Positions 1 to 64,000 of a DNA stretch of 64,000 nucleotides are shown piece after piece. A program made the translations under genes and the position numbers. Origin of the DNA: Cymbomonas tetramitiformis (lineage: Eukaryota; Chlorophyta; Pyramimonadophyceae; Pyramimonadales; Pyramimonadaceae). How positions within the stretch are numbered: position 1 is the first letter of the stretch; each line of letters begins with the position of its first letter. Where the stretch lies: assembly GCA_001247695.2 (NCBI GenBank), contig LGRX02033513.1:1-64000 (forward strand), written 5' to 3'. The notes under the pieces are model-generated. The model was not told where the DNA came from, searched no databases, and saw only the letters and a program-made list of their open reading frames with translations.

Positions 1-2820
1 TATGGGCGACGGTGTGCATGGTGGGAAGGCGCCCGGTAGTAGAAGGTTGGGATGTTCAATATGTGGGGACAGCTCCCCGAGCACGCGCCTGTAACCCGAG
101 GTATGTTTTGTGGTGGGTTGCTGTGGATGTCCATGGGTCGGGAGTTGCGTGTTAAGAGGGCTGTTAGCACTCTCTACGCGCCCCCAGACCCGCGACGGTG
201 GTGGCATCAAGCCGATGGGTCGGGAGTTGCGTGTTAAGAGGGCTGTTAGCACTCCCTACGCGCCCCCGGACCCGTGGCGTCACCGAGGTACGGTGTGGGT
301 TGCGGGGTGTATGGTAGTCGCATGGGAAGTGCGTAGTCTGTTGGTGACGGCTGCGATGTGGGGACAGCTCCCTGGGCACGCGCCTGATCTTTAGGGGCTC
401 CATGTGATGGTGGGCGGTACCGTATGGGCGACGGTGTGCATGGTGGCAAGGCGCCCGGTTGTAGAAGGTTGGGATGTTCAATGTGTGGGGACAGCTCCCC
501 GGGCACGCGCCTGTAACCCAAGGTATGTTTTGTGGTGGGTTGTCGTGGATGCCCATGGGTCGGGAGTTGCGTGTTAAGAGGGCTGTTAGCACTCTCTACG
601 CGCCCCCGGACCCGCGACGGGTGGTGGTATCATGCCGATGGGTCGGGAGTTGCGTGTTAAGAGGGCTGTTAGCACTCCCTACGCGCCCCCGGACCCGTGG
701 CGTCACCGAGGTACGGTGTGGGTTGCGGTGTGTATGGTAGTCGCATGGGAGTGCGCAGGCTGTTGGTGACGGCTGCGATGTGGGGACAGCTCCCCGGACA
801 CGCGCCTGAACCTTAGGGGCTCCATGTGATAGTGGGCGGTACCGTATTATGGGCGACGGTGTGCATGGTGGCAAGGCGCCCGGTTGTAGAAGGTTGGGAT
901 GTTCCATATGTGGGGACAGCTCCCCGGGCACGCGCCTGTAACCCGAGGTATGTTTTGTGGTGGGTTGTTGTGGATGCCCATGGGTCGGGAGTTGCGTGTT
1001 AAGAGGGCTGTTAGCACTCTCTACGCGCCCCCGGACCCGCGACGGGTGGTGGCATCATGCCGATGGGTCGGGAGTTGCGTGTTAAGAGGGCTGTTAGCAC
1101 TCTCTACGCGCCCCCGGACCCGTGGCGTCACCGAGGTACGGTGTGGGTTGCGGTGTGTATGGTAGTCGCATGGGAAGTGCGCAGTCTGTTGGTGACGGCT
1201 GCGATGTGGGGACAGCTCCCTGGACACGCGCCCGATCCTTAGGGGCTCCATGTGATGGTGGGCGGTACCGTATGGGCGACGGTGTGCATGGTGGGAAGGC
1301 GCCCGGTTGTAGAAGGTTGGGATGTTCAATGTGTGGGGACAGCTCCCCGGGCACGCGCCTGTGTAACCCGAGGTATGTTTTGTGGTGGGTTGTTGTGGAT
1401 GCCCATGGGTCGGGAGTTGCGTGTTAAGAGGGCTACTAGCACTCCCTACGCGCCTCCGGACCCGTGGCGTCACCGAGGTACGGTGTGGGTTGCGGTGTGC
1501 ATGGTAGTCGCATGGGAAGTGCGCAGTCTGTTGGTGACGGCTGCGATGTGGGGACAGCTCCCTGGACACGCGCCCGATCCTTAGGGGCTCCATGTGATGG
1601 TGGGCGGTACCGTATGGGCGACGGTGTGCATGGTGGGAAGGCGCCCGGTTGTAGAAGGTTGGGATGCTCAATATGTGGGGACAGCTCCCCGGGCACGCGC
1701 CTGTAACCCGAGGTATGTTTTGTGGTGGGTTGTTGTGGATGCCCATGGGTCGGGAGTTGCGTGTTACGAGGGCTGTCAGCACTCCCTACGCGCCCCCGGA
1801 CCCGCGACGGGTGGTGGCATCATGCCGATGGGTCGGGAGTTGCGTGTTAAGAGGGCTGTTAGCACTCCCTACGCGCCCCCGGACCCGTGGCGTCACCGAG
1901 GTACGGTGTGGGTTGCGGTGTGTATGGTAGTCCCATGGGTAAGTGCGCAGGCTGTTGGTGAGGGCTGCGATGTGGGGACAGCTCCCTGGACACGCGCCCG
2001 ATCCTTAGGGGCTCCATGTGATAGTGGGCGGTACCGTATGGGCGACGGTGTGCATGGTGGCAAGGCGCCCGGTTGTAGAAGGTTGGGATGTTCAATGTGT
2101 GGGGACAGCTCCCCGGGCACGCGCATGTAACCCGAGGTATGTTTTGTGGTGGGTTGCAGGGTAGATATCTTCCGCGGAGGTGACTCGGCCCGCATTGGGA
2201 ATTTACTTCGGCCACATTTCGGCCCGTCTCGGCCCGAACCCAAAATTGCCCGCCAAAAATTTAATTTTAAGTATGACAATTTGTCAAAAATCGATAAAAT
2301 TTTGGAAATTTATCGATTTTCCCCTCGATGCGACTCGGCCCATCCGCAACTTTTCCTTCGGCCCGCCTTCGGCCCGGGCCTCCGTGACACGGCCCCGGGC
2401 CGGCCAATCCCAGGAAGATATCTTCCCTGGTGGGTTGTTGTGGATGCCCATGGGTCGGGAGTTGCGTGTTAAGAGGGCTGTTAGCACTCCCTACGCGCCC
2501 CCGGACCCGTGGCGTCACCGAGGTACGGTGTGGGTTGCGGTGTGTATGGTAGTCGCATGGGAAGTGTGCAGTCTGTTGGTGACGGCTGCGATGTGGGGAC
2601 AACTCCTTGGACACGCGCCCGAACCTTAGGGGCTCCATGTGATAGTGGGCGGTATCGTATGGGCGACGGTGTGCATGGTGGCAAGGCGCCCGGTTGTAGA
2701 AGGTTGGGATGTTCAATATGTAGGGACATACAGCTCCCCAGGCACGCGCCTGTAACCCGAGGTATGTTTTGTGGTGGGTTGTTGTGGATGCCCATGGGTC
2801 GGGAGTTGCGTGTTAAGAGG
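1..2820. repeat. Satellite array, ~424-bp unit with internal ~83-bp duplication
   Basis: A recurring landmark (GATGTTCAATATGTGGGGAC and variants) appears near 50, 474, 899, 1320, 1664, 2088 and 2708. Most steps are ~424 bp. Inside most units a ~83-bp segment beginning GGGTCGGGAGTTGCGTG is present twice; the shorter ~342-bp unit (about 1322-1664) has it once. The long last step is explained by the MITE at 2157-2429. The array runs off the left edge of the window. The many open frames across it on both strands follow from GC-rich repetition and show no protein family; I regard none as genes. Confidence 0.92.
2157..2429. mobile_element. Non-autonomous hAT-type MITE (273 bp) in the satellite
   Basis: The element interrupts a satellite unit cleanly. 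Terminal inverted repeats are CAGGGTAGATATCTTCC at the left and CAGGGAAGATATCTTCC (reverse complement of the right end), 16 of 17 identical. It is flanked by an exact 8-bp target duplication, GTGGGTTG, at 2149-2156 and 2430-2437; removing the element and one copy restores the satellite sequence. CGGCCC-type motifs are repeated near both ends. An 8-bp duplication with CAGGG tips is the hAT superfamily signature. It has no coding capacity. Confidence 0.9.
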
Positions 2821-3080
2821 GTGTCCACTACCCGGTGGTACATGGGGATGTACCCAAGAGGGTCTGGGTACATAGGGATGTACCCAAGCTAAATCGATGG
2901 TATGGGGGCATAAATTTAATGGTTTGTCGTTACGAATCATCAATATAGCTAGCCAACATCGTCATGAACACGGGAATATGCCGTCACAAGCATCCTGGTA
3001 GGATATATATCATGTCAGGTGCATTCAAAACCATGCAAATCGCAACTTGGCTCCCAAAAACATTTTTTAATTGTTTTTTA
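2821..3080. other. Transition region with small palindromes, no gene
   Basis: At 2835-2890 two short inverted motifs of the form GGTACAT...ATGTACCC occur back to back at the edge of the satellite. The rest is AT-rich and shows no gene or known element. Confidence 0.5.
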
Positions 3081-3490
3081 AACCCAAAGATGCCAAACAG
3101 CCGAGGGCTTCCCGTGCGTCCTAGAACGCGAAACTTGGCAGAAATACTGCCAAGATACATATCTTCAGGTTACCAGAAGCTCAAGGCTTCAAGTTTCTTG
3201 TGCGCGAAACGCGCAATTTATTTCTAAGGCAGATGTTTTGGGTTTGGGTTTGGGTTCGAACCCAAACCCAAAGATGCCAAACAGCCGAGCGCTTCCCGTG
3301 CGTCCTAGAGCACGAAACTTGGCAAAAATACTGCCAAGATACATATCTTTGAGTTACCAGAAGCTCAAGGCTTCAATTTACTCGTGCGCCCAACGCGCAA
3401 TTTATTTCTAAGGCAGATTTATTGGGTTTGGGTTTGGGTTCGAACACAAACCCAAACCCAAAGATGCCAAGCAGCCGAGGGTTTCCCCTG
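3081..3490. repeat. ~184-bp tandem repeat with GGGTTT/AAACCC inverted arms
   Basis: Two full copies and a partial third copy of a unit starting AAAGATGCCAAACAGCCGAG. Between copies are runs of TTTGGG facing AACCCA (about 3237-3272 and 3421-3462), forming inverted, telomere-like hexamer arms. No coding potential. Confidence 0.75.
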
Positions 3491-3659
3491 CGTGTGCATG
3501 TGTGTCAATGCATATGAAATATTCCATGAAATAAATGTGAATATCCCGCACAAACGGGAAGCGCTCGGCTGTTTTGTAGAATTAGGGTGCACCCAAAATA
3601 CAAAACGCATCTTTGAAAGTCGGAAGTTTTAAAGATGCTTGCCGGTCGCGTGCAGAGGT

Positions 3660-3803
3660 AAAAGGCAAGGCAAAGGGTTTAGGATATAGAAGAAGTAGGA
3701 ATAGTTTTCAGAAGCACTAGAATACTTTTCATATGCTTCTGAAAACTATTCCTACTGCCGCTAAATCTTAATCCCTTTGCCTTTCCCTTTGCCTTTGACC
3801 TTC
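3660..3803. repeat. Foldback / hairpin element
   Basis: A 23-bp arm beginning AGTAGGAATAGTTTTCAG is repeated in inverse orientation about 20 bp further on. Weaker outer arms (GGCAAAGGG against CCCTTTGCC) extend the fold to about 140 bp. It could be a small MITE, but I could not define a target duplication. Confidence 0.6.
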
Positions 3804-3848
3804 CGTTCGCAGTTTTACCACGTGCACCTGACCTCGCGTCGGAGCGGT

Positions 3849-3903
3849 GGCATGGCATGGCATGGCATGGCATGGCATGGCATGGCATGGCATGGCATGG
3901 CAC
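3849..3903. repeat. (CATGG)n microsatellite
   Basis: About ten perfect CATGG pentamers, flanked on each side by a direct repeat of CCTCGCGTCGGA. Confidence 0.95.
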
Positions 3904-4029
3904 CTCGCGTCGGATCCGGCGAAATGACGATGACGACCTGTCTCAGGTCTGATGACATCTTCGATCGCGCGGAATCAGTTCCCACTTCGTGTCCAATATC
4001 GTTTACCCAATCACTGCCTGTGACACGTA

Positions 4030-5092
4030 TGTCATGGGCAGTGATCTGAGGGGTGCTTGGGGGTCACACGTCTCACCGTATGCCCCCCAACACGGCCCAC
4101 AGTCACTGCCCGTGACAGCTGTGCCGCGGGCAGTGATTTGAGGAGTGCTTGGTTGGGGGTCACCCGCCTCACCGTATGCCCCCTAACACGGCCCACAGTC
4201 ACTGCCAGTGACAACTATGTCATGGGCAGTGATTTGGTGATTGCTTGGGGGTCACACGCCTCACCTTATGCTCCCCCACACGGCCCACAATCACCGCCTG
4301 TGATAACTATGTTATGGGCAGTGATCTGAGGGGTGCTCGGGGGTCACACGCCTCACCTTATGCCCCCCGACACGGCCCACAGTCACTGCCCGTGACTGTT
4401 ACGTCACGGGCAGTGATCTGAGGGGTACTTGGGGGCCATACACCTCGCCTTATGCCCCCCAATACGGCCCACAGTCACTGCCCGTGACAGCTGTGTCGCG
4501 GGCAGTGATTTGAGGGGTGCATGGGGGTCACCCGCCTCACCGTATGCCCCCCGACACGGCCCACAGTCACTGCCCGGGACGGTTGTGTCATGGGCAGTGA
4601 TTTGAGGGGTGCTTGGGGGTCGCATGCCTCACCTTATGCTCCCCCACACGGCCCACAATCACCGCCAGTGATAGCTATGACATGGGCAGTGATCTGAGGG
4701 GTGCTTGGGGGTCACATGCCTCACCTCATGCCCCCCCCACACGGCCCACAATCACCGCCCGTAACAGCTTAGTCCGGCTTGTCATGGGCAGTGATCTGAG
4801 GGGTGCTTGGGGGTCACACGCCTCACCTTATGCCCCCCGACACGGTCCACAGTCACTGCCTGTGACAACTATGTCATGGGCAGTGATCTGAGGGGTGCTT
4901 GGGGGTCACACGCCTCACCTTATGCCCCCCAACACGGCCCACAGTCACTGCCCATGACAGCTGTGTCGTGGGCAGTGATTTGAGGGGTGCTTGGGGGTCA
5001 CACGCCTCACCTTATGCCCACCCAACACGGCCCACAATCACTGACCGTGACAGCTTTGTCGTGGGCAGTGATTTGAGGGGTGCTTGAGGGTC
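4030..5092. repeat. 92-bp tandem repeat, ~12 copies, each with a hairpin
   Basis: The landmark GGGCAGTGAT recurs near 4036, 4130, 4223, 4316, 4409, 4502, 4594, 4686, 4788, 4880, 4971 and 5064. Each copy contains an inverted pair, TCACTGCCCGTGAC and GTCACGGGCAGTGA, separated by 6-10 bp; the copy near 4385-4418 is perfect. Conserved hairpins amid substitutions elsewhere suggest the fold is kept or that the array arose from a small inverted-repeat element. No gene. Confidence 0.9.
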
Positions 5093-5318
5093 ACATGATT
5101 GTGCGCTTACTAATTGTTTGCTTGACTTGTTTGCAGGAGATGGATGCAGGACATGGAGCAGCTTTCGAAGATTGTATGGTTGCTTAGCTTGCTAATCTTA
5201 TCCGTTGCTTGTTAGGTGATCGTGCGTGTGGCAGGCTGTATGCACATTAGTTTGGATATGTTGTTCATTGTTAGTTTGAGCCAATCGCATTACGACGTAT
5301 GTATGTATGTTTACACTT

Positions 5319-5790
5319 GGTCACAGGGTAGGGGATGTGACATCCGTCATTTTTCTTAAGTGTGATAGGGTGGGGTGTGTGTCATCGGTCATTTGTCTTA
5401 AGTGTGATAGGGTGGGGTGGGTGTCATCGGTCATTTTTCTTAAGTGTTATAGGGTGGGGTGTGTGTCATCGGTCATTCGTCTTAAGTGTGATAGGGTGGG
5501 GTGTGTGTCATCGGTCATTCGTCTTAAGTGTGATAGGGTGGGGTGTGTGTCATCGATCATTTGTCTTAAGTGTGATAGGGTGGGGTGGGTGCCATCGGTC
5601 ATTTGTCTTAAGTGTGATAGGGTGGGGGTGGGTGTCATCGGTCATTTGTCTTAAGTGTGATAGGGTAGGGGATGTGACATCTGTCATTTTTCTTAAGTGC
5701 CATAGGGTGGGGTGTGTGTCATCGGTCATTTTGCTTAAGTGTGATAGGGTGGGGTGGGTGTCATCGGTCATTTGTCTTAAGTGTCATACA
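5319..5790. repeat. 42-bp minisatellite, ~11 copies
   Basis: Unit of 42 bp containing GTGATAGGGTGGGGTGTG and ATCGGTCATTTGTCTTAAG. The same family is found at 21651-21733 and 23423-23535. Because 42 is a multiple of three, long repetitive frames are open on both strands; they are not considered genes. Confidence 0.93.
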
Positions 5791-5838
5791 GCAATTTCAT
5801 GACCTAATCAAAAGTGCATTTTCGATGACGACGATGAC

Positions 5839-6423
5839 TCTTAGGGCTAGATAAGCGAGCCCTCAGTATATCATATAAAATACAAGTAAACGCTGCGTTA
5901 TAGAACAGTAACACAAGCGTAAGATAATAGCGGGGGATGAGTGCAGACTTCTGTGTGAAGATACTGCTGAAGCACAACGCTTCCTCATCTATACCATACG
6001 TCTCCCATCGCATAGATGGTACCGCCATTGGGTTGTGAACCCGAGACGTTGGTTGAACGACCAGTATCGTCAGAACGAATAATACGTTCGCTCCATAATA
6101 CTGCGCATGCTTGTTCCGCACATGCTTAAAGCAAAGATGGTTCTTGTTTGTTACTTCAAGATGTATCTTGCTTTGCCATCTTCGAGTTCGACGTACGAAT
6201 TCTCGATGACAGGTGTCATTCAAGTCTTTCCTTGATTAATGACAGATGACGTGACTTATCATCTGACGACATGTACAGTCATAGTCGACCGTACTGACGA
6301 CTGTCTGTCATTATAATATATGACATGACTCGACATGACATGACATGACATGATATGACATGTCTGACATGTATGACACGTATGACATGTATGACACATA
6401 TGTCATCGGTCATGACCCTGACA
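5839..6423 (-). repeat. 3' LTR of Ty3/gypsy element
   Basis: 585 bp. On the minus strand it begins TGTCAGGGTCATGACC and ends CTAGCCCTAAGA, so the 3' tip is GA rather than the usual CA. The promoter-side end contains a degenerate TGACA/TGACATG microsatellite (about 6325-6410). A 139-codon frame inside it is not considered a gene because the same frame is broken up in the other LTR. Confidence 0.92.
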
Positions 6424-7452
6424 GATCTCCCCTCTTAAAAGAGTTGTGACCTCACAACGGGCATACCTTTGTATATGTCTATGATGTCTTTGTTGTTGTT
6501 GCTTCTTGCTGGTACCAGTCTTCTTACACCGATTTGAGGCGTCCCTCATGGTGTTTTTAGGTTATTGGGGGGAACTGAGTCCACTTTAGTCCCTCACCTT
6601 ACAGTTCTTAGGATGTAACCCCCTTTGAAGTTCGTATCGTATTTCAGAGTGACGTTTCAAGGTTCAATGAATTGCGTTTCGTGATACAGATTGACGCTGG
6701 ATTACTGATTGATCCACACGTATCGTGCGTCAGAGTGACGATTCAAAGTATCCGAAGTGTACGTTACGGATTATTTGCGCTAGCCGTCGTCGCTTTGCGA
6801 ACGACGATCCCACGATTTAACGATTTATAATCGAACGATTCTCGGCCTGATATAGTGCACCCAACCCTTCCTCCCCTCCTTAAGCTACTTTGGAGGATCA
6901 TAGGTGGAAACGGGGAGCCCGTCTTTGTTTCCGGAGTTATTTCACCGGGGGCTTGTTTTATTGCAAACAGAGTGGCCCTGCTTAACGGGATTGGACTTAT
7001 AATCCTTACCCGGTCTGCTCACTCTTGATATGGTCCAGTACGCACGCTTTGACGAACATCTATCGCGATGAGTGAGAATGGATTCGCCACGTACTAATGT
7101 GAAATTTATTTAGTTATGTTTGTCGAGCACAACTTAGGATCACAACTCCGTCTACCTCAGTCGATATCTCCGGTAGCTTCGGATGACTGGCCAAAAAATC
7201 CGATGACAAACCACGGTTTTGGCAAAGGTAGCATTTAGCAGTTTTTATTTATCCACAGACATGATATCTCGCATGTGCGTATCTGTGCAAGGGTATGATT
7301 TTGTACAAGGCTCACTACACCTTTAGCAAGGAAGGATCAATTTCCTGCTTCTATGCAACATAATGATAAAACATTAAGAGCAAGGTTTATAGATGATCGA
7401 CATGTATTAGTATATATTACAAGAAGTAAGGGCATGAGGCTTAATATAATGT
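6424..7452 (-). other. Ty3/gypsy 3' internal region without genes
   Basis: About 1 kb between the pol stop and the 3' LTR. It ends in the polypurine tract AAGAGGGGAGA on the minus strand. No frame of interest was found. Confidence 0.7.
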
Positions 7453-8208
7453 TTAGCCTTCATAGGCAGCTATTATGTCTGCTGCATTGGTCAGCTCTGT
7501 GGCTTTGACCCAGGTGTCATGCTCAGGGCCGTAGCCTGCATATCGCACTAAATAGTACTTGACACCTCTAGTGATCTTATCTGAGAGTATATGTGATATC
7601 TCAAACAGTGGTTGCCCTTCTTCGGTGATCATCTGTGGCAGAGGCAAAGGTGCTTGGATCGAGTCATTGTACAGCTCTAATCTGGATACAGGCTGTACCG
7701 GATGAATACGGATATCGAGGTCTCCGAAATCTAACTCGTATGCACGCCCATGGCTAAGCACTTTGGAAATGGTGAATGGCCCAATATATGGCTGCTTAAA
7801 GTGTCTGCCTGCCTCTGCCAAACCAGTCCATTGAATAAACTCGGTCCGTAAAAGAACTTTTTGCCCAACTGCATACTGCCGAGGCATGTGAGTCTTATTG
7901 AATCTGGCTTGGCTAATTTCTGCTGCTCGGGAAATGTTGTCTACCAAGTTGGCATATACAGCCGAGTACTGGTCAAAATGATCTCGAATAGCTCTTTGTA
8001 TTGGAACAGGAGCTTCTGGCGGAATAGTGATTACCAGGCCATGAGGCGAAAGTGGTTGCGCCATCGAGTCGAGATAAAATGGTGGATGAATAACCAGTTG
8101 ATGCAGAAACTGTGTTGTTAATTGCAAACTCCACCAGAGGCAACTTGTCCTCCCACGAATTGGCTGAAGTATCATTGCAACAACACCTGTGGATGAAAAA
8201 AATACCAC
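7453..8208 (-). pseudogene. pol: Ty3/gypsy integrase C-terminus and chromodomain
   Basis: The frame carries the integrase C-terminal region (RFNKTHMPRQYAVGQKVLL, then a GPF-type strand, YIGPFTISKV) and ends in a chromodomain (FEISHILSDK, YYLVRYAGYGPEHDTW). This places the element among chromoviruses, whose chromodomain is thought to guide integration to marked chromatin. The first ~37 codons are out of register: the real protein sequence up to about 8096 is in the upstream pol frame, after the 88-bp intron-like gap at 8187-8274. One extra T near 8096 causes the shift. The stop is TAA at 7453-7455. Confidence 0.88.
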
Positions 8209-8274
8209 CTAATAATCAGTTTATAAACCAGAGGATGGTGAAATCGAATCATGAATCAACAATTTGAAAAGTAC
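8187..8274 (-). other. 88-bp spliceosomal-type intron inside integrase
   Basis: On the minus strand it begins GTACTTTTC and ends TTTTTTTCATCCACAG, with CTGAT about 30 nt before the 3' end as a branch-point candidate. It contains stops in the pol frame. Removing it joins ...EDILR to CCCNDTSANSWEDKLPLVEF in frame, matching the spacing of the conserved LR...W..LPL.EFA.NN stretch of gypsy integrases. Basis: sequence plus family knowledge; splicing itself is inferred. Confidence 0.75.
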
Positions 8275-10253
8275 CTGAGGATATCCTCGATGAAGGCATG
8301 GCTCCTCTCATTGGCTGCATTCGACTGTGGATGGTGTGAGGACGTCATAGACAATCTTGTACCAGTAGATTTCCACAGTGTTTGCCAGAATGTAGAGGTG
8401 AATCTGGGGTTTCGATCTGAGATGATGTTCCTCGGAAGACCATGGAGCTTGACGATATGCTGCATATATATAGAAGCAGTATGCTGAGCTGTCCAGGTCA
8501 TGCTGAAGGGAATGAGATGACAGCGATGAGAAAATTGGCACATTACCACAAATATACTGTCGTGCCCATTAGTGGTGATAGGCAGGTCAGTAATCCAGTC
8601 AAGAGATACATCTAGCCATTTTGTCTTAGGCACAGAATATCGTATATGTGCCTGACCATAAGGCTTGTGTCGCCTCGTTTTCTGGCGCTGACAAACGGGG
8701 CACTCCCGAATGTACTTGATGGCTGCCGTTGTCATTCCTGGCCAATAATACCGGCTACGCAGAAGATGAAGCATGCGATTTTTGCCTACATGACCAGAAA
8801 TAGTGGCTGAGTGGCACTCATGAAGGAGAATGTGGCGAAGCTGTGTGATCTCACCGTCATCTGTGGGGACTTTAGCTGTTGGTGGAATGTACAGCTGTCT
8901 GCCATATATGGTCTTACGATAGATCAACCCCTGAATGAGCTCGAAGCTGTAGCTGCTGACTGACTGTGATGAAGTCGATGATGTCAGCTTAGCCAAAATA
9001 GTCTGTGCAAATGTATCACGATCATATTCGGATATAATGATGTTGTGTAGCTGATGAGCTGATGAAGAAGATATAAGAGCAATGAATGTAGGATCTGCAG
9101 ATGGCATGACTTCGCTGATGTCCATGTGCTGAAGACAATCAGTGAGTTCAAAAAGTGCAGAGATACGAGTGAGTGCGTCTGCAACCTTATTCTTATCGCC
9201 AGCAATATGCTCTATACGGAAGTTGTACTCGGAGAGCTCATCCAACCACCTTGCCTGTTTGGGGCTCAGTGTGGATTTGGACTGGAAATAAACCAGTGGC
9301 TGATGATCTGAGCGTACAATGGTCTCAGGAGCTCCCAACAAGATGTGGCGAAAGAATCGGAAGCCCTCCACAATGGCAAATAGCTCGATCTCAGGAATAG
9401 GCCAACGTCTCTGTGTATCGGATAGAGTGACGCTGTGATAACCACATGGCTTCATACCTTTTCCTTGATCCTGGAGTATCACTTGACCAACGTGTGTGCC
9501 TGATCCATCGACCTCCATAATAGATGGCAGTTTCTGATCTGGAAGCTGTAGTACTGGAGCGTTACAGATGGCACTTTTGAGGTTATCAAATGCCTGCTGC
9601 TGCTCAGATTCCCAGACAAACTCTGCATTATCTTTAAGGAGACGATTGAGCGGCTCGGCAACTTTGGAGAACTTTGGTATGAATCTCCTGAATTGACCGA
9701 CCATGCCCAAGAATGACCGAAGGGCTGACTTGCCATCTTTAGCCATACGGCGTAGAGGCTGTTTTCCAACGGTAGGACCATACGACACTGGAGGCTGAAT
9801 TGCCATAACTGCTCGGATTCTGTCTTCGATGATGGACACGCCTGCTTCAGAGATGTGATGTCCGATGAAATCTATAGATCTGACGAACAACTCCACCTTG
9901 GAAGGCCTGATGAAGAACTGGTGTTCTCTGCAACGCTGGAGAAACTGTCGGACATGACTCACGTGGCTGTCAAAATCCGGACTGTATACGATGGTATCGT
10001 CCATGAAAATTACAAGGAACCGATCGATGAAGTCGAAGAATGCCCGATTTCCTACACGTAGAGCTGTTGCAGGAGCATTGGTCAATCCGAAAGGCATGAC
10101 TGTCCACTCATAGGAACCGTATCTGGTGCGAATAGCTGTTTTGTGAATGTCATCTGGATGTATAGGAATCTGATGGGAAAACTGATTGAAGTCAAATCTG
10201 CTAAACCATCGTGCACCTTTTAGCTGTTCAAGAAGGGTGTCGTGAGGTGGCAA
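8256..10253 (-). CDS. pol: Ty3/gypsy pol: RT, RNase H, integrase core
   Basis: Reverse transcriptase with LKGARWFSRFDFNQFSHQI, MPFGLTNAPAT and the catalytic FMDD; RNase H with EVDGSGTHVGQVI and the closing IAGDKNKVADALTR; then the integrase HHCC zinc finger (HECH...GHVGKNRM, CPVCQRQK) and the DDE core (SLDWITDLP, ISDRNPRFTS, NERSHAFIE). The frame ends at 8256, inside the presumed intron, so the true exon edge is 8275. The first codon shown is not a start: the protein continues from the protease frame across a frameshift near 10268, where two extra bases (or one missing base) fall between NNIT and the IKDTYPLP motif. Confidence 0.93.
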   Translation of the reverse strand: MPPHDTLLEQLKGARWFSRFDFNQFSHQIPIHPDDIHKTAIRTRYGSYEWTVMPFGLTNAPATALRVGNRAFFDFIDRFLVIFMDDTIVYSPDFDSHVSHVRQFLQRCREHQFFIRPSKVELFVRSIDFIGHHISEAGVSIIEDRIRAVMAIQPPVSYGPTVGKQPLRRMAKDGKSALRSFLGMVGQFRRFIPKFSKVAEPLNRLLKDNAEFVWESEQQQAFDNLKSAICNAPVLQLPDQKLPSIMEVDGSGTHVGQVILQDQGKGMKPCGYHSVTLSDTQRRWPIPEIELFAIVEGFRFFRHILLGAPETIVRSDHQPLVYFQSKSTLSPKQARWLDELSEYNFRIEHIAGDKNKVADALTRISALFELTDCLQHMDISEVMPSADPTFIALISSSSAHQLHNIIISEYDRDTFAQTILAKLTSSTSSQSVSSYSFELIQGLIYRKTIYGRQLYIPPTAKVPTDDGEITQLRHILLHECHSATISGHVGKNRMLHLLRSRYYWPGMTTAAIKYIRECPVCQRQKTRRHKPYGQAHIRYSVPKTKWLDVSLDWITDLPITTNGHDSIFVVMCQFSHRCHLIPFSMTWTAQHTASIYMQHIVKLHGLPRNIISDRNPRFTSTFWQTLWKSTGTRLSMTSSHHPQSNAANERSHAFIEDILRYFSNC

Positions 10254-11330
10254 TGGATACGTGTCCTTAATCGTGTGATGTTATTAAGGGCTCGATAATC
10301 ACAGCACATCCTCCACTTCCCACCTGGCTTAGGAGCGAAAATGATAGGACATCCATATGGAGATGATGACGGACGAAGGATACCCAAGTCGACATATTTG
10401 ATGATCTGTCGTTTGAGCTCTTCCATCATGGGTACTGGTATGGTACGTACTGGCTGTGATGGTGGCTTATGCCCAGGTTCAATGTTGATTCGATGATAAC
10501 CACCTTCAAACCGTTCTGGCCTATGACCAGCTGGAAGATCCTCCTGGAATATGTCTGAAAAGTCTTCTCTCATTTGATCACGTGCTGCTGTGACCTCTGG
10601 GTCTTCCATAGTGGTGTCTGTGTCTGATGCTGTAAAGACCAGTTCACCGTCGACCTCTGAGAGAAAGAAGAGATAAGCTACGGCTTCTTCAGCCGAACCA
10701 CTGGATCGAATACGACGAAGGTGCTTTCTCATGGTGGTGGCCCTGACCAATTCCATTTCAGGAAGGTCATCTGAGCCTGGAGTCTGTTCAACTCTGGATA
10801 ATACTGTGCGAATACTGGAGCCTGATGAATGCTTCCTAGTGATCGTCAGATTTTTGGTCTGAAAGTCAATGTGTGGATTTCTCCTCTCCAACCAATCTTG
10901 ACCCAGAATGACAGTGAATGGTTTCATGTCAATGATGTAGAAATCTTCTGTATCCTTATACTTACCCAGCGTAAATGTAGTTTTGGGAAGATAGGATGTG
11001 CATGGTAGTTGGCTTCCTCCAGCCAATCCCACTGAAAACGATGAAGAATCTGTGGGTGCTATACCAAGCTGAGCAGCGAACTGTCTGTCAATGAAAGATG
11101 ATGTTGCTCCTGGATCTACCAAAATGTGAGTACTCTGTCCATATACTTTCCCTTTGTACAACAACAGCTTCTTCTGTGATTTCAGCTGTGCTGTTTGAGA
11201 CTGCATCTGTGCGATGTACTCCGAGGGAGTGTCCATCTGCTGAAACTGCAATGTCAGACTGGAAAGGACTTCTTCTGAGATACTCTCAACCCGGCCACTT
11301 GCTTCAGTGGCATCTTCAGGCTGATTTATC
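10220..11330 (-). CDS. pol: Ty3/gypsy pol: aspartic protease and RT N-terminus
   Basis: The protease has the retroviral-type active site ILVDPGATSSFID, followed by VILGQDWLERRNP. The RT begins with the usual PVRTIPVPMMEELKRQI, GCPIIFAPKPGGKWRMC and CDYRALNNIT. The frame is open upstream past the gag stop (11326-11328) and lies in the -1 register relative to gag, so expression by -1 frameshifting is likely; a slippery site was not identified. The last ~15 codons are out of frame because of the frameshift near 10268. Confidence 0.9.
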
Positions 11331-12708
11331 TTGCGGGTGCTCTCAACACTGGTACCTGTGCAGTACCCTGAGAGTTTCCCTGAGGAGCTGGAGCTGAAGC
11401 TGGAGCTGGAGTTGCGACTGCTGCATTAATGCTGTGCTGATTCTTCAGTTCCTTAACCAAGGTGTTGATCGTATTGATGAGTTTGCCGGACCCATCCTTA
11501 GCACCCTGATTCTGTTGCTGCCATCTCCGGTTCTGGAAAGGACTCTGAGCTGGTGGCTTACCCTTGATATCTTTTCCATCTGGGGTCTTGGTGGAATAAC
11601 AATCCTTTTCGATGTGACCAACACGACCACAACGATTGCAAGACTGATGATTTTGTGATTTCCCTTTTCCTTTGCCCTTGCCTTTTCCACCTTTTCCCTT
11701 GCTCCGATTTTGATTGGAGTTCTGGCTGCCACTCTGGTTCTGATTCCGATTTCTGTTGAATCTGTCATATGGCTTCTGGCCACGTCCTTTGTCCTTGTCC
11801 TTCTTGACTGGACCTCCTGATGACTGCTCCCTCTGACCCCGATAGTGAAGGGTTTCTGACTGCTTTGAATGAATGACATAATTCAAATCAAGCAGTATCT
11901 GTGTGGTTTCTTGCCACGACAGATTATTCCTTTCCTGTTCTGTCAGGAATCTGAGTTGGAACTGTCTGCGGAGATCTGAATCCATACTGCTGACAAATCT
12001 ATCCTTTATTAGCACATCGTTCAAATCAACTGCTGCTAGAGAAGCCAGTGATGTGAACGTGCGCAAATAATCTGAAAAGGTTTGGCTTCCTTGAGACAGT
12101 GCCATAAGGTGTTTCTTGGCTACTGATCTCTTGTGAGGATTACCAAATTGGCTGAGGAATGTCCGTCTGACCATTTCATAGGTGGCATTTGGCTGTTGTG
12201 CCAAGACCTGAAAATAGTGTCTGTCGTTGTTCTGAATAAGAGTCAGAAACACTGTAATCAAGTCCTTGTCCTTGACTCCTGGATAGGTGAACTGGAAATA
12301 TCGGTCCACCGTGTCCAACCAGACTTCCGCGTCCTGTCCTGATTTGAATTCCCTAGGTGGTGTCATTTTCACCTTTGGGACCAAACTAGGTGGAACTGGT
12401 GCTGGGACAGAATCTGTATCAGGATCTGTAAAGACCATAGGAGGATTGCCTTCTGTGTACTCGGTCTCTGGTTCCTGAGGTTCATTGGCTGGATCCCTAA
12501 ATCGGCTCATGTCTGGCTTCATACGACCGATGTCGTCGAAGTAGCCTATCTGGTCGTATCTGGTTTGAGTGTTGTCATAACCAGCGATCCATTTCGGAAC
12601 TTTAAACCGGCTGAATGCATCATATGAACCAAGAATGTCGAAAAACCATCTCGATGGATCTGGGTTGATAACTGGAATCTCTGGCTCTTCCTCTTCGAGT
12701 ACAACCAT
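11326..12708 (-). CDS. gag: Ty3/gypsy Gag polyprotein, 460 aa
   Basis: Forms the cytoplasmic virus-like particle. It has a capsid-like retrotransposon gag domain around residues 110-260 (REFKSGQDAEVWLDTVDRYF, FLSQFGNPHKRSVAKKHL), then a basic Lys/Gly-rich stretch (SKGKGGKGKGKGKGK) and one CX2CX4HX4C zinc knuckle (CNRCGRVGHIEKDC), as expected for nucleocapsid. The start at 12708 (MVVLEEEEPEI) is the first ATG after the leader. It is intact, in contrast to pol. Confidence 0.92.
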   Translation of the reverse strand: MVVLEEEEPEIPVINPDPSRWFFDILGSYDAFSRFKVPKWIAGYDNTQTRYDQIGYFDDIGRMKPDMSRFRDPANEPQEPETEYTEGNPPMVFTDPDTDSVPAPVPPSLVPKVKMTPPREFKSGQDAEVWLDTVDRYFQFTYPGVKDKDLITVFLTLIQNNDRHYFQVLAQQPNATYEMVRRTFLSQFGNPHKRSVAKKHLMALSQGSQTFSDYLRTFTSLASLAAVDLNDVLIKDRFVSSMDSDLRRQFQLRFLTEQERNNLSWQETTQILLDLNYVIHSKQSETLHYRGQREQSSGGPVKKDKDKGRGQKPYDRFNRNRNQNQSGSQNSNQNRSKGKGGKGKGKGKGKSQNHQSCNRCGRVGHIEKDCYSTKTPDGKDIKGKPPAQSPFQNRRWQQQNQGAKDGSGKLINTINTLVKELKNQHSINAAVATPAPASAPAPQGNSQGTAQVPVLRAPAR

Positions 12709-12877
12709 CTAAAAACAAAACACAACACCAAAATACCTTCAGCTAATCAACTAACTGAGTGTGTGTGATTTATATATATATATATATAGTATATCTGTAT
12801 GTTCACATACATGTAGTACATTTGTACATAATAATGAGGTAGTTATACATATATATCCACCTTCTTCCCCCCTCAAG
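12709..12877 (-). other. Ty3/gypsy leader, gag-proximal part
   Basis: AT-rich untranslated leader with a (TA)n run at 12771-12787. It ends at the GAAGT target site (12878-12882) where the TR-GAG element inserted. The rest of the leader resumes at 16271. Confidence 0.7.
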
Positions 12878-12882
12878 GAAGT

Positions 12883-13075
12883 TGTGAGATATAATATACT
12901 GTATTATATCGGGCGGTCACTGAATAGTTTCTTATACAAGTGTAAACAGATTATAAAGATAAACGAATATAAGGCGGTCTGTGACCTAGGTATCTGTCAC
13001 CTAGTACTGTACGAGTACTGGTACAACTATCGGGAGTCAGAGTAAGTTATGACCTACGGGTCACTGAATCCAGCA
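12883..13075 (-). repeat. 3' LTR of TR-GAG element
   Basis: 193 bp, minus-strand sequence TGCTGGATTC...ATATCTCACA. It is preceded on the minus strand by a weak polypurine stretch, AGGGTGGTG. Confidence 0.93.
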
Positions 13076-13279
13076 CACCACCCTGTGACTGTACATAGTG
13101 CTGTTACAGGTGGCAGAGAGCGGAGCACAGACAAATCAAATCGTTCCGAAACAACAAACAGCTAGGAGCTGGAAACTGCTAGAGGGAGGCCTGTGCTTTA
13201 GCCAGGGCGGTCCCTTCCTAAAACTGCTGCTAGGACACTGCTTGCAAGCTAAGTTCCTACAGCTCAATTTCGCAGATAC

Positions 13280-14376
13280 TCAGCCACTTTGAAAGTGGTC
13301 TACCAAGTTGCAGAGTTCACCAGAGTTGAAGAAGTTGTCAGTGTCAAAGAAGTTCAACCAGAACCAGAGGCCAGAAGTCATAATCCAGAACCAGAGTCCA
13401 GAGACCAGTGTCCAGAACCAGAAGCCAGAGCCATAATCCAGAAGCCAAGACCAGAAGCCAGAGGCAGGAAAAGATTCGTAGAGCAAAATCAGGAATTCCG
13501 AAAATTGAAAATCAGAATTCAAATCCGCCGAAACCAAAGAAGGAAAAGAAATGCCGAAAGTAAAACAGTACGGCAAGGCAGGCAGACTGTTGGCAGTCAC
13601 CCCAATGGGATGTACCGCTGCGGTGAATTCAGGGGCTCGATCGAGCACCACCGAACCCTGAACCGCTGACACACATGCAAGACACATGAGTGCGGGCAGG
13701 GCTAGAGATGCAAAGGAGAAGACTCTCGGCAATGTTGCCACACCGACACGTGACCGTGTAGTCGGTGGGGCCGAGGGAATCTCGTCTTCGGAAAAGGAAT
13801 AACCGTCGGAGCCGTCGTCATCGTCGATCACGGAAAGCTCTTCGTGGTGAATCGACTCGTGAACCGAGTCAATCGAGCACAATTTAAGAGAGGTGTCAGA
13901 GCAAGATGGCATTACACGGTCCATAAAAGAGACACGTAGTGGCTCCTCGAAAGGAGACCCGAAGGAAGCGGGGTCCGATGCCGAAATAGGGTAAAGCCCC
14001 GTGTCGATCTCGTGTTTGGCAGGTGGTGGCGCATCGCACACCACCTGCGGCACAGACAAAGTGCCGATGTGCAGCGGTGGTTGCTTACCAGCTGCGGTAG
14101 CACCACCTACCTGCGCAGCCGTAGCCGCAGACCGCAGGGACTCAAGGACGCCCCGTGCGTCGGAGAGAACATCCTCCATGCCGGCGTCCGACGCACCACG
14201 ACCCAAGCCCGCATAGTGAGCACGCAAGCCCACATCGTGCTCCACCGGGTACGTGAAAGGCTCCGGGTCGTCACGTACCAAAGGCCGGTCGTGCCGCTGG
14301 CATAGCTCAGCAAATCCCTTGTCGTCCTCGTCGTCGAAAGCGGCTTGAAAGTCCGAAACGACCTCGTCCAAGTCCA
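13280..14376 (-). CDS. TR-GAG ORF2, acidic protein with one hydrophobic segment
   Basis: The frame is open from 14647, overlapping the gag-like ORF, but its first plausible own start is the ATG near 14376 (MDLDEVVSDF). It has an acidic cluster (VIDDDDGSDGYSFSEDE), a hydrophobic stretch able to span a membrane (FSFASLALPALMCLACVSAV), and a Trp/Phe-rich C-terminus encoded by short CCAGAAGCCAGAG-type repeats (about 13360-13470). I recognise no family. It might be translated by frameshift from ORF1, from its own start, or not at all. Confidence 0.5.
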
Positions 14377-14399
14377 TGGCGGCATTACGAAGTCCCACA

Positions 14400-15701
14400 T
14401 CACATGAATGAACCACACACCTCTGGGCAACGCGCCGTGTCATGAAAGTGCCCAGGGCAGAGGGGGCACTCCTGAACGAAGGCCGATGATGCAGAATGGA
14501 AAGATATGCACCTGGCACCCTGCGTCCGATGCGATTGAGACCAATTCCCGCCTTTCGGGAGTGGGGATGCCGCAAAGCGGTGCTTCCATCCCACGCGACG
14601 ATTACGCCCGTGAAACTTACCGTCCGTACGACGGTTTCGTTCGTCACGCCACTTGGACGGTGGAAATCTCACACCACCGCCTCCATGCGGACGGTGGGAA
14701 TCAACCCGTGGCGGCGGTGTGTCTCGCGTACCCTCGCGCTCGTCATGACGGAGTGAGGCAAGTAGGGCAGAGGCCTCACCAATGATGCGAGCAAATTCCT
14801 CGAGGAAGCCCGAGACGTCACTCGGTTCCTCACCTGCGTAAGCCATTCCGAGTGGCGTGTGCGTCGGGATAGGCGCGGCTGCCTTGGGTCGGGTGGGAGG
14901 GCCATCGGGGTTTGCACACCACCACACTTCTAGAATGTGAGTGTAAACCTCCTCGATGCCCACCTTCGCCAACTCGGTGTCTAGGCGAAGCGGGGTGATC
15001 ACCTCCTTGTAAAAGTCGGTGTCCAGCGCTGCCAGGAGCTGCCTCTTGGCTGCCTCGTCGTCCAGGGGACCCGCTCCGCTAGCCGCGATAGCTTTTAGGC
15101 ACTCGTCAAATTGCGCGACCAAGGGCTCAGGGTCATCAGAGGACCCAAAAGAAATGCCTAAGAGTTCCTCGTGATGGCGGAGCGGCCGATGCCCAGGCGG
15201 CAGCAGCCGCTTGGTTACCTCAAGGAGGGCACGCTTACCGTCGCGCGGAGAGATCCGAGCCGAAGCGTCAACCCACCTTCGAGCTGGAGAGTGGGGCGTT
15301 GTCAAAGAGACCAACGCACGAAGTAAAATGTCGTTGAAGATCGGGTGAACCTCCTTGGTGACGTCCACGAGGTCAAAGATGTCCTCGCTGGCGCTGTCCT
15401 TGTTGACAAATGACGCCTCCAAGGCAGTAACCAATGAATCCCAAAGAAGTTGGCGATGAGGTTCACTTCCGGAAAATGAGGACGCCTTAGTACCTAAGGT
15501 GTCCTTTGCAACACGCTTCACAACGTCAATGTCCCAAGATGACTGCAACACGGCATTGCCGCGTGTCTTGTCAGCAGCAGCGAGCGCGACACTCGCTGAC
15601 TGCGGGGTGCTCTTGTAGCGAGCACCCACGTTTCTAGCAAAAATAGAGTCAAGGCGCATTCTAGCGCCCATGGCCGGTGTACCAACAGAGGATGAAGTCA
15701 T
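14400..15701 (-). CDS. gag: TR-GAG ORF1: Gag-like protein with zinc knuckle, 433 aa
   Basis: A retrotransposon gag-like region (KRLLPPGHRPLRHHEELLGI, VAQFDECLKAIAA, AKRQLLAALD) is followed by a basic Arg-rich segment and a single C-terminal CX2CX4HX4C knuckle (CPLCPGHFHDTARC) just before the TGA. The start (MTSSSVGTPAMGARMRLD) is the first ATG after the 5' LTR and leader. The order capsid-like, basic, knuckle supports a nucleocapsid-bearing Gag. No pol motif follows in any frame inside the element. Confidence 0.8.
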   Translation of the reverse strand: MTSSSVGTPAMGARMRLDSIFARNVGARYKSTPQSASVALAAADKTRGNAVLQSSWDIDVVKRVAKDTLGTKASSFSGSEPHRQLLWDSLVTALEASFVNKDSASEDIFDLVDVTKEVHPIFNDILLRALVSLTTPHSPARRWVDASARISPRDGKRALLEVTKRLLPPGHRPLRHHEELLGISFGSSDDPEPLVAQFDECLKAIAASGAGPLDDEAAKRQLLAALDTDFYKEVITPLRLDTELAKVGIEEVYTHILEVWWCANPDGPPTRPKAAAPIPTHTPLGMAYAGEEPSDVSGFLEEFARIIGEASALLASLRHDEREGTRDTPPPRVDSHRPHGGGGVRFPPSKWRDERNRRTDGKFHGRNRRVGWKHRFAASPLPKGGNWSQSHRTQGARCISFHSASSAFVQECPLCPGHFHDTARCPEVCGSFM

Positions 15702-16072
15702 CAGAATAAATTCCTATAGGAGGGGGGTTGGGGAAAAGGCGAGTGTCAAATTGTAAGGTGGCGGGCGACCGTAATGCAGTTGCGGAGTTAGGAGAAGAAG
15801 GGGTCGAACGAAATCAACGAAGTCGAACACGCGACGGCCAAGGAGACGTTGACAGGGGTGATCAAGCCCAGTCTAAAACAAAATCCAACGCGGACACTCG
15901 AAGAAGTTGCCGAAAGTCCCAACTCGAAATCTCACCGCAACATGGTGCAAACCGCACGCCCTAAAGTGGCCAATTCAACACCTCGCGAGGCCCCAACGCC
16001 CCGCCAAGCGGAAAAGCTTAGCCAATCATGGCAAAGTCAGCAGTGATAAAAGCGGGGTAATACCCCATAACC

Positions 16073-16265
16073 TGTGAGATATAATATACTGTATTATATC
16101 GGGCGGTCACTGAATAGTTTCTTATACAAGTGTAAACAGATTATAAAGATGAACGAATATAAGGCGGTCTTTGACCTAGGTATCTGTCACCTAGTACTGT
16201 ACGAGTACTGGTACAACTATCGGGAGTCAGAGTAAGTTATGACCTACGGGTCACTGAATCCAGCA
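16073..16265 (-). repeat. 5' LTR of TR-GAG element
   Basis: 193 bp, 99% identical to 12883-13075. The adjoining 16057-16072 reads GGTTATGGGGTATTAC on the minus strand and is the presumptive primer-binding region. Confidence 0.93.
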
Positions 16266-16270
16266 GAAGT

Positions 16271-19200
16271 GTGTGATATAAGGCAGTTGTCAATTGCCTG
16301 TACCTCATAAATAGTATGCATTCCTTATAGGAAGCATCTGTTACAGTTTTAGGGTTGTTGCCCGATATATTTTCATGTCTGTGTCGATTACAGCATGATA
16401 TATTTATGCCAAACACGAAGTTTATCGAATATTTAGTGGTATTTTAGGGCATGTTAGGTTACAGTGGCCCATATTCCCAATAATGTGATTAGGGTGTTAC
16501 ATGGTATCAGTAACCCTAAAATAGGTAAAAATAAAGCAGTATAAATATTTTGCAAACATATTTAAGCAAAACTGCATTTAATACCACACTGAATGTTACG
16601 TGGTTTTCAGGAGGTATGTTACACCCCTGACACACACATTCAATTTTAGGGTGTTACAGGGTGTTACACATGCTGCATAAATCAGGGATTGTTTATTGAT
16701 AGCTAAATATTCATATTAGCAAAAAAAATCAATCCGAAATTTTCATTTTTAAATCATGCGTAAAACATTTTTACGCATTTCGTTACAGCCAATATGCACA
16801 CCCCTAGATATTTAACACCTGCTATCTAGGGTGTTACACGAGATATGACTATAGTCATTATGATTTTCTCATACCTCAATAGGTATAAAATCATATTATC
16901 AAATAAAATAGGGTCCGATTTTCAATTTTCAAATCTATCGCAAATGGATTTTACCTATTTTGGCCGTTTTTCGGCTTGATTATTGTTTCCATAATAACAT
17001 ATCTCTGTGTGTGCTGTGTGGACTGCAAAGTACAGAAGCACTGCATATCACTTCACCTTTGCACATGACAATTTTCATGGCATAAAAGTGAATTATTCTG
17101 CATATCAACATCTGAGGTTGATCATATTTGTGGGTTTTACTGATTGAAACCCATGGAAGTAAATGTACTTCCTGATGATATTTAGATTTATCAGCTATAA
17201 GCGGATTATCCACTTCAGTGATAATTTATCAATCTATGATATGTTTTGAGCATATGACTGTGCTCTAAGATATATCAAAAATGATATCTCTTGTTTTAAA
17301 CATATCAGGACATAGCTTGATTATATAATCAAAGCAGTTTGACACAACACATATATATGTGTGTGTGCTTGTCCACAACAACCTATGTGAGCTCAATATA
17401 TGTATGTACTGATCTGGTTAGGTACATGCATTTGTGCTGATCAATACTGAGTCAATTGTCAGAATGCAGTATAGTGGTTGTTGATGCTCCAGCGATGTAT
17501 GAGAGTGAATGAACTGTGCCCAACAGTTACCAGCTGTTGTATGGGCACAGTATATTGCCTTCGGGTCTGGAGATAACTCCATCCAGCCCTACAGCATGTT
17601 GGATTATTCTGTTCCCATATCTATCGCCATCACTGACACTCCACACGCACATGTGTTTGTGGAGTGTTATCCATATCTATCATATACATGATAGATATTA
17701 AAGTTGGTCAATTCACTATGAGTCAGTGAATATCAATACATACAGTAATGCCAGTGTGTGTGCATGTATAGTACTTATTGATTAGTACTTTTTGCCAGTG
17801 TGTGTGTGTGTGTGTGCTCACTTTTACACACCTATAGGAAGATAACTTCTGGATTTAACAATATTCCCAGACAGTTTATCATGCAGGATGATGATCAGCA
17901 TACCATGTACTGAATGAATCTAGCATGATATATATTAGGTTAGGGGTTATTGTAATCCCGAGATAATCTCATTCACAATAATGAGTTGCTGGTCTATTTC
18001 ACATATAGTTCCGGTGAGCAATCCTTTCAGTGATCCACAATAGAACGATATGTGGTCCGAAGAGTATCTCGACTCCACCGGGACATAACGAGCTAATTAT
18101 TGTGTTAAGACCACTGAATAGGCACCTTACACTATATGGGTTCGAATATAGTTAACATGCACAGCAGGTATGCTTTTGTGCATGTCTGATGCATTGTGAT
18201 ATGATGTTATATATTCCAGCTGCTATCGTGATCAAGCTGGTTTATACATAACATCTGCTAACATGATGCATGCACACCTTACAATATTGCAGTCACTCAG
18301 TATAGAATGTATACATGATGTAATGCTGCATATACTCAGATGCTGCATGTTGGTGTATGCTGCATGTTAGTGTGTGCATGTTAATGTGTGCTGCATTTTA
18401 GTGTATCCTGCAAATACTGCAAGTTCAGATAAACATCTCTTGCACACTATATTGCAAATAAGCATGAAAATGCTGACAATTTGAATATTTCTGCAGTCAT
18501 CAATATATGGTGTGAAATGCTGCAGTACAATAATCAGATGTCCATCATGCATCCATCCAAAATATCCCTGCGAGTATACAGTTGTTTTGCAGAGTATTTT
18601 GACGCGAGTATGTAATGTACAGATGATCGTAGCAACATGTTGACATCATCATCGTAAAATTACAAGATAATCGTAGCACGCTGCAAATGAATTTATGCAA
18701 TCGGGCGCGCTGCTGATGAAAAGCATATATCGTCGCCATTTCTCAGCGCATGATACGAGCGCTGACGTATGCTGACTTATGCGCGGATCATAAATCCGTC
18801 GATGATTGCTATGCCGTATCTCATTCTGAACAATTTTCAAATGCGAATCATCCATGCGCGTGCATGTAATTGACGCGCATGCTTATGATTGCGAATCACT
18901 TCTGCGAGAACATGTGATTGTCGCGCATGTTGTCAACTGCGAATCAGTCTCTCGCGCATCGACATATATGATAGCCGTACAGTAAGCGATTTGATGCGAT
19001 CATGAAAATTGTAATGGTGCGCGCTGATGATTTTTGAGTACATCTCGTCGCAGTATGTCTAGCACATGATACGAGTGCTGATTTTCGCGCGGATAATGAT
19101 TCCGCTGATGATTTCTGCGTCCGCGTCTCATTTGCGAATTTATGTACATCTGCGAATCATATATGCGCGTACATCTCATCGCTGCGCGCATGTATGCCGT

Positions 19201-19444
19201 ATGCACACCTTGTCGCGCAGTATATGTGCGATCAGCTGTTGTATGCGATCCTGCGAATGCGACAATTATCTCGCGCACTGTCTTCGCTATTGCAGCGGTA
19301 TATGCGATATGCCAATTATTCGTATTATTCGACTGCGTCGCCTTATATGCTTGAGCTCCGCAACCTGTCAACACAAAATTATTGATATCTACGCGCTGCA
19401 CTTGAGTTCTCGTGTTCGTGCCTTGACGAGCTGAGAATACCATC
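16271..19444 (-). other. Ty3/gypsy long 5' leader, no convincing gene
   Basis: About 3.2 kb between the 5' LTR and the nested element; with 12709-12877 it makes an unusually long leader. It holds AGGGTGTTACA motifs (near 16490, 16650, 16830), a (TG)n run near 17800, TGCTGCATGTTAGTG-type repeats near 18340-18410, and AT-rich unstructured sequence. Frames here are short and show no family resemblance. The primer-binding-like site is at 19430-19442. Confidence 0.65.
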
Positions 19445-20028
19445 TCTTAGGGCTAGATAAGCGAGCCCTCAGTATATCATATAAAATACAAGTAAACGCT
19501 GCGTTATAGAACAGTAACACAAGCGTAAGATAATAGCGGGGGATGAGTGCAGTCTCTGTGTGAAGATACTGCTGAAGCACAACGCTTCCTCATCTATACC
19601 ATACGTCTCCCATCGCATAGATGGTACCGCCATTGGGTTGTGAGCCCGAGACGTTGGTTGAACGACCAGTATCGTCAGAACGAATAATACGTTCGCTCCA
19701 TAATACTGCGCATGCTTGTTCCGCACATGCTTAAAGCAAAGATGGTTCTTGTTTGTTACTTCAAGATGTATCTTGCTTTGCCATCTTCGAGTTCGACGCA
19801 CGAACTCTCGATGACAGGTGTCATTCAAGTCTTTCCTTGAATAATGACAGATGACGTGACTTATCATCTGACGACATGTACAGTCATAGTCGACCGTACT
19901 GACGACTGTCTGTCATTATAATATATGACATGACTCGACATGACATGACATGACATGATATGACATGTCTGACAGGTATGACACGTATGACATGTATGAC
20001 ACATATGTCATCGGTCATGACCCTGACA
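19445..20028 (-). repeat. 5' LTR of Ty3/gypsy element
   Basis: 584 bp, about 99% identical to the 3' LTR. Its outer end is TGTCAGGG on the minus strand next to ATGAC at 20029-20033. Confidence 0.93.
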
Positions 20029-20185
20029 ATGACTCGAAAATTACGCCAGACACTGTGTATAAAATTATTTTCGATCTGACGGTACAATTACATGTACACA
20101 GTCATCGGACGCAGATAAATCGGTGTTGGGAAGCTCGAGACAGTTTGAAACTGTTTCTGAATCACTTTCGAATTTCGTTCACTTC

Positions 20186-20233
20186 AAAATACACCGCTGC
20201 TGTTGACCCGGGTCAGCAGCAGCGGTGTATTTT
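20186..20233. repeat. 17-bp perfect hairpin
   Basis: Arms AAAATACACCGCTGCTG (20186-20202) and its inverse (20217-20233). The loop contains a second small palindrome, TGACCCGGGTCA. Function unknown. Confidence 0.85.
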
Positions 20234-20377
20234 TTATCATATATTATTGCACGACATACCATACCGCATATCACCGTGCATATATGCATACACTCCTCAA
20301 ATGCGAACTCATGTCCAACTGCACGTGATCAACTTCGCCTCCCTTGCGCGAAGATGATCACGTGAGGTTAGCCATCC

Positions 20378-20567
20378 TGTGAGATATATAGCTGCGACTA
20401 TATATCGTGTTACGGTCAGAATGCTTTCACTTTCGGTTTGCAAGAGTGTAGATAAAACATAAGTTAGTCTCGGCTTTATGCCGGAAACCCTAAACCTGTG
20501 ACACCCGTACTGTACGGAGTACTAGTACAGATAACAGGAAGTGACACACGGTGTGTCACATCCAGCA
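20378..20567. mobile_element. Solo LTR of the TR-GAG family
   Basis: 190 bp starting TGTGAGATATATAG and ending CATCCAGCA, sharing the LTR tips and the GTACTGTACG(G)AGTACT core of the TR-GAG LTR. It is flanked by the 5-bp duplication CATCC at 20373-20377 and 20568-20572, and no partner LTR with this sequence flanks an internal region nearby. It is best read as the product of recombination between the two LTRs of an older copy. Confidence 0.8.
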
Positions 20568-20572
20568 CATCC

Positions 20573-21650
20573 GCCGCACTACAACGCGCCCGCACGAACA
20601 AACGTAACCACAAACCTGTATTCAAGTAGCTTGTGTCACGCACAACAAAAAAGTTTACACGTTGCCAGGTTTGTTCATTTCACTTGAGTGGATGAACAAT
20701 CTACGTGACCTAGGCGACTCCCCGGAATGCCGGTGCTCATACAAGGAATGGTATACATTCCTTGACGCAACCAGAGTACCGTACTTGCTTAACTCCTATG
20801 CTGCAATCTCCGTAGTAAACTACGGAAATTGATTATCGATTTACCGACCCCAATAAACGCATATTTAGACCCCTTAGACACCCCCTGTCAAGGCATTCGA
20901 TAGCTCAAATTGTAGCTAATGATGCCAAGAAGAACTTGGTTGCAAGCACGAACACGCATGCCTTGATATGTATCTTACAAAGTGACGGTGTAGCCGACCA
21001 TACTGTAGAAATTCCAAATGCCATACAGGTAACAGCATTGATAGGAGTTAACGCCCGTTAAGCAAGCATAGTGCAAGGCATACGATAAGTTCCAGATAAG
21101 TTCAACCGGGTGAAACGCGAATGGCTGCAGATTTCAGCGCTCTCCGCAAACCCAAACCCGATGGCGGCATCCTACCCTACCGGATGCTGGAAAGCGGGTG
21201 TCCGGACACCGCAGGAGGGTCAAAGGCATACATGAGTCCTCTATATATGCCTTTTTAAAACTACCTACGGTGTCCGAATTTCCCATGATGTTGTTTTTCA
21301 CTGATTTTCAGAGGCCGCGGCATCATCCGCTCAGCCGGTGACCCCCGCAGTCCTACGTGTCGGTGGCCTCCGGGGGAATTCAGACACCGTACGTCGACGT
21401 GTAAGGTCCTAATTGGTGGGTATTGTATGTCGCGTATCCCGGCGCATGCCGCGCGGTGCGCGAAAACGGCATGCACTGCAAGATAAGGCGGCACTTTTGA
21501 CGACTGGTGAACTCGTTGATCTAAACGGCAAGAAGGCGATTTGAGGCAATCATAGAAGCTCACAGTCCTCAGATATGGTGTGCGATTATATCGGCTTGTC
21601 AGTCAGTTACACTACAAATACAATCTTAAAATTGGAGACAAATTGCCGTA
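20573..21650. other. Unassigned sequence
   Basis: No convincing gene. Near 21200-21390 the motif GGTGTCCG recurs in both orientations (GTGTCCGGACACCG, CGGTGTCCGAATT, GACACCGTACG), which suggests a small inverted-repeat element whose ends I could not define. Confidence 0.5.
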
Positions 21651-21733
21651 TGTCATAGGGTGGGGTGTGTGTCATCGGTCATTTTGCTTAAGTGTCATAG
21701 GGTGGGGTGTGTGTCATCGGTCATTTTGCTTAA
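21651..21733. repeat. 42-bp minisatellite, left of inserted element
   Basis: Two copies of the GTCATAGGGTGGGGTGTG unit also seen at 5319-5790. The array resumes at 23423 on the far side of the TTAA-flanked element. Confidence 0.9.
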
Positions 21734-23422
21734 CACCTTAAGGGCGAATTGCCATACTGCTCATACTGATCCTGTTTTCTAGGAACTTATTTTCACGTTT
21801 TCGGCAATAACTCAAGTTCTAGACATCCACTTGTGGCTACTATCCAAATTCATGGTCCTCCCACAAGGACCAACGCGCGATGACTATTATGAGTGTCACA
21901 TGGATCTTTGAGGCGTATATGTGCTTTTGGCATCATATTTATGAGTCAATTGAATAATTTCCCCTAGAGGATCGTCCACGCGTGTGCTAGAGGGGCGTGC
22001 TTAAAGGATGCGCTTTTGATATGTTTTTTATCGAAATCGTTGAAAAAAAGATGGTCCTCCCACAAGGACCATAGTCTTTAAGCGTCCTAGCGGTTGCATG
22101 GTGCGCGGTGTTGGCCGCTCATGGTTGCACACCTCGAGTTTATGACCAAATATGAAAACTTAGTTGGATAGTCCACACTCTAGTCGCCATCTGAGCACTC
22201 GTTTACCGTGGCGGGTGATCAGTCCCGAGTGAAATAAGGATTTTGTGATTTTTGCACTTCTAATTTTCACTTCGCGTCAAGCTAACGAGTGCTCATCGCT
22301 CACATACTTGCCCATATGACTTATGTTAAGCTTTCAAAAAATCATTTTATGGATATACTTCAAAAGTTTAAGCACCATACGCTCCTACCACACGGTGAAT
22401 GCACTCTAGCGGGCATCGTGGATAATAGGTCATGTTTGCACCGATTATCCCATTCCGGCTAAAAAAACCGACTAAAAAGGTGTACGGTTGTTAATAAGCA
22501 TTAGAGATGGCCAATATATGCACTCCAACATGACGTATGACCCAAATATGATGGGGACATGTGTATAAGATCGATATGATCGCATGGACGCAGGTGTAGC
22601 CTGCACATACTATTCCCAAAAAATTAGTGAAGATATCGTATCTTTTTATGCCTTTTTGAATTTTCAAAAAAAATGCATTCTGAAAAAATTGAGGGTGCTT
22701 GTCGCAAATGCGAACGCCATGGATATATAGGGTGGATCCAGGCCGGACCAAGCATCGAAGTAATTAATATATGTCCCATTGACACTAAAAATCATTGGGC
22801 GCGCCTTCTAGATCCGAACCAATGCCCAATTAAATTCTTGCAACATTGGTCCTTGTGGGAGGACCATAATCGATTATGGTCCTCCCACAAGGACCATGGG
22901 ATAGTAGCCATTTGCCACGATTCTTCGCATATATTATATTGCGGAACTAGGTGGATGATATGACACTTCATTATCACTCGCACCATATGTGCACACATGA
23001 ATATATGTGACCCATCATCACCATACTTAAGGAAATTCTGTTGAACAGCTGTTGGGGGCATTTTTGGGCATGCGCCATGAACATGCCACCACTATTGACT
23101 TGATGTTATGAGTGGGCGATGACGTATCATGGTGTATACCGATCGGGGGAAATACCATATCCTTGATTTGAAGCCTTTAGAGCACTCTCCACAGAGTACG
23201 CTTTTGTCACCTGGCAGCAGAACACCCCTGCACTTTCCACAAAGTCCTCCACTCGATAAACCGAGGTTGGTGGGCATTGAAGGGTTGAGGGACCTCGCCC
23301 AACTCCCCAATATGGACACTAATACTTCATAAATATCCAATAGTTGACTACCGTGGTAGTTATGGATGTTTCCGCCCTCATACTGATCACATACTGCTAA
23401 AAACGAATTCGCCCTTACGGTG
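21734..23422. mobile_element. TTAA-flanked non-autonomous DNA transposon, 1689 bp
   Basis: The ends are CACCTTAAGGGCGAATT and, inverted, CACCGTAAGGGCGAATT (16 of 17). Both flanks are TTAA (21730-21733 and 23423-23426), and excision with one TTAA restores the minisatellite unit CTTAAGTG. TTAA targets are the hallmark of the piggyBac superfamily; the CACC tip is unlike the usual CCC, so the family is inferred. The subterminal motif TCATACTGATC occurs in direct orientation near both ends. Internal frames are short and no transposase was recognised. It carries several copies of GGTCCTCCCACAAGGACC. Confidence 0.82.
22847..22896. repeat. Perfect 50-bp palindrome
   Basis: Two inverted copies of a TGGTCCTCCCACAAGGACCA motif meet at the centre ATAATCGATTAT. 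Single copies of the motif are at about 21853 and 22051 in the same element. It would extrude as a 25-bp stem or give a long RNA hairpin. Confidence 0.95.
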
Positions 23423-23720
23423 TTAAGTGTCATAGGGTGGGGTGTGTGTCATCGGTCATTTTGCTTAAGTGTCATAGGGTGGGGTGGGTGTCATCGGTCA
23501 TTTTTCTTAAGTGTCATTGGGTGTCATTTTTCTTAAGTTTTCTTAAGTTTTACTTATATCACCAACGTATAACTCCATCGGCCAATAGCTAACTGCAACG
23601 CTTAAATTTATACGTATGGAGGCTTGTGGGGGTTTATACGCAAAAATTTAAGAAAAGATAAGAAAACTTAAGAAAAGTTAAGCAAACTTAAGAAAACTTA
23701 AGCTAATACTTGTAGTAGTG
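23423..23720. repeat. 42-bp minisatellite remainder and TTAAG-rich inverted tract
   Basis: About 2.5 copies of the 42-bp unit (to ~23535), then CTTAAGTTTTCTTAAG-type sequence facing AAGAAAACTTAAGAAAAG (23640-23705) across ~100 bp. Confidence 0.75.
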
Positions 23721-23892
23721 ACACGGGAAATCATTTTTGTGTATAATTCCTGTTCCAGCCCATACAGGCGACGTTCATGACAGTGTCACCAACTTTCGTT
23801 CTGGGAGCTTTGCGGACTGCGTTTCATGTCGCATTTTCTGATATAAAAACCTGGCGACCACGTACTGAAACGAAAGTGTGACGTACCCGACG

Positions 23893-24810
23893 ACACATTA
23901 AACGCCGCATGGGCCCTCCGTCGGAGACGGGAGGGTACAAGTGGCTGTTCCCATTATGACGTGTTCCCATTATGACGCACTTCAGATTTTCATTACAAAC
24001 TCCATATTCTAAGACAGTAGAATCTTCGATTTCGCAATAAAAACAAGGGATTTCACTCAATCGTCCAATCGCGCGATATATAAAACATGGGTGTAAATGA
24101 TTTTTGTATACAAATGTAAATTCTCTTGCTGTCCAGTAAAATACTCGAAAAAATAGCGCGCGATTCCATGAAATAGCGTTCAAACGCGTGATATATTCGA
24201 TATGACGGAACGGAGCTAGAAAAGGACGGGTAACGAAAAAAACAATTGTTTACAGCGTGTTTCCCCCTCGCCTGATTTTTGTCGATTCGAAGCTTGGTTT
24301 TGTATACACTGCATATATTATCTCCCAATGATATTCGAGTTGGCGTCGCGGACCCAGCGCGATATATATAAATACCCCCATTTATATATCATGGGATGGT
24401 CAAAATTTTCATTTGGGCACGACGTTTGGGTGCAAATCAAGATTTTCCGTATATTTATACACTAGCACCGAACGATCAGTTTGTTTCATAACAAATCTCA
24501 TATTAAGGCGTTGCGTCATAATGGGAACAGCAGTATCGACCCTCCACCAATGCGCAGGGTTGTGGAAGCTCGAGATTTTAATATTTTTAAATTCGGTTTT
24601 TTGGGAACTCATCTTGACTGACAAGGTGACATCTCGACCGTTTGCGCGCGCATATCGAATTATCGAGCTCGCCCTGAGGAACGATCCAAAAAGTGCGTCA
24701 TAATGGGAACGCTGAAGCCCTATCCAGCGAGGGCGATCTCTATAATTATACAAAAAAAAACACATTAAACGCCGCAGCCGCATGGGCCCTCCGTCGGAGG
24801 CGGGAGGGTA
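23893..24810. repeat. Region with inverted CCCATTATGACG motifs and flanking direct repeats
   Basis: GTTCCCATTATGACGCACTT at 23963-23982 is repeated in inverse orientation at 24691-24710. Further copies of the core are at 23947-23961 (direct) and about 24513-24528 (inverse). A segment containing GGGCCCTCCGTCGGAG and GGGAGGGTA occurs in direct orientation near 23910-23938 and 24780-24808. This looks like one or two non-autonomous TIR elements, but no clear target duplication was found. The short frames here are not considered genes. Confidence 0.55.
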
Positions 24811-24876
24811 TGAAAATATGCAGGCGAGGAAGATTTATATCCTCAAACATTTAAATGACGAATATCCGAGTCATCT

Positions 24877-25160
24877 GTGATATATATAATATAATATAAT
24901 ATAATATAATATAATATAATATAATATAACATAATATAATATAATATAATATAATATAATATAATATAATATAATATAATATATACAATACAATATATAT
25001 CTTATTTATATGATATATATGTTATATATATAACATATATAGCATATATATATATATAATATAACATATATATAATATATATCTTATTTATAATACATAT
25101 ATCTTATTTATACATATATCTTATTTATATATATATCTTATTTATATATATCGAGTTTAA
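24877..25160. repeat. AT-rich simple repeats (ATATA)n and TATCTTATTTATA
   Basis: Long run of ATATA pentamers followed by TATCTTATTTATA-type units, ending ~370 bp upstream of the receptor gene start. Confidence 0.95.
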
Positions 25161-25526
25161 TACTTGATATGGACACTGTTCACTGTTCCTTGGGGCAGTA
25201 GCCAAGAAATTTCAGCCTTTGTTTGAAGATCAGTTTTGGGACATGGAGTCAGAAAACACCAAATGGCATAAAATACTGGCACCAAGAAAAATGCGGATGG
25301 AGGGAACAATCCATGAGGACAGTTCCAGGTGTCAAGTCAGCAATATAAACTGACGATCTGTCGCTGTCGACTAGTCCACGCGTAACCGTCGCAGCATAAC
25401 TGTCGATGTGTCACAGAATCGTGGCGAATCAATTAAAACAAGTGGTGCAGTATTTCGCTTTTACCGTCTCAAAAAGAAATGGTTACCCATCCCCTTTCCT
25501 AGGCACTCGAAACGTCCTTAACAAGG
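25161..25526 (+). promoter_or_regulatory. Upstream region of the receptor gene
   Basis: This ~365-bp stretch lies between the AT repeats and the signal-peptide ATG. The only TATA-like element I see is AATATAAAC near 25341, about 185 bp before the ATG. Promoter function is inferred from position only. Confidence 0.3.
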
Positions 25527-26829
25527 ATGCTGAGCTACATAGCTCTAACCTTATTGTTCCTATATGCACAAAAAGCTTCCAGTCAAAGTACCACGGTAAA
25601 ACTCGGGCAGGTGACGCCGGAGTACTGTGCGAAGCACCGTGACGGAGTGGCGCTGGCGGTGGAGCTGATCAATGCCCAGAATGGGGGGCGCGGGTTCAAG
25701 GTGGGGTACTCGGGTCAGCACTACTTCCAGTTTGAGCACGTCTCGGTGGTGATTCCGGACGGCACCCAGGCGGACTATGAGCAGCTGCACCGCGATGCGG
25801 TGAGCGCTTTGCTGGAGGAGCATGATCCGGGGTTCATCGTGGGCAGCTGCTCCCAGGCCTCCGGGTACGAGAAAGACCTCGTGAACGCCGCCCAGAAGAT
25901 CCTTCTGGCGCAGGTGGGGCCTAACGCGTACTACGAAGATCAGCTGCCCTACATTTTCGGCATGCACATCTCCAGTTACCGGTACACCGAGCCCGCGCTG
26001 AAGCTGCTGTCGTTTGAGGGGGCCAAGACAGTGGCCATCGCCGGGCGCGAGCACTCCCTCTTCTTCAACACGACCTGCTCAAGTGCGGAGCAGTATGCGC
26101 TGGAGTTCGGCCTGAGCCTCGCCATGCCGCGGGTGGTGTACCCTGGGTCAGGCACGGAGAGCAAGGTGGGGGACGTGGCGTATCAGAGACAGCTTGCCAC
26201 GGACATCGCGCTTGCGGCGCCAGACATCATCATTGGGTGTGTTGGCAACGACGAGGCCAACGTGTGGGTGCAGACCTGGGAGGAGCTCGGCATCGAGCCG
26301 AAGGCAGTCTGGCTTACGTGCACCACGTGGGGCTGGCCGGCGGCTCTGGGCTTGAACGCGGGCAACGGCTCCTACATGCTTGGTGCCGGGCAGTGGCACG
26401 CCGACATGACTTGTGCGCACCTTCTGACAGCTGGCCCGCATCATTTCCCAGGGCCGTAGTTGACGCTGCGCTGCGCTCGGTGTCATACCAGGCTGCTGTT
26501 TGAATGTATGGTGGGGTGGCAGGGTGGTTGGGTGGGTGACTTGTCGGCCAGCATGCATCGCAGCCTTTCCCCCTTGATATATTCCCACAATGTGCATAGG
26601 GCATGTATGGGATGCGTGGTGGGTACTGGCTGCGTGTTTGCCTGGCCGGCCCATGATGCAATGAGAATGTTGAACAATGGTTTGAAGGGGATCTGCAGAC
26701 ACGGACCCCCTGGTGGGCACGGCGGACAACTTCTTGCAGCTCTACGAGGAGAAGTTTGGATACAGTGGGACGTATGACTCAGTGGCGTCATACACGATTG
26801 GCTATGTGTACATGCGAGCCCTGCAGAAG
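25527..26829 (+). CDS. Receptor unit 1: signal peptide plus flytrap module 1
   Basis: Exon 25527-26412 carries the signal peptide and most of flytrap 1. The intron 26413-26698 (GTGCGC...CTGCAG) is followed by exon 26699-26829, restoring ...HADMT-YTDPLVGTADNF in frame. The only residue difference I see from the other units in the repeated part is YALEFGLS (Phe) where the others read YALEYGLS. Identity with the other units starts at about 25605; the ~20 bases before that differ. Confidence 0.82.
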
Positions 26830-29800
26830 GTGCGCCATTTTCAGTTCTTATTCACGTGGCTTTGTCAATGGGTTTTATGGCAGTCGAGTGCGGTGTGGCA
26901 GGTGGGTATTATTTCCACGGTATTTATTCTCTGGATCTGTGAATTGCGATATGCAGCATGGACAAAGTGCTTGTGGTGCATGCCGTTTTCACTTGTATTG
27001 TTGCTTTGTTGGTAGGGTGGCTTTTTATAGAAATTTCTAATTCATATTATTTTCATTTCTATGTTCTGAAAAGTTGAGAACGGGAGTTGATCCCTGGACC
27101 TCCCGCTTTGATAATGGGCGCTCTACCACTGAGCTAATATTCCAACCATTCGATGTTGTTTTTGCCTTGCTTTTCTGATTTGCTCTTTACATCTTCCATT
27201 TTTTTATTCAAATATTCATATCTGCACAACCCGCTAATGACATTCACAGGCAAGCCGATGCCTTATTCCAGCCCCAAGAATCTTGCTAAGCGACGTTGAG
27301 GATGACAGTGACACGAAGGTGCTTTAGTGGGTATTCGGGAAGAATCTGTTACTGCCAAGAAGTGCTGACGGGCAATTGCTTGATTGGTGCTCTGCAGGCA
27401 TTCTTGGCCACCGATGTCGAGGACCCGGAGCAGCTTCTGCATGGCACAGACTACGAGTCCATCCGGCGCAGTCTGGAGACATTCAGCGAGCCTGATACGC
27501 TGTATGGCCCGGTGGCGTTTGACGCGACATACCAGCGCAACGTTGGACGGCAGCCCGCGACGTCACAGTTTCTGCCCTTGAATGAGTCCACGGGCGTAAT
27601 CAGCGACCAGTGTGTGGCGCCTCTGGACGTGGCCAGCGCTCAGATGGTGTACCCATCGCCAGGCGCATCGGGATGTCGCGCTGGCACAGTGTATGACCCC
27701 AGCAACGGGCAGTGTCTGCTGTGCAGCAAATGCACGGAGTGCACGGATGACAAGGTGTGCACAACTGTTGTGAAGCTGGGGCAGGTGACGCCGGAGTACT
27801 GTGCGAAGCACCGTGACGGAGTGGCGCTGGCGGTGGAGCTGATCAATGCCCAGAATGGGGGGCGCGGGTTCAAGGTGGGGTACTCGGGTCAGCACTACTT
27901 CCAGTTTGAGCACGTCTCGGTGGTGATTCCGGACGGCACCCAGGCGGACTATGAGCAGCTGCACCGCGATGCGGTGAGCGCTTTGCTGGAGGAGCATGAT
28001 CCGGGGTTCATCGTGGGCAGCTGCTCCCAGGCCTCCGGGTACGAGAAAGACCTCGTGAACGCCGCCCAGAAGATCCTTCTGGCGCAGGTGGGGCCTAACG
28101 CGTACTACGAAGATCAGCTGCCCTACATTTTCGGCATGCACATCTCCAGTTACCGGTACACCGAGCCCGCGCTGAAGCTGCTGTCGTTTGAGGGGGCCAA
28201 GACAGTGGCCATCGCCGGGCGCGAGCACTCCCTCTTCTTCAACACGACCTGCTCAAGTGCGGAGCAGTATGCGCTGGAGTACGGCCTGAGCCTCGCCATG
28301 CCGCGGGTGGTGTACCCTGGGTCAGGCACGGAGAGCAAGGTGGGGGACGTGGCGTATCAGAGACAGCTTGCCACGGACATCGCGCTTGCGGCGCCAGACA
28401 TCATCATTGGGTGTGTTGGCAACGACGAGGCCAACGTGTGGGTGCAGACCTGGGAGGAGCTCGGCATCGAGCCGAAGGCAGTCTGGCTTACGTGCACCAC
28501 GTGGGGCTGGCCGGCGGCTCTGGGCTTGAACGCGGGCAACGGCTCCTACATGCTTGGTGCCGGGCAGTGGCACGCCGACATGACTTGTGCGCACCTTCTG
28601 ACAGCTGGCCCGCATCATTTCCCAGGGCCGTAGTTGACGCTGCGCTGCGCTCGGTGTCATACCAGGCTGCTGTTTGAATGTATGGTGGGGTGGCAGGGTG
28701 GTTGGGTGGGTGACTTGTCGGCCAGCATGCATCGCAGCCTTTCCCCCTTGATATATTCCCACAATGTGCATAGGGCATGTATGGGATGCGTGGTGGGTAC
28801 TGGCTGCGTGTTTGCCTGGCCGGCCCATGATGCAATGAGAATGTTGAACAATGGTTTGAAGGGGATCTGCAGACACGGACCCCCTGGTGGGCACGGCGGA
28901 CAACTTCTTGCAGCTCTACGAGGAGAAGTTTGGATACAGTGGGACGTATGACTCAGTGGCGTCATACACGATTGGCTATGTGTACATGCGAGCCCTGCAG
29001 AAGGTGCGCCATTTTCAGTTCTTATTCACGTGGCTTTGTCAATGGGTTTTATGGCAGTCGAGTGCGGTGTGGCAGGTGGGTATTATTTCCACGGTATTTA
29101 TTCTCTGGATCTGTGAATTGCGATATGCAGCATGGACAAAGTGCTTGTGGTGCATGCCGTTTTCACTTGTATTGTTGCTTTGTTGGTAGGGTGGCTTTTT
29201 ATAGAAATTTCTAATTCATATTATTTTCATTTCTATGTTCTGAAAAGTTGAGAACGGGAGTTGATCCCTGGACCTCCCGCTTTGATCATGGGCGCTCTAC
29301 CACTGAGCTAATATTCCAACCATTCGATGTTGTTTTTGCCTTGCTTTTCTGATTTGCTCTTTACATCTTCCATTTTTTATTCAAATATTCATATCTGCAC
29401 AACCCGCTAATGACATTCACAGGCAAGCCGATGCCTTATTCCAGCCCCAAGAATCTTGCTAAGCGACGTTGAGGATGACAGTGACACGAAGGTGCTTTAG
29501 TGGGTATTCGGGAAGAATCTGTTACTGCCAAGAAGTGCTGACGGGCAATTGCTTGATTGGTGCTCTGCAGGCATTCTTGGCCACCGATGTCGAGGACCCG
29601 GAGCAGCTTCTGCATGGCACAGACTACGAGTCCATCCGGCGCAGTCTGGAGACATTCAGCGAGCCTGATACGCTGTATGGCCCGGTGGCGTTTGACGCGA
29701 CATACCAGCGCAACGTTGGACGGCAGCCCGCGACGTCACAGTTTCTGCCCTTGAATGAGTCCACGGGCGTGATCAGCGACCAGTGTGTGGCGCCTCTGGA

Positions 29801-32800
29801 CGTGGCCAGCGCTCAGATGGTGTACCCATCGCCAGGCGCATCGGGATGTCGCGCTGGCACAGTGTATGACCCCAGCAACGGGCAGTGTCTGCTGTGCAGC
29901 AAATGCACGGAGTGCACGGATGACAAGGTGTGCACAACTGTTGTGAAGCTGGGGCAGGTGACGCCGGAGTACTGTGCGAAGCACCGTGACGGAGTGGCGC
30001 TGGCGGTGGAGCTGATCAATGCCCAGAATGGGGGGCGCGGGTTCAAGGTGGGGTACTCGGGTCAGCACTACTTCCAGTTTGAGCACGTCTCGGTGGTGAT
30101 TCCGGACGGCACCCAGGCGGACTATGAGCAGCTGCACCGCGATGCGGTGAGCGCTTTGCTGGAGGAGCATGATCCGGGGTTCATCGTGGGCAGCTGCTCC
30201 CAGGCCTCCGGGTACGAGAAAGACCTCGTGAACGCCGCCCAGAAGATCCTTCTGGCGCAGGTGGGGCCTAACGCGTACTACGAAGATCAGCTGCCCTACA
30301 TTTTCGGCATGCACATCTCCAGTTACCGGTACACCGAGCCCGCGCTGAAGCTGCTGTCGTTTGAGGGGGCCAAGACAGTGGCCATCGCCGGGCGCGAGCA
30401 CTCCCTCTTCTTCAACACGACCTGCTCAAGTGCGGAGCAGTATGCGCTGGAGTACGGCCTGAGCCTCGCCATGCCGCGGGTGGTGTACCCTGGGTCAGGC
30501 ACGGAGAGCAAGGTGGGGGACGTGGCGTATCAGAGACAGCTTGCCACGGACATCGCGCTTGCGGCGCCAGACATCATCATTGGGTGTGTTGGCAACGACG
30601 AGGCCAACGTGTGGGTGCAGACCTGGGAGGAGCTCGGCATCGAGCCGAAGGCAGTCTGGCTTACGTGCACCACGTGGGGCTGGCCGGCGGCTCTGGGCTT
30701 GAACGCGGGCAACGGCTCCTACATGCTTGGTGCCGGGCAGTGGCACGCCGACATGACTTGTGCGCACCTTCTGACAGCTGGCCCGCATCATTTCCCAGGG
30801 CCGTAGTTGACGCTGCGCTGCGCTCGGTGTCATACCAGGCTGCTGTTTGAATGTATGGTGGGGTGGCAGGGTGGTTGGGTGGGTGACTTGTCGGCCAGCA
30901 TGCATCGCAGCCTTTCCCCCATGATATATTCCCACAATGTGCATAGGGCATGTACGGGGTGCGTGGTGGGTACTGGCTGCGTGTTTGCCTGGCCGGCCCA
31001 TGATGCAATGAGAATGTTGAACAATGGTTTGAAGGGGATCTGCAGACACGGACCCCCTGGTGGGCACGGCGGACAACTTCTTGCAGCTCTACGAGGAGAA
31101 GTTTGGATACAGTGGGACGTATGACTCAGTGGCGTCATACACGATTGGCTATGTGTACATGCGAGCCCTGCAGAAGGTGCGCCATTTTCAGTTCTTATTC
31201 ATGTGGCTTTGTCAATGGGTTTTATGGCAGTCGAGTGGGGTGTGGCAGGTGGTTATTATTTCCACGGTATTTATTCTCTGGATCTGTGAATTGCGATATG
31301 CAGCATGGACAAAGTGCTTGTGGTGCATGCCGTTTTCACTTGTATTGTTGCTTTGTTGGTAGGGTGGCTTTTTATAGAAATTTCTAATTCATATTATTTT
31401 CATTTCTATGTTCTGAAAAGTTGAGAACGGGAGTTGATCCCTGGACCTCCCGCTTTGATCATGGGCGCTCTACCACTGAGCTAATATTCCAACCATTCGA
31501 TGTTGTTTTTGCCTTGCTTTTCTGATTTGCTCTTTACATCTTCCATTTTTTTATTCAAATATTCATATCTGCACAACCCGCTAATGACATTCACAGGCGA
31601 GCCGATGCCTTATTCCAGCCCCAAGAATCTTGCTAAGCGACGTTGAGGATGACAGTGACACGAAGGTGCTTTAGTGGGTATTCGGGAAGAATCTGTTACT
31701 GCCAAGAAGTGCTGACGGGCACTTGCTTGATTGGTGCTCTGCAGGCATTCTTGGCCACCGATGTCGAGGACCCGGAGCAGCTTCTGCATGGCACAGACTA
31801 CGAGTCCATCCGGCGCAGTCTGGAGACATTCAGCGAGCCTGATACGCTGTATGGCCCGGTGGCGTTTGACGCGACATACCAGCGCAACGTTGGACGGCAG
31901 CCCGCGACGTCACAGTTTCTGCCCTTGAATGAGTCCACGGGCGTGATCAGCGACCAGTGTGTGGCGCCTCTGGACGTGGCCAGCGCTCAGATGGTGTACC
32001 CATCGCCAGGCGCATCGGGATGTCGCGCTGGCACAGTGTATGACCCCAGCAACGGGCAGTGTCTGCTGTGCAGCAAATGCACGGAGTGCACGGATGACAA
32101 GGTGTGCACAACTGTTGTGAAGCTGGGGCAGGTGACGCCGGAGTACTGTGCGAAGCACCGTGACGGAGTGGCGCTGGCGGTGGAGCTGATCAATGCCCAG
32201 AATGGGGGGCGCGGGTTCAAGGTGGGGTACTCGGGTCAGCACTACTTCCAGTTTGAGCACGTCTCGGTGGTGATTCCGGACGGCACCCAGGCGGACTATG
32301 AGCAGCTGCACCGCGATGCGGTGAGCGCTTTGCTGGAGGAGCATGATCCGGGGTTCATCGTGGGCAGCTGCTCCCAGGCCTCCGGGTACGAGAAAGACCT
32401 CGTGAACGCCGCCCAGAAGATCCTTCTGGCGCAGGTGGGGCCTAACGCGTACTACGAAGATCAGCTGCCCTACATTTTCGGCATGCACATCTCCAGTTAC
32501 CGGTACACCGAGCCCGCGCTGAAGCTGCTGTCGTTTGAGGGGGCCAAGACAGTGGCCATCGCCGGGCGCGAGCACTCCCTCTTCTTCAACACGACCTGCT
32601 CAAGTGCGGAGCAGTATGCGCTGGAGTACGGCCTGAGCCTCGCCATGCCGCGGGTGGTGTACCCTGGGTCAGGCACGGAGAGCAAGGTGGGGGACGTGGC
32701 GTATCAGAGACAGCTTGCCACGGACATCGCGCTTGCGGCGCCAGACATCATCATTGGGTGTGTTGGCAACGACGAGGCCAACGTGTGGGTGCAGACCTGG

Positions 32801-35800
32801 GAGGAGCTCGGCATCGAGCCGAAGGCAGTCTGGCTTACGTGCACCACGTGGGGCTGGCCGGCGGCTCTGGGCTTGAACGCGGGCAACGGCTCCTACATGC
32901 TTGGTGCCGGGCAGTGGCACGCCGACATGACTTGTGCGCACCTTCTGACAGCTGGCCCGCATCATTTCCCAGGGCCGTAGTTGACGCTGCGCTGCGCTCG
33001 GTGTCATACCAGGCTGCTGTTTGAATGTATGGTGGGGTGGCAGGGTGGTTGGGTGGGTGACTTGTCGGCCAGCATGCATCGCAGCCTTTCCCCCATGATA
33101 TATTCCCACAATGTGCATAGGGCATGTACGGGGTGCGTGGTGGGTACTGGCTGCGTGTTTGCCTGGCCGGCCCATGATGCAATGAGAATGTTGAACAATG
33201 GTTTGAAGGGGATCTGCAGACACGGACCCCCTGGTGGGCACGGCGGACAACTTCTTGCAGCTCTACGAGGAGAAGTTTGGATACAGTGGGACGTATGACT
33301 CAGTGGCGTCATACACGATTGGCTATGTGTACATGCGAGCCCTGCAGAAGGTGCGCCATTTTCAGTTCTTATTCATGTGGCTTTGTCAATGGGTTTTATG
33401 GCAGTCGAGTGGGGTGTGGCAGGTGGTTATTATTTCCACGGTATTTATTCTCTGGATCTGTGAATTGCGATATGCAGCATGGACAAAGTGCTTGTGGTGC
33501 ATGCCGTTTTCACTTGTATTGTTGCTTTGTTGGTAGGGTGGCTTTTTATAGAAATTTCTAATTCATATTATTTTCATTTCTATGTTCTGAAAAGTTGAGA
33601 ACGGGAGTTGATCCCTGGACCTCCCGCTTTGATCATGGGCGCTCTACCACTGAGCTAATATTCCAACCATTCGATGTTGTTTTTGCCTTGCTTTTCTGAT
33701 TTGCTCTTTACATCTTCCATTTTTTTATTCAAATATTCATATCTGCACAACCCGCTAATGACATTCACAGGCGAGCCGATGCCTTATTCCAGCCCCAAGA
33801 ATCTTGCTAAGCGACGTTGAGGATGACAGTGACACGAAGGTGCTTTAGTGGGTATTCGGGAAGAATCTGTTACTGCCAAGAAGTGCTGACGGGCACTTGC
33901 TTGATTGGTGCTCTGCAGGCATTCTTGGCCACCGATGTCGAGGACCCGGAGCAGCTTCTGCATGGCACAGACTACGAGTCCATCCGGCGCAGTCTGGAGA
34001 CATTCAGCGAGCCTGATACGCTGTATGGCCCGGTGGCGTTTGACGCGACATACCAGCGCAACGTTGGACGGCAGCCCGCGACGTCACAGTTTCTGCCCTT
34101 GAATGAGTCCACGGGCGTGATCAGCGACCAGTGTGTGGCGCCTCTGGACGTGGCCAGCGCTCAGATGGTGTACCCATCGCCAGGCGCATCGGGATGTCGC
34201 GCTGGCACAGTGTATGACCCCAGCAACGGGCAGTGTCTGCTGTGCAGCAAATGCACGGAGTGCACGGATGACAAGGTGTGCACAACTGTTGTGAAGCTGG
34301 GGCAGGTGACGCCGGAGTACTGTGCGAAGCACCGTGACGGAGTGGCGCTGGCGGTGGAGCTGATCAATGCCCAGAATGGGGGGCGCGGGTTCAAGGTGGG
34401 GTACTCGGGTCAGCACTACTTCCAGTTTGAGCACGTCTCGGTGGTGATTCCGGACGGCACCCAGGCGGACTATGAGCAGCTGCACCGCGATGCGGTGAGC
34501 GCTTTGCTGGAGGAGCATGATCCGGGGTTCATCGTGGGCAGCTGCTCCCAGGCCTCCGGGTACGAGAAAGACCTCGTGAACGCCGCCCAGAAGATCCTTC
34601 TGGCGCAGGTGGGGCCTAACGCGTACTACGAAGATCAGCTGCCCTACATTTTCGGCATGCACATCTCCAGTTACCGGTACACCGAGCCCGCGCTGAAGCT
34701 GCTGTCGTTTGAGGGGGCCAAGACAGTGGCCATCGCCGGGCGCGAGCACTCCCTCTTCTTCAACACGACCTGCTCAAGTGCGGAGCAGTATGCGCTGGAG
34801 TACGGCCTGAGCCTCGCCATGCCGCGGGTGGTGTACCCTGGGTCAGGCACGGAGAGCAAGGTGGGGGACGTGGCGTATCAGAGACAGCTTGCCACGGACA
34901 TCGCGCTTGCGGCGCCAGACATCATCATTGGGTGTGTTGGCAACGACGAGGCCAACGTGTGGGTGCAGACCTGGGAGGAGCTCGGCATCGAGCCGAAGGC
35001 AGTCTGGCTTACGTGCACCACGTGGGGCTGGCCGGCGGCTCTGGGCTTGAACGCGGGCAACGGCTCCTACATGCTTGGTGCCGGGCAGTGGCACGCCGAC
35101 ATGACTTGTGCGCACCTTCTGACAGCTGGCCCGCATCATTTCCCAGGGCCGTAGTTGACGCTGCGCTGCGCTCGGTGTCATACCAGGCTGCTGTTTGAAT
35201 GTATGGTGGGGTGGCAGGGTGGTTGGGTGGGTGACTTGTCGGCCAGCATGCATCGCAGCCTCTCCCCCATTATGCACGCAGCGGCCACAACGTGCATAGG
35301 GCATGTACGGGGTGCGTGGTGGGTACTGGCTGCGTGTTTGCCTGGCCGGCCCATGATGCAATGAGAATGTTGAACAATGGTTTGAAGGGGATCTGCAGAC
35401 ACGGACCCCCTGGTGGGCACGGCGGAAAACTTCTTGCAGCTCTACGAGGAGAAGTTTGGATACAGTGGGACGTATGACTCAGTGGCGTCATACACGATTG
35501 GCTATGTGTACATGCGAGCCCTGCAGAAGGTGCGCTGCATTTACAAGTATTGAGTTGTTTTGATCTGCGATTGATCACCTTGTCGTTATAATGCCAAGAA
35601 ACGAAATAAAGCAATGAAATTAAGAGGGAGAGGGGGGGAAGCCAATGTTGGTAATGATTGTTTTTTTGCATAGACAAGAACACTTGGCTCACACTGTCCG
35701 GCGAAGCGTTCTCAAGCGACATATGAACTGATTAGAGTGCCGGAATGCTAGTTCCATCTCGTAGCTTCGTGTGACACTTTGCACTCATCTTGGCGGTTAT

Positions 35801-38800
35801 ACAATTTTCGTTTATGATGCATCCCGGCCAAGCCCTTATCCCTGCAATCAATTTCTTGCGATTCAAGGCATCCCTTCCACTGCTCAATGACCTCGTTGGA
35901 GTTTTGAGATTTTGAGATCAAAGCTATCATTATCATTGCATGCTCAAGACTGAAACATTTGACTTAACCTCAGATGTAGTTGCTTTTTAGCTGACAGAAA
36001 CGATGTGCTCACCGCAGTGCCGCATAGCGCAGGAAGCCGCTTGCCTAATTTGTATGTCTTCGGATTCGCCTCTTTCGATTTCGACAGCGCGAGATCCTCC
36101 AAAGAACTATATCGGAGTTTTTAAAAGAAATCGGAGTGATGTGCCAGGAGCCATGCGCCACTTTACCATCATGTGAAGCGCGCGAACCTTAAAAATGCAC
36201 TGCTGCACAACGCTGCCGCCACCGTGCAGCAAATTCTCTACCAGCAGGATGACACCCGACTGACTCTTGCTGCAATCGTCGGCAGGCCTTCATCTCGACC
36301 AATGTGGAGGATCCGGATGCGCTCCTGGTAGGCGAAAAGTACGAGTCGATCCGGCGGTCCATGGAGATGCTCAATGAGCGCGACACGCTCTATGGCCCTG
36401 TAGCCTTCGACAGCACTTACCAGCGAAACGTGGGACGCCAACCCGCCACGAGCCAAATTCTACCCTTGAACGCCTCAACCTCCCTGTTTACAGACATGTG
36501 CGTCGCCCCCCTGGACGTGGCGCGCGCACAAATGGCATACCCCGCCCCCGGCGCGGATTACTGCGCCGCCGGGGAGCAGTACGACCCTAGTCAGATGCAG
36601 TGCCTGCTCTGCTCCAAGTGCGTGGAGTGCGATGATGCCAGCGAGGACTGCTGCGCCAAAGGCAATTTCGTGGATCCTGTGACGGGGCTCTGCGTACCAT
36701 GCCCAGCTGGGTCCTACTCGACCCGCTCGGGTGTCTCCGCATGCACGCCGTGCGGCCTCGGGGAGTATCAACCCTTCGAGGGGTCGAGCACAGGGTGCCT
36801 CAAATGTGGCCCGGGGGAGTTCGCCGACCAATACGGTAGCGCAGGGTGCCAGCTCTGTGAGCCAGGGCACTACAACGCGCTCAGCGGGCGCGAGCAGTGC
36901 GAGAGATGCGGCTTCGCAGAGTACCAGGAGGAGGCCGGAGCCACGGAGTGCATGCAGTGCCCTGAGCACACCAACAACTGGCAGCCCATAAACTTCATAC
37001 CTGTCGGGGGGGTCAACCAATACGTGCCAGCATCACGGCTGGAGTGCATGCCGCAGCAGGGCTATTTTGGCGAACCCGGGGCGCTGGCAACAGCTTGCTC
37101 AGAGGGGGGCACGTGTTGCGAGTGCCCAGCCTCCGACTCGGACGACGATTTGATGGCACGCATGGCAGCAGATCCGACCAGCTTCTGCTCGTGCGTGAGC
37201 GGGACGCGATTCCCATTTCCGCAGCCCGGGCATGTCCGCTCATTGCGGGACGACACCACCATGCTCGCGTGCCCGCAGGCAGAGGCGTGCCTCGGTGCGC
37301 CCAGGCTGTACAGGGACTCTGGCGTGGAGACAGAGATGAGGTATGGTGAGTGTGAGGTTGGGTATGGAGGGCGCCTATGCGGTGGATGCGACGCTGGTGA
37401 AGGCTACTATGCAATGGACCGTAAATGTGAGCAGTGCCAAGATAAGATCGAAAGTCAGGTAGGCACTGGACGGTTTCCTAGAACTTTATCCAATCAAGCC
37501 TCGACGCACATCGCACAGATCCATATATGTATGGATGCATAGAGCAGCCTGCTCGATGGTTTGTCTTGTGAGAGAAAGGTTTTGGGCGTGCTGACCTTCC
37601 TAGTGGGTGCCTCTTAGTGCATCGTGTTTTAACGCTCTCTGATATTGCCCTTGCATTCACCACTGTGGCCTTCCCCATCTCGGGGACCTCAGCACCCAAG
37701 TCCGGCATCAGCATCAAGGCGCAGGTTGTGGTGACAGTCGCAGTCGGCGCCGCCCTTGAGCCGAGCTCAGAGCAAGTCAGTGACCACTTGTGATTGATGC
37801 TGGCGTTTCTCTGTCATTTTTCATCCACAAGGCATTATCCGCTGACTCGCAGTTGCCGGTCATCGGGTACTGCGCGGCACGCCAAACTGTGCCGCATCCT
37901 GTAAAACTTTGCCGCTTCATTGAGAGTCGTGAAGTTATAGTTCCATGCATCGATCTGCATGGACCTGCAGTGCAAAGCTGGATGAGCTCCCAGTTAGGAC
38001 ACCACATTTTTGGCTGTGATTCATGTGTGTGGTGGATCCGCTTCGCGCTTGGTTTGGGATGTGTCGAGGTGGTTGGTATCTTGCCACGGCCCCGCCCTGT
38101 TCCTGAATGCTTGGTACTCCACTGGGATGATGGTGGGCTGGGTTTTGTCAGCGGATCTCATGCCGTTCAGTGTGTTTGTGAGCGCACTTAACCACGGAAG
38201 AAAACAATGCGGGACTGCCGTGCTGGAACAGCTAACAGCAGCTCACACTGGCCTACTTGGTTAGGATGTGTGCCGCATGTCTTATCACAGCCCCACCCTG
38301 TTACTGCACACTTCCCTTCTCTACTGGGATGGTGGTGGACTGGCACTGATCGGCGTGCCTCGCGCCATTTTGTGAACGTGTGTCCTAAGTGCCATGTGTC
38401 AGTACGAATAGATTTCCCCTCCGAATCCCTTTCAGCTTTTGCCTTACCTGGGCGCGAACACCCTCCTGAATTCTGGCCATATGCGACCTGTGTTGCCATT
38501 GAAGCGTTCCCTTCTGCCCAGTGTTGGCGTATCTGCTGGGTAGGATATGTGTAAGTAGGATTGTATGGAGTCTGGCTGTAGCCCTGCCTTGTCCTTAGAC
38601 CTGGCCCATATGTAATGGTCCTCCTGCGCCGACACGGCATGCCGTCCACAGGTGATTCACGTTTGGAACCCACATTCTGGTATGGTTAGCAGAAAGTCAG
38701 TGGCATGTATACAACCTTTCCCACTGCGCTGATGTGGCAGGTGGTGCAACACACGAGTGTAGCGAAACATCGTCAGTGAGCTTTTGCACCCTCCCACACC

Positions 38801-40924
38801 CAATATGTAGGCTTCCGCGGTATGATATGAGGGCGATGACTGAAGATATGCAACGTTCTGCACTTGCAGGTGTTCTATTTCATTGTCCTGATGCTTATCA
38901 TGATTACCGCCATGACGTATGCTGTGCGAAAGGGGGCCATCTTTTTCAAGAATGGCGCTATATCTGTGCTATGTGACTTTGCGCAGATGCAGTCCCTGTT
39001 CTACACATACGACCTGAACTGGCCTACACTCACCTCCGGAGTGCTCGCCAGCTTCTCCATCATGAACTTGAACATTGACATGTTCGGGGCGGCTTGCTTG
39101 TTCCCAAGTGACTTGTCTTGGTACGACAGCTGCGTGATGAAGATGATGATGCCGCTCATGATTGTGGCCGGCTTTGGCGCTGTCTACTTGGTGTTCTATG
39201 TGCTGTACTTGTTCGACTACTACGACGAAATGAAGCACCAGCTCCACACGGCGCACTGCGTTAACGCCACGCTCTTCGCCATCTCGTTCATGTACTCGTA
39301 CATGGCGGACACCAGCTTGTCCATCTTTCACTGCATCGAGTTTGATGACGGCTCTACATATCTATACTCGTACCCAGAGCTTGAGTGCGGCACTCCAGAA
39401 TATTGGCGTTACGCTGGCACCCTTGGATTCCTCGGCATTATGGGGTACGCCACTGCGGTACCCGTTGTCTGGTTCTGGTTCCTTCGCAAGAACAAGGCGC
39501 ACCTGCGAGACCCGATCTTCAAGAAGCACTATGGGGCATTGTACGTGGTATACACAGAAGATTTCTACTACTGGGAGGTGATCGTCAAGCTCAAAAAGCT
39601 AGTCACATTGGTTGTGGTGATTTTCTTGCCCAACAATTTGGCTGTGCAGGTGCTGTCTGGGGTGATCACGATGCTTGCAATCATCTTGCTTGGATCGGTC
39701 ACGTACCCAATGCGATTTGCTTATAACAACAGCATTGATACTGTTGCCACCGCGGGGAACTATCTCACCCTGATTTTCGGCTTTTACTTTTGGTCAGAGA
39801 AGTTGGATGATAACGAGCACACTCTTATGACATCTCTCTTCCTTATGTCAAATATAGTTGTTGTGGCGATTATCGTGCATGCCATTGTGTATGAGTACAT
39901 CGCTCACTACTTGCCCAAGCTTGCCGCGACGGAGGACCCAGCAGCTAAATTCTTGGTCAAGCTGCTATTACATCCCATCGTTGACAAGGCGTTTCAAAGC
40001 AAGAGGCTGCTGAAGTTCCCTTGCCACTGGAGCGTCACCGATGAATATCTCGGGGAAAAGATCATGAATGAGGGAGGTGAGCAGGCGAGACGAGAGCGCA
40101 GGGAGTCAAGTCTAAATAGCTTCAACGGAGTAGACTTGCATGATGTACTTGGATCTAAGGAAGATGTGGGCGCCGCCTTGAATGGGAACAGTGACATGAA
40201 TTCTACAAAATCAAAACAGCTGTGGACGACTGTCCGCAAGAGTATGGCATTAGACAAGATTGAAGCGGTTAGGCACTCCAGGAAGAGTGTTAAAATGAGA
40301 GCTGCAGACATAATTGCTTCCATCAAAGGGCAGACGCTGGAGGACCTGAATTCAGTGCAGCGGGAAAAACTGGTCGAGTGTCTATTTCATCCAGAAATTC
40401 CGTCTTTTAATGTCATTCAAGAATGGAAGGAGGTGAATCAACGGCAGTACAATGACATGAATCTAGCACTTTTGAGTTTAACGGAGTACCTCAAGTTCCA
40501 GGCAATGCAACGAAGGCAGCCTTTAAATAACTCCTTAACGTCACCTAATGCCACAGCGACTCTAGGCTTCCAGGATACCAGGCAGAGAGAGGATGATATA
40601 ATAACGGACCCCCTCATACAGATAATTGCAGCTGCGCATGATGAAATTCGGAGGTCCATTGAGGTATCTAGAAAGTCGCTTGAGGTTGCAGTTGCAAAAC
40701 GCAAGTCATTTGAGGTTGCAGTTGAGGAACCTCAGGAAAGATGGGCGCAACCTTCACCCAGACAATCGCCATCCCAAAAAAGCCGCGCACTTGTGTCCAG
40801 CGAGGAAGGATCAGTGGCAAGAAAAAGTTTATCAGCAGCCGGCAAGACAAGGATGAATAAGGCGCACACAGCCGTCTTTGATGAGAATATATCCAATCCT
40901 GGTGCACTAGACCCGCACCGCTGA
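25527..40924 (+). CDS. Giant membrane receptor with five tandem Venus-flytrap domains
   Basis: Modelled exons: 25527-26412, 26699-26829, 27398-28586, 28873-29003, 29571-30759, 31046-31176, 31745-32933, 33220-33350, 33919-35107, 35399-35529, 36286-37458, 38870-40924. All junctions are GT-AG and keep frame, giving about 3174 residues. A signal peptide (MLSYIALTLLFLYAQKASSQ) leads into five ligand-binding modules of the periplasmic-binding-protein / ANF-receptor fold (VKLGQVTPEYCAKHRDG, AVELINAQNGGRGF, IVGSCSQASG, DIIIGCVGNDEANVW). A GCC2/ephrin-receptor-like cysteine region, a multi-pass membrane domain and a cytoplasmic tail follow. The order flytrap, cysteine-rich, membrane resembles class C receptors, but the membrane part has no obvious GPCR motif. 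Ligand unknown. Start choice: the ATG immediately precedes a good signal peptide. Splicing is predicted only. Confidence 0.8.
26413..26698 (+). other. Receptor intron 1 (repeated five times)
   Basis: 286 bp in unit 1 (291 bp in unit 5), GTGCGC...GATCTGCAG. It is GC-rich with GGTGGG runs. Retained, it would truncate the protein at a TAG ~45 nt into the intron. Confidence 0.75.
26830..27397 (+). other. Receptor intron 2 (repeated), contains antisense tRNA-like sequence
   Basis: About 568 bp, GTGCGCC...CTCTGCAG, in units 1-4. It carries a 74-bp tRNA-like sequence on the opposite strand. The corresponding intron of unit 5 (35530-36285) is unrelated in sequence. Confidence 0.75.
27073..27146 (-). 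tRNA. tRNA-like sequence or tRNA pseudogene in receptor intron 2
   Basis: Minus strand, 74 nt. The D-arm/A-box TAGCTCAGTGGTAGAGC is perfect; the T-arm/B-box GGGATCAACTCC is degenerate. The acceptor ends GTTGGAA and TCTCAAC pair at 6 of 7 positions, and TTTT follows directly as a Pol III terminator. The anticodon stem has a mismatch, position 33 is not U, and the spacing before the D-arm is abnormal, so a functional tRNA is doubtful. Further copies are at 29247-29320, 31420-31493 and 33594-33667; those read GATCATGGG where this one reads GATAATGGG (plus strand). Confidence 0.5.
27398..29003 (+). CDS. Receptor unit 2: end of flytrap 1, flytrap module 2
   Basis: Exon 27398-28586 begins AFLATDVEDPEQLL, completes the preceding flytrap domain (LYGPVAFDATYQRNVG), adds a small cysteine cluster (CLLCSKCTECTDDKVCTT), and without an intron starts the next flytrap (VVKLGQVTPEYC). 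Intron 28587-28872 and exon 28873-29003 follow. Together the two exons are 1320 nt, exactly 440 codons, so units can be added or lost without a frameshift. Confidence 0.82.
29571..31176 (+). CDS. Receptor unit 3: flytrap module 3
   Basis: Exons 29571-30759 and 31046-31176; same architecture and length as unit 2. The coding sequence is identical apart from a silent change (GGCGTGATC here, GGCGTAATC in unit 2). Introns match too, including the antisense tRNA-like sequence in the preceding intron. Confidence 0.82.
31745..33350 (+). CDS. Receptor unit 4: flytrap module 4
   Basis: Exons 31745-32933 and 33220-33350, same architecture and length as unit 2. Its introns share variants with unit 5 and the end of unit 3 (GGCACTTGCTTGATTGG, GGCGAGCCGATGCC), so the right-hand units are closest relatives. 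Confidence 0.82.
33919..35529 (+). CDS. Receptor unit 5: flytrap module 5
   Basis: Exons 33919-35107 and 35399-35529. It differs from the others by GTAENF (Glu) instead of GTADNF and by a changed patch in intron 1 (about 35273-35290). Homology to the other units stops just after the donor GTGCGC at 35530, so this is the right end of the recent array. It splices to the diverged terminal exon at 36286. Confidence 0.8.
35530..36285 (+). other. Intron between flytrap unit 5 and the terminal exon
   Basis: 756 bp starting GTGCGC and ending CGTCGGCAG. Its sequence is not related to intron 2 of the other units. No other feature seen. Confidence 0.65.
36286..37458 (+). CDS. Receptor terminal extracellular exon: flytrap end and cysteine-rich repeats
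   Basis: 391 codons, phase 0 at both ends. It opens AFISTNVEDPDALL, a clearly diverged relative of the AFLATDVEDPEQLL exon of the repeats, and completes flytrap 5. Four GCC2/ephrin-receptor-like modules follow (CPAGSYSTRSGVSACTPC, CGLGEYQPFEGSSTGCLKC, CGPGEFADQYGSAGCQLC, CEPGHYNALSGREQCERC). A second cysteine block ends CEVGYGGRLCGGCDAGEGYY. It acts as the stalk before the membrane domain. The donor is CAG/GTAGGC at 37459. Confidence 0.85.
37459..38869 (+). other. Receptor intron before the membrane exon, possible small exon
   Basis: 1.4 kb. At 37640-37775 it is GC-rich and open; an acceptor-like GCGCAG and a donor-like CAA/GTCAGT bound a 51-nt phase-0 segment (VVVTVAVGAALEPSSEQ) that could be an extra exon. 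About 38040-38600 holds two to three diverged ~200-bp repeats containing CCTGTT(A/C)CTG and CTACTGGGATG(A/G)TGGTGG. The final acceptor is CACTTGCAG at 38869. Confidence 0.45.
38870..40924 (+). CDS. Receptor membrane domain and cytoplasmic tail exon
   Basis: 684 codons in one exon beginning VFYFIVLMLIMITAMTYAV. About seven to nine membrane segments, roughly exon residues 1-19, 85-112, 128-150, 180-205, 237-285 (two), 298-315 and 328-352. Between them are the DLNWPTL...FSIMNLNIDMFG stretch and the ELECGTPEYW / YYWEVIVKLKKLV motifs, which I know from multi-pass domains at the C-termini of cysteine-rich receptors of algae and oomycetes. The tail (residues ~360-684) is charged and rich in kinase-type sites (RKSM, RKSV, RRSIEVSRKSLE, RKSF, RKSL). 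Channel or signalling function is not decided by the sequence. Confidence 0.82.
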   Translation: MFYFIVLMLIMITAMTYAVRKGAIFFKNGAISVLCDFAQMQSLFYTYDLNWPTLTSGVLASFSIMNLNIDMFGAACLFPSDLSWYDSCVMKMMMPLMIVAGFGAVYLVFYVLYLFDYYDEMKHQLHTAHCVNATLFAISFMYSYMADTSLSIFHCIEFDDGSTYLYSYPELECGTPEYWRYAGTLGFLGIMGYATAVPVVWFWFLRKNKAHLRDPIFKKHYGALYVVYTEDFYYWEVIVKLKKLVTLVVVIFLPNNLAVQVLSGVITMLAIILLGSVTYPMRFAYNNSIDTVATAGNYLTLIFGFYFWSEKLDDNEHTLMTSLFLMSNIVVVAIIVHAIVYEYIAHYLPKLAATEDPAAKFLVKLLLHPIVDKAFQSKRLLKFPCHWSVTDEYLGEKIMNEGGEQARRERRESSLNSFNGVDLHDVLGSKEDVGAALNGNSDMNSTKSKQLWTTVRKSMALDKIEAVRHSRKSVKMRAADIIASIKGQTLEDLNSVQREKLVECLFHPEIPSFNVIQEWKEVNQRQYNDMNLALLSLTEYLKFQAMQRRQPLNNSLTSPNATATLGFQDTRQREDDIITDPLIQIIAAAHDEIRRSIEVSRKSLEVAVAKRKSFEVAVEEPQERWAQPSPRQSPSQKSRALVSSEEGSVARKSLSAAGKTRMNKAHTAVFDENISNPGALDPHR

Positions 40925-42494
40925 GACGATGCACTTCTCTCAGATCCGCTCAGTGTCAGTGTGATCGAAGATGCTGATCGATCAAAATGTTCATCGGACA
41001 ATTGCTTAGCTTTAATCTGACAAACTTATAATCTTCTTGTTGGAGAATCATATGGGCACAATGATTCACATAAAGTCAGAGTGATGAGTTGTGTAGTAAC
41101 TATCAGGTAGGACTTATTTTGTGTTGCATATTTTTTTATCAACTATTTATGAAGTGGGAATAGACGTTTCATTATGAGATAGATAGATTGGGTGTGAATA
41201 TTTCATTTGGATCCAGGTTTGGCATGGACTTGGCTCCCATTTTATGACGAACCGGATGTAGACAGTCTAGTTTATGCTAAACCGGGTGAAGGCACCTCTT
41301 TGTTCCCTTGATTGGCAACAGATATTTTATTATTCTCCATCCTAGAATCGGCGCGCGTGTGTGTATATACTAAGCACACACACACACAGGGACACATACA
41401 ATTATATTTCAAAATAGAAATTTGAGCATATATAATCGTGCATATTAGGCTAGAAGTTGGCTAAACCAATTTCAACGTATACCGGTATACATAAGTATAT
41501 TTTTTTAGGTACATAGACGCACATATGGTTAAGCCAAATATTTTGATCTCCATATCGAAAAGTGACGATGCGTGTGTTACATGTACGAGGACTTGCAATG
41601 CCTATATTTCGCATTTTACACATAGACTGTGCGAGCTGTTAATGGCTCGACTACACAGTACTTCCACGCATATACCTATGGGCCAAACGACGTAGCGTTT
41701 GCAATGGATCCACGTGCAGTCATAAAGGAGGCTTTTTTTTCGGGGTACACTTTGATTTATTGATCTCAATACGATCGAGAATCAACAATTCTTGGATAAT
41801 TCTTGGCCATGTGAAATTCAGGAAAGCAACGTGCGTACACTAACTGAAGTTATCAATAGATTCACAGATCCAAGCCTCATTAAATTCCCTGAATATATAT
41901 CGGATACAGTAAACTCAGTGAACATTTTTTTCTGCAGCACAACCATTAACGGTTCACCCTTGTGGGATCAAACGTTTATGCCCACGGATTAGACTAATCC
42001 TCAACAGCGGCACGGGCGTTTGCCTCCTTCTGCATTTGGCGCTCCTTCCATTCCCAATGCGGAATTCCGCGACGAAACACCTGGTTAAATGCACACGCAA
42101 GCAGGAGGCGGTCGGGTCAGTGGCTGATAATTGAATCAGCAACCACCGATCGTTTATGGTGACACATAGAAAGTGACTATCAAACATCTCAAAGCATGCA
42201 AGGGGGCATAATGAGGAGTGAAAGCACGCCGGATGATGAGCACTCAGGTAACGGAACGCGAAATAACCTGTAGCTGGTACGGCTTCAGCACAAGCTCCAA
42301 CACCTGCAGCGGTGGTGGAATGTAACTCACACTTCAACCCTAATGAACGTGGGTGAACAAACCAAAATAAAGATTCATCCCACCTGCTGCCGAGATTACC
42401 ACCGGCATGCATGGTACATGCAGGCGAGGGACATATAGGGTGGGCAATTCAAATAGAACCGTCCAATGTTTGTAGATGAAGAATATGAGAAGTT
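40925..42494. other. Downstream flank of the receptor gene, no gene recognised
   Basis: AT-rich 3' flank with a short (CA)n tract near 41375. A 152-codon minus-strand frame at 41954-42412 has no recognisable domain. Confidence 0.5.
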
Positions 42495-42607
42495 TCAAAA
42501 CGATATCTTCAACGATGAAAGCTGTCGAAGACACATACCACAGATTGATGTCTGGCATCGTACATGACAAGAACAGCTCACTTTAGGGTTCCCCAGAGCC
42601 CTAAGAG

Positions 42608-42812
42608 AAAGCTCAACGCTCACCTCTTCCAATTCGAAACTCCCTTCTGATGGCCCATGGTCTATAGCGCCACCCGAAACAGTCGCAGCATCCACATCGT
42701 CCAAGGCTGCTCGGTGGTCATTGACAGTGTTCTGTGGCATGTTAAGCAGGACCGGCGACGGAGATATGCTGGCCAAGCCCTTGGCGCCAACGGTATGGTA
42801 CTGCCACAACAT
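42608..42812 (-). CDS. Possible exon of an unidentified minus-strand gene
   Basis: The frame reads MLWQYHTVGAKGLASISPSP, then LDDVDAATVSGG, and ends SFELEE directly before a donor-like GTGAGC. The composition looks like real protein rather than repeat noise, but I recognise no family, and neither the upstream nor the downstream exon could be defined. Confidence 0.25.
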
Positions 42813-43024
42813 ATCTCTGCCATTCCCGACCCTCTACGCGTCTGTCGGCATGCAGGATGTACTTGCTCACGGAGCAGGAGCTTGATCTAATAATAAATAG
42901 TAAATAATGATACTTCTGTTCAAAGGCCCCGTCCATGCATCACCGATTCTTTTGGTCTTCCTGGTTTTCCTGACACCCGGAGCTCCCTTGTGGAGCTCAG
43001 CAACGATATCAGAGCCCGGGAGAT

Positions 43025-43235
43025 CTGTTTAAATTGGCAGGAAATGAAGTTTTAGTGGTTTCTTGTAGCGAGCTGAGCATATGCCAAGTGGCGACATATC
43101 GCGATGTGACAACATATCACGACGTGACAACATGGCAGAATGATAGAGATCGAAATGTCACAGACACATTGGTATTTGAGGGTCCAGACGTGCTGGGTCC
43201 TCGACATTATTTTTTTGTTTTTCACATTGCGAATC
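43025..43235. repeat. Dispersed repeat, related to 54085-54640
   Basis: GAAATGAAGTTTTAGTGG, GATCGAAATGTCACAGACA and TATTTGAGGGTCCAGACGTG here have diverged counterparts at 54085-54640 (GAAATGGAACTTTAATGG, GACCGAGATGTCACAAACA, TATTGGAGGGACCGGGCATT) in the same order. TCTGTTTAAATTGG also has an inverted match near 54380. They may be the worn ends of an older element that surrounds the copia insertion. Confidence 0.45.
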
Positions 43236-43370
43236 GAGAAAAAATGAACTAAAATGGCCCCATCCCTGAAGAACGAAGGTTCGTACTCGGAGGATGGAAC
43301 GTTACCGGGGGGCAATGCGTGGGCAAAGGCGTTCAACAACGCGCTGATACAACATGACTAGTGGCTATTT

Positions 43371-44410
43371 GTGCGCGCCCTCTCGCAGCAAACGTGGAAT
43401 CTGACCGTGAAAGTTCAGCGGCTGGAGGCTCACGACGAAGAGAACCCTGCGAAGGATCAAGAGGCGCAATCTGTGACTGCGAAGGCCGAGGCTCTTACTG
43501 AAGACGCGCTTCTGAAGAGAAAGACCAAGGAGGAGCTCAAGGAGCACTTTCCCGATTCAAATCTAGTTCCCAAGTGACCAAACAATTTAGAGCACAGGAA
43601 CATGCCGGCGCCGTACGACGTGTTTGGCACCCGCACTTATGACCAGCTAGCGAAGCTCCCGCAGTCATCGCTCCAGAACGAGCACAAAACCCTGGCGCCC
43701 ATTATGTCCTCCCTCCTCGGCGCAACGGAATTCTCTGAGTACGTGGAGGCTGCGTCAGCGGACCTGGCTCATGGGCGGCTGGAGGAAGCCTTCGACATCA
43801 GACTGGGGCACGCAGCGCAGGGGGCACATCACACCCTCGGCAACCGCCACATGACGCCGCAGTAGCAAGTGGAGCTGGAGGCCAGCCCGGAGACGTTTCT
43901 TGGCGGCATCTGCCAGCCCGGCTGGAACTCCTGGAGGAGAAGATGGATAGCGCTTTCGAGGACGCCATCAGATTCTATGTGGTCGACCTCTGGTCCCGTG
44001 GGTTCGAGGACCTTAGCACCAAGCCAACCCTAGGGAGCGTAGCCTCACGTGGTGCGCGTGGTCACTCGGCGAAGGAGAACCTGAAGAAGAAGGACAGTGA
44101 CCCACACATCTCGATGGGAAAGGCTCTGGCGGGAGAGTGGCACACTCTTCACGAACGCCTTCAATCACAACTGGAGGTATGGCGCGTAGCGGGCGCCAAC
44201 AACACGAAGCTGACCTGCACACGGCAGGGGGTCGCCTGCGATGAGGTCTCGGGCCCTCCTCACCCTTTCGATCACGGAGCTGTGCTCTGGGATGCCACGG
44301 AGGACCAATTCCCCTTCGTGGAAATGGAAGAGGAACGCGGCGACGGGGAAGTGTACAAGAACCACACGACGAGTTCTTGGCGCCGGATACCAACAAGTGG
44401 CATCCGGTGA
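43371..44410 (+). pseudogene. Degenerate ORF cluster, unidentified protein
   Basis: Three plus-strand frames follow each other: 43371-43577 (Lys/Glu-rich, LKRKTKEELKEHFPDSN), 43602-43865 (YDVFGTRTYDQLAKLPQSSL) and 43943-44410 (FYVVDLWSRGFEDL, then HTLHERLQSQLEVWRVAG). The first two share a register, separated by a stop; the third is shifted. The helical, charged character and the flanking repeats would fit a gag-like protein of a decayed retroelement, but no zinc knuckle or pol motif is visible, so the identity is open. Confidence 0.4.
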
Positions 44411-45850
44411 CGGATTTTCGGCGGCTAAGCGTGCACTGCGTGAAGTCAAAATGCAAATTGGAGCCGATCAAACAGTTGTAGCGGTTAGCGAGGAAGAACG
44501 ACCGGATGCTTTTTCATTCTACAATACGTTCGACTCAAGAGCGGGTACCACAGCATCCGAAGCCATACGGGGTTCCAATTGTGCATGTGGTTCGATCAGC
44601 CGGGGAAATCGCATCGGTATTCAGCGCGGCTCTTCGGCTGAAAGGACTCGCCAAGGACATTCGTAAGAGCCATGCGGGCGATGGCGGAGTGCATTCGAGT
44701 TCCGTGGAGTCGAAATTGCTGGCTGCTGAGTGGACGGCAGGGGGGGCTGGAACAGTCCTCCTCGATCATGCTGGTTCAGGTGGCTACATGGACGATTGCC
44801 TGGTCCTCAGCATGAGCATGGGGAAGCCTTGCGGGCTTGTGACCTGGTGATGCCAGTTCGTCATCACTTGGGAATCGCTCAGAATGAGAGGAAGGGCGTC
44901 TGGGAGCCAACCTAGGCGCGGGAGTGATCTGGGGCTGGGAGGACGGCAAGTTCAAGGTGACGTCTCAGCGGATCGGAGCGATCCAAGTGGGTGCGAGAGA
45001 CCAACTGAGCCTGGCGAGAAATCTGCTGAACCTTGCGAGCCGGGGGAGGCCGTAGGTGCCCGCAAGGGAGCTCGTCCGCTTGCCAGCCAGCCTCCCTAGC
45101 GATGGCACCCTCAGGATATTCTTTGCCGAGCTAGAGTCGGTGTTATCTCTATGTGGCTTCGCCGCTAAAGCGGGGCACGATGGTTGTGGGAAGCATGCAC
45201 CCGTACCTCGCCATCAACCACTACCATGCGGACCTGGGGTATGACGAGCAGGTCGATTGTGGGGATGTTGAAAGGGATGGAGTCCGTGTAGGCCTAGAAC
45301 CTTGCACGCGCTCACGCACAGGAGATGGAGCGGCAGTGGCTGCCGGTAGAGGCGGTGGTTGCAGAACACGATACGGAGCTGTTGCAGAGGCCAAGCTTGA
45401 CGAAGGAGAATCTCATTCACCTTCGTTCGAGTGTCTACACGGTGGTGGGAGTTTGCATCTTCGGCCGCGGCCTGAGACGGGTGCAGGGCCGCAGGGGCAG
45501 GATGCGACCGCCGCCCAGAAGCATGCCACGAGTTGTGAAAGGCAAAGGGGCGGCAACGTGCGTGGGAGAAGCTGCTGATCCAAGCGGCGGTGGCGCGGCG
45601 GCTTTTGGAGCTCCTGGCTCGTTGGGAGCCACGGTGGTCGAGCCGCAGGACAGCTACTGGCGGCTCCCCGGGGAGACCCGGGCAACTTGGCCAGGAGCCC
45701 TGGGAGACGAGTTGTGGAAGCAGGCCCTTCGTGTGTGCACGCGTGAAGGCGGACATTCCTCGGGCCCCGGCACTCGCAAGGATGCAACCACTTGTGCTAT
45801 CGGTGCACCGCTTGAGCTTGAGCGGGCGTACTTTGTGGTTCGGCGATGCA
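44411..45850 (+). pseudogene. GC-rich decayed coding-like region interrupted by copia
   Basis: Several overlapping frames (44506-44850, 45153-45578, 45325-45861) have coding-like composition but no recognised domain. After removing the copia element at 45856-53898, one frame continues through 53904 into a plausible protein segment (DDHMWRYYGWLVGLPRPERW), so copia landed in a formerly coding region. Confidence 0.3.
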
Positions 45851-45855
45851 CATGT

Positions 45856-46266
45856 TTTTAGAATTCAGAGTCGGGTAATTTGCAAAAGCAACTGCTAACT
45901 TTCATTATCATAAGATATACCAGTTCGCAGCTCGAAATGCCACGAACATTTGCGCGCCATCATTACTGATTGGCCAGTCTAAGTGAAAGTTCGCTATTTA
46001 TTCAGTTATGACGTGCCACTGCCAGGTTCATAACGACTGCAGTGACACGTCTGCGATGGGCCGTGAACTATTACACACAGTGTCTTGCCGATGGTCATCA
46101 TTTGATCCAACGGCCACGATTAGTTCAGCAGATCTAGATCTAGATCTAAGGGTTTCATAGGGTTTCTTCAGGGTTTCTTCAGGGTTTGATCATCCTGAGT
46201 GCTGTACAGGGCCTAGACAGTCATGCTTTACATCAAACTGATCAGCAGACACTGCAGATTCCAACA
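45856..46266 (-). repeat. 3' LTR of copia element
   Basis: 411 bp, minus-strand TGTTGGAATCTGCAG...CTGAATTCTAAAA. The 3' tip is AA rather than CA. It contains AGATCTAGATCTAGATCT (46131-46148) and a duplicated GGGTTTCTTCA. Confidence 0.94.
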
Positions 46267-46399
46267 CCCCTTCTAAAGGGTGACTGTCTAGTTGTCCTAC
46301 TGCCAGTTCTTGGGAATGGTGCCCCTTCAGTCAGCAATGCCCAGTTCTTGGGATGGTGCCCCTCCAGCTCCAGTCTTTAGGATGGTGCCCCTTCAGTCT

Positions 46400-49300
46400 T
46401 CAGCGGTCTCCACGAGGCAGGTTCATGACACCCAGTCGCTCTCGATGCACACGAAATACAGGGAGTGCCAGGGGCTTGGTCATGATGTCAGCGGTGTTGT
46501 CATCTGTCCCAGTGTATAGCGCCTCTGTGTCCTTGGCCTTGATCAACTCCCTGATGTACATGTTCCTGACCTCGATGTGCTTGGATCTGGAGTTGTTCAC
46601 GTAGTTGGTGGCCAGGTGAATGGCTCCCTGGTTGTCACAGTACATGGGCACTGGCCTGCATATGTCCACCAGGGAGTCCAGCACGTTGAGAACATACTTG
46701 ACTTCACGAGCTCCCTCAGACATAGCGATAATCTCGGCCTCGGTAGTGGATAGGGACACGCTCTTCTGGATCATGGACGAGAATATGATCAGACTCCCAC
46801 ATAGGAATACTGCAATGCCAGAGGTGCTCCTTCTGGTTACCTTGCACCCAGCATAGTCGGAGTCAGTGTAGATGGATAGGGGCAAGGGCCTGCTTGGTCC
46901 AGTACCACCCCCCCCAGGCACTGAAGCAGTGCGCAGCACCAGCTCGTAGTCCTTGGTGCCCTTCAGGTACCTCACCACCTGCTTCAGGGCCATGAAGTGC
47001 TCTGGACCATACGTGGTGCAGAACCTCGAGAGAACCGATACTGCCGCCATTATGTCAGGCCGGCTGCAGCGAGCCACCCACTGCAGCTGCCCCAGGAGAG
47101 CCCTGTAGGGCATAGCTCCCTTGCCATCAGCAGGTTCCAGTGCAGTGCCAGGTGACATTGGCAGGCTCGCTGGCTTGGCATCATCCAGGCCATAGGTACT
47201 GATGATCTGGGTGATATAACCAGACTGGCATAGGTATGCTGTGTCACTCCCCCAGCGCACCCCGATGCCCATGACCAGGTCCAACACTCCAAGATCCTTG
47301 CATGCATACTGCGCATGGAAGGATGACACAAAAGTATCATACCAGGACTTGTCATTGGTGGCCACCAGATAGTCATCGACATAGGCCAAGATGATCACTT
47401 GGAGAGTGGAGTCCCGGATGAAGTACAGGCATGGCTCCACGTCACTTCTCTTCATTCTGGGGTCATACCCCATGATGAATGCATCTGAGGTGTCGAACCA
47501 CTCCTTGCCCGCCTGCTTGAGTCCATATACAGCTTTCAGTAGCTTGGCACACCTGTGCCCCCCATAATCCAGCCCTCGGGGAAGGCGCACATACAGGTCC
47601 TCCTCGAGCACGGAGTTCAGGAAAGCAGTGTCCACGTCCATGTGGTACACTGTGAGGCCCAGGTTGAGGGCGAGGGTAATGACAACTCTCACAGAGGACA
47701 GCTGGGTGCACGGGGCGAAGGTGTCGTAGTAGTCCACGCCATACTCCTGCTTGTTCCCTCGCACACACACTCTGCTCTTCCTCTTCAGCAGCTCCCGGTT
47801 CTTGTCCAACTTGACCTTGAGGACCAGAGACATCTCCAGCAGCTTCACCCCAGTTGGCACGTTCTCCTCATCCAGCATCTGCAGAGCCCCCTTGATCTGC
47901 ACCAGCGCCTCCAGCTCATCCTGAATAGAGCTGAGCCATTCAGCACAGTCAGGCGCTGTCAATACCTGAACATGAGATCTTGGCTCAGTCACCCCTGCAG
48001 GCAGCAGGGCTTCCTGAGCAGCTGGTTTTCCAGTTTCCTGCACACCAAGGCATGTGTGTGTAGGTGGAAATCGAACATCTCCCTCAGGCAGGTCCAACAT
48101 GGTGAAGTTGGTGAGGAGCACCAAGCAGTAGGGTTGAGCATGTGGCCCAAGAGCACGTCCACACACCATGGCTTCCTCGTAGTCCCCCTTCCCTGTCACA
48201 GCGCGCACCTCGGTGAAGAGTGGATAGTGGGCATTGATACTCCCATATGTAGGGCAGTCCCTCAGTAGTGACAGGCGCTCACTGCCTGGCTCGAGATATG
48301 AGCTCAAGCTCACCCAGCACACGTCGTCAGAGGTCTCCACCTTCACAACAGCCACAATCTCGTCACTACCTTCAGGGATGTACACACCCTGCTCCAGCAC
48401 AGCAGTCTTCAACAGCGTAGGCGGAGGATCCATGTAGGGCGCATCCAGAGTGGTGGCCATGAAGTTGGTCTTGAGAGGGGTCACTGCAGAAGGGTCCCAT
48501 GAGGTGATCACCTTACCCAGCGTGTCCAGCTTCTCCGAGAAGGTAACCATACCAGAGTTGACCACCTTGCCAGCATCACAATCATATAGTAGATAGGCAG
48601 ATGACACCTCTGAGTGTCCAACATATCTGATCTCACGTGCCCGGTTGCTGAGCTTGTGTTCACGGACCGTGGGGTCAATGAAGGGATAGGCCCTGCATCC
48701 AAATATCCGTAACTGGGACAGGTCAGCGTGCTTGTTCCTGGTAAGGTAGTAGGATGAAGTCCACCCCAGAGCCTTGCGGAACGTGCGGTTGAGGATGTAC
48801 ACTGCATGGCGGGTGGCCAGAGGCCACATACTTGAACCAAACCCAGAGGTCAGCAGAAGTGCTCTGGCCATAGCTTGCACATCTCGGTGTGACCTCTCCA
48901 CCCTCGCCTGGTTCTCGTGCAGGTACGGTGAGCCATGCCTCTGCTCAATCCCATGTTCCTCACAGAAGGCTGCAGTCTGTCCAGCTATCATGGTGCTGTC
49001 GCCATCGGTGTGGAGCACCATGTGGTACTCACTGGATAGGCCCATGGTGCTCCTCAGGCGCTTCACCTCCTTCAGATATTGCTGGAAGGTCTGGAGGTAG
49101 TCCGACTTGACCTTCAGGTAGAAGATGGATATCCATGTAGTGCAGTCATCAACAAATAGTGCAAACCACCTGAACCCCCCAGCACTGACCCTGAAAGGCC
49201 CACAGGTATCTGACCACACAAGATTGCCCAGCTCTTTGGACAGCTCCCTCCCTGTGGGCTTCACAGTAGGCCGGATGGCTTTGGTCAGCCTGCAGGCAAT

Positions 49301-52300
49301 GCACCTTTCGGGGCAATGCTGCACGGGGCTGCCAGAGTACTGTGACTCGGTGATACTCATAGGGACACTCTGAGCAAACATGTGGTCAACAGACTTGTCA
49401 CCAATGTGGCCCAGTCTTACATGTTGCAGCATCTTGATGTCAAGTCGCTCCGTGGTGTGCGAGTCCTTGAAAAGCACCACTACTGGCCACTTGATGTCCT
49501 CGATCCACACACGATCCTCTCCACAGGGATCCAGGTTGGCTACATTATAGCATGACTCCCGTGGTGCAGAAAAGATCCTAGCACCAACAGGGTATTCATG
49601 AATGATGTCAAACTGAGAGACCAGACTCCACCAGCTCGCTGTAACCCATTTAGGTAATATGAGCATGAACTTGGTGTTAGAGGGGTCTCTGGCGAAGTCA
49701 GCGAGGGCCTTCTGGAGACACCGTAGAATAATGTCGTGGTCAAACGGTGGGTTCCCATAGCACTGCTTGCCAGCCCAGTCCTTGTCAAAGCATGAGTCAG
49801 TGATGGTACAGTGGTGCTCCAGGATGTGGTTGTCATCAGAGGAAAATAGCTCCAGGAGAAAAGGACCATGAGTGGTGAAGTGAGGCTTGGTGTCCTCAAA
49901 CTTCCAGTCAGAACGGTCTCGTTGATCGTCAGTATGTGTCACAGCACAGGCTAGATGTGTATCCAGAGTGCCATATGTGTCTTCATGCATAATATACTGG
50001 TTGCCAACTCTGGCAAAGGAGAACACAACCCCCCCTTTGGATAAAGTTCTAGCCCCAAAGTCCACACTGAAACCTGCATCCTCCAGGGCCACCACAGATA
50101 AAAGGTTGAAGGGCTGACCAGGTATGCAGTGCGTGTCCATGAACCGCAGCCCAACTACACGCCCAGACTCCACATCCCTCTTGGCAAAGGTCACTGAGCC
50201 ACTGCCAGAGGAGTCCACAGACTGACTCTGCACCACACTGAAAGTCTCACAGGCTGTAGTATCATAGTCCGCATTAAACATGTGAACAGAGTTGAAAATG
50301 TGCTTGGTGGCACCACTGTCAATAACAGCACTCTTGCCCCCATCAGACCGAGTGCGACCGCCACCAGCACGCACACCACATGCCACCTGAGCATGGCAGA
50401 AGTCCACCTCCTCGATAAGGCCATCACATGCATCACCACAGCAGTCCTCACAGTTGTCCTCATAATAGTCACTGGGGAGCAGACCCACAGTGCAGATGGG
50501 AACCCTGCAAGGCTGAGAAAGTAGTCCAGAGGCCCAATCATCAGAGGGGTCATAACCCACTCCTTCAACGGGCTGCCCAAGGTCCACAGAGTCCTCCCCC
50601 TCGTCTAAGTGCCCATGGTACACACCCTCCTCCTCCTCGTCAGAGTCAGAGGCATCCTCCAGATCTGGTAGAGAATCACCACAATCTGAGGCAGAGTCCG
50701 AACCTGAAGTGAGGCCAGGAGCCTCTACAGCAGAGGCACTGCCAGGCAGCTCAGAGACAGAGAGAGGATCAGGCATACAGCTGTCCCCCATTGGGTGGTA
50801 AGACCAGGAATCCCGGTCTCCAAAAAGCTGATCATAATTAGGTGAGCCCACCATATCAGCAGAGCCAGAATCACCTGTCACTGGCCCCTCCTCCTCCTCG
50901 TCAGAGTCAGAGGCATCTTCTAAGTCTGGCAGGGAATCATCACCATCCGAGTCATCGTCCGAGGACTCATCGACACCCCACCCCTCATCGAAGGACAGCA
51001 TGCCTGCATAGTGCTGCACCACCCGTACCAAGGCTCTAGTGGCCTTCCCGAGTTCAGAGGCCCAGCTGTGCAGGTCCTCAAGCGAGGTGCGCACCATCAC
51101 GGACTCCAGCTTCAGCAATATATCCATGTCATCTGTAAGCTGCCTGATGAGGTTGCGCTGGTAGAGGATCACCCCGAGACTGACAGTACACTCAACACCA
51201 CGAGGAAGGGTAGTGCCCCTGTCAAGTATGTCACAAGCACGAAGGTATATCTCCACAGTCCCAGCCATCATGATAGAATGCCACTGCTGCAACTCAGGCT
51301 TGAACCATAATTGCCTGGGGGATATCTGAAAAATGCCACCCAGGTGTTGGTCACGTCCACAATCCCACTGGGCCTGTGTCCTCTTCAGACGAGCCTTGTC
51401 AGGGAAGAAGGCAGTAAGGACATCAATGTAGACCCACGAGTCATAAACAGGCACAACCTTGGCGCTGTGATTATGCTTGCTGGGGACGTAGCAGTGGTGC
51501 TTCTTCCTGGTCCTGCGAGGAGGGCACCCCACTGAAGACAACTCCACACGAGGTGCACTCACAGTGCCCTCATTGTCCTCGGTGCACCCATCAGTGGCAT
51601 GGGACACAACGAGCTCAGGCTCGCCCACGTCCACCAGGACAGAGTAGTAATTGAACACCGGGAGCTCATAGGGCTGGGACTCCACAGGTACAGAGCCTCG
51701 ACCACATATCCAATGCTCGCACTGGGCCAAACTGGAAGGCAGTGACCCAGAGATGCTGAGTCTGAGTTTAGCAGAGTCATTCTCAAAGGTGTTCCAGCGC
51801 CATGCAGCCTCACGGGCAGCTCTCTCCCAGTGAGTGAATAAAGTCCCACCATTATCAGAGTGCTTCTCCATCTCGCCAGCAGTGTGGGGCACAACACTCG
51901 CACCTGACTCTGAGCTGAGGGCAGAGTGTTCACCTTCCAGAAATTCACACAACGAGAACTCCTGGTACGTTGACAGCTGGCTCGAAGTCGGACAAGAGGT
52001 CAGCGAGCCAGAGATGCTATCACAACCAGATTCCAACAGCCCAGAACCGTAGTGACTGGAATATATATCTTCACCAGCCTCGTCCAGACCAGGGTGCAAG
52101 TCAGATGTACTCGCCTCCCGAATAGCGAAGGCGACCTCACCAGCTTCTTCCAGTCCAGGATAAAGCTCAGATTTCCCAGCTGCAGCGCCAAGATGTCCAC
52201 CAGGCTTCGGTAAGCTACCATTCTTCTCGTAGTCAGCCACTCTCTTGAGAACCGCCTCCTTGGCGGTCGCCGTAGCCTTCTTGAGGAAAGCCTCCCGCTT

Positions 52301-53404
52301 CTCGACGTTCTTGATGAAGCAGTCCTTAGCAGAGTGCCCGCGTCTGTGACACACAGGGCACGGCACCTTGACAGCCAGCTGCTTCCTCTTCCCCTCCTCC
52401 TGCCTGCGCCTGTCGTCAGCGATGGCACCAGCAGTCTCATATTGAGTCTGCAGTGCGTGGGCAGTTTGCGCTACACCAGCGCGCGGAGCGAGTATGGTGT
52501 CGTAGTGAGATGCTACCTGGGCCGACAGCACACTCACGGTCGGCATGGCCTCAGACATAAATTTGGACTTGACGAGCATATAGTCCGGGTGCAGTCGTAC
52601 AATAGCCATGGCAGTAAAGATGGTCTCAACTGTCTCCATACACAGAGGCTTGCCAGAAGGCGTAACGCGCGTATTCGCGGAGTATTCGCGTATACGACGA
52701 ATTGCCTCCCTCGACTCCAAAAACGTGGGGAGAGGAGGAGCAAGTCTCGAGAGTTGATTCGGTAGCGACAGCAGCTTGTCCACCTGAGTGATGAAGTAGA
52801 CAGCGCTGGTGTCGTGTCGCAATTGGGCCAGTTCTCGCCAAGCTCCGTGACCGTCAGAATACTCTTCGTAGCTACGAACAAGAGCGTTCGCAGTACCCGT
52901 GGTAACGCGGCAGAGGAAGTCATAAAACAGTTGATTCGCTTCCTCAAGATAATGTTTATCCTCCCTCACCTCTTGGAGCGGAGTAGACGCCATAAGCAAC
53001 AATGCTAGAGAAGGGTGGCGGCAAGACGGCTTAATTCTCGAACAAAACTCGTCCCAATGTCCTTCCTGGTCAGTTTTACCAGAAAAGTGCGAGTCCGCGG
53101 TAAGCCCCTTAGTCATATAAGAAAGACTAGGCAAAGGACGTTGCCCACTAACGGGCGACAAAAGTAGATGCTTGTCCTCAGGGACAGGAGCGGCGTTGAG
53201 GCCTGGTTGATGAAGGTTGCTCAGGCTGTGGAGCTGAGCACTCAAACCTTTCACCATATCCTTAAGCGCCGAGATATCCTCCTGCTGGTTACTCAGCATA
53301 ACATCTCGCGAAGTCGACTCGCCAGAGTAGGACACTTCATACTCTGGCGCGCTACCAGCAGGTGGCGGTGTCGCAGCTTGGCTGTAGCTCTTCCCTTTGA
53401 CCAT
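46400..53404 (-). CDS. gag-pol: Copia Gag-Pol polyprotein, 2334 aa, with methyltransferase-like insert
   Basis: Order in residues. Gag with a zinc knuckle CPVCHRRGHSAKDC (349-362). A spacer of ~650 residues with two copies of SLPDLEDASDSDEEEEG. Protease with VIDSGATKHIF (DSGA 1029-1032). A segment with GNPPF (NPPF 1218-1221) and LPKW (1250-1253), resembling Dam/PCIF1-type adenine methyltransferases. Integrase with an HHCC finger (~1328-1380, CIACRLTK) and DDE residues (VWSDTCGPF, LHTDGDST, ENQARVERSH). RT with DVDTAFLNSVLEEDLYV, AVYGLKQAGKEW and YVDD (2008-2011). RNase H with YTDSDYAG, STTEAEIIAM and YCDNQGAIHL. PR-INT-RT-RH is copia order. Typical copia polyproteins are ~1300-1450 residues, so this one is unusually long. 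The start is the first ATG, 83 nt after the 5' LTR. Confidence 0.93.
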   Translation of the reverse strand: MVKGKSYSQAATPPPAGSAPEYEVSYSGESTSRDVMLSNQQEDISALKDMVKGLSAQLHSLSNLHQPGLNAAPVPEDKHLLLSPVSGQRPLPSLSYMTKGLTADSHFSGKTDQEGHWDEFCSRIKPSCRHPSLALLLMASTPLQEVREDKHYLEEANQLFYDFLCRVTTGTANALVRSYEEYSDGHGAWRELAQLRHDTSAVYFITQVDKLLSLPNQLSRLAPPLPTFLESREAIRRIREYSANTRVTPSGKPLCMETVETIFTAMAIVRLHPDYMLVKSKFMSEAMPTVSVLSAQVASHYDTILAPRAGVAQTAHALQTQYETAGAIADDRRRQEEGKRKQLAVKVPCPVCHRRGHSAKDCFIKNVEKREAFLKKATATAKEAVLKRVADYEKNGSLPKPGGHLGAAAGKSELYPGLEEAGEVAFAIREASTSDLHPGLDEAGEDIYSSHYGSGLLESGCDSISGSLTSCPTSSQLSTYQEFSLCEFLEGEHSALSSESGASVVPHTAGEMEKHSDNGGTLFTHWERAAREAAWRWNTFENDSAKLRLSISGSLPSSLAQCEHWICGRGSVPVESQPYELPVFNYYSVLVDVGEPELVVSHATDGCTEDNEGTVSAPRVELSSVGCPPRRTRKKHHCYVPSKHNHSAKVVPVYDSWVYIDVLTAFFPDKARLKRTQAQWDCGRDQHLGGIFQISPRQLWFKPELQQWHSIMMAGTVEIYLRACDILDRGTTLPRGVECTVSLGVILYQRNLIRQLTDDMDILLKLESVMVRTSLEDLHSWASELGKATRALVRVVQHYAGMLSFDEGWGVDESSDDDSDGDDSLPDLEDASDSDEEEEGPVTGDSGSADMVGSPNYDQLFGDRDSWSYHPMGDSCMPDPLSVSELPGSASAVEAPGLTSGSDSASDCGDSLPDLEDASDSDEEEEGVYHGHLDEGEDSVDLGQPVEGVGYDPSDDWASGLLSQPCRVPICTVGLLPSDYYEDNCEDCCGDACDGLIEEVDFCHAQVACGVRAGGGRTRSDGGKSAVIDSGATKHIFNSVHMFNADYDTTACETFSVVQSQSVDSSGSGSVTFAKRDVESGRVVGLRFMDTHCIPGQPFNLLSVVALEDAGFSVDFGARTLSKGGVVFSFARVGNQYIMHEDTYGTLDTHLACAVTHTDDQRDRSDWKFEDTKPHFTTHGPFLLELFSSDDNHILEHHCTITDSCFDKDWAGKQCYGNPPFDHDIILRCLQKALADFARDPSNTKFMLILPKWVTASWWSLVSQFDIIHEYPVGARIFSAPRESCYNVANLDPCGEDRVWIEDIKWPVVVLFKDSHTTERLDIKMLQHVRLGHIGDKSVDHMFAQSVPMSITESQYSGSPVQHCPERCIACRLTKAIRPTVKPTGRELSKELGNLVWSDTCGPFRVSAGGFRWFALFVDDCTTWISIFYLKVKSDYLQTFQQYLKEVKRLRSTMGLSSEYHMVLHTDGDSTMIAGQTAAFCEEHGIEQRHGSPYLHENQARVERSHRDVQAMARALLLTSGFGSSMWPLATRHAVYILNRTFRKALGWTSSYYLTRNKHADLSQLRIFGCRAYPFIDPTVREHKLSNRAREIRYVGHSEVSSAYLLYDCDAGKVVNSGMVTFSEKLDTLGKVITSWDPSAVTPLKTNFMATTLDAPYMDPPPTLLKTAVLEQGVYIPEGSDEIVAVVKVETSDDVCWVSLSSYLEPGSERLSLLRDCPTYGSINAHYPLFTEVRAVTGKGDYEEAMVCGRALGPHAQPYCLVLLTNFTMLDLPEGDVRFPPTHTCLGVQETGKPAAQEALLPAGVTEPRSHVQVLTAPDCAEWLSSIQDELEALVQIKGALQMLDEENVPTGVKLLEMSLVLKVKLDKNRELLKRKSRVCVRGNKQEYGVDYYDTFAPCTQLSSVRVVITLALNLGLTVYHMDVDTAFLNSVLEEDLYVRLPRGLDYGGHRCAKLLKAVYGLKQAGKEWFDTSDAFIMGYDPRMKRSDVEPCLYFIRDSTLQVIILAYVDDYLVATNDKSWYDTFVSSFHAQYACKDLGVLDLVMGIGVRWGSDTAYLCQSGYITQIISTYGLDDAKPASLPMSPGTALEPADGKGAMPYRALLGQLQWVARCSRPDIMAAVSVLSRFCTTYGPEHFMALKQVVRYLKGTKDYELVLRTASVPGGGGTGPSRPLPLSIYTDSDYAGCKVTRRSTSGIAVFLCGSLIIFSSMIQKSVSLSTTEAEIIAMSEGAREVKYVLNVLDSLVDICRPVPMYCDNQGAIHLATNYVNNSRSKHIEVRNMYIRELIKAKDTEALYTGTDDNTADIMTKPLALPVFRVHRERLGVMNLPRGDR

Positions 53405-53487
53405 AGTGAATTCTCTTACGCGCAGCGGAAAATTTGCGTGATAAACAAAAATGGATCCTCACTTACAACGTAAGTGGGCCCATAACC

Positions 53488-53898
53488 TTTTAGGATTCAG
53501 AGTCGGGTAATTTGCAAAAGCAACTGCTAACTTTCATTATCATAAGATATACCAGTTCGCAGCTCGAAACGCCACGAACATTTGCGCGCCATCATTACTG
53601 ATTGGCCAGTCTAAGTGAAAGTTCGCTATTTATTCAGTTATGACGTGCCACTGCCAGGTTCATAACGACTGCAGTGACACGTCTGCGATGGGCCGTGAAC
53701 TATTACACACAGTGTCTTGCCGATGGTCATCATTTGATCCAACGGCCACGATTAGTTCAGCAGATCTAGATCTAGATCTAAGGGTTTCATAGGGTTTCTT
53801 CAGGGTTTCTTCAGGGTTTGATCATCCTGAGTGCTGTACAGGGCCTAGACAGTCATGCTTTACATCAAACTGATCAGCAGACACTGCAGATTCCAACA
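53488..53898 (-). repeat. 5' LTR of copia element
   Basis: 411 bp, ~99.5% identical to the 3' LTR; directly followed on the minus strand by the half-tRNA primer site. Confidence 0.94.
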
Positions 53899-54084
53899 CA
53901 TGTACCTTGCTCCAATGGCAGCATCGGATGACCACATGTGGAGATATTATGGCTGGCTGGTTGGGCTGCCACGCCCAGAAAGATGGTGCCCTTGCTCGGG
54001 GATCCTTCTCAAAAGTGTAATGCCTGCAAATGTGTGTTGCATGGCAAAGTCGATGTCCGCGATTAAAGGAAATGTCTAGATTCG

Positions 54085-54640
54085 AATGAAATGGAACTTT
54101 AATGGCTTGTCCTAGCGAATGGCACAAAAGCCACTTGGTGACAAATCGAGACGTGACAGAATGGCAGAATGACAGAATGACAACGATCGAGATGCCACTT
54201 GGTGACAAATCGAGGCGTGACAGAATTATCAAAAGGAACAGAGTTGAGGCCCCGTCACTTCGTGGCCATTAGATACATTGCCACAGTTTGTTAACCGTCT
54301 TTGTCACCCTACTGTGCCAACGCGTCACTGGTCAGTGATTTTTGAATCAGCCAACCCACTAAAATTCCACTGCTTTCCAATTTAAACAGAAAGTCAGAAT
54401 GCCAGAATGCCAGAATGCCAGAATGCCAGAATGTCAGAATGCCTGAATGTCAGAATGCCAGAATGTCAGAATGCCAGAATGCCTGAATGTCAGAATGCCA
54501 GAATGTCAGATTGTCAGAATGCCAGAACGACCGAAAGATAGAAAGACAGAATGGCAAAGACCGAGATGTCACAAACAAGGGTCGGTATTGGAGGGACCGG
54601 GCATTCCGGGTCCCCATCTCGTTTTCTGGGGCTTCCCAAC
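54085..54640. repeat. Dispersed repeat with 9-bp minisatellite core
   Basis: Counterpart of 43025-43235. In its middle, about 54395-54535, AGAATGCC/AGAATGTC nonamers are repeated some 15 times. Part of the motif (CCACTAAAATTCCACTGC...CCAATTTAAACAGA, 54355-54391) is an inverted relative of 43030-43060. Confidence 0.6.
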
Positions 54641-54847
54641 TCTTCAAGCCCAAGCCCAAGACAAGAATGATTCTTTGTTACAACTTTCCAACGATTGGAA
54701 CGACTCACCAGCATAGACAAAGGGGAGTCCCCTCCTTAGCAATGTAAAGTGAGTCCGCTAAAGTCATTCTTTTCAAGCAAAAACACTTGCAGTTTGCTTC
54801 GGCGAATTTCATGTCTGTGATCAAAGAAAACTTACGTTATGCGGAGG

Positions 54848-55627
54848 AGCGTGCAAGGCAAGCCGCGCCACTGCGAGAGATTGATCGCAAGCTACCTCGG
54901 CGTGCAAGGCAAGCCGCGCCACTGCGAGAGATCGATCACAAGCTACCTCGCCGTGCAAGGCAAGCCGCGACACTGCGAGAGATCGATCACAAGCTACCTC
55001 GCCGTGCAAGGCAAGCCGCGCCACTGCGAGAGATCGATCACAAGCTACCTCGCCGTGCAAGGCAAGCCGCGCCACTGCGAGAGATCGATCACAAGTTACC
55101 TCGGCGTGCAAGGTGCCAAGCTACCACGGCGTGCAAGGCAAGCCGCGCCACTGCGAGAGATCGATCACAAGCTACCTCGCCGTGCAAGCGAGAGATCGAT
55201 CACAAGCTACCTCGCCGTGCAAGGTAAACCACGCCACTGCGAGAGATCGATCACAAGCTACCTCGGCGTGCAAGGCAAGCCGCGCCACTGCGAGGGATCG
55301 ATCACAAGCTGCCTCCGCGTGCAAGGCAAGCCGCACCACTGCGAGAGATCGATCACAAGCTACCTCGCCGTGCAAGGTAAACCACGCCACTGCGAGAAAT
55401 CGATCGCAAGCTACCTCGGCGTGCAAGGCAAGCCGCGCCACTGCGAGAGATCAATCGCAAGTTACCTCGGCGTGCAAGGCAAGCCGCGCCACTGCGAGAA
55501 ATCGATCACAAGCTACCTCGCCGTGCAAGGTAAGCCGCGCCACTGCGAGAGATCGATCACAAGTTACCTCGGCGTGCAAGGCAAGCCGCGCCACTGCGAG
55601 AGATCGATCGCAAGCTACCTCGGCGTG
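54848..55627. repeat. 51-bp minisatellite, ~15 copies, open on both strands
   Basis: Unit GTGCAAGGCAAGCCGCGCCA + CTGCGAGAGATCGATCACAA + GCTACCTCGCC. As 51 is 17 codons, one frame reads VQGKPRHCERSITSYLA over and over (54839-55852, 337 codons); other frames on both strands are long too. The simplest reading is a minisatellite; a repetitive protein cannot be excluded from sequence alone. Confidence 0.93.
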
Positions 55628-55629
55628 AT

Positions 55630-56420
55630 ACACTGCCACCGCGCAACAGCCCCGTCTGCCTCCGGCTACTCCGTTTGCACCGTGGTGCAGGCCAATGGGG
55701 AGCCCCGGGGTGATGGCGGAAGGGCCAGCAGCGCACCTATAGAATATCTGGTCGGGATCGTGTACCGTTGGGCCATATATTCCGAGAATTTGCACTCCGT
55801 GGACATGCTCCGGAATATACTGCCTGCAAAGCGTCCACATGGCAATCTGTGAGTGGCCTCCGTGCACCCATCATGGAGCGCAGTCACGCGGAGAAACAAC
55901 CGGAGCCGTACAAGGACCGAACTTTGCAAACTTCGATGGAGCCTGACTGGTCATGCATTGGCCCAAGTGGTCGACTGTTTTCACGTCGTCTGTTTCGCAT
56001 AGCGAATGGTTTTTGTATTGACATGGGCTTAATCACTGTTCGGGCGAAGGAATGTCGTGCGGGCTGTCCAACCCCGTGTGTGCGTGCGGAGTTGCTATTA
56101 AGATCCTTACGATCTTCCTTTCTAGAGTTCGCGAACTTCTGAAAGTTCACGAATACCGAATCGGATTCACTAAAATGTGTTCTGTGGCACTAAGGTCCGT
56201 GACACTGTTGCCGCGATCTTCACCGTGACGCACGGTTTTGATCGTACGGGTGACATGGTTTCAGGCCCTAAAACCTAGCCTCATACTCGGAGTTTCTGGC
56301 CTTATGCCTCGGGTTTCATGCCCTAGAGTTCAGAGCTCGTCATCCTAACTACTGGCCACGACTGTCGCCCATTACATTGCAGCAACTCGGAGTCTAACAC
56401 TAAGCCTGCTGTAGCAATCA
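55630..56420. other. Unassigned sequence
   Basis: No family recognised; frames are short. It lies between two minisatellites. Confidence 0.45.
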
Positions 56421-56425
56421 TCTGA

Positions 56426-56660
56426 GGGCCGAGGACTGATGCGGCACACCCCCTTCTTTCATCCTAGGGCCGAGGACTGATGTGGCACAACCCCTTCTTT
56501 CATCCGAGGGCCGAGGACTGATGCGGCACAACCCCTTCTTTCATCCGGGGGCCGAGGACTGATGCGGCACAACCCCTTCTTTCATCCGAGGGCCGAGGAC
56601 TGATGCGGCACACCCCCTTCTTTCATCCTAGGGCCGAGGACTGATGTGGCACAACCCCCT
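56426..56660. repeat. 41-bp minisatellite, ~6 copies
   Basis: Unit with GAGGGCCGAGGACTGATGCG and CCCCTTCTTTCATCC, spaced 41 bp. Confidence 0.92.
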
Positions 56661-56929
56661 TCGTTCAGAACCTGCTTTCCTCGAAGCTCACAACTCACTA
56701 TCGCCGCATTGTGCAAAACTGCGGGATGGCCACGCAACAACATCGCTCGATCTGCTGTCTCGCCCTTGCCACTCAAACGTCTCTCGCCTACCCCCCCTCC
56801 CCCCCCGGGCCACTCCCAGACCTGTAGTACTTGAGTTTTTTCTTGGTGGACTTGCTCAGGTTGTTAACGTGAACCTTGAAGGTGTCCTCCACGTTATGGC
56901 CACGTAGCACTGCTCTTGCCCATCCGAGG

Positions 56930-57600
56930 GGACATCCCACGGTCAGCACATCAATCAGGGGGGGCCTCCCACGGTCAGCACGTCATCCGGGGGACGGGCT
57001 CCCACGGTCAGCACATCAATCAGGGGGGCCTCCCACGGCCAGCACGTCAATTATGGGGGCCTCCCACGGTCAGCATATCACCATTGGGGCCTCCCACGGT
57101 CAGCATATCATCAGGGGGGCCTCCACGGTCAGCATATCAATCAGGGGGGCCTCCACGTCACACATCAATCAGGGGGATCAGCACGCCAATCAGGGGGGAT
57201 CAGCACGCCAATCAGGGGCCCTACGGTCAGCACATCATCAGGGGGCCTCTCACGGTCAGCACGTCAATCAGGGAGCAGATCCCACGTCAGCACATCAATC
57301 AGGGGCTCCCACGGTCAGCAGTCAATCGGGGCTCCCAAGTCAGCACATCAATCAGGGGGGGCCTCCCACGGTCAGCATATCAATCAGGGGGGGCCTCCCA
57401 CGGTCAACATGCCAATCTAGGGTGAGAACTACGGTCAGCACATCGATCCAAGGTGAGAACTACGGTCAGCACGCCTATCCGGGGTGAGAACTACGGTCGG
57501 CACGCCAATCCACGGTGAGAACTACGGTCAGCACGCCAATCCAAGGTGAGAACTACGGTCAGCACGTCAATCCGGGGTGAGAATTACGGTCTGCATTTGC
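56930..57600. repeat. ~30-bp degenerate minisatellite, 20 or more copies
   Basis: CCTCCCACGGTCAGCACATC followed by AATCAGGGGG, with many small deletions. The last ~180 bp switch to a variant with GGTGAGAACTACGGTCAGCA. Frames across it are repeat artefacts. Confidence 0.9.
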
Positions 57601-58740
57601 ATGTCGAGCATCACATCGGTGTATGCCAAGGCACAGCAACCTGAAACGAGTAGCCCTTTACCGAAGCCCAAATTCACTCGCTCCTACACCATGCTCTTCG
57701 TAGTGTGCCCAGTGGAATGCACCTCGCACGATAAGCTGACGATTGAGCTGAGGACTGAGAGCTTAGAACCTGCAGGTTTGATGTTACCGAACCAGATATA
57801 ATCCAAAGCGAAGTGGATAAACTCCACCCCGTACCTGCAGTCCGCCCGGTCATAACCCAGCCAGCCATCGAACGTATAGGCAGGGGGATACCCTTATTTC
57901 TTTTGCTGTACCCTTATTCAATATGATACGCGCAGCTACTATGCCAGGTGTCATTTGATACTCTGATGATACGGGAATGCCGAACAAATTGAATGCGTAT
58001 TGTTTCATTTTCGTGGTGTCGCCTATAACGTCCAAATCAGCTATTCACCACACCGATATCAAATAAGCGTAAAGCTTTAGACGAGCGCTCATACCGGCCT
58101 CAATGGCAGTGCGTGCAGAGCAACCTGGGCTTCCCGGCTGGAAATGAAGGTTGCACATGTTTAAACAGGCTACGAAACCACGTGAGGCTCACACAATCCT
58201 CTCCTCCTGCACTCAAGCCAAGTCGAACATCTAAAAAGGGCGCCGTGAAGAGGGGGGGCTGAGGCATCGTACACACCAGATCGCACGGGGAACGCCCCGC
58301 TTCTTGTTGCGAGAGCCGAAGTCGTACACAATGCATGTCTCTCCTGCAAGAACCCCACATCAAGTGAGCATCCCGTTAATTGTGAGCTGGCCTGCTGGTG
58401 CCATAAAATACTTTGATGCTGACCAACGGCTGGCACGTCGGATGTTAGAGAGGAGGTTTGCCAGTGTCGCCACACCCCGGCCCTGCAATACGAGTCGGGC
58501 TGCCGGCATTGCCGACCCCCAGTCCGGTTCTCAAAGCTAACATCTTCCAGGTGGAAAATGAGCCGCCGCCCACTTGGCAGCCTCCGAGCATGTGCCATGC
58601 TATCAGCGCGCCAAGTCGGCCAAGAAACAAGATTAATGTGCTCGTTGGCCCGTTTTTTCCGCACAAGTGGCGCCGATAAACATCTCCGAGTTGGGGAACT
58701 GTCGGGGTAAGTCTGATGGAGGATATGATCCACGATCCCT
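57601..58740. other. Unassigned sequence
   Basis: Unique-looking DNA. A 207-codon minus-strand frame (58170-58793) has no recognisable domain and runs into a minisatellite. I do not call a gene. Confidence 0.4.
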
Positions 58741-58745
58741 GTCCG

Positions 58746-58957
58746 GGCCGCACTACTATTCGTTCGTGAGTCCTGCCCGAGATGCACTATCATTAGTTCA
58801 CGAGCTCTGCCGGAGCCGCACTGCTATTGGTTCGTGAGCCCTGCCCGAGATGCACTGCTATTGGTTCACGAGCCCTGTCCAAGCCGCACTGCTTTTGGTT
58901 CGTTAGTACTGCCGGTGCCGCACTGCTATTGGTTCGTGCGCCCTATCCGAACTGTCT
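58746..58957. repeat. 34-bp minisatellite, ~6 copies
   Basis: Unit GCACTGCTATTGGTTCGTGA + GCCCTGCCCGA with variants. Confidence 0.9.
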
Positions 58958-60760
58958 TGCTACTGGTGTGTAAACGGCAGAGCACTAGCATACCATTAAC
59001 GGCTGCCAGGGTGTTGTGCTTTCCACCAATTCGACAAGCGCCTGAACGGGTCGTGCACCAGACTGGGCGGCCAGGCATTGTCCTTGGGGTCTGACCTAGA
59101 GCCAGAGACAAGAGGAAAGTGGAGTCGAGCCCGTTTAGCAGCTGCTCGAAGTTCTGCTGCTCGCACGCAGTAGACTGGAAGAGAACTCCCCGATTCCGAG
59201 TCGCAGTTAGCACGAGGCAGGAAGCCTAGGTCTTCTTAAGTACCGACGTGGCGGCGAGCAACGAAAGAACACAGCAGAATAGGGTAACAGGAGGCCAGCA
59301 CGATATGCTTTGCGTCTTAACTCTCCTTTACTTCCAGGGGAACGAGTAAACACCTGTATTCGTACAAACGTATAAGGGAGACCAAGATCCTGGAGAACAG
59401 GCAGTGCTTCGATCCTGCGGGTTTCCGTACCGTGTATCAGTCACACGTACGTGGGGAGAAACCGTGAAAAGCTTCAACGGTGCGGCACCGATATGCCCTC
59501 TTGGGATGCCACAGCTTGTGCGGCCTTTATAAGTGAGTAGCTTACTATCCTGGTCCAGGGACATGACGTACAACATAAGCTGCAGAAATCATTCATGCAG
59601 GGGAAACAGTTCAGCCTGGCTTCAACGGTACTGCCTCAGGAGGCTGAAGATTCGTTCCTCCAAAGCTGGTTTTCCATAGCGTACTAATGGAACTGGTTAG
59701 TGGGACCTAAACTGTCTTCAATCGAGAAATGTACACGCGAAGGTGGCGAGTATGACTTTAATGCGGTGTCATGAGAGAGCAAGATACCCGAGTACATAAA
59801 TGACGGGACGAACCCGTTTGTGAGGTTGATGAAGTGTCTTGCAGACGTGAGGAACGCAATGCCTCGTTCTTTATCAGACGCACTGCAAGTGAAACGCCAC
59901 ACACAGACCAAACCTGACATACACGTGTAAACGAGCGTAAATAGCTGGAATCGTCTTCATAGTCAACTTTAATTGTCGATCTTATGTCGTGAAATAAAAG
60001 CTTTTGCAACCAACCCGTCTCATATAAGCCGAAGGGATTCACTAGGACCAACCACATAACTGCTGGTGCACTTGACGGGAGAAAACTTATGGAAATCCAG
60101 TCCCTGAGTGCACAACTTTTCCCAATTGCTTGAAGGCAGTACCGCACGAGGATGAAACGCCTTGCTGAGCTGTCAGGGGTTGCAAGCAGACGACACCGAA
60201 TCGCGATAATACAATTTTAACATCTGTCTCGTGGACTGAGGTCGTGTGTCATGCGCCATCGCGCATAAGTAATATTTCATACCTTTCATTCGCGCAGCAG
60301 AAAACATCCTGACTGTTCACGCCTTGCGCATTCAGTCGATTTTTCGAAAGGTGAGCTGAACGCAGCGTGGAAAATGCGCTCGCAGAGTGCCTTCGCAGCC
60401 GGAATGAACTCAATCGTCGGGATGATAAGTGCAAACTGCCAATACTCTGGGAGAAGTGAAGATGTGTATCGGTATCAAGTGTAGAAAACACATTTTGAAT
60501 CACAAGTCTTGGGAACCTGAAAAGCATGCTCCCTGTCGGTGCGCACAGACGTGTATGCTCCTCGAATCAGAGGTTTTGAATCGTTTCACATAGAGATTAG
60601 CGCTCTTTGCGAAACCGCAGAAAAACTTTGAACGCAGGTGAACATCAGTTCGCAGGGATACATCAGTTGAGTGCAACTCGCACGAGGCCTCACAAAAGAA
60701 TGTTTTCGTTCTCTGTGGGGGGTTTGAAGCCTTTTTCCCTTTTTTTTTTTTTTTTAGGTC
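58958..60760. other. Unassigned sequence ending in a poly-T run
   Basis: No gene family or element recognised. A ~20-bp T tract lies near 60738-60757. Confidence 0.45.
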
Positions 60761-60769
60761 TGTGGGGAT

Positions 60770-60950
60770 CAATATTCAATATTTCATATGTACAAATTTG
60801 CTGTCGATCAATAACAATATTTCGATTACTGTAATCGATACTATCGAAAATATTGAATATCGTTCTCTCACAAGTCAGAGCCTCCGGACGCGGTGATTTT
60901 CTCCCGGTTTATCGATTTTTTAAATTTTCTGTGGTAGTCCGGAGGTTACG
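60770..60950. repeat. Two small foldbacks at the hAT insertion site
   Basis: CAATATTCAATATTTC (~60770) faces GAAAATATTGAATATCG (~60846). CCTCCGGAC (~60882) faces GTCCGGAGG (~60937). The hAT element inserted at the edge of the second hairpin. Confidence 0.6.
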
Positions 60951-61451
60951 AGCAGTGATGACATTATATTGAATATAATGTCGACATTAGCAGTAGCAGT
61001 AGTTCGATCGACACGACAGTAACATACACAGTAGTTCAACAGTATATTGGCGACATTATATAATGCTGAATAGAATGTCGGGAACATTATATTGGACATT
61101 ATATAATGTGACCCTATATAATGTCGAAAATATGTTATTAAACAGTAGTTTGGGCATCATATCGATACCTTATATCGACGAAAACGGCATGCATCTCCGC
61201 ATAATATGTTATGTTAGTGCAAGTACATGGTATGTTAGTGCAGGTACATGTTATGCCAATGCGGTTAGTTCAATTGGTGCAGGGACATGCTATGTCTGTG
61301 CGATATAATGTCATGACTGGTGTTATATTCACTGTATTGATGACAAAAGCAGCTGCTATTTATCATATAACCATATAAATAGTCAGGCACGATATGATAT
61401 ATCACATCTATGGCGTCCTTAGGATCATACGTCTAAAGTGAACAAGGCACT

Positions 61452-62018
61452 CTATGCATCAATGTCATCTTCTTCCTCAAGGAAGCCCGCCTCACGGAGC
61501 TCAACCTCGTGTTCAACCACTGCCGATTCCTCATTCTTGGCCAGGTGATCCCAATCAACCGCGGGGTCCAAGTCAACCCCTTCCAGAGCAGGCAACTTGT
61601 AGGTTGGGTCATTGGGGTAGTTCTTGTAGATGTTGACGATCTCATTGAGAGCTTCAGGTGAGAGACGTGTACGTCGTAGGCCCACAATCAAACCAGCAAT
61701 GCTGAAGATCCTCTCGCACTCAATCTGGGAACCAGGGATACCGAGTATGGCGCGAGCGACAGGAGCGATGAAGGGGAAGTTCTTCTCATTCAGAGACCAC
61801 CAAACTAGCACACCACCAACTTTCTCGATATCCTCCAAGGAAATGCGCAGACCTCGGAACTTCTTGAGTTCCGCCACCATGTCCGGCATGCAATTTGAGC
61901 CCACGCAGAAAACGAAACGTTCGAAGATTTGAAACATGAAATAGAGCGCAACGCAGGGCGCCACATATTCTGAGTCCGAGTTGCAGGATAGTAAGTAGCC
62001 ACGCAGCAGCCGTAACAA
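61452..62018 (-). pseudogene. hAT transposase C-terminal (dimerisation) fragment
   Basis: Contains the hAT C-terminal dimerisation signature: LEDIEKVGGVLVWWSLNEKN, FPFIAPVARAILGIPGSQIE, CERIFSIAGLIVGLRRTRLS. The DDE/RNase H-like core expected upstream is missing; a stop (TAA) lies just before the first codon and the nested hAT element begins ~60 bp further upstream. The first ~15 codons may be intronic, with an acceptor-like CTCAG near 61970. It ends with an acidic tail (FLEEEDDIDA). Confidence 0.88.
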
Positions 62019-62080
62019 TTATTTTTTCACTTGAACAACCTTGCAGCTGGCTGCTCCCGTGCGGGTTCTTCCCCTCCTTC

Positions 62081-63260
62081 CTATGTTCGGATAAACGTGA
62101 CCCCCCCGGACGTAATTTACGCGTATTTGCGTGTTTCCGGAGTTTTGAGATTTACCCGTAATACGTAATGCACTATGGAGAAAATAGCATTACATCCCAA
62201 CGGACATATTCACATATAATGAGAGAAAACCCTGCAATAATGACATTTCTGATTACTTATCTACGGAATTTATTCACGGTAACCTTCACACATTTCGACA
62301 CTAGGCATTTGGCATTAGGGCCCCCAACATATGAACATAGAACATACGGTACGGAAGTACTCGAGTGCAGGACACAGGAGTCAGCGAGGAGAGCGGGTAT
62401 CAGCGAATCAGCCAGTGGGCCCAATGCAGGTAGACGAATCCATTGCAAATTTGAAATACTGTATTCAAATATGAGGAATTAATCTGCCACTATTCACGGA
62501 GAGACTGACTCCCCCCCCCACTATAAGGTGGGGGGCCTGTCTCTTGCTGTTCCCCTTCGGAGAGTGGTGTCACACGCAACATCAGTCTCGGTAGCTCGGA
62601 AAACACAGATGCATAAAACCCCTAAGTCTTTTATGTGATTATTTTAGTATTCCGAAAGCGAGTGTTCACTAACTGTGCATTCTGTGATAGATATATATCT
62701 GCCTATATATATATATATATATCCCCCACCAGCCCGAGAATCTCACTTCTTAATTTCTGCAAAATTATTTCTGCAAAATAATTCATATGCATCGATGCGA
62801 CATGCAATAACGAAGCACGTAAGGAAGGAAAGCAACTACGCAAAGTTGTGGTGCATAGGCGATAAATGTACGACTGTGATTCAACCTAACTACCTATCTA
62901 CCTAACAAGTGAAAGGAATAGGTGCACGAATGGCGCGCCCAGAGACTGCAGACACACGAGTGGGCTCCACTTGTTCAGGCGCCACGCGGCTAGTATGTTG
63001 CTCCTGGATGCTTCCCCAAGTCCTAGGTTTTCCGTTTTGTGTATGAGACGTTCTGTTTTCTGTTTTGTGTGTCGACGGTAGATCGATATCGCAGGCCAAC
63101 CAGATCCCTGGGAGGGCTTGGAGGGCTCGAAATGACGTAAAATCGCGATTTTACGTGGTACACGTAAAATAAGGCCGAAATCGAGGCTCGTGTACATTAC
63201 GCGTATTTACGTGTTTCCGGAGTTTTGAGATTTACGCGTAACGCGTTTATCCGAACATAG
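62081..63260. mobile_element. Nested non-autonomous hAT element, 1180 bp
   Basis: Perfect 17-bp inverted ends CTATGTTCGGATAAACG, and the exact 8-bp target duplication CCTCCTTC at 62073-62080 and 63261-63268. A ~45-bp subterminal motif (TTACGCGTATTT...GTGTTTCCGGAGTTTTGAG) occurs in direct orientation at 62113-62165 and 63195-63243. Near 63133-63152 is the perfect palindrome CGTAAAATCGCGATTTTACG. No coding sequence. Its tips differ from both other hAT elements here, so it is a third family. Confidence 0.88.
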
Positions 63261-63325
63261 CCTCCTTCAACCCGAACTCAGAATGCCGAAGACGGCGTTG
63301 CGTGCTCTTTATGAACTAATGTGCG

Positions 63326-63360
63326 AACTAATGTTCGAACCACTGGTTCGAACATTAGTT
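63326..63360. repeat. 15-bp hairpin in hAT subterminal region
   Basis: AACTAATGTTCGAAC and its inverse separated by CACTG. ACATTATATAATGT-type palindromes surround it (63360-63540), mirrored at 61000-61130 at the other end of the hAT element. Confidence 0.8.
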
Positions 63361-63763
63361 CGAGCATTATATAATGTCCGATCAACTAATGTTCGATATA
63401 ATGTTGTGAACCGTAGATTGAACATTATATAATGACGTCGAACTAATGTCGTTTCAGATTTGTCCTATCTAATGTCACCTACATATCAATGGTCAATATA
63501 ATGTGACATTATATAATGTCACATTCAATATAATGTGCGTCATCACTGGTTACGAGCTGCTTTCCATCGCTTTCTGTCGAGAATCGCGCGATCGGCCGCG
63601 CAGCGGCCGAAGCTCGTACTGCAACCTCTGGCTTGCGAGAGTATGAATATCGATACCACCTCGGTCACGGCTTATTGCGAGGCCTCGAGCAATCGCGTAT
63701 ATCGCAGCTCACACAACATTTGAACATACTAGGCGGATCGATTTCAAAAGGAGATCTCCACTA

Positions 63764-63931
63764 CAGTGAACACTCGATTTTAAGAAAACAGGAATTTTAG
63801 GTCAGCCTAGCAAATTTCTTATTTATATAGAGATCTTAAATATGGAGTGTTATGTGTTAAATATTGTGAAGAAATCAAAAAAGCTGGCTACTTTCTTATT
63901 GGCGGGTTTTCTTATTACTGAGTGATTACTG
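63764..63931. mobile_element. Mariner/pogo-type MITE, 168 bp
   Basis: Ends CAGTGAACACTCGATTTTAA and, inverted, CAGTAATCACTCAGTAATAA, both continuing into GAAAAC. It is flanked by TA on both sides (63762-63763, 63932-63933). TA targets and CAGT tips are typical of Tc1/mariner and pogo families. Non-coding. Confidence 0.75.
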
Positions 63932-64000
63932 TAGCCCATCTGACCGTAGGATCATGTGCGCGACAGTGCTTCGCTTTTTGCATCCCAACATGCCATGCCA

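Follow-up and report, generated by a model that had tools for sequence, protein, structure and literature searches.

Tandem near-identical flytrap modules in a putative receptor gene of Cymbomonas tetramitiformis

A 12-exon gene and its surroundings

The window analyzed here is a 64-kb stretch of Cymbomonas tetramitiformis DNA whose plus strand carries a long intron-bearing gene at positions 25527 to 40924. Twelve exons joined at GT-AG sites form a continuous reading frame that opens with the ATG at 25527, closes with the stop codon ending at 40924, and encodes 3174 amino acids with a single terminal stop (Table 1). A previous interpretation of the same DNA without database searches (the sequence-only reading) had proposed one splice-compatible gene of about 3174 residues, and our exon model arrives at the same length. 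No internal stop or frameshift was found in any of the 12 exons, and the terminal diverged exon and the membrane/tail exon were each open over their full length in 0 of 2000 base shuffles, so that these frames are not chance products. GC content in the joined exons is 0.757 at codon position 3 compared to 0.583 at position 1 and 0.434 at position 2. Such a high GC3, the GT-AG introns, and the retroelements in the window would suit a eukaryotic alga. The putative signal peptide in exon 1 was judged by eye and is not listed by a 19-residue hydropathy scan at threshold 1.3.

Table 1. Exons of the flytrap gene and extent of its tandem array (positions in the window).
Feature	Positions	Strand	Basis
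Exon 1: start codon, putative signal peptide, most of module 1 flytrap	25527..26412	+	GT donor, frame
Exon 2, unit 1: flytrap C-terminal part	26699..26829	+	AG acceptor, GT donor, in phase
Exon 3: module 1 flytrap end, Cys-rich linker, module 2 flytrap start	27398..28586	+	Splice model
Short exon, unit 2	28873..29003	+	Splice model
Module 2 end, linker, module 3 start	29571..30759	+	Splice model
Short exon, unit 3	31046..31176	+	Splice model
Module 3 end, linker, module 4 start	31745..32933	+	Splice model
Short exon, unit 4	33220..33350	+	Splice model
Module 4 end, linker, module 5 start	33919..35107	+	Splice model
Short exon, unit 5	35399..35529	+	Splice model
Terminal diverged exon: last 62 flytrap residues of module 5, then Ephrin_rec_like Cys-rich stalk	36286..37458	+	Splice model, profile
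Last exon: membrane domain, 314-residue tail	38870..40924	+	Splice model, hydropathy scans
Homogenized tandem array, ~4.6 units of 2174 bp, introns included	25605..35535	+	Repeat comparison

We rejected the reading of the units as separate tandem genes on sequence grounds, as only one start/signal region and one membrane exon are seen. Within the window, tblastn located neither a second membrane exon below E 0.4 nor a second stalk below E 2, apart from the first 46 stalk residues, which recur in all four linkers. An extra small exon in intron 2 (from ~27250) was considered and left out of the model, the neighboring exons joining in phase without it. The same intron of units 1 to 4 bears a tRNA-like stretch on the minus strand (27073-27144, 29247-29318, 31420-31491, and 33594-33665) that was picked up only by a relaxed ARAGORN run making 131 calls across the window. 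We claim no tRNA gene at this place, with no call by ARAGORN at default settings and none by Rfam at gathering scores. The unit 5 counterpart of intron 2 has no blastn match to the introns of units 1 to 4 that carry this stretch.

Elsewhere, the window also holds mobile and repetitive DNA. A 2352-codon frame of Ty1/copia type occupies 46400-53458 on the minus strand (RVT_2, 151 bits; Pol_BBD, 28.9 bits; rve, 31.5 bits and just below cutoff) and contains, at residues 1195-1280 between Pol_BBD and the integrase, a DNA N6-adenine methyltransferase domain of Dam type (PF05869, 33.7 bits against a cutoff of 28.1; TIGR01712, 31.3 bits and well short of the cutoff of 97). An excerpt of PMC5890265 describes Dam-like domains from DIRS elements, and the titles of the best 8 of 358 literature matches name none in a copia element. 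A Ty3/gypsy-type retroelement lies at 7453-12708 on the minus strand with gag, reverse transcriptase, RNase H, integrase, and chromodomain in separate open frames; its integrase has H2C2, and rve is just below cutoff. The dimerization region of a hAT transposase was found at 61452-62018 on the minus strand (48.2 bits). Repetitive stretches open in several frames at 54821-55852 and 56873-57487 of the plus strand are likely minisatellites, and an 83-base repeat with a 42-base subunit occurs at two places about 1.7 kb apart within 21651-23552.

Structure and age of the flytrap array

Five direct repeats of about 2174 bp start at 25596, 27770, 29943, 32117, and 34291 (spacings of 2174, 2173, 2174, and 2174), and the encoded modules start at residues 25, 465, 905, 1345, and 1785, an exact period of 440 amino acids with all copies in frame. 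The sole indel among units 1 to 4 is a single base at 27199; as this only length difference falls into an intron, each unit stays in frame. Across their 440 residues, modules 2, 3, and 4 show no difference, and module 1 departs from them at a single position (F/Y at module residue 170), giving 439-440/440 identity among modules 1 to 4. Module 5 equals module 4 through residue 315 save for D281E and diverges from the exon starting at residue 316, with 47 of its last 62 flytrap residues (encoded by the terminal exon) identical to module 4. It is a chimera of an array-type front and a last stretch of 62 flytrap residues from a diverged exon. The description of five virtually identical flytraps in the sequence-only reading is therefore accurate for modules 1 to 4 but not for module 5 from residue 316 onward.

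At the nucleotide level, unit pairs differ at 7 (1-2), 14 (1-3), 14 (1-4), 9 (2-3), 9 (2-4), and 0 (3-4) of 2174 columns with the 5' seam included, and the array comprises four distinct unit sequences (unit 1, unit 2, units 3 and 4 as one, and unit 5). The 5' seam consists of 3 differences in the first 9 bases of the repeats (25598, 25601, and 25604, within 25596-25604), all of them synonymous. On the other side, the identity of unit 5 with unit 4 ends 6 bases into the unit 5 intron, at 35535, and a blastn search of the window with this 756-base intron gave no further match at E up to 0.01. Five is the module count of the assembled sequence, and the true number is best taken as putative, given that units 3 and 4 are identical over 2174 columns.

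The terminal exon is of a different age. Over 121 codons aligned with the repeated exon, 85 of 121 residues are kept and 29 of 44 compared four-fold sites differ; the NG86 estimates are dN 0.28 and dS 1.61 (dN/dS ~0.18), with dS best read as near saturation because its maximum-likelihood estimate ran away (21.3). Judged by these distances, the terminal exon is old (dS ~1.6) and the array young (0-14 differences per 2174 bp), pointing to a recent amplification or homogenization of an older module. Recent amplification of a single-flytrap gene would have left the terminal exon as similar as the other units, which it is not. The old terminal exon next to near-identical sequence throughout the array instead implies that at least two diverged versions of the C-terminal part of the module predate homogenization. 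These may have been either two modules of one gene or two recombined paralogues, alternatives that our analysis does not separate.

Differences within the array tend to spare the exons. Among units 1 to 4, with the 9-base seam left out, 2 of 1311 exon columns differ compared to 10 of 859 intron columns (binomial p = 0.0026, assuming 12 independent differences, which conversion can violate). Between units 4 and 5, we counted 1 difference in 948 exon columns and 12 in 297 intron columns, the latter including an inserted patch and thus not independent. This pattern supports the view that the repeated exons are probably used as protein.

Domains of the encoded protein

The spliced flytrap of module 5 aligns with positions 22-329 of the 343-position Peripla_BP_6 profile at 52.6 bits (cutoff 31.7), and its ANF_receptor match of 20.6 bits is below the cutoff of 25.4. 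Weaker Peripla_BP_6 matches were obtained for unspliced frames, one over exon 3 (27290-28633; 32.5 bits) and one extending exon 1 (25527-26459; 31.4 bits and just below the same cutoff), and no NCBIfam family was matched up to E=1. By these profiles, the flytrap is a type I periplasmic-binding domain. By tblastn, 5 of 72,556 plasmid records match it at E up to 0.01. The best match is a Sinorhizobium substrate-binding protein of an amino acid ABC transporter (E 1e-5, 26.7% identity, 63% of the query) whose gene adjoins branched-chain amino acid permease genes. At E up to 0.001, this Sinorhizobium protein has 28 distinct matches among sequences of solved structure, largely leucine-, Leu/Ile/Val-, amino-acid/amide-, or urea-binding proteins or putative ones. 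In an alignment of three sequences, the region around the expected ligand residues is poorly matched between the flytrap and its bacterial relatives, and GSCSQA stands against their GPY(T/S)SG. As, moreover, the flytrap has no match among PDB sequences up to E=10, we can but guess that the ligand may be a small polar molecule, possibly amino-acid-like. Scans of viral contigs and prokaryote genome contigs, which reach close relatives only, confirmed none.

The stalk encoded by the terminal exon matches Ephrin_rec_like in four stretches (50.7 bits, cutoff 23.1), the only Pfam family found up to E=10, with no NCD3G. No Pfam family, including 7tm_3 and Lig_chan, was matched up to E=10 by the last exon or its first 370 residues, and no NCBIfam family up to E=1; histidine kinase, PAS, and receiver domains were absent from the last exon at these same thresholds. 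Its PDB matches were three kinesin KIF18A sequences (E 0.79-0.90) that we took as chance. A 19-residue Kyte-Doolittle scan at threshold 1.3 lists 7 hydrophobic segments in the membrane part, and similarly crude scans at looser settings report 9 on the Eisenberg scale or 10 on the Kyte-Doolittle scale (threshold 0.8). Provided that the flytraps face outward, a count of 7 or 9 helices would place the tail inside and a count of 10 outside. Single-sequence AlphaFold2 models reached a pLDDT of 40.9 for the membrane domain and 35.6 for a second model, too low for use. The 314-residue tail has 5 RKS sites compared to 0.18 expected, a number reached by 0 of 5000 shuffles. A broader basophilic pattern occurs 8 times compared to 2.9 expected (reached by 7 of 2000 shuffles), and part of the excess in both counts sits in a short internal repeat.

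The anatomy that the sequence-only reading had proposed, one gene with five flytraps followed by a cysteine-rich stalk, a polytopic membrane domain, and a tail with phosphosite-like motifs, is supported by repeats, exon model, profiles, and hydropathy scans. The stalk is backed by the Ephrin_rec_like match in the terminal exon, the multi-pass membrane domain by the 7 to 10 hydrophobic segments of the last exon, and the kinase-site-rich tail by the RKS excess over shuffled sequence.

Relation to known systems and interpretation

The same reading had also drawn a comparison with class C-type receptors, which normally have one flytrap, but our searches do not support it and we do not accept membership in this class. 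Class C GPCRs share with it the order of flytrap, cysteine-rich region, multi-pass membrane domain, and tail, but the protein described here has five flytraps, its stalk is Ephrin_rec_like rather than NCD3G, and its membrane exon has no match to 7tm_3 or any other Pfam family up to E=10; a helix count of 7 to 10 does not decide the matter. Excerpts of PMC12716839 report no non-animal receptor with both ANF and NCD3G and mention that choanoflagellates and other close relatives of animals have glutamate-family receptors with Ephrin_rec-like domains, and a social amoeba receptor survey has Ephrin_rec_like and Peripla_BP_6 among its abbreviations (excerpt of PMC10445921). Unlike ionotropic glutamate receptors, our protein lacks a Lig_chan pore domain in its last exon as judged by Pfam. 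Protist proteins that combine an Ephrin_rec_like (GCC2/GCC3) stalk with a multi-pass membrane domain resemble it in stalk type and rough topology, whereas five amplified flytraps set the present protein apart. LivJ-like type I periplasmic binding proteins of amino-acid ABC transporters belong to the same fold family (by profile and tblastn), but the flytraps studied here are tethered, repeated, and encoded in an intron-bearing gene, and in the three-sequence alignment their N-terminus is shorter and residues around the expected ligand motif are altered.

Serial flytraps ahead of a membrane part are otherwise known from sensor kinases of the BvgS family (BvgS and EvgS). Tandem flytraps of BvgS are described in PMC8534201, and bacterial BvgS homologues carry one to five flytraps according to PMC4352136 (excerpts in both cases). 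In contrast to BvgS and EvgS, the protein described here has near-identical modules of Peripla_BP_6 type, a polytopic membrane domain, and introns, and no kinase, PAS, or receiver domain was found in its last exon. To call this a candidate for an undescribed biological system was too strong as regards the principle: to judge from the excerpted literature, tandem flytraps are not new in kind, and stacked flytraps and a stalk of this type are already known. What does stand is that neither a eukaryotic protein with several tandem flytraps nor the combination of five near-identical Peripla_BP_6 modules with an Ephrin_rec_like stalk was found among the literature matches listed, which is no proof of its being unpublished.

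With moderate confidence, we favor the explanation that the gene encodes a eukaryotic cell-surface receptor-like protein, most likely a multivalent small-molecule sensor. Its 440-residue unit, a type I periplasmic-binding flytrap with a short cysteine-rich linker, would be repeated five times above the Ephrin_rec_like stalk, the polytopic membrane domain, and a presumably cytosolic tail. Ligand binding would close the flytraps, the linkers and the stalk would relay closure to the membrane domain, and the output may be tuned by tail phosphorylation. Avidity and a dependence on copy number, both suggested by the sequence-only reading, would be hypothetical features of such a sensor. The near-identity of the modules would stem from recent unequal crossing-over or gene conversion that overwrote an older diverged state, with putative relics of it left in the terminal exon and in the initial codons of module 1. 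Since the membrane domain matches no family, receptor function is inferred, and the odds of the multivalent sensor do not depend on the helix count.

Other explanations concern either the array or the membrane domain. It is possible, albeit unlikely, that the assembly inflated the unit number by laying near-identical units or allelic variants end to end, with fewer modules (perhaps two or three) at the true locus. The full identity of units 3 and 4 would also fit an assembly duplication, and the grouping of unit 1 with unit 2 and of unit 3 with unit 4 could reflect two haplotypes. However, the four distinct unit sequences argue against this scenario, no fewer than two flytraps are needed to account for the linker junction within the array and for the distinct seams at its 5' and 3' ends, and the old terminal exon indicates that more than one version of the C-terminal part of the module already existed. 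We find it highly improbable that the array is decaying or nonfunctional following a recent tandem duplication inside the gene, with copies not under selection. Its very young age and the retroelements elsewhere in the window would be compatible with decay, but the intact frames of all 12 exons, the contrast between exon and intron differences, and the low dN/dS between the old exon pair speak against it.

For the membrane domain, a multi-flytrap channel or transporter that conducts or moves a solute and is gated or fed by the flytraps seems doubtful. The missing 7tm_3 match, the possible 9 or 10 membrane segments, and the service of the nearest flytrap relatives found in ABC transporters are in line with this idea, yet the membrane exon matches no transport or channel family in Pfam up to E=10 or NCBIfam up to E=1 and a long tail with RKS sites would be more usual in signaling proteins. 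We also regard as very unlikely a class C GPCR so diverged that the 7tm_3 profile no longer recognizes its seven-helix domain. This scenario would account for the seven hydrophobic segments at the strict threshold and the class C order of flytrap, stalk, and tail, and it is in keeping with the Ephrin_rec-like domains reported for non-animal glutamate-family receptors (PMC12716839, excerpt), but it has to contend with a membrane exon devoid of Pfam matches up to E=10, with 9 or 10 segments at looser thresholds, and with a stalk lacking NCD3G.

Returning to the multivalent sensor, a speculative and rather unlikely extension is that the ligand-binding domain, introns included, behaves as an intragenic minisatellite. 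Unequal exchange would then change the number of flytraps in frame while keeping the copies identical, so that individuals would differ in receptor valency and hence in sensitivity or cooperativity. If real, the locus would provide a natural test of how repeating one ligand-binding clamp affects the sensitivity of a receptor and would illustrate how an entire domain, along with its introns, can vary in copy number without loss of the reading frame. With its old diverged exon next to young identical modules, it may also make concerted evolution within one receptor gene measurable in populations.
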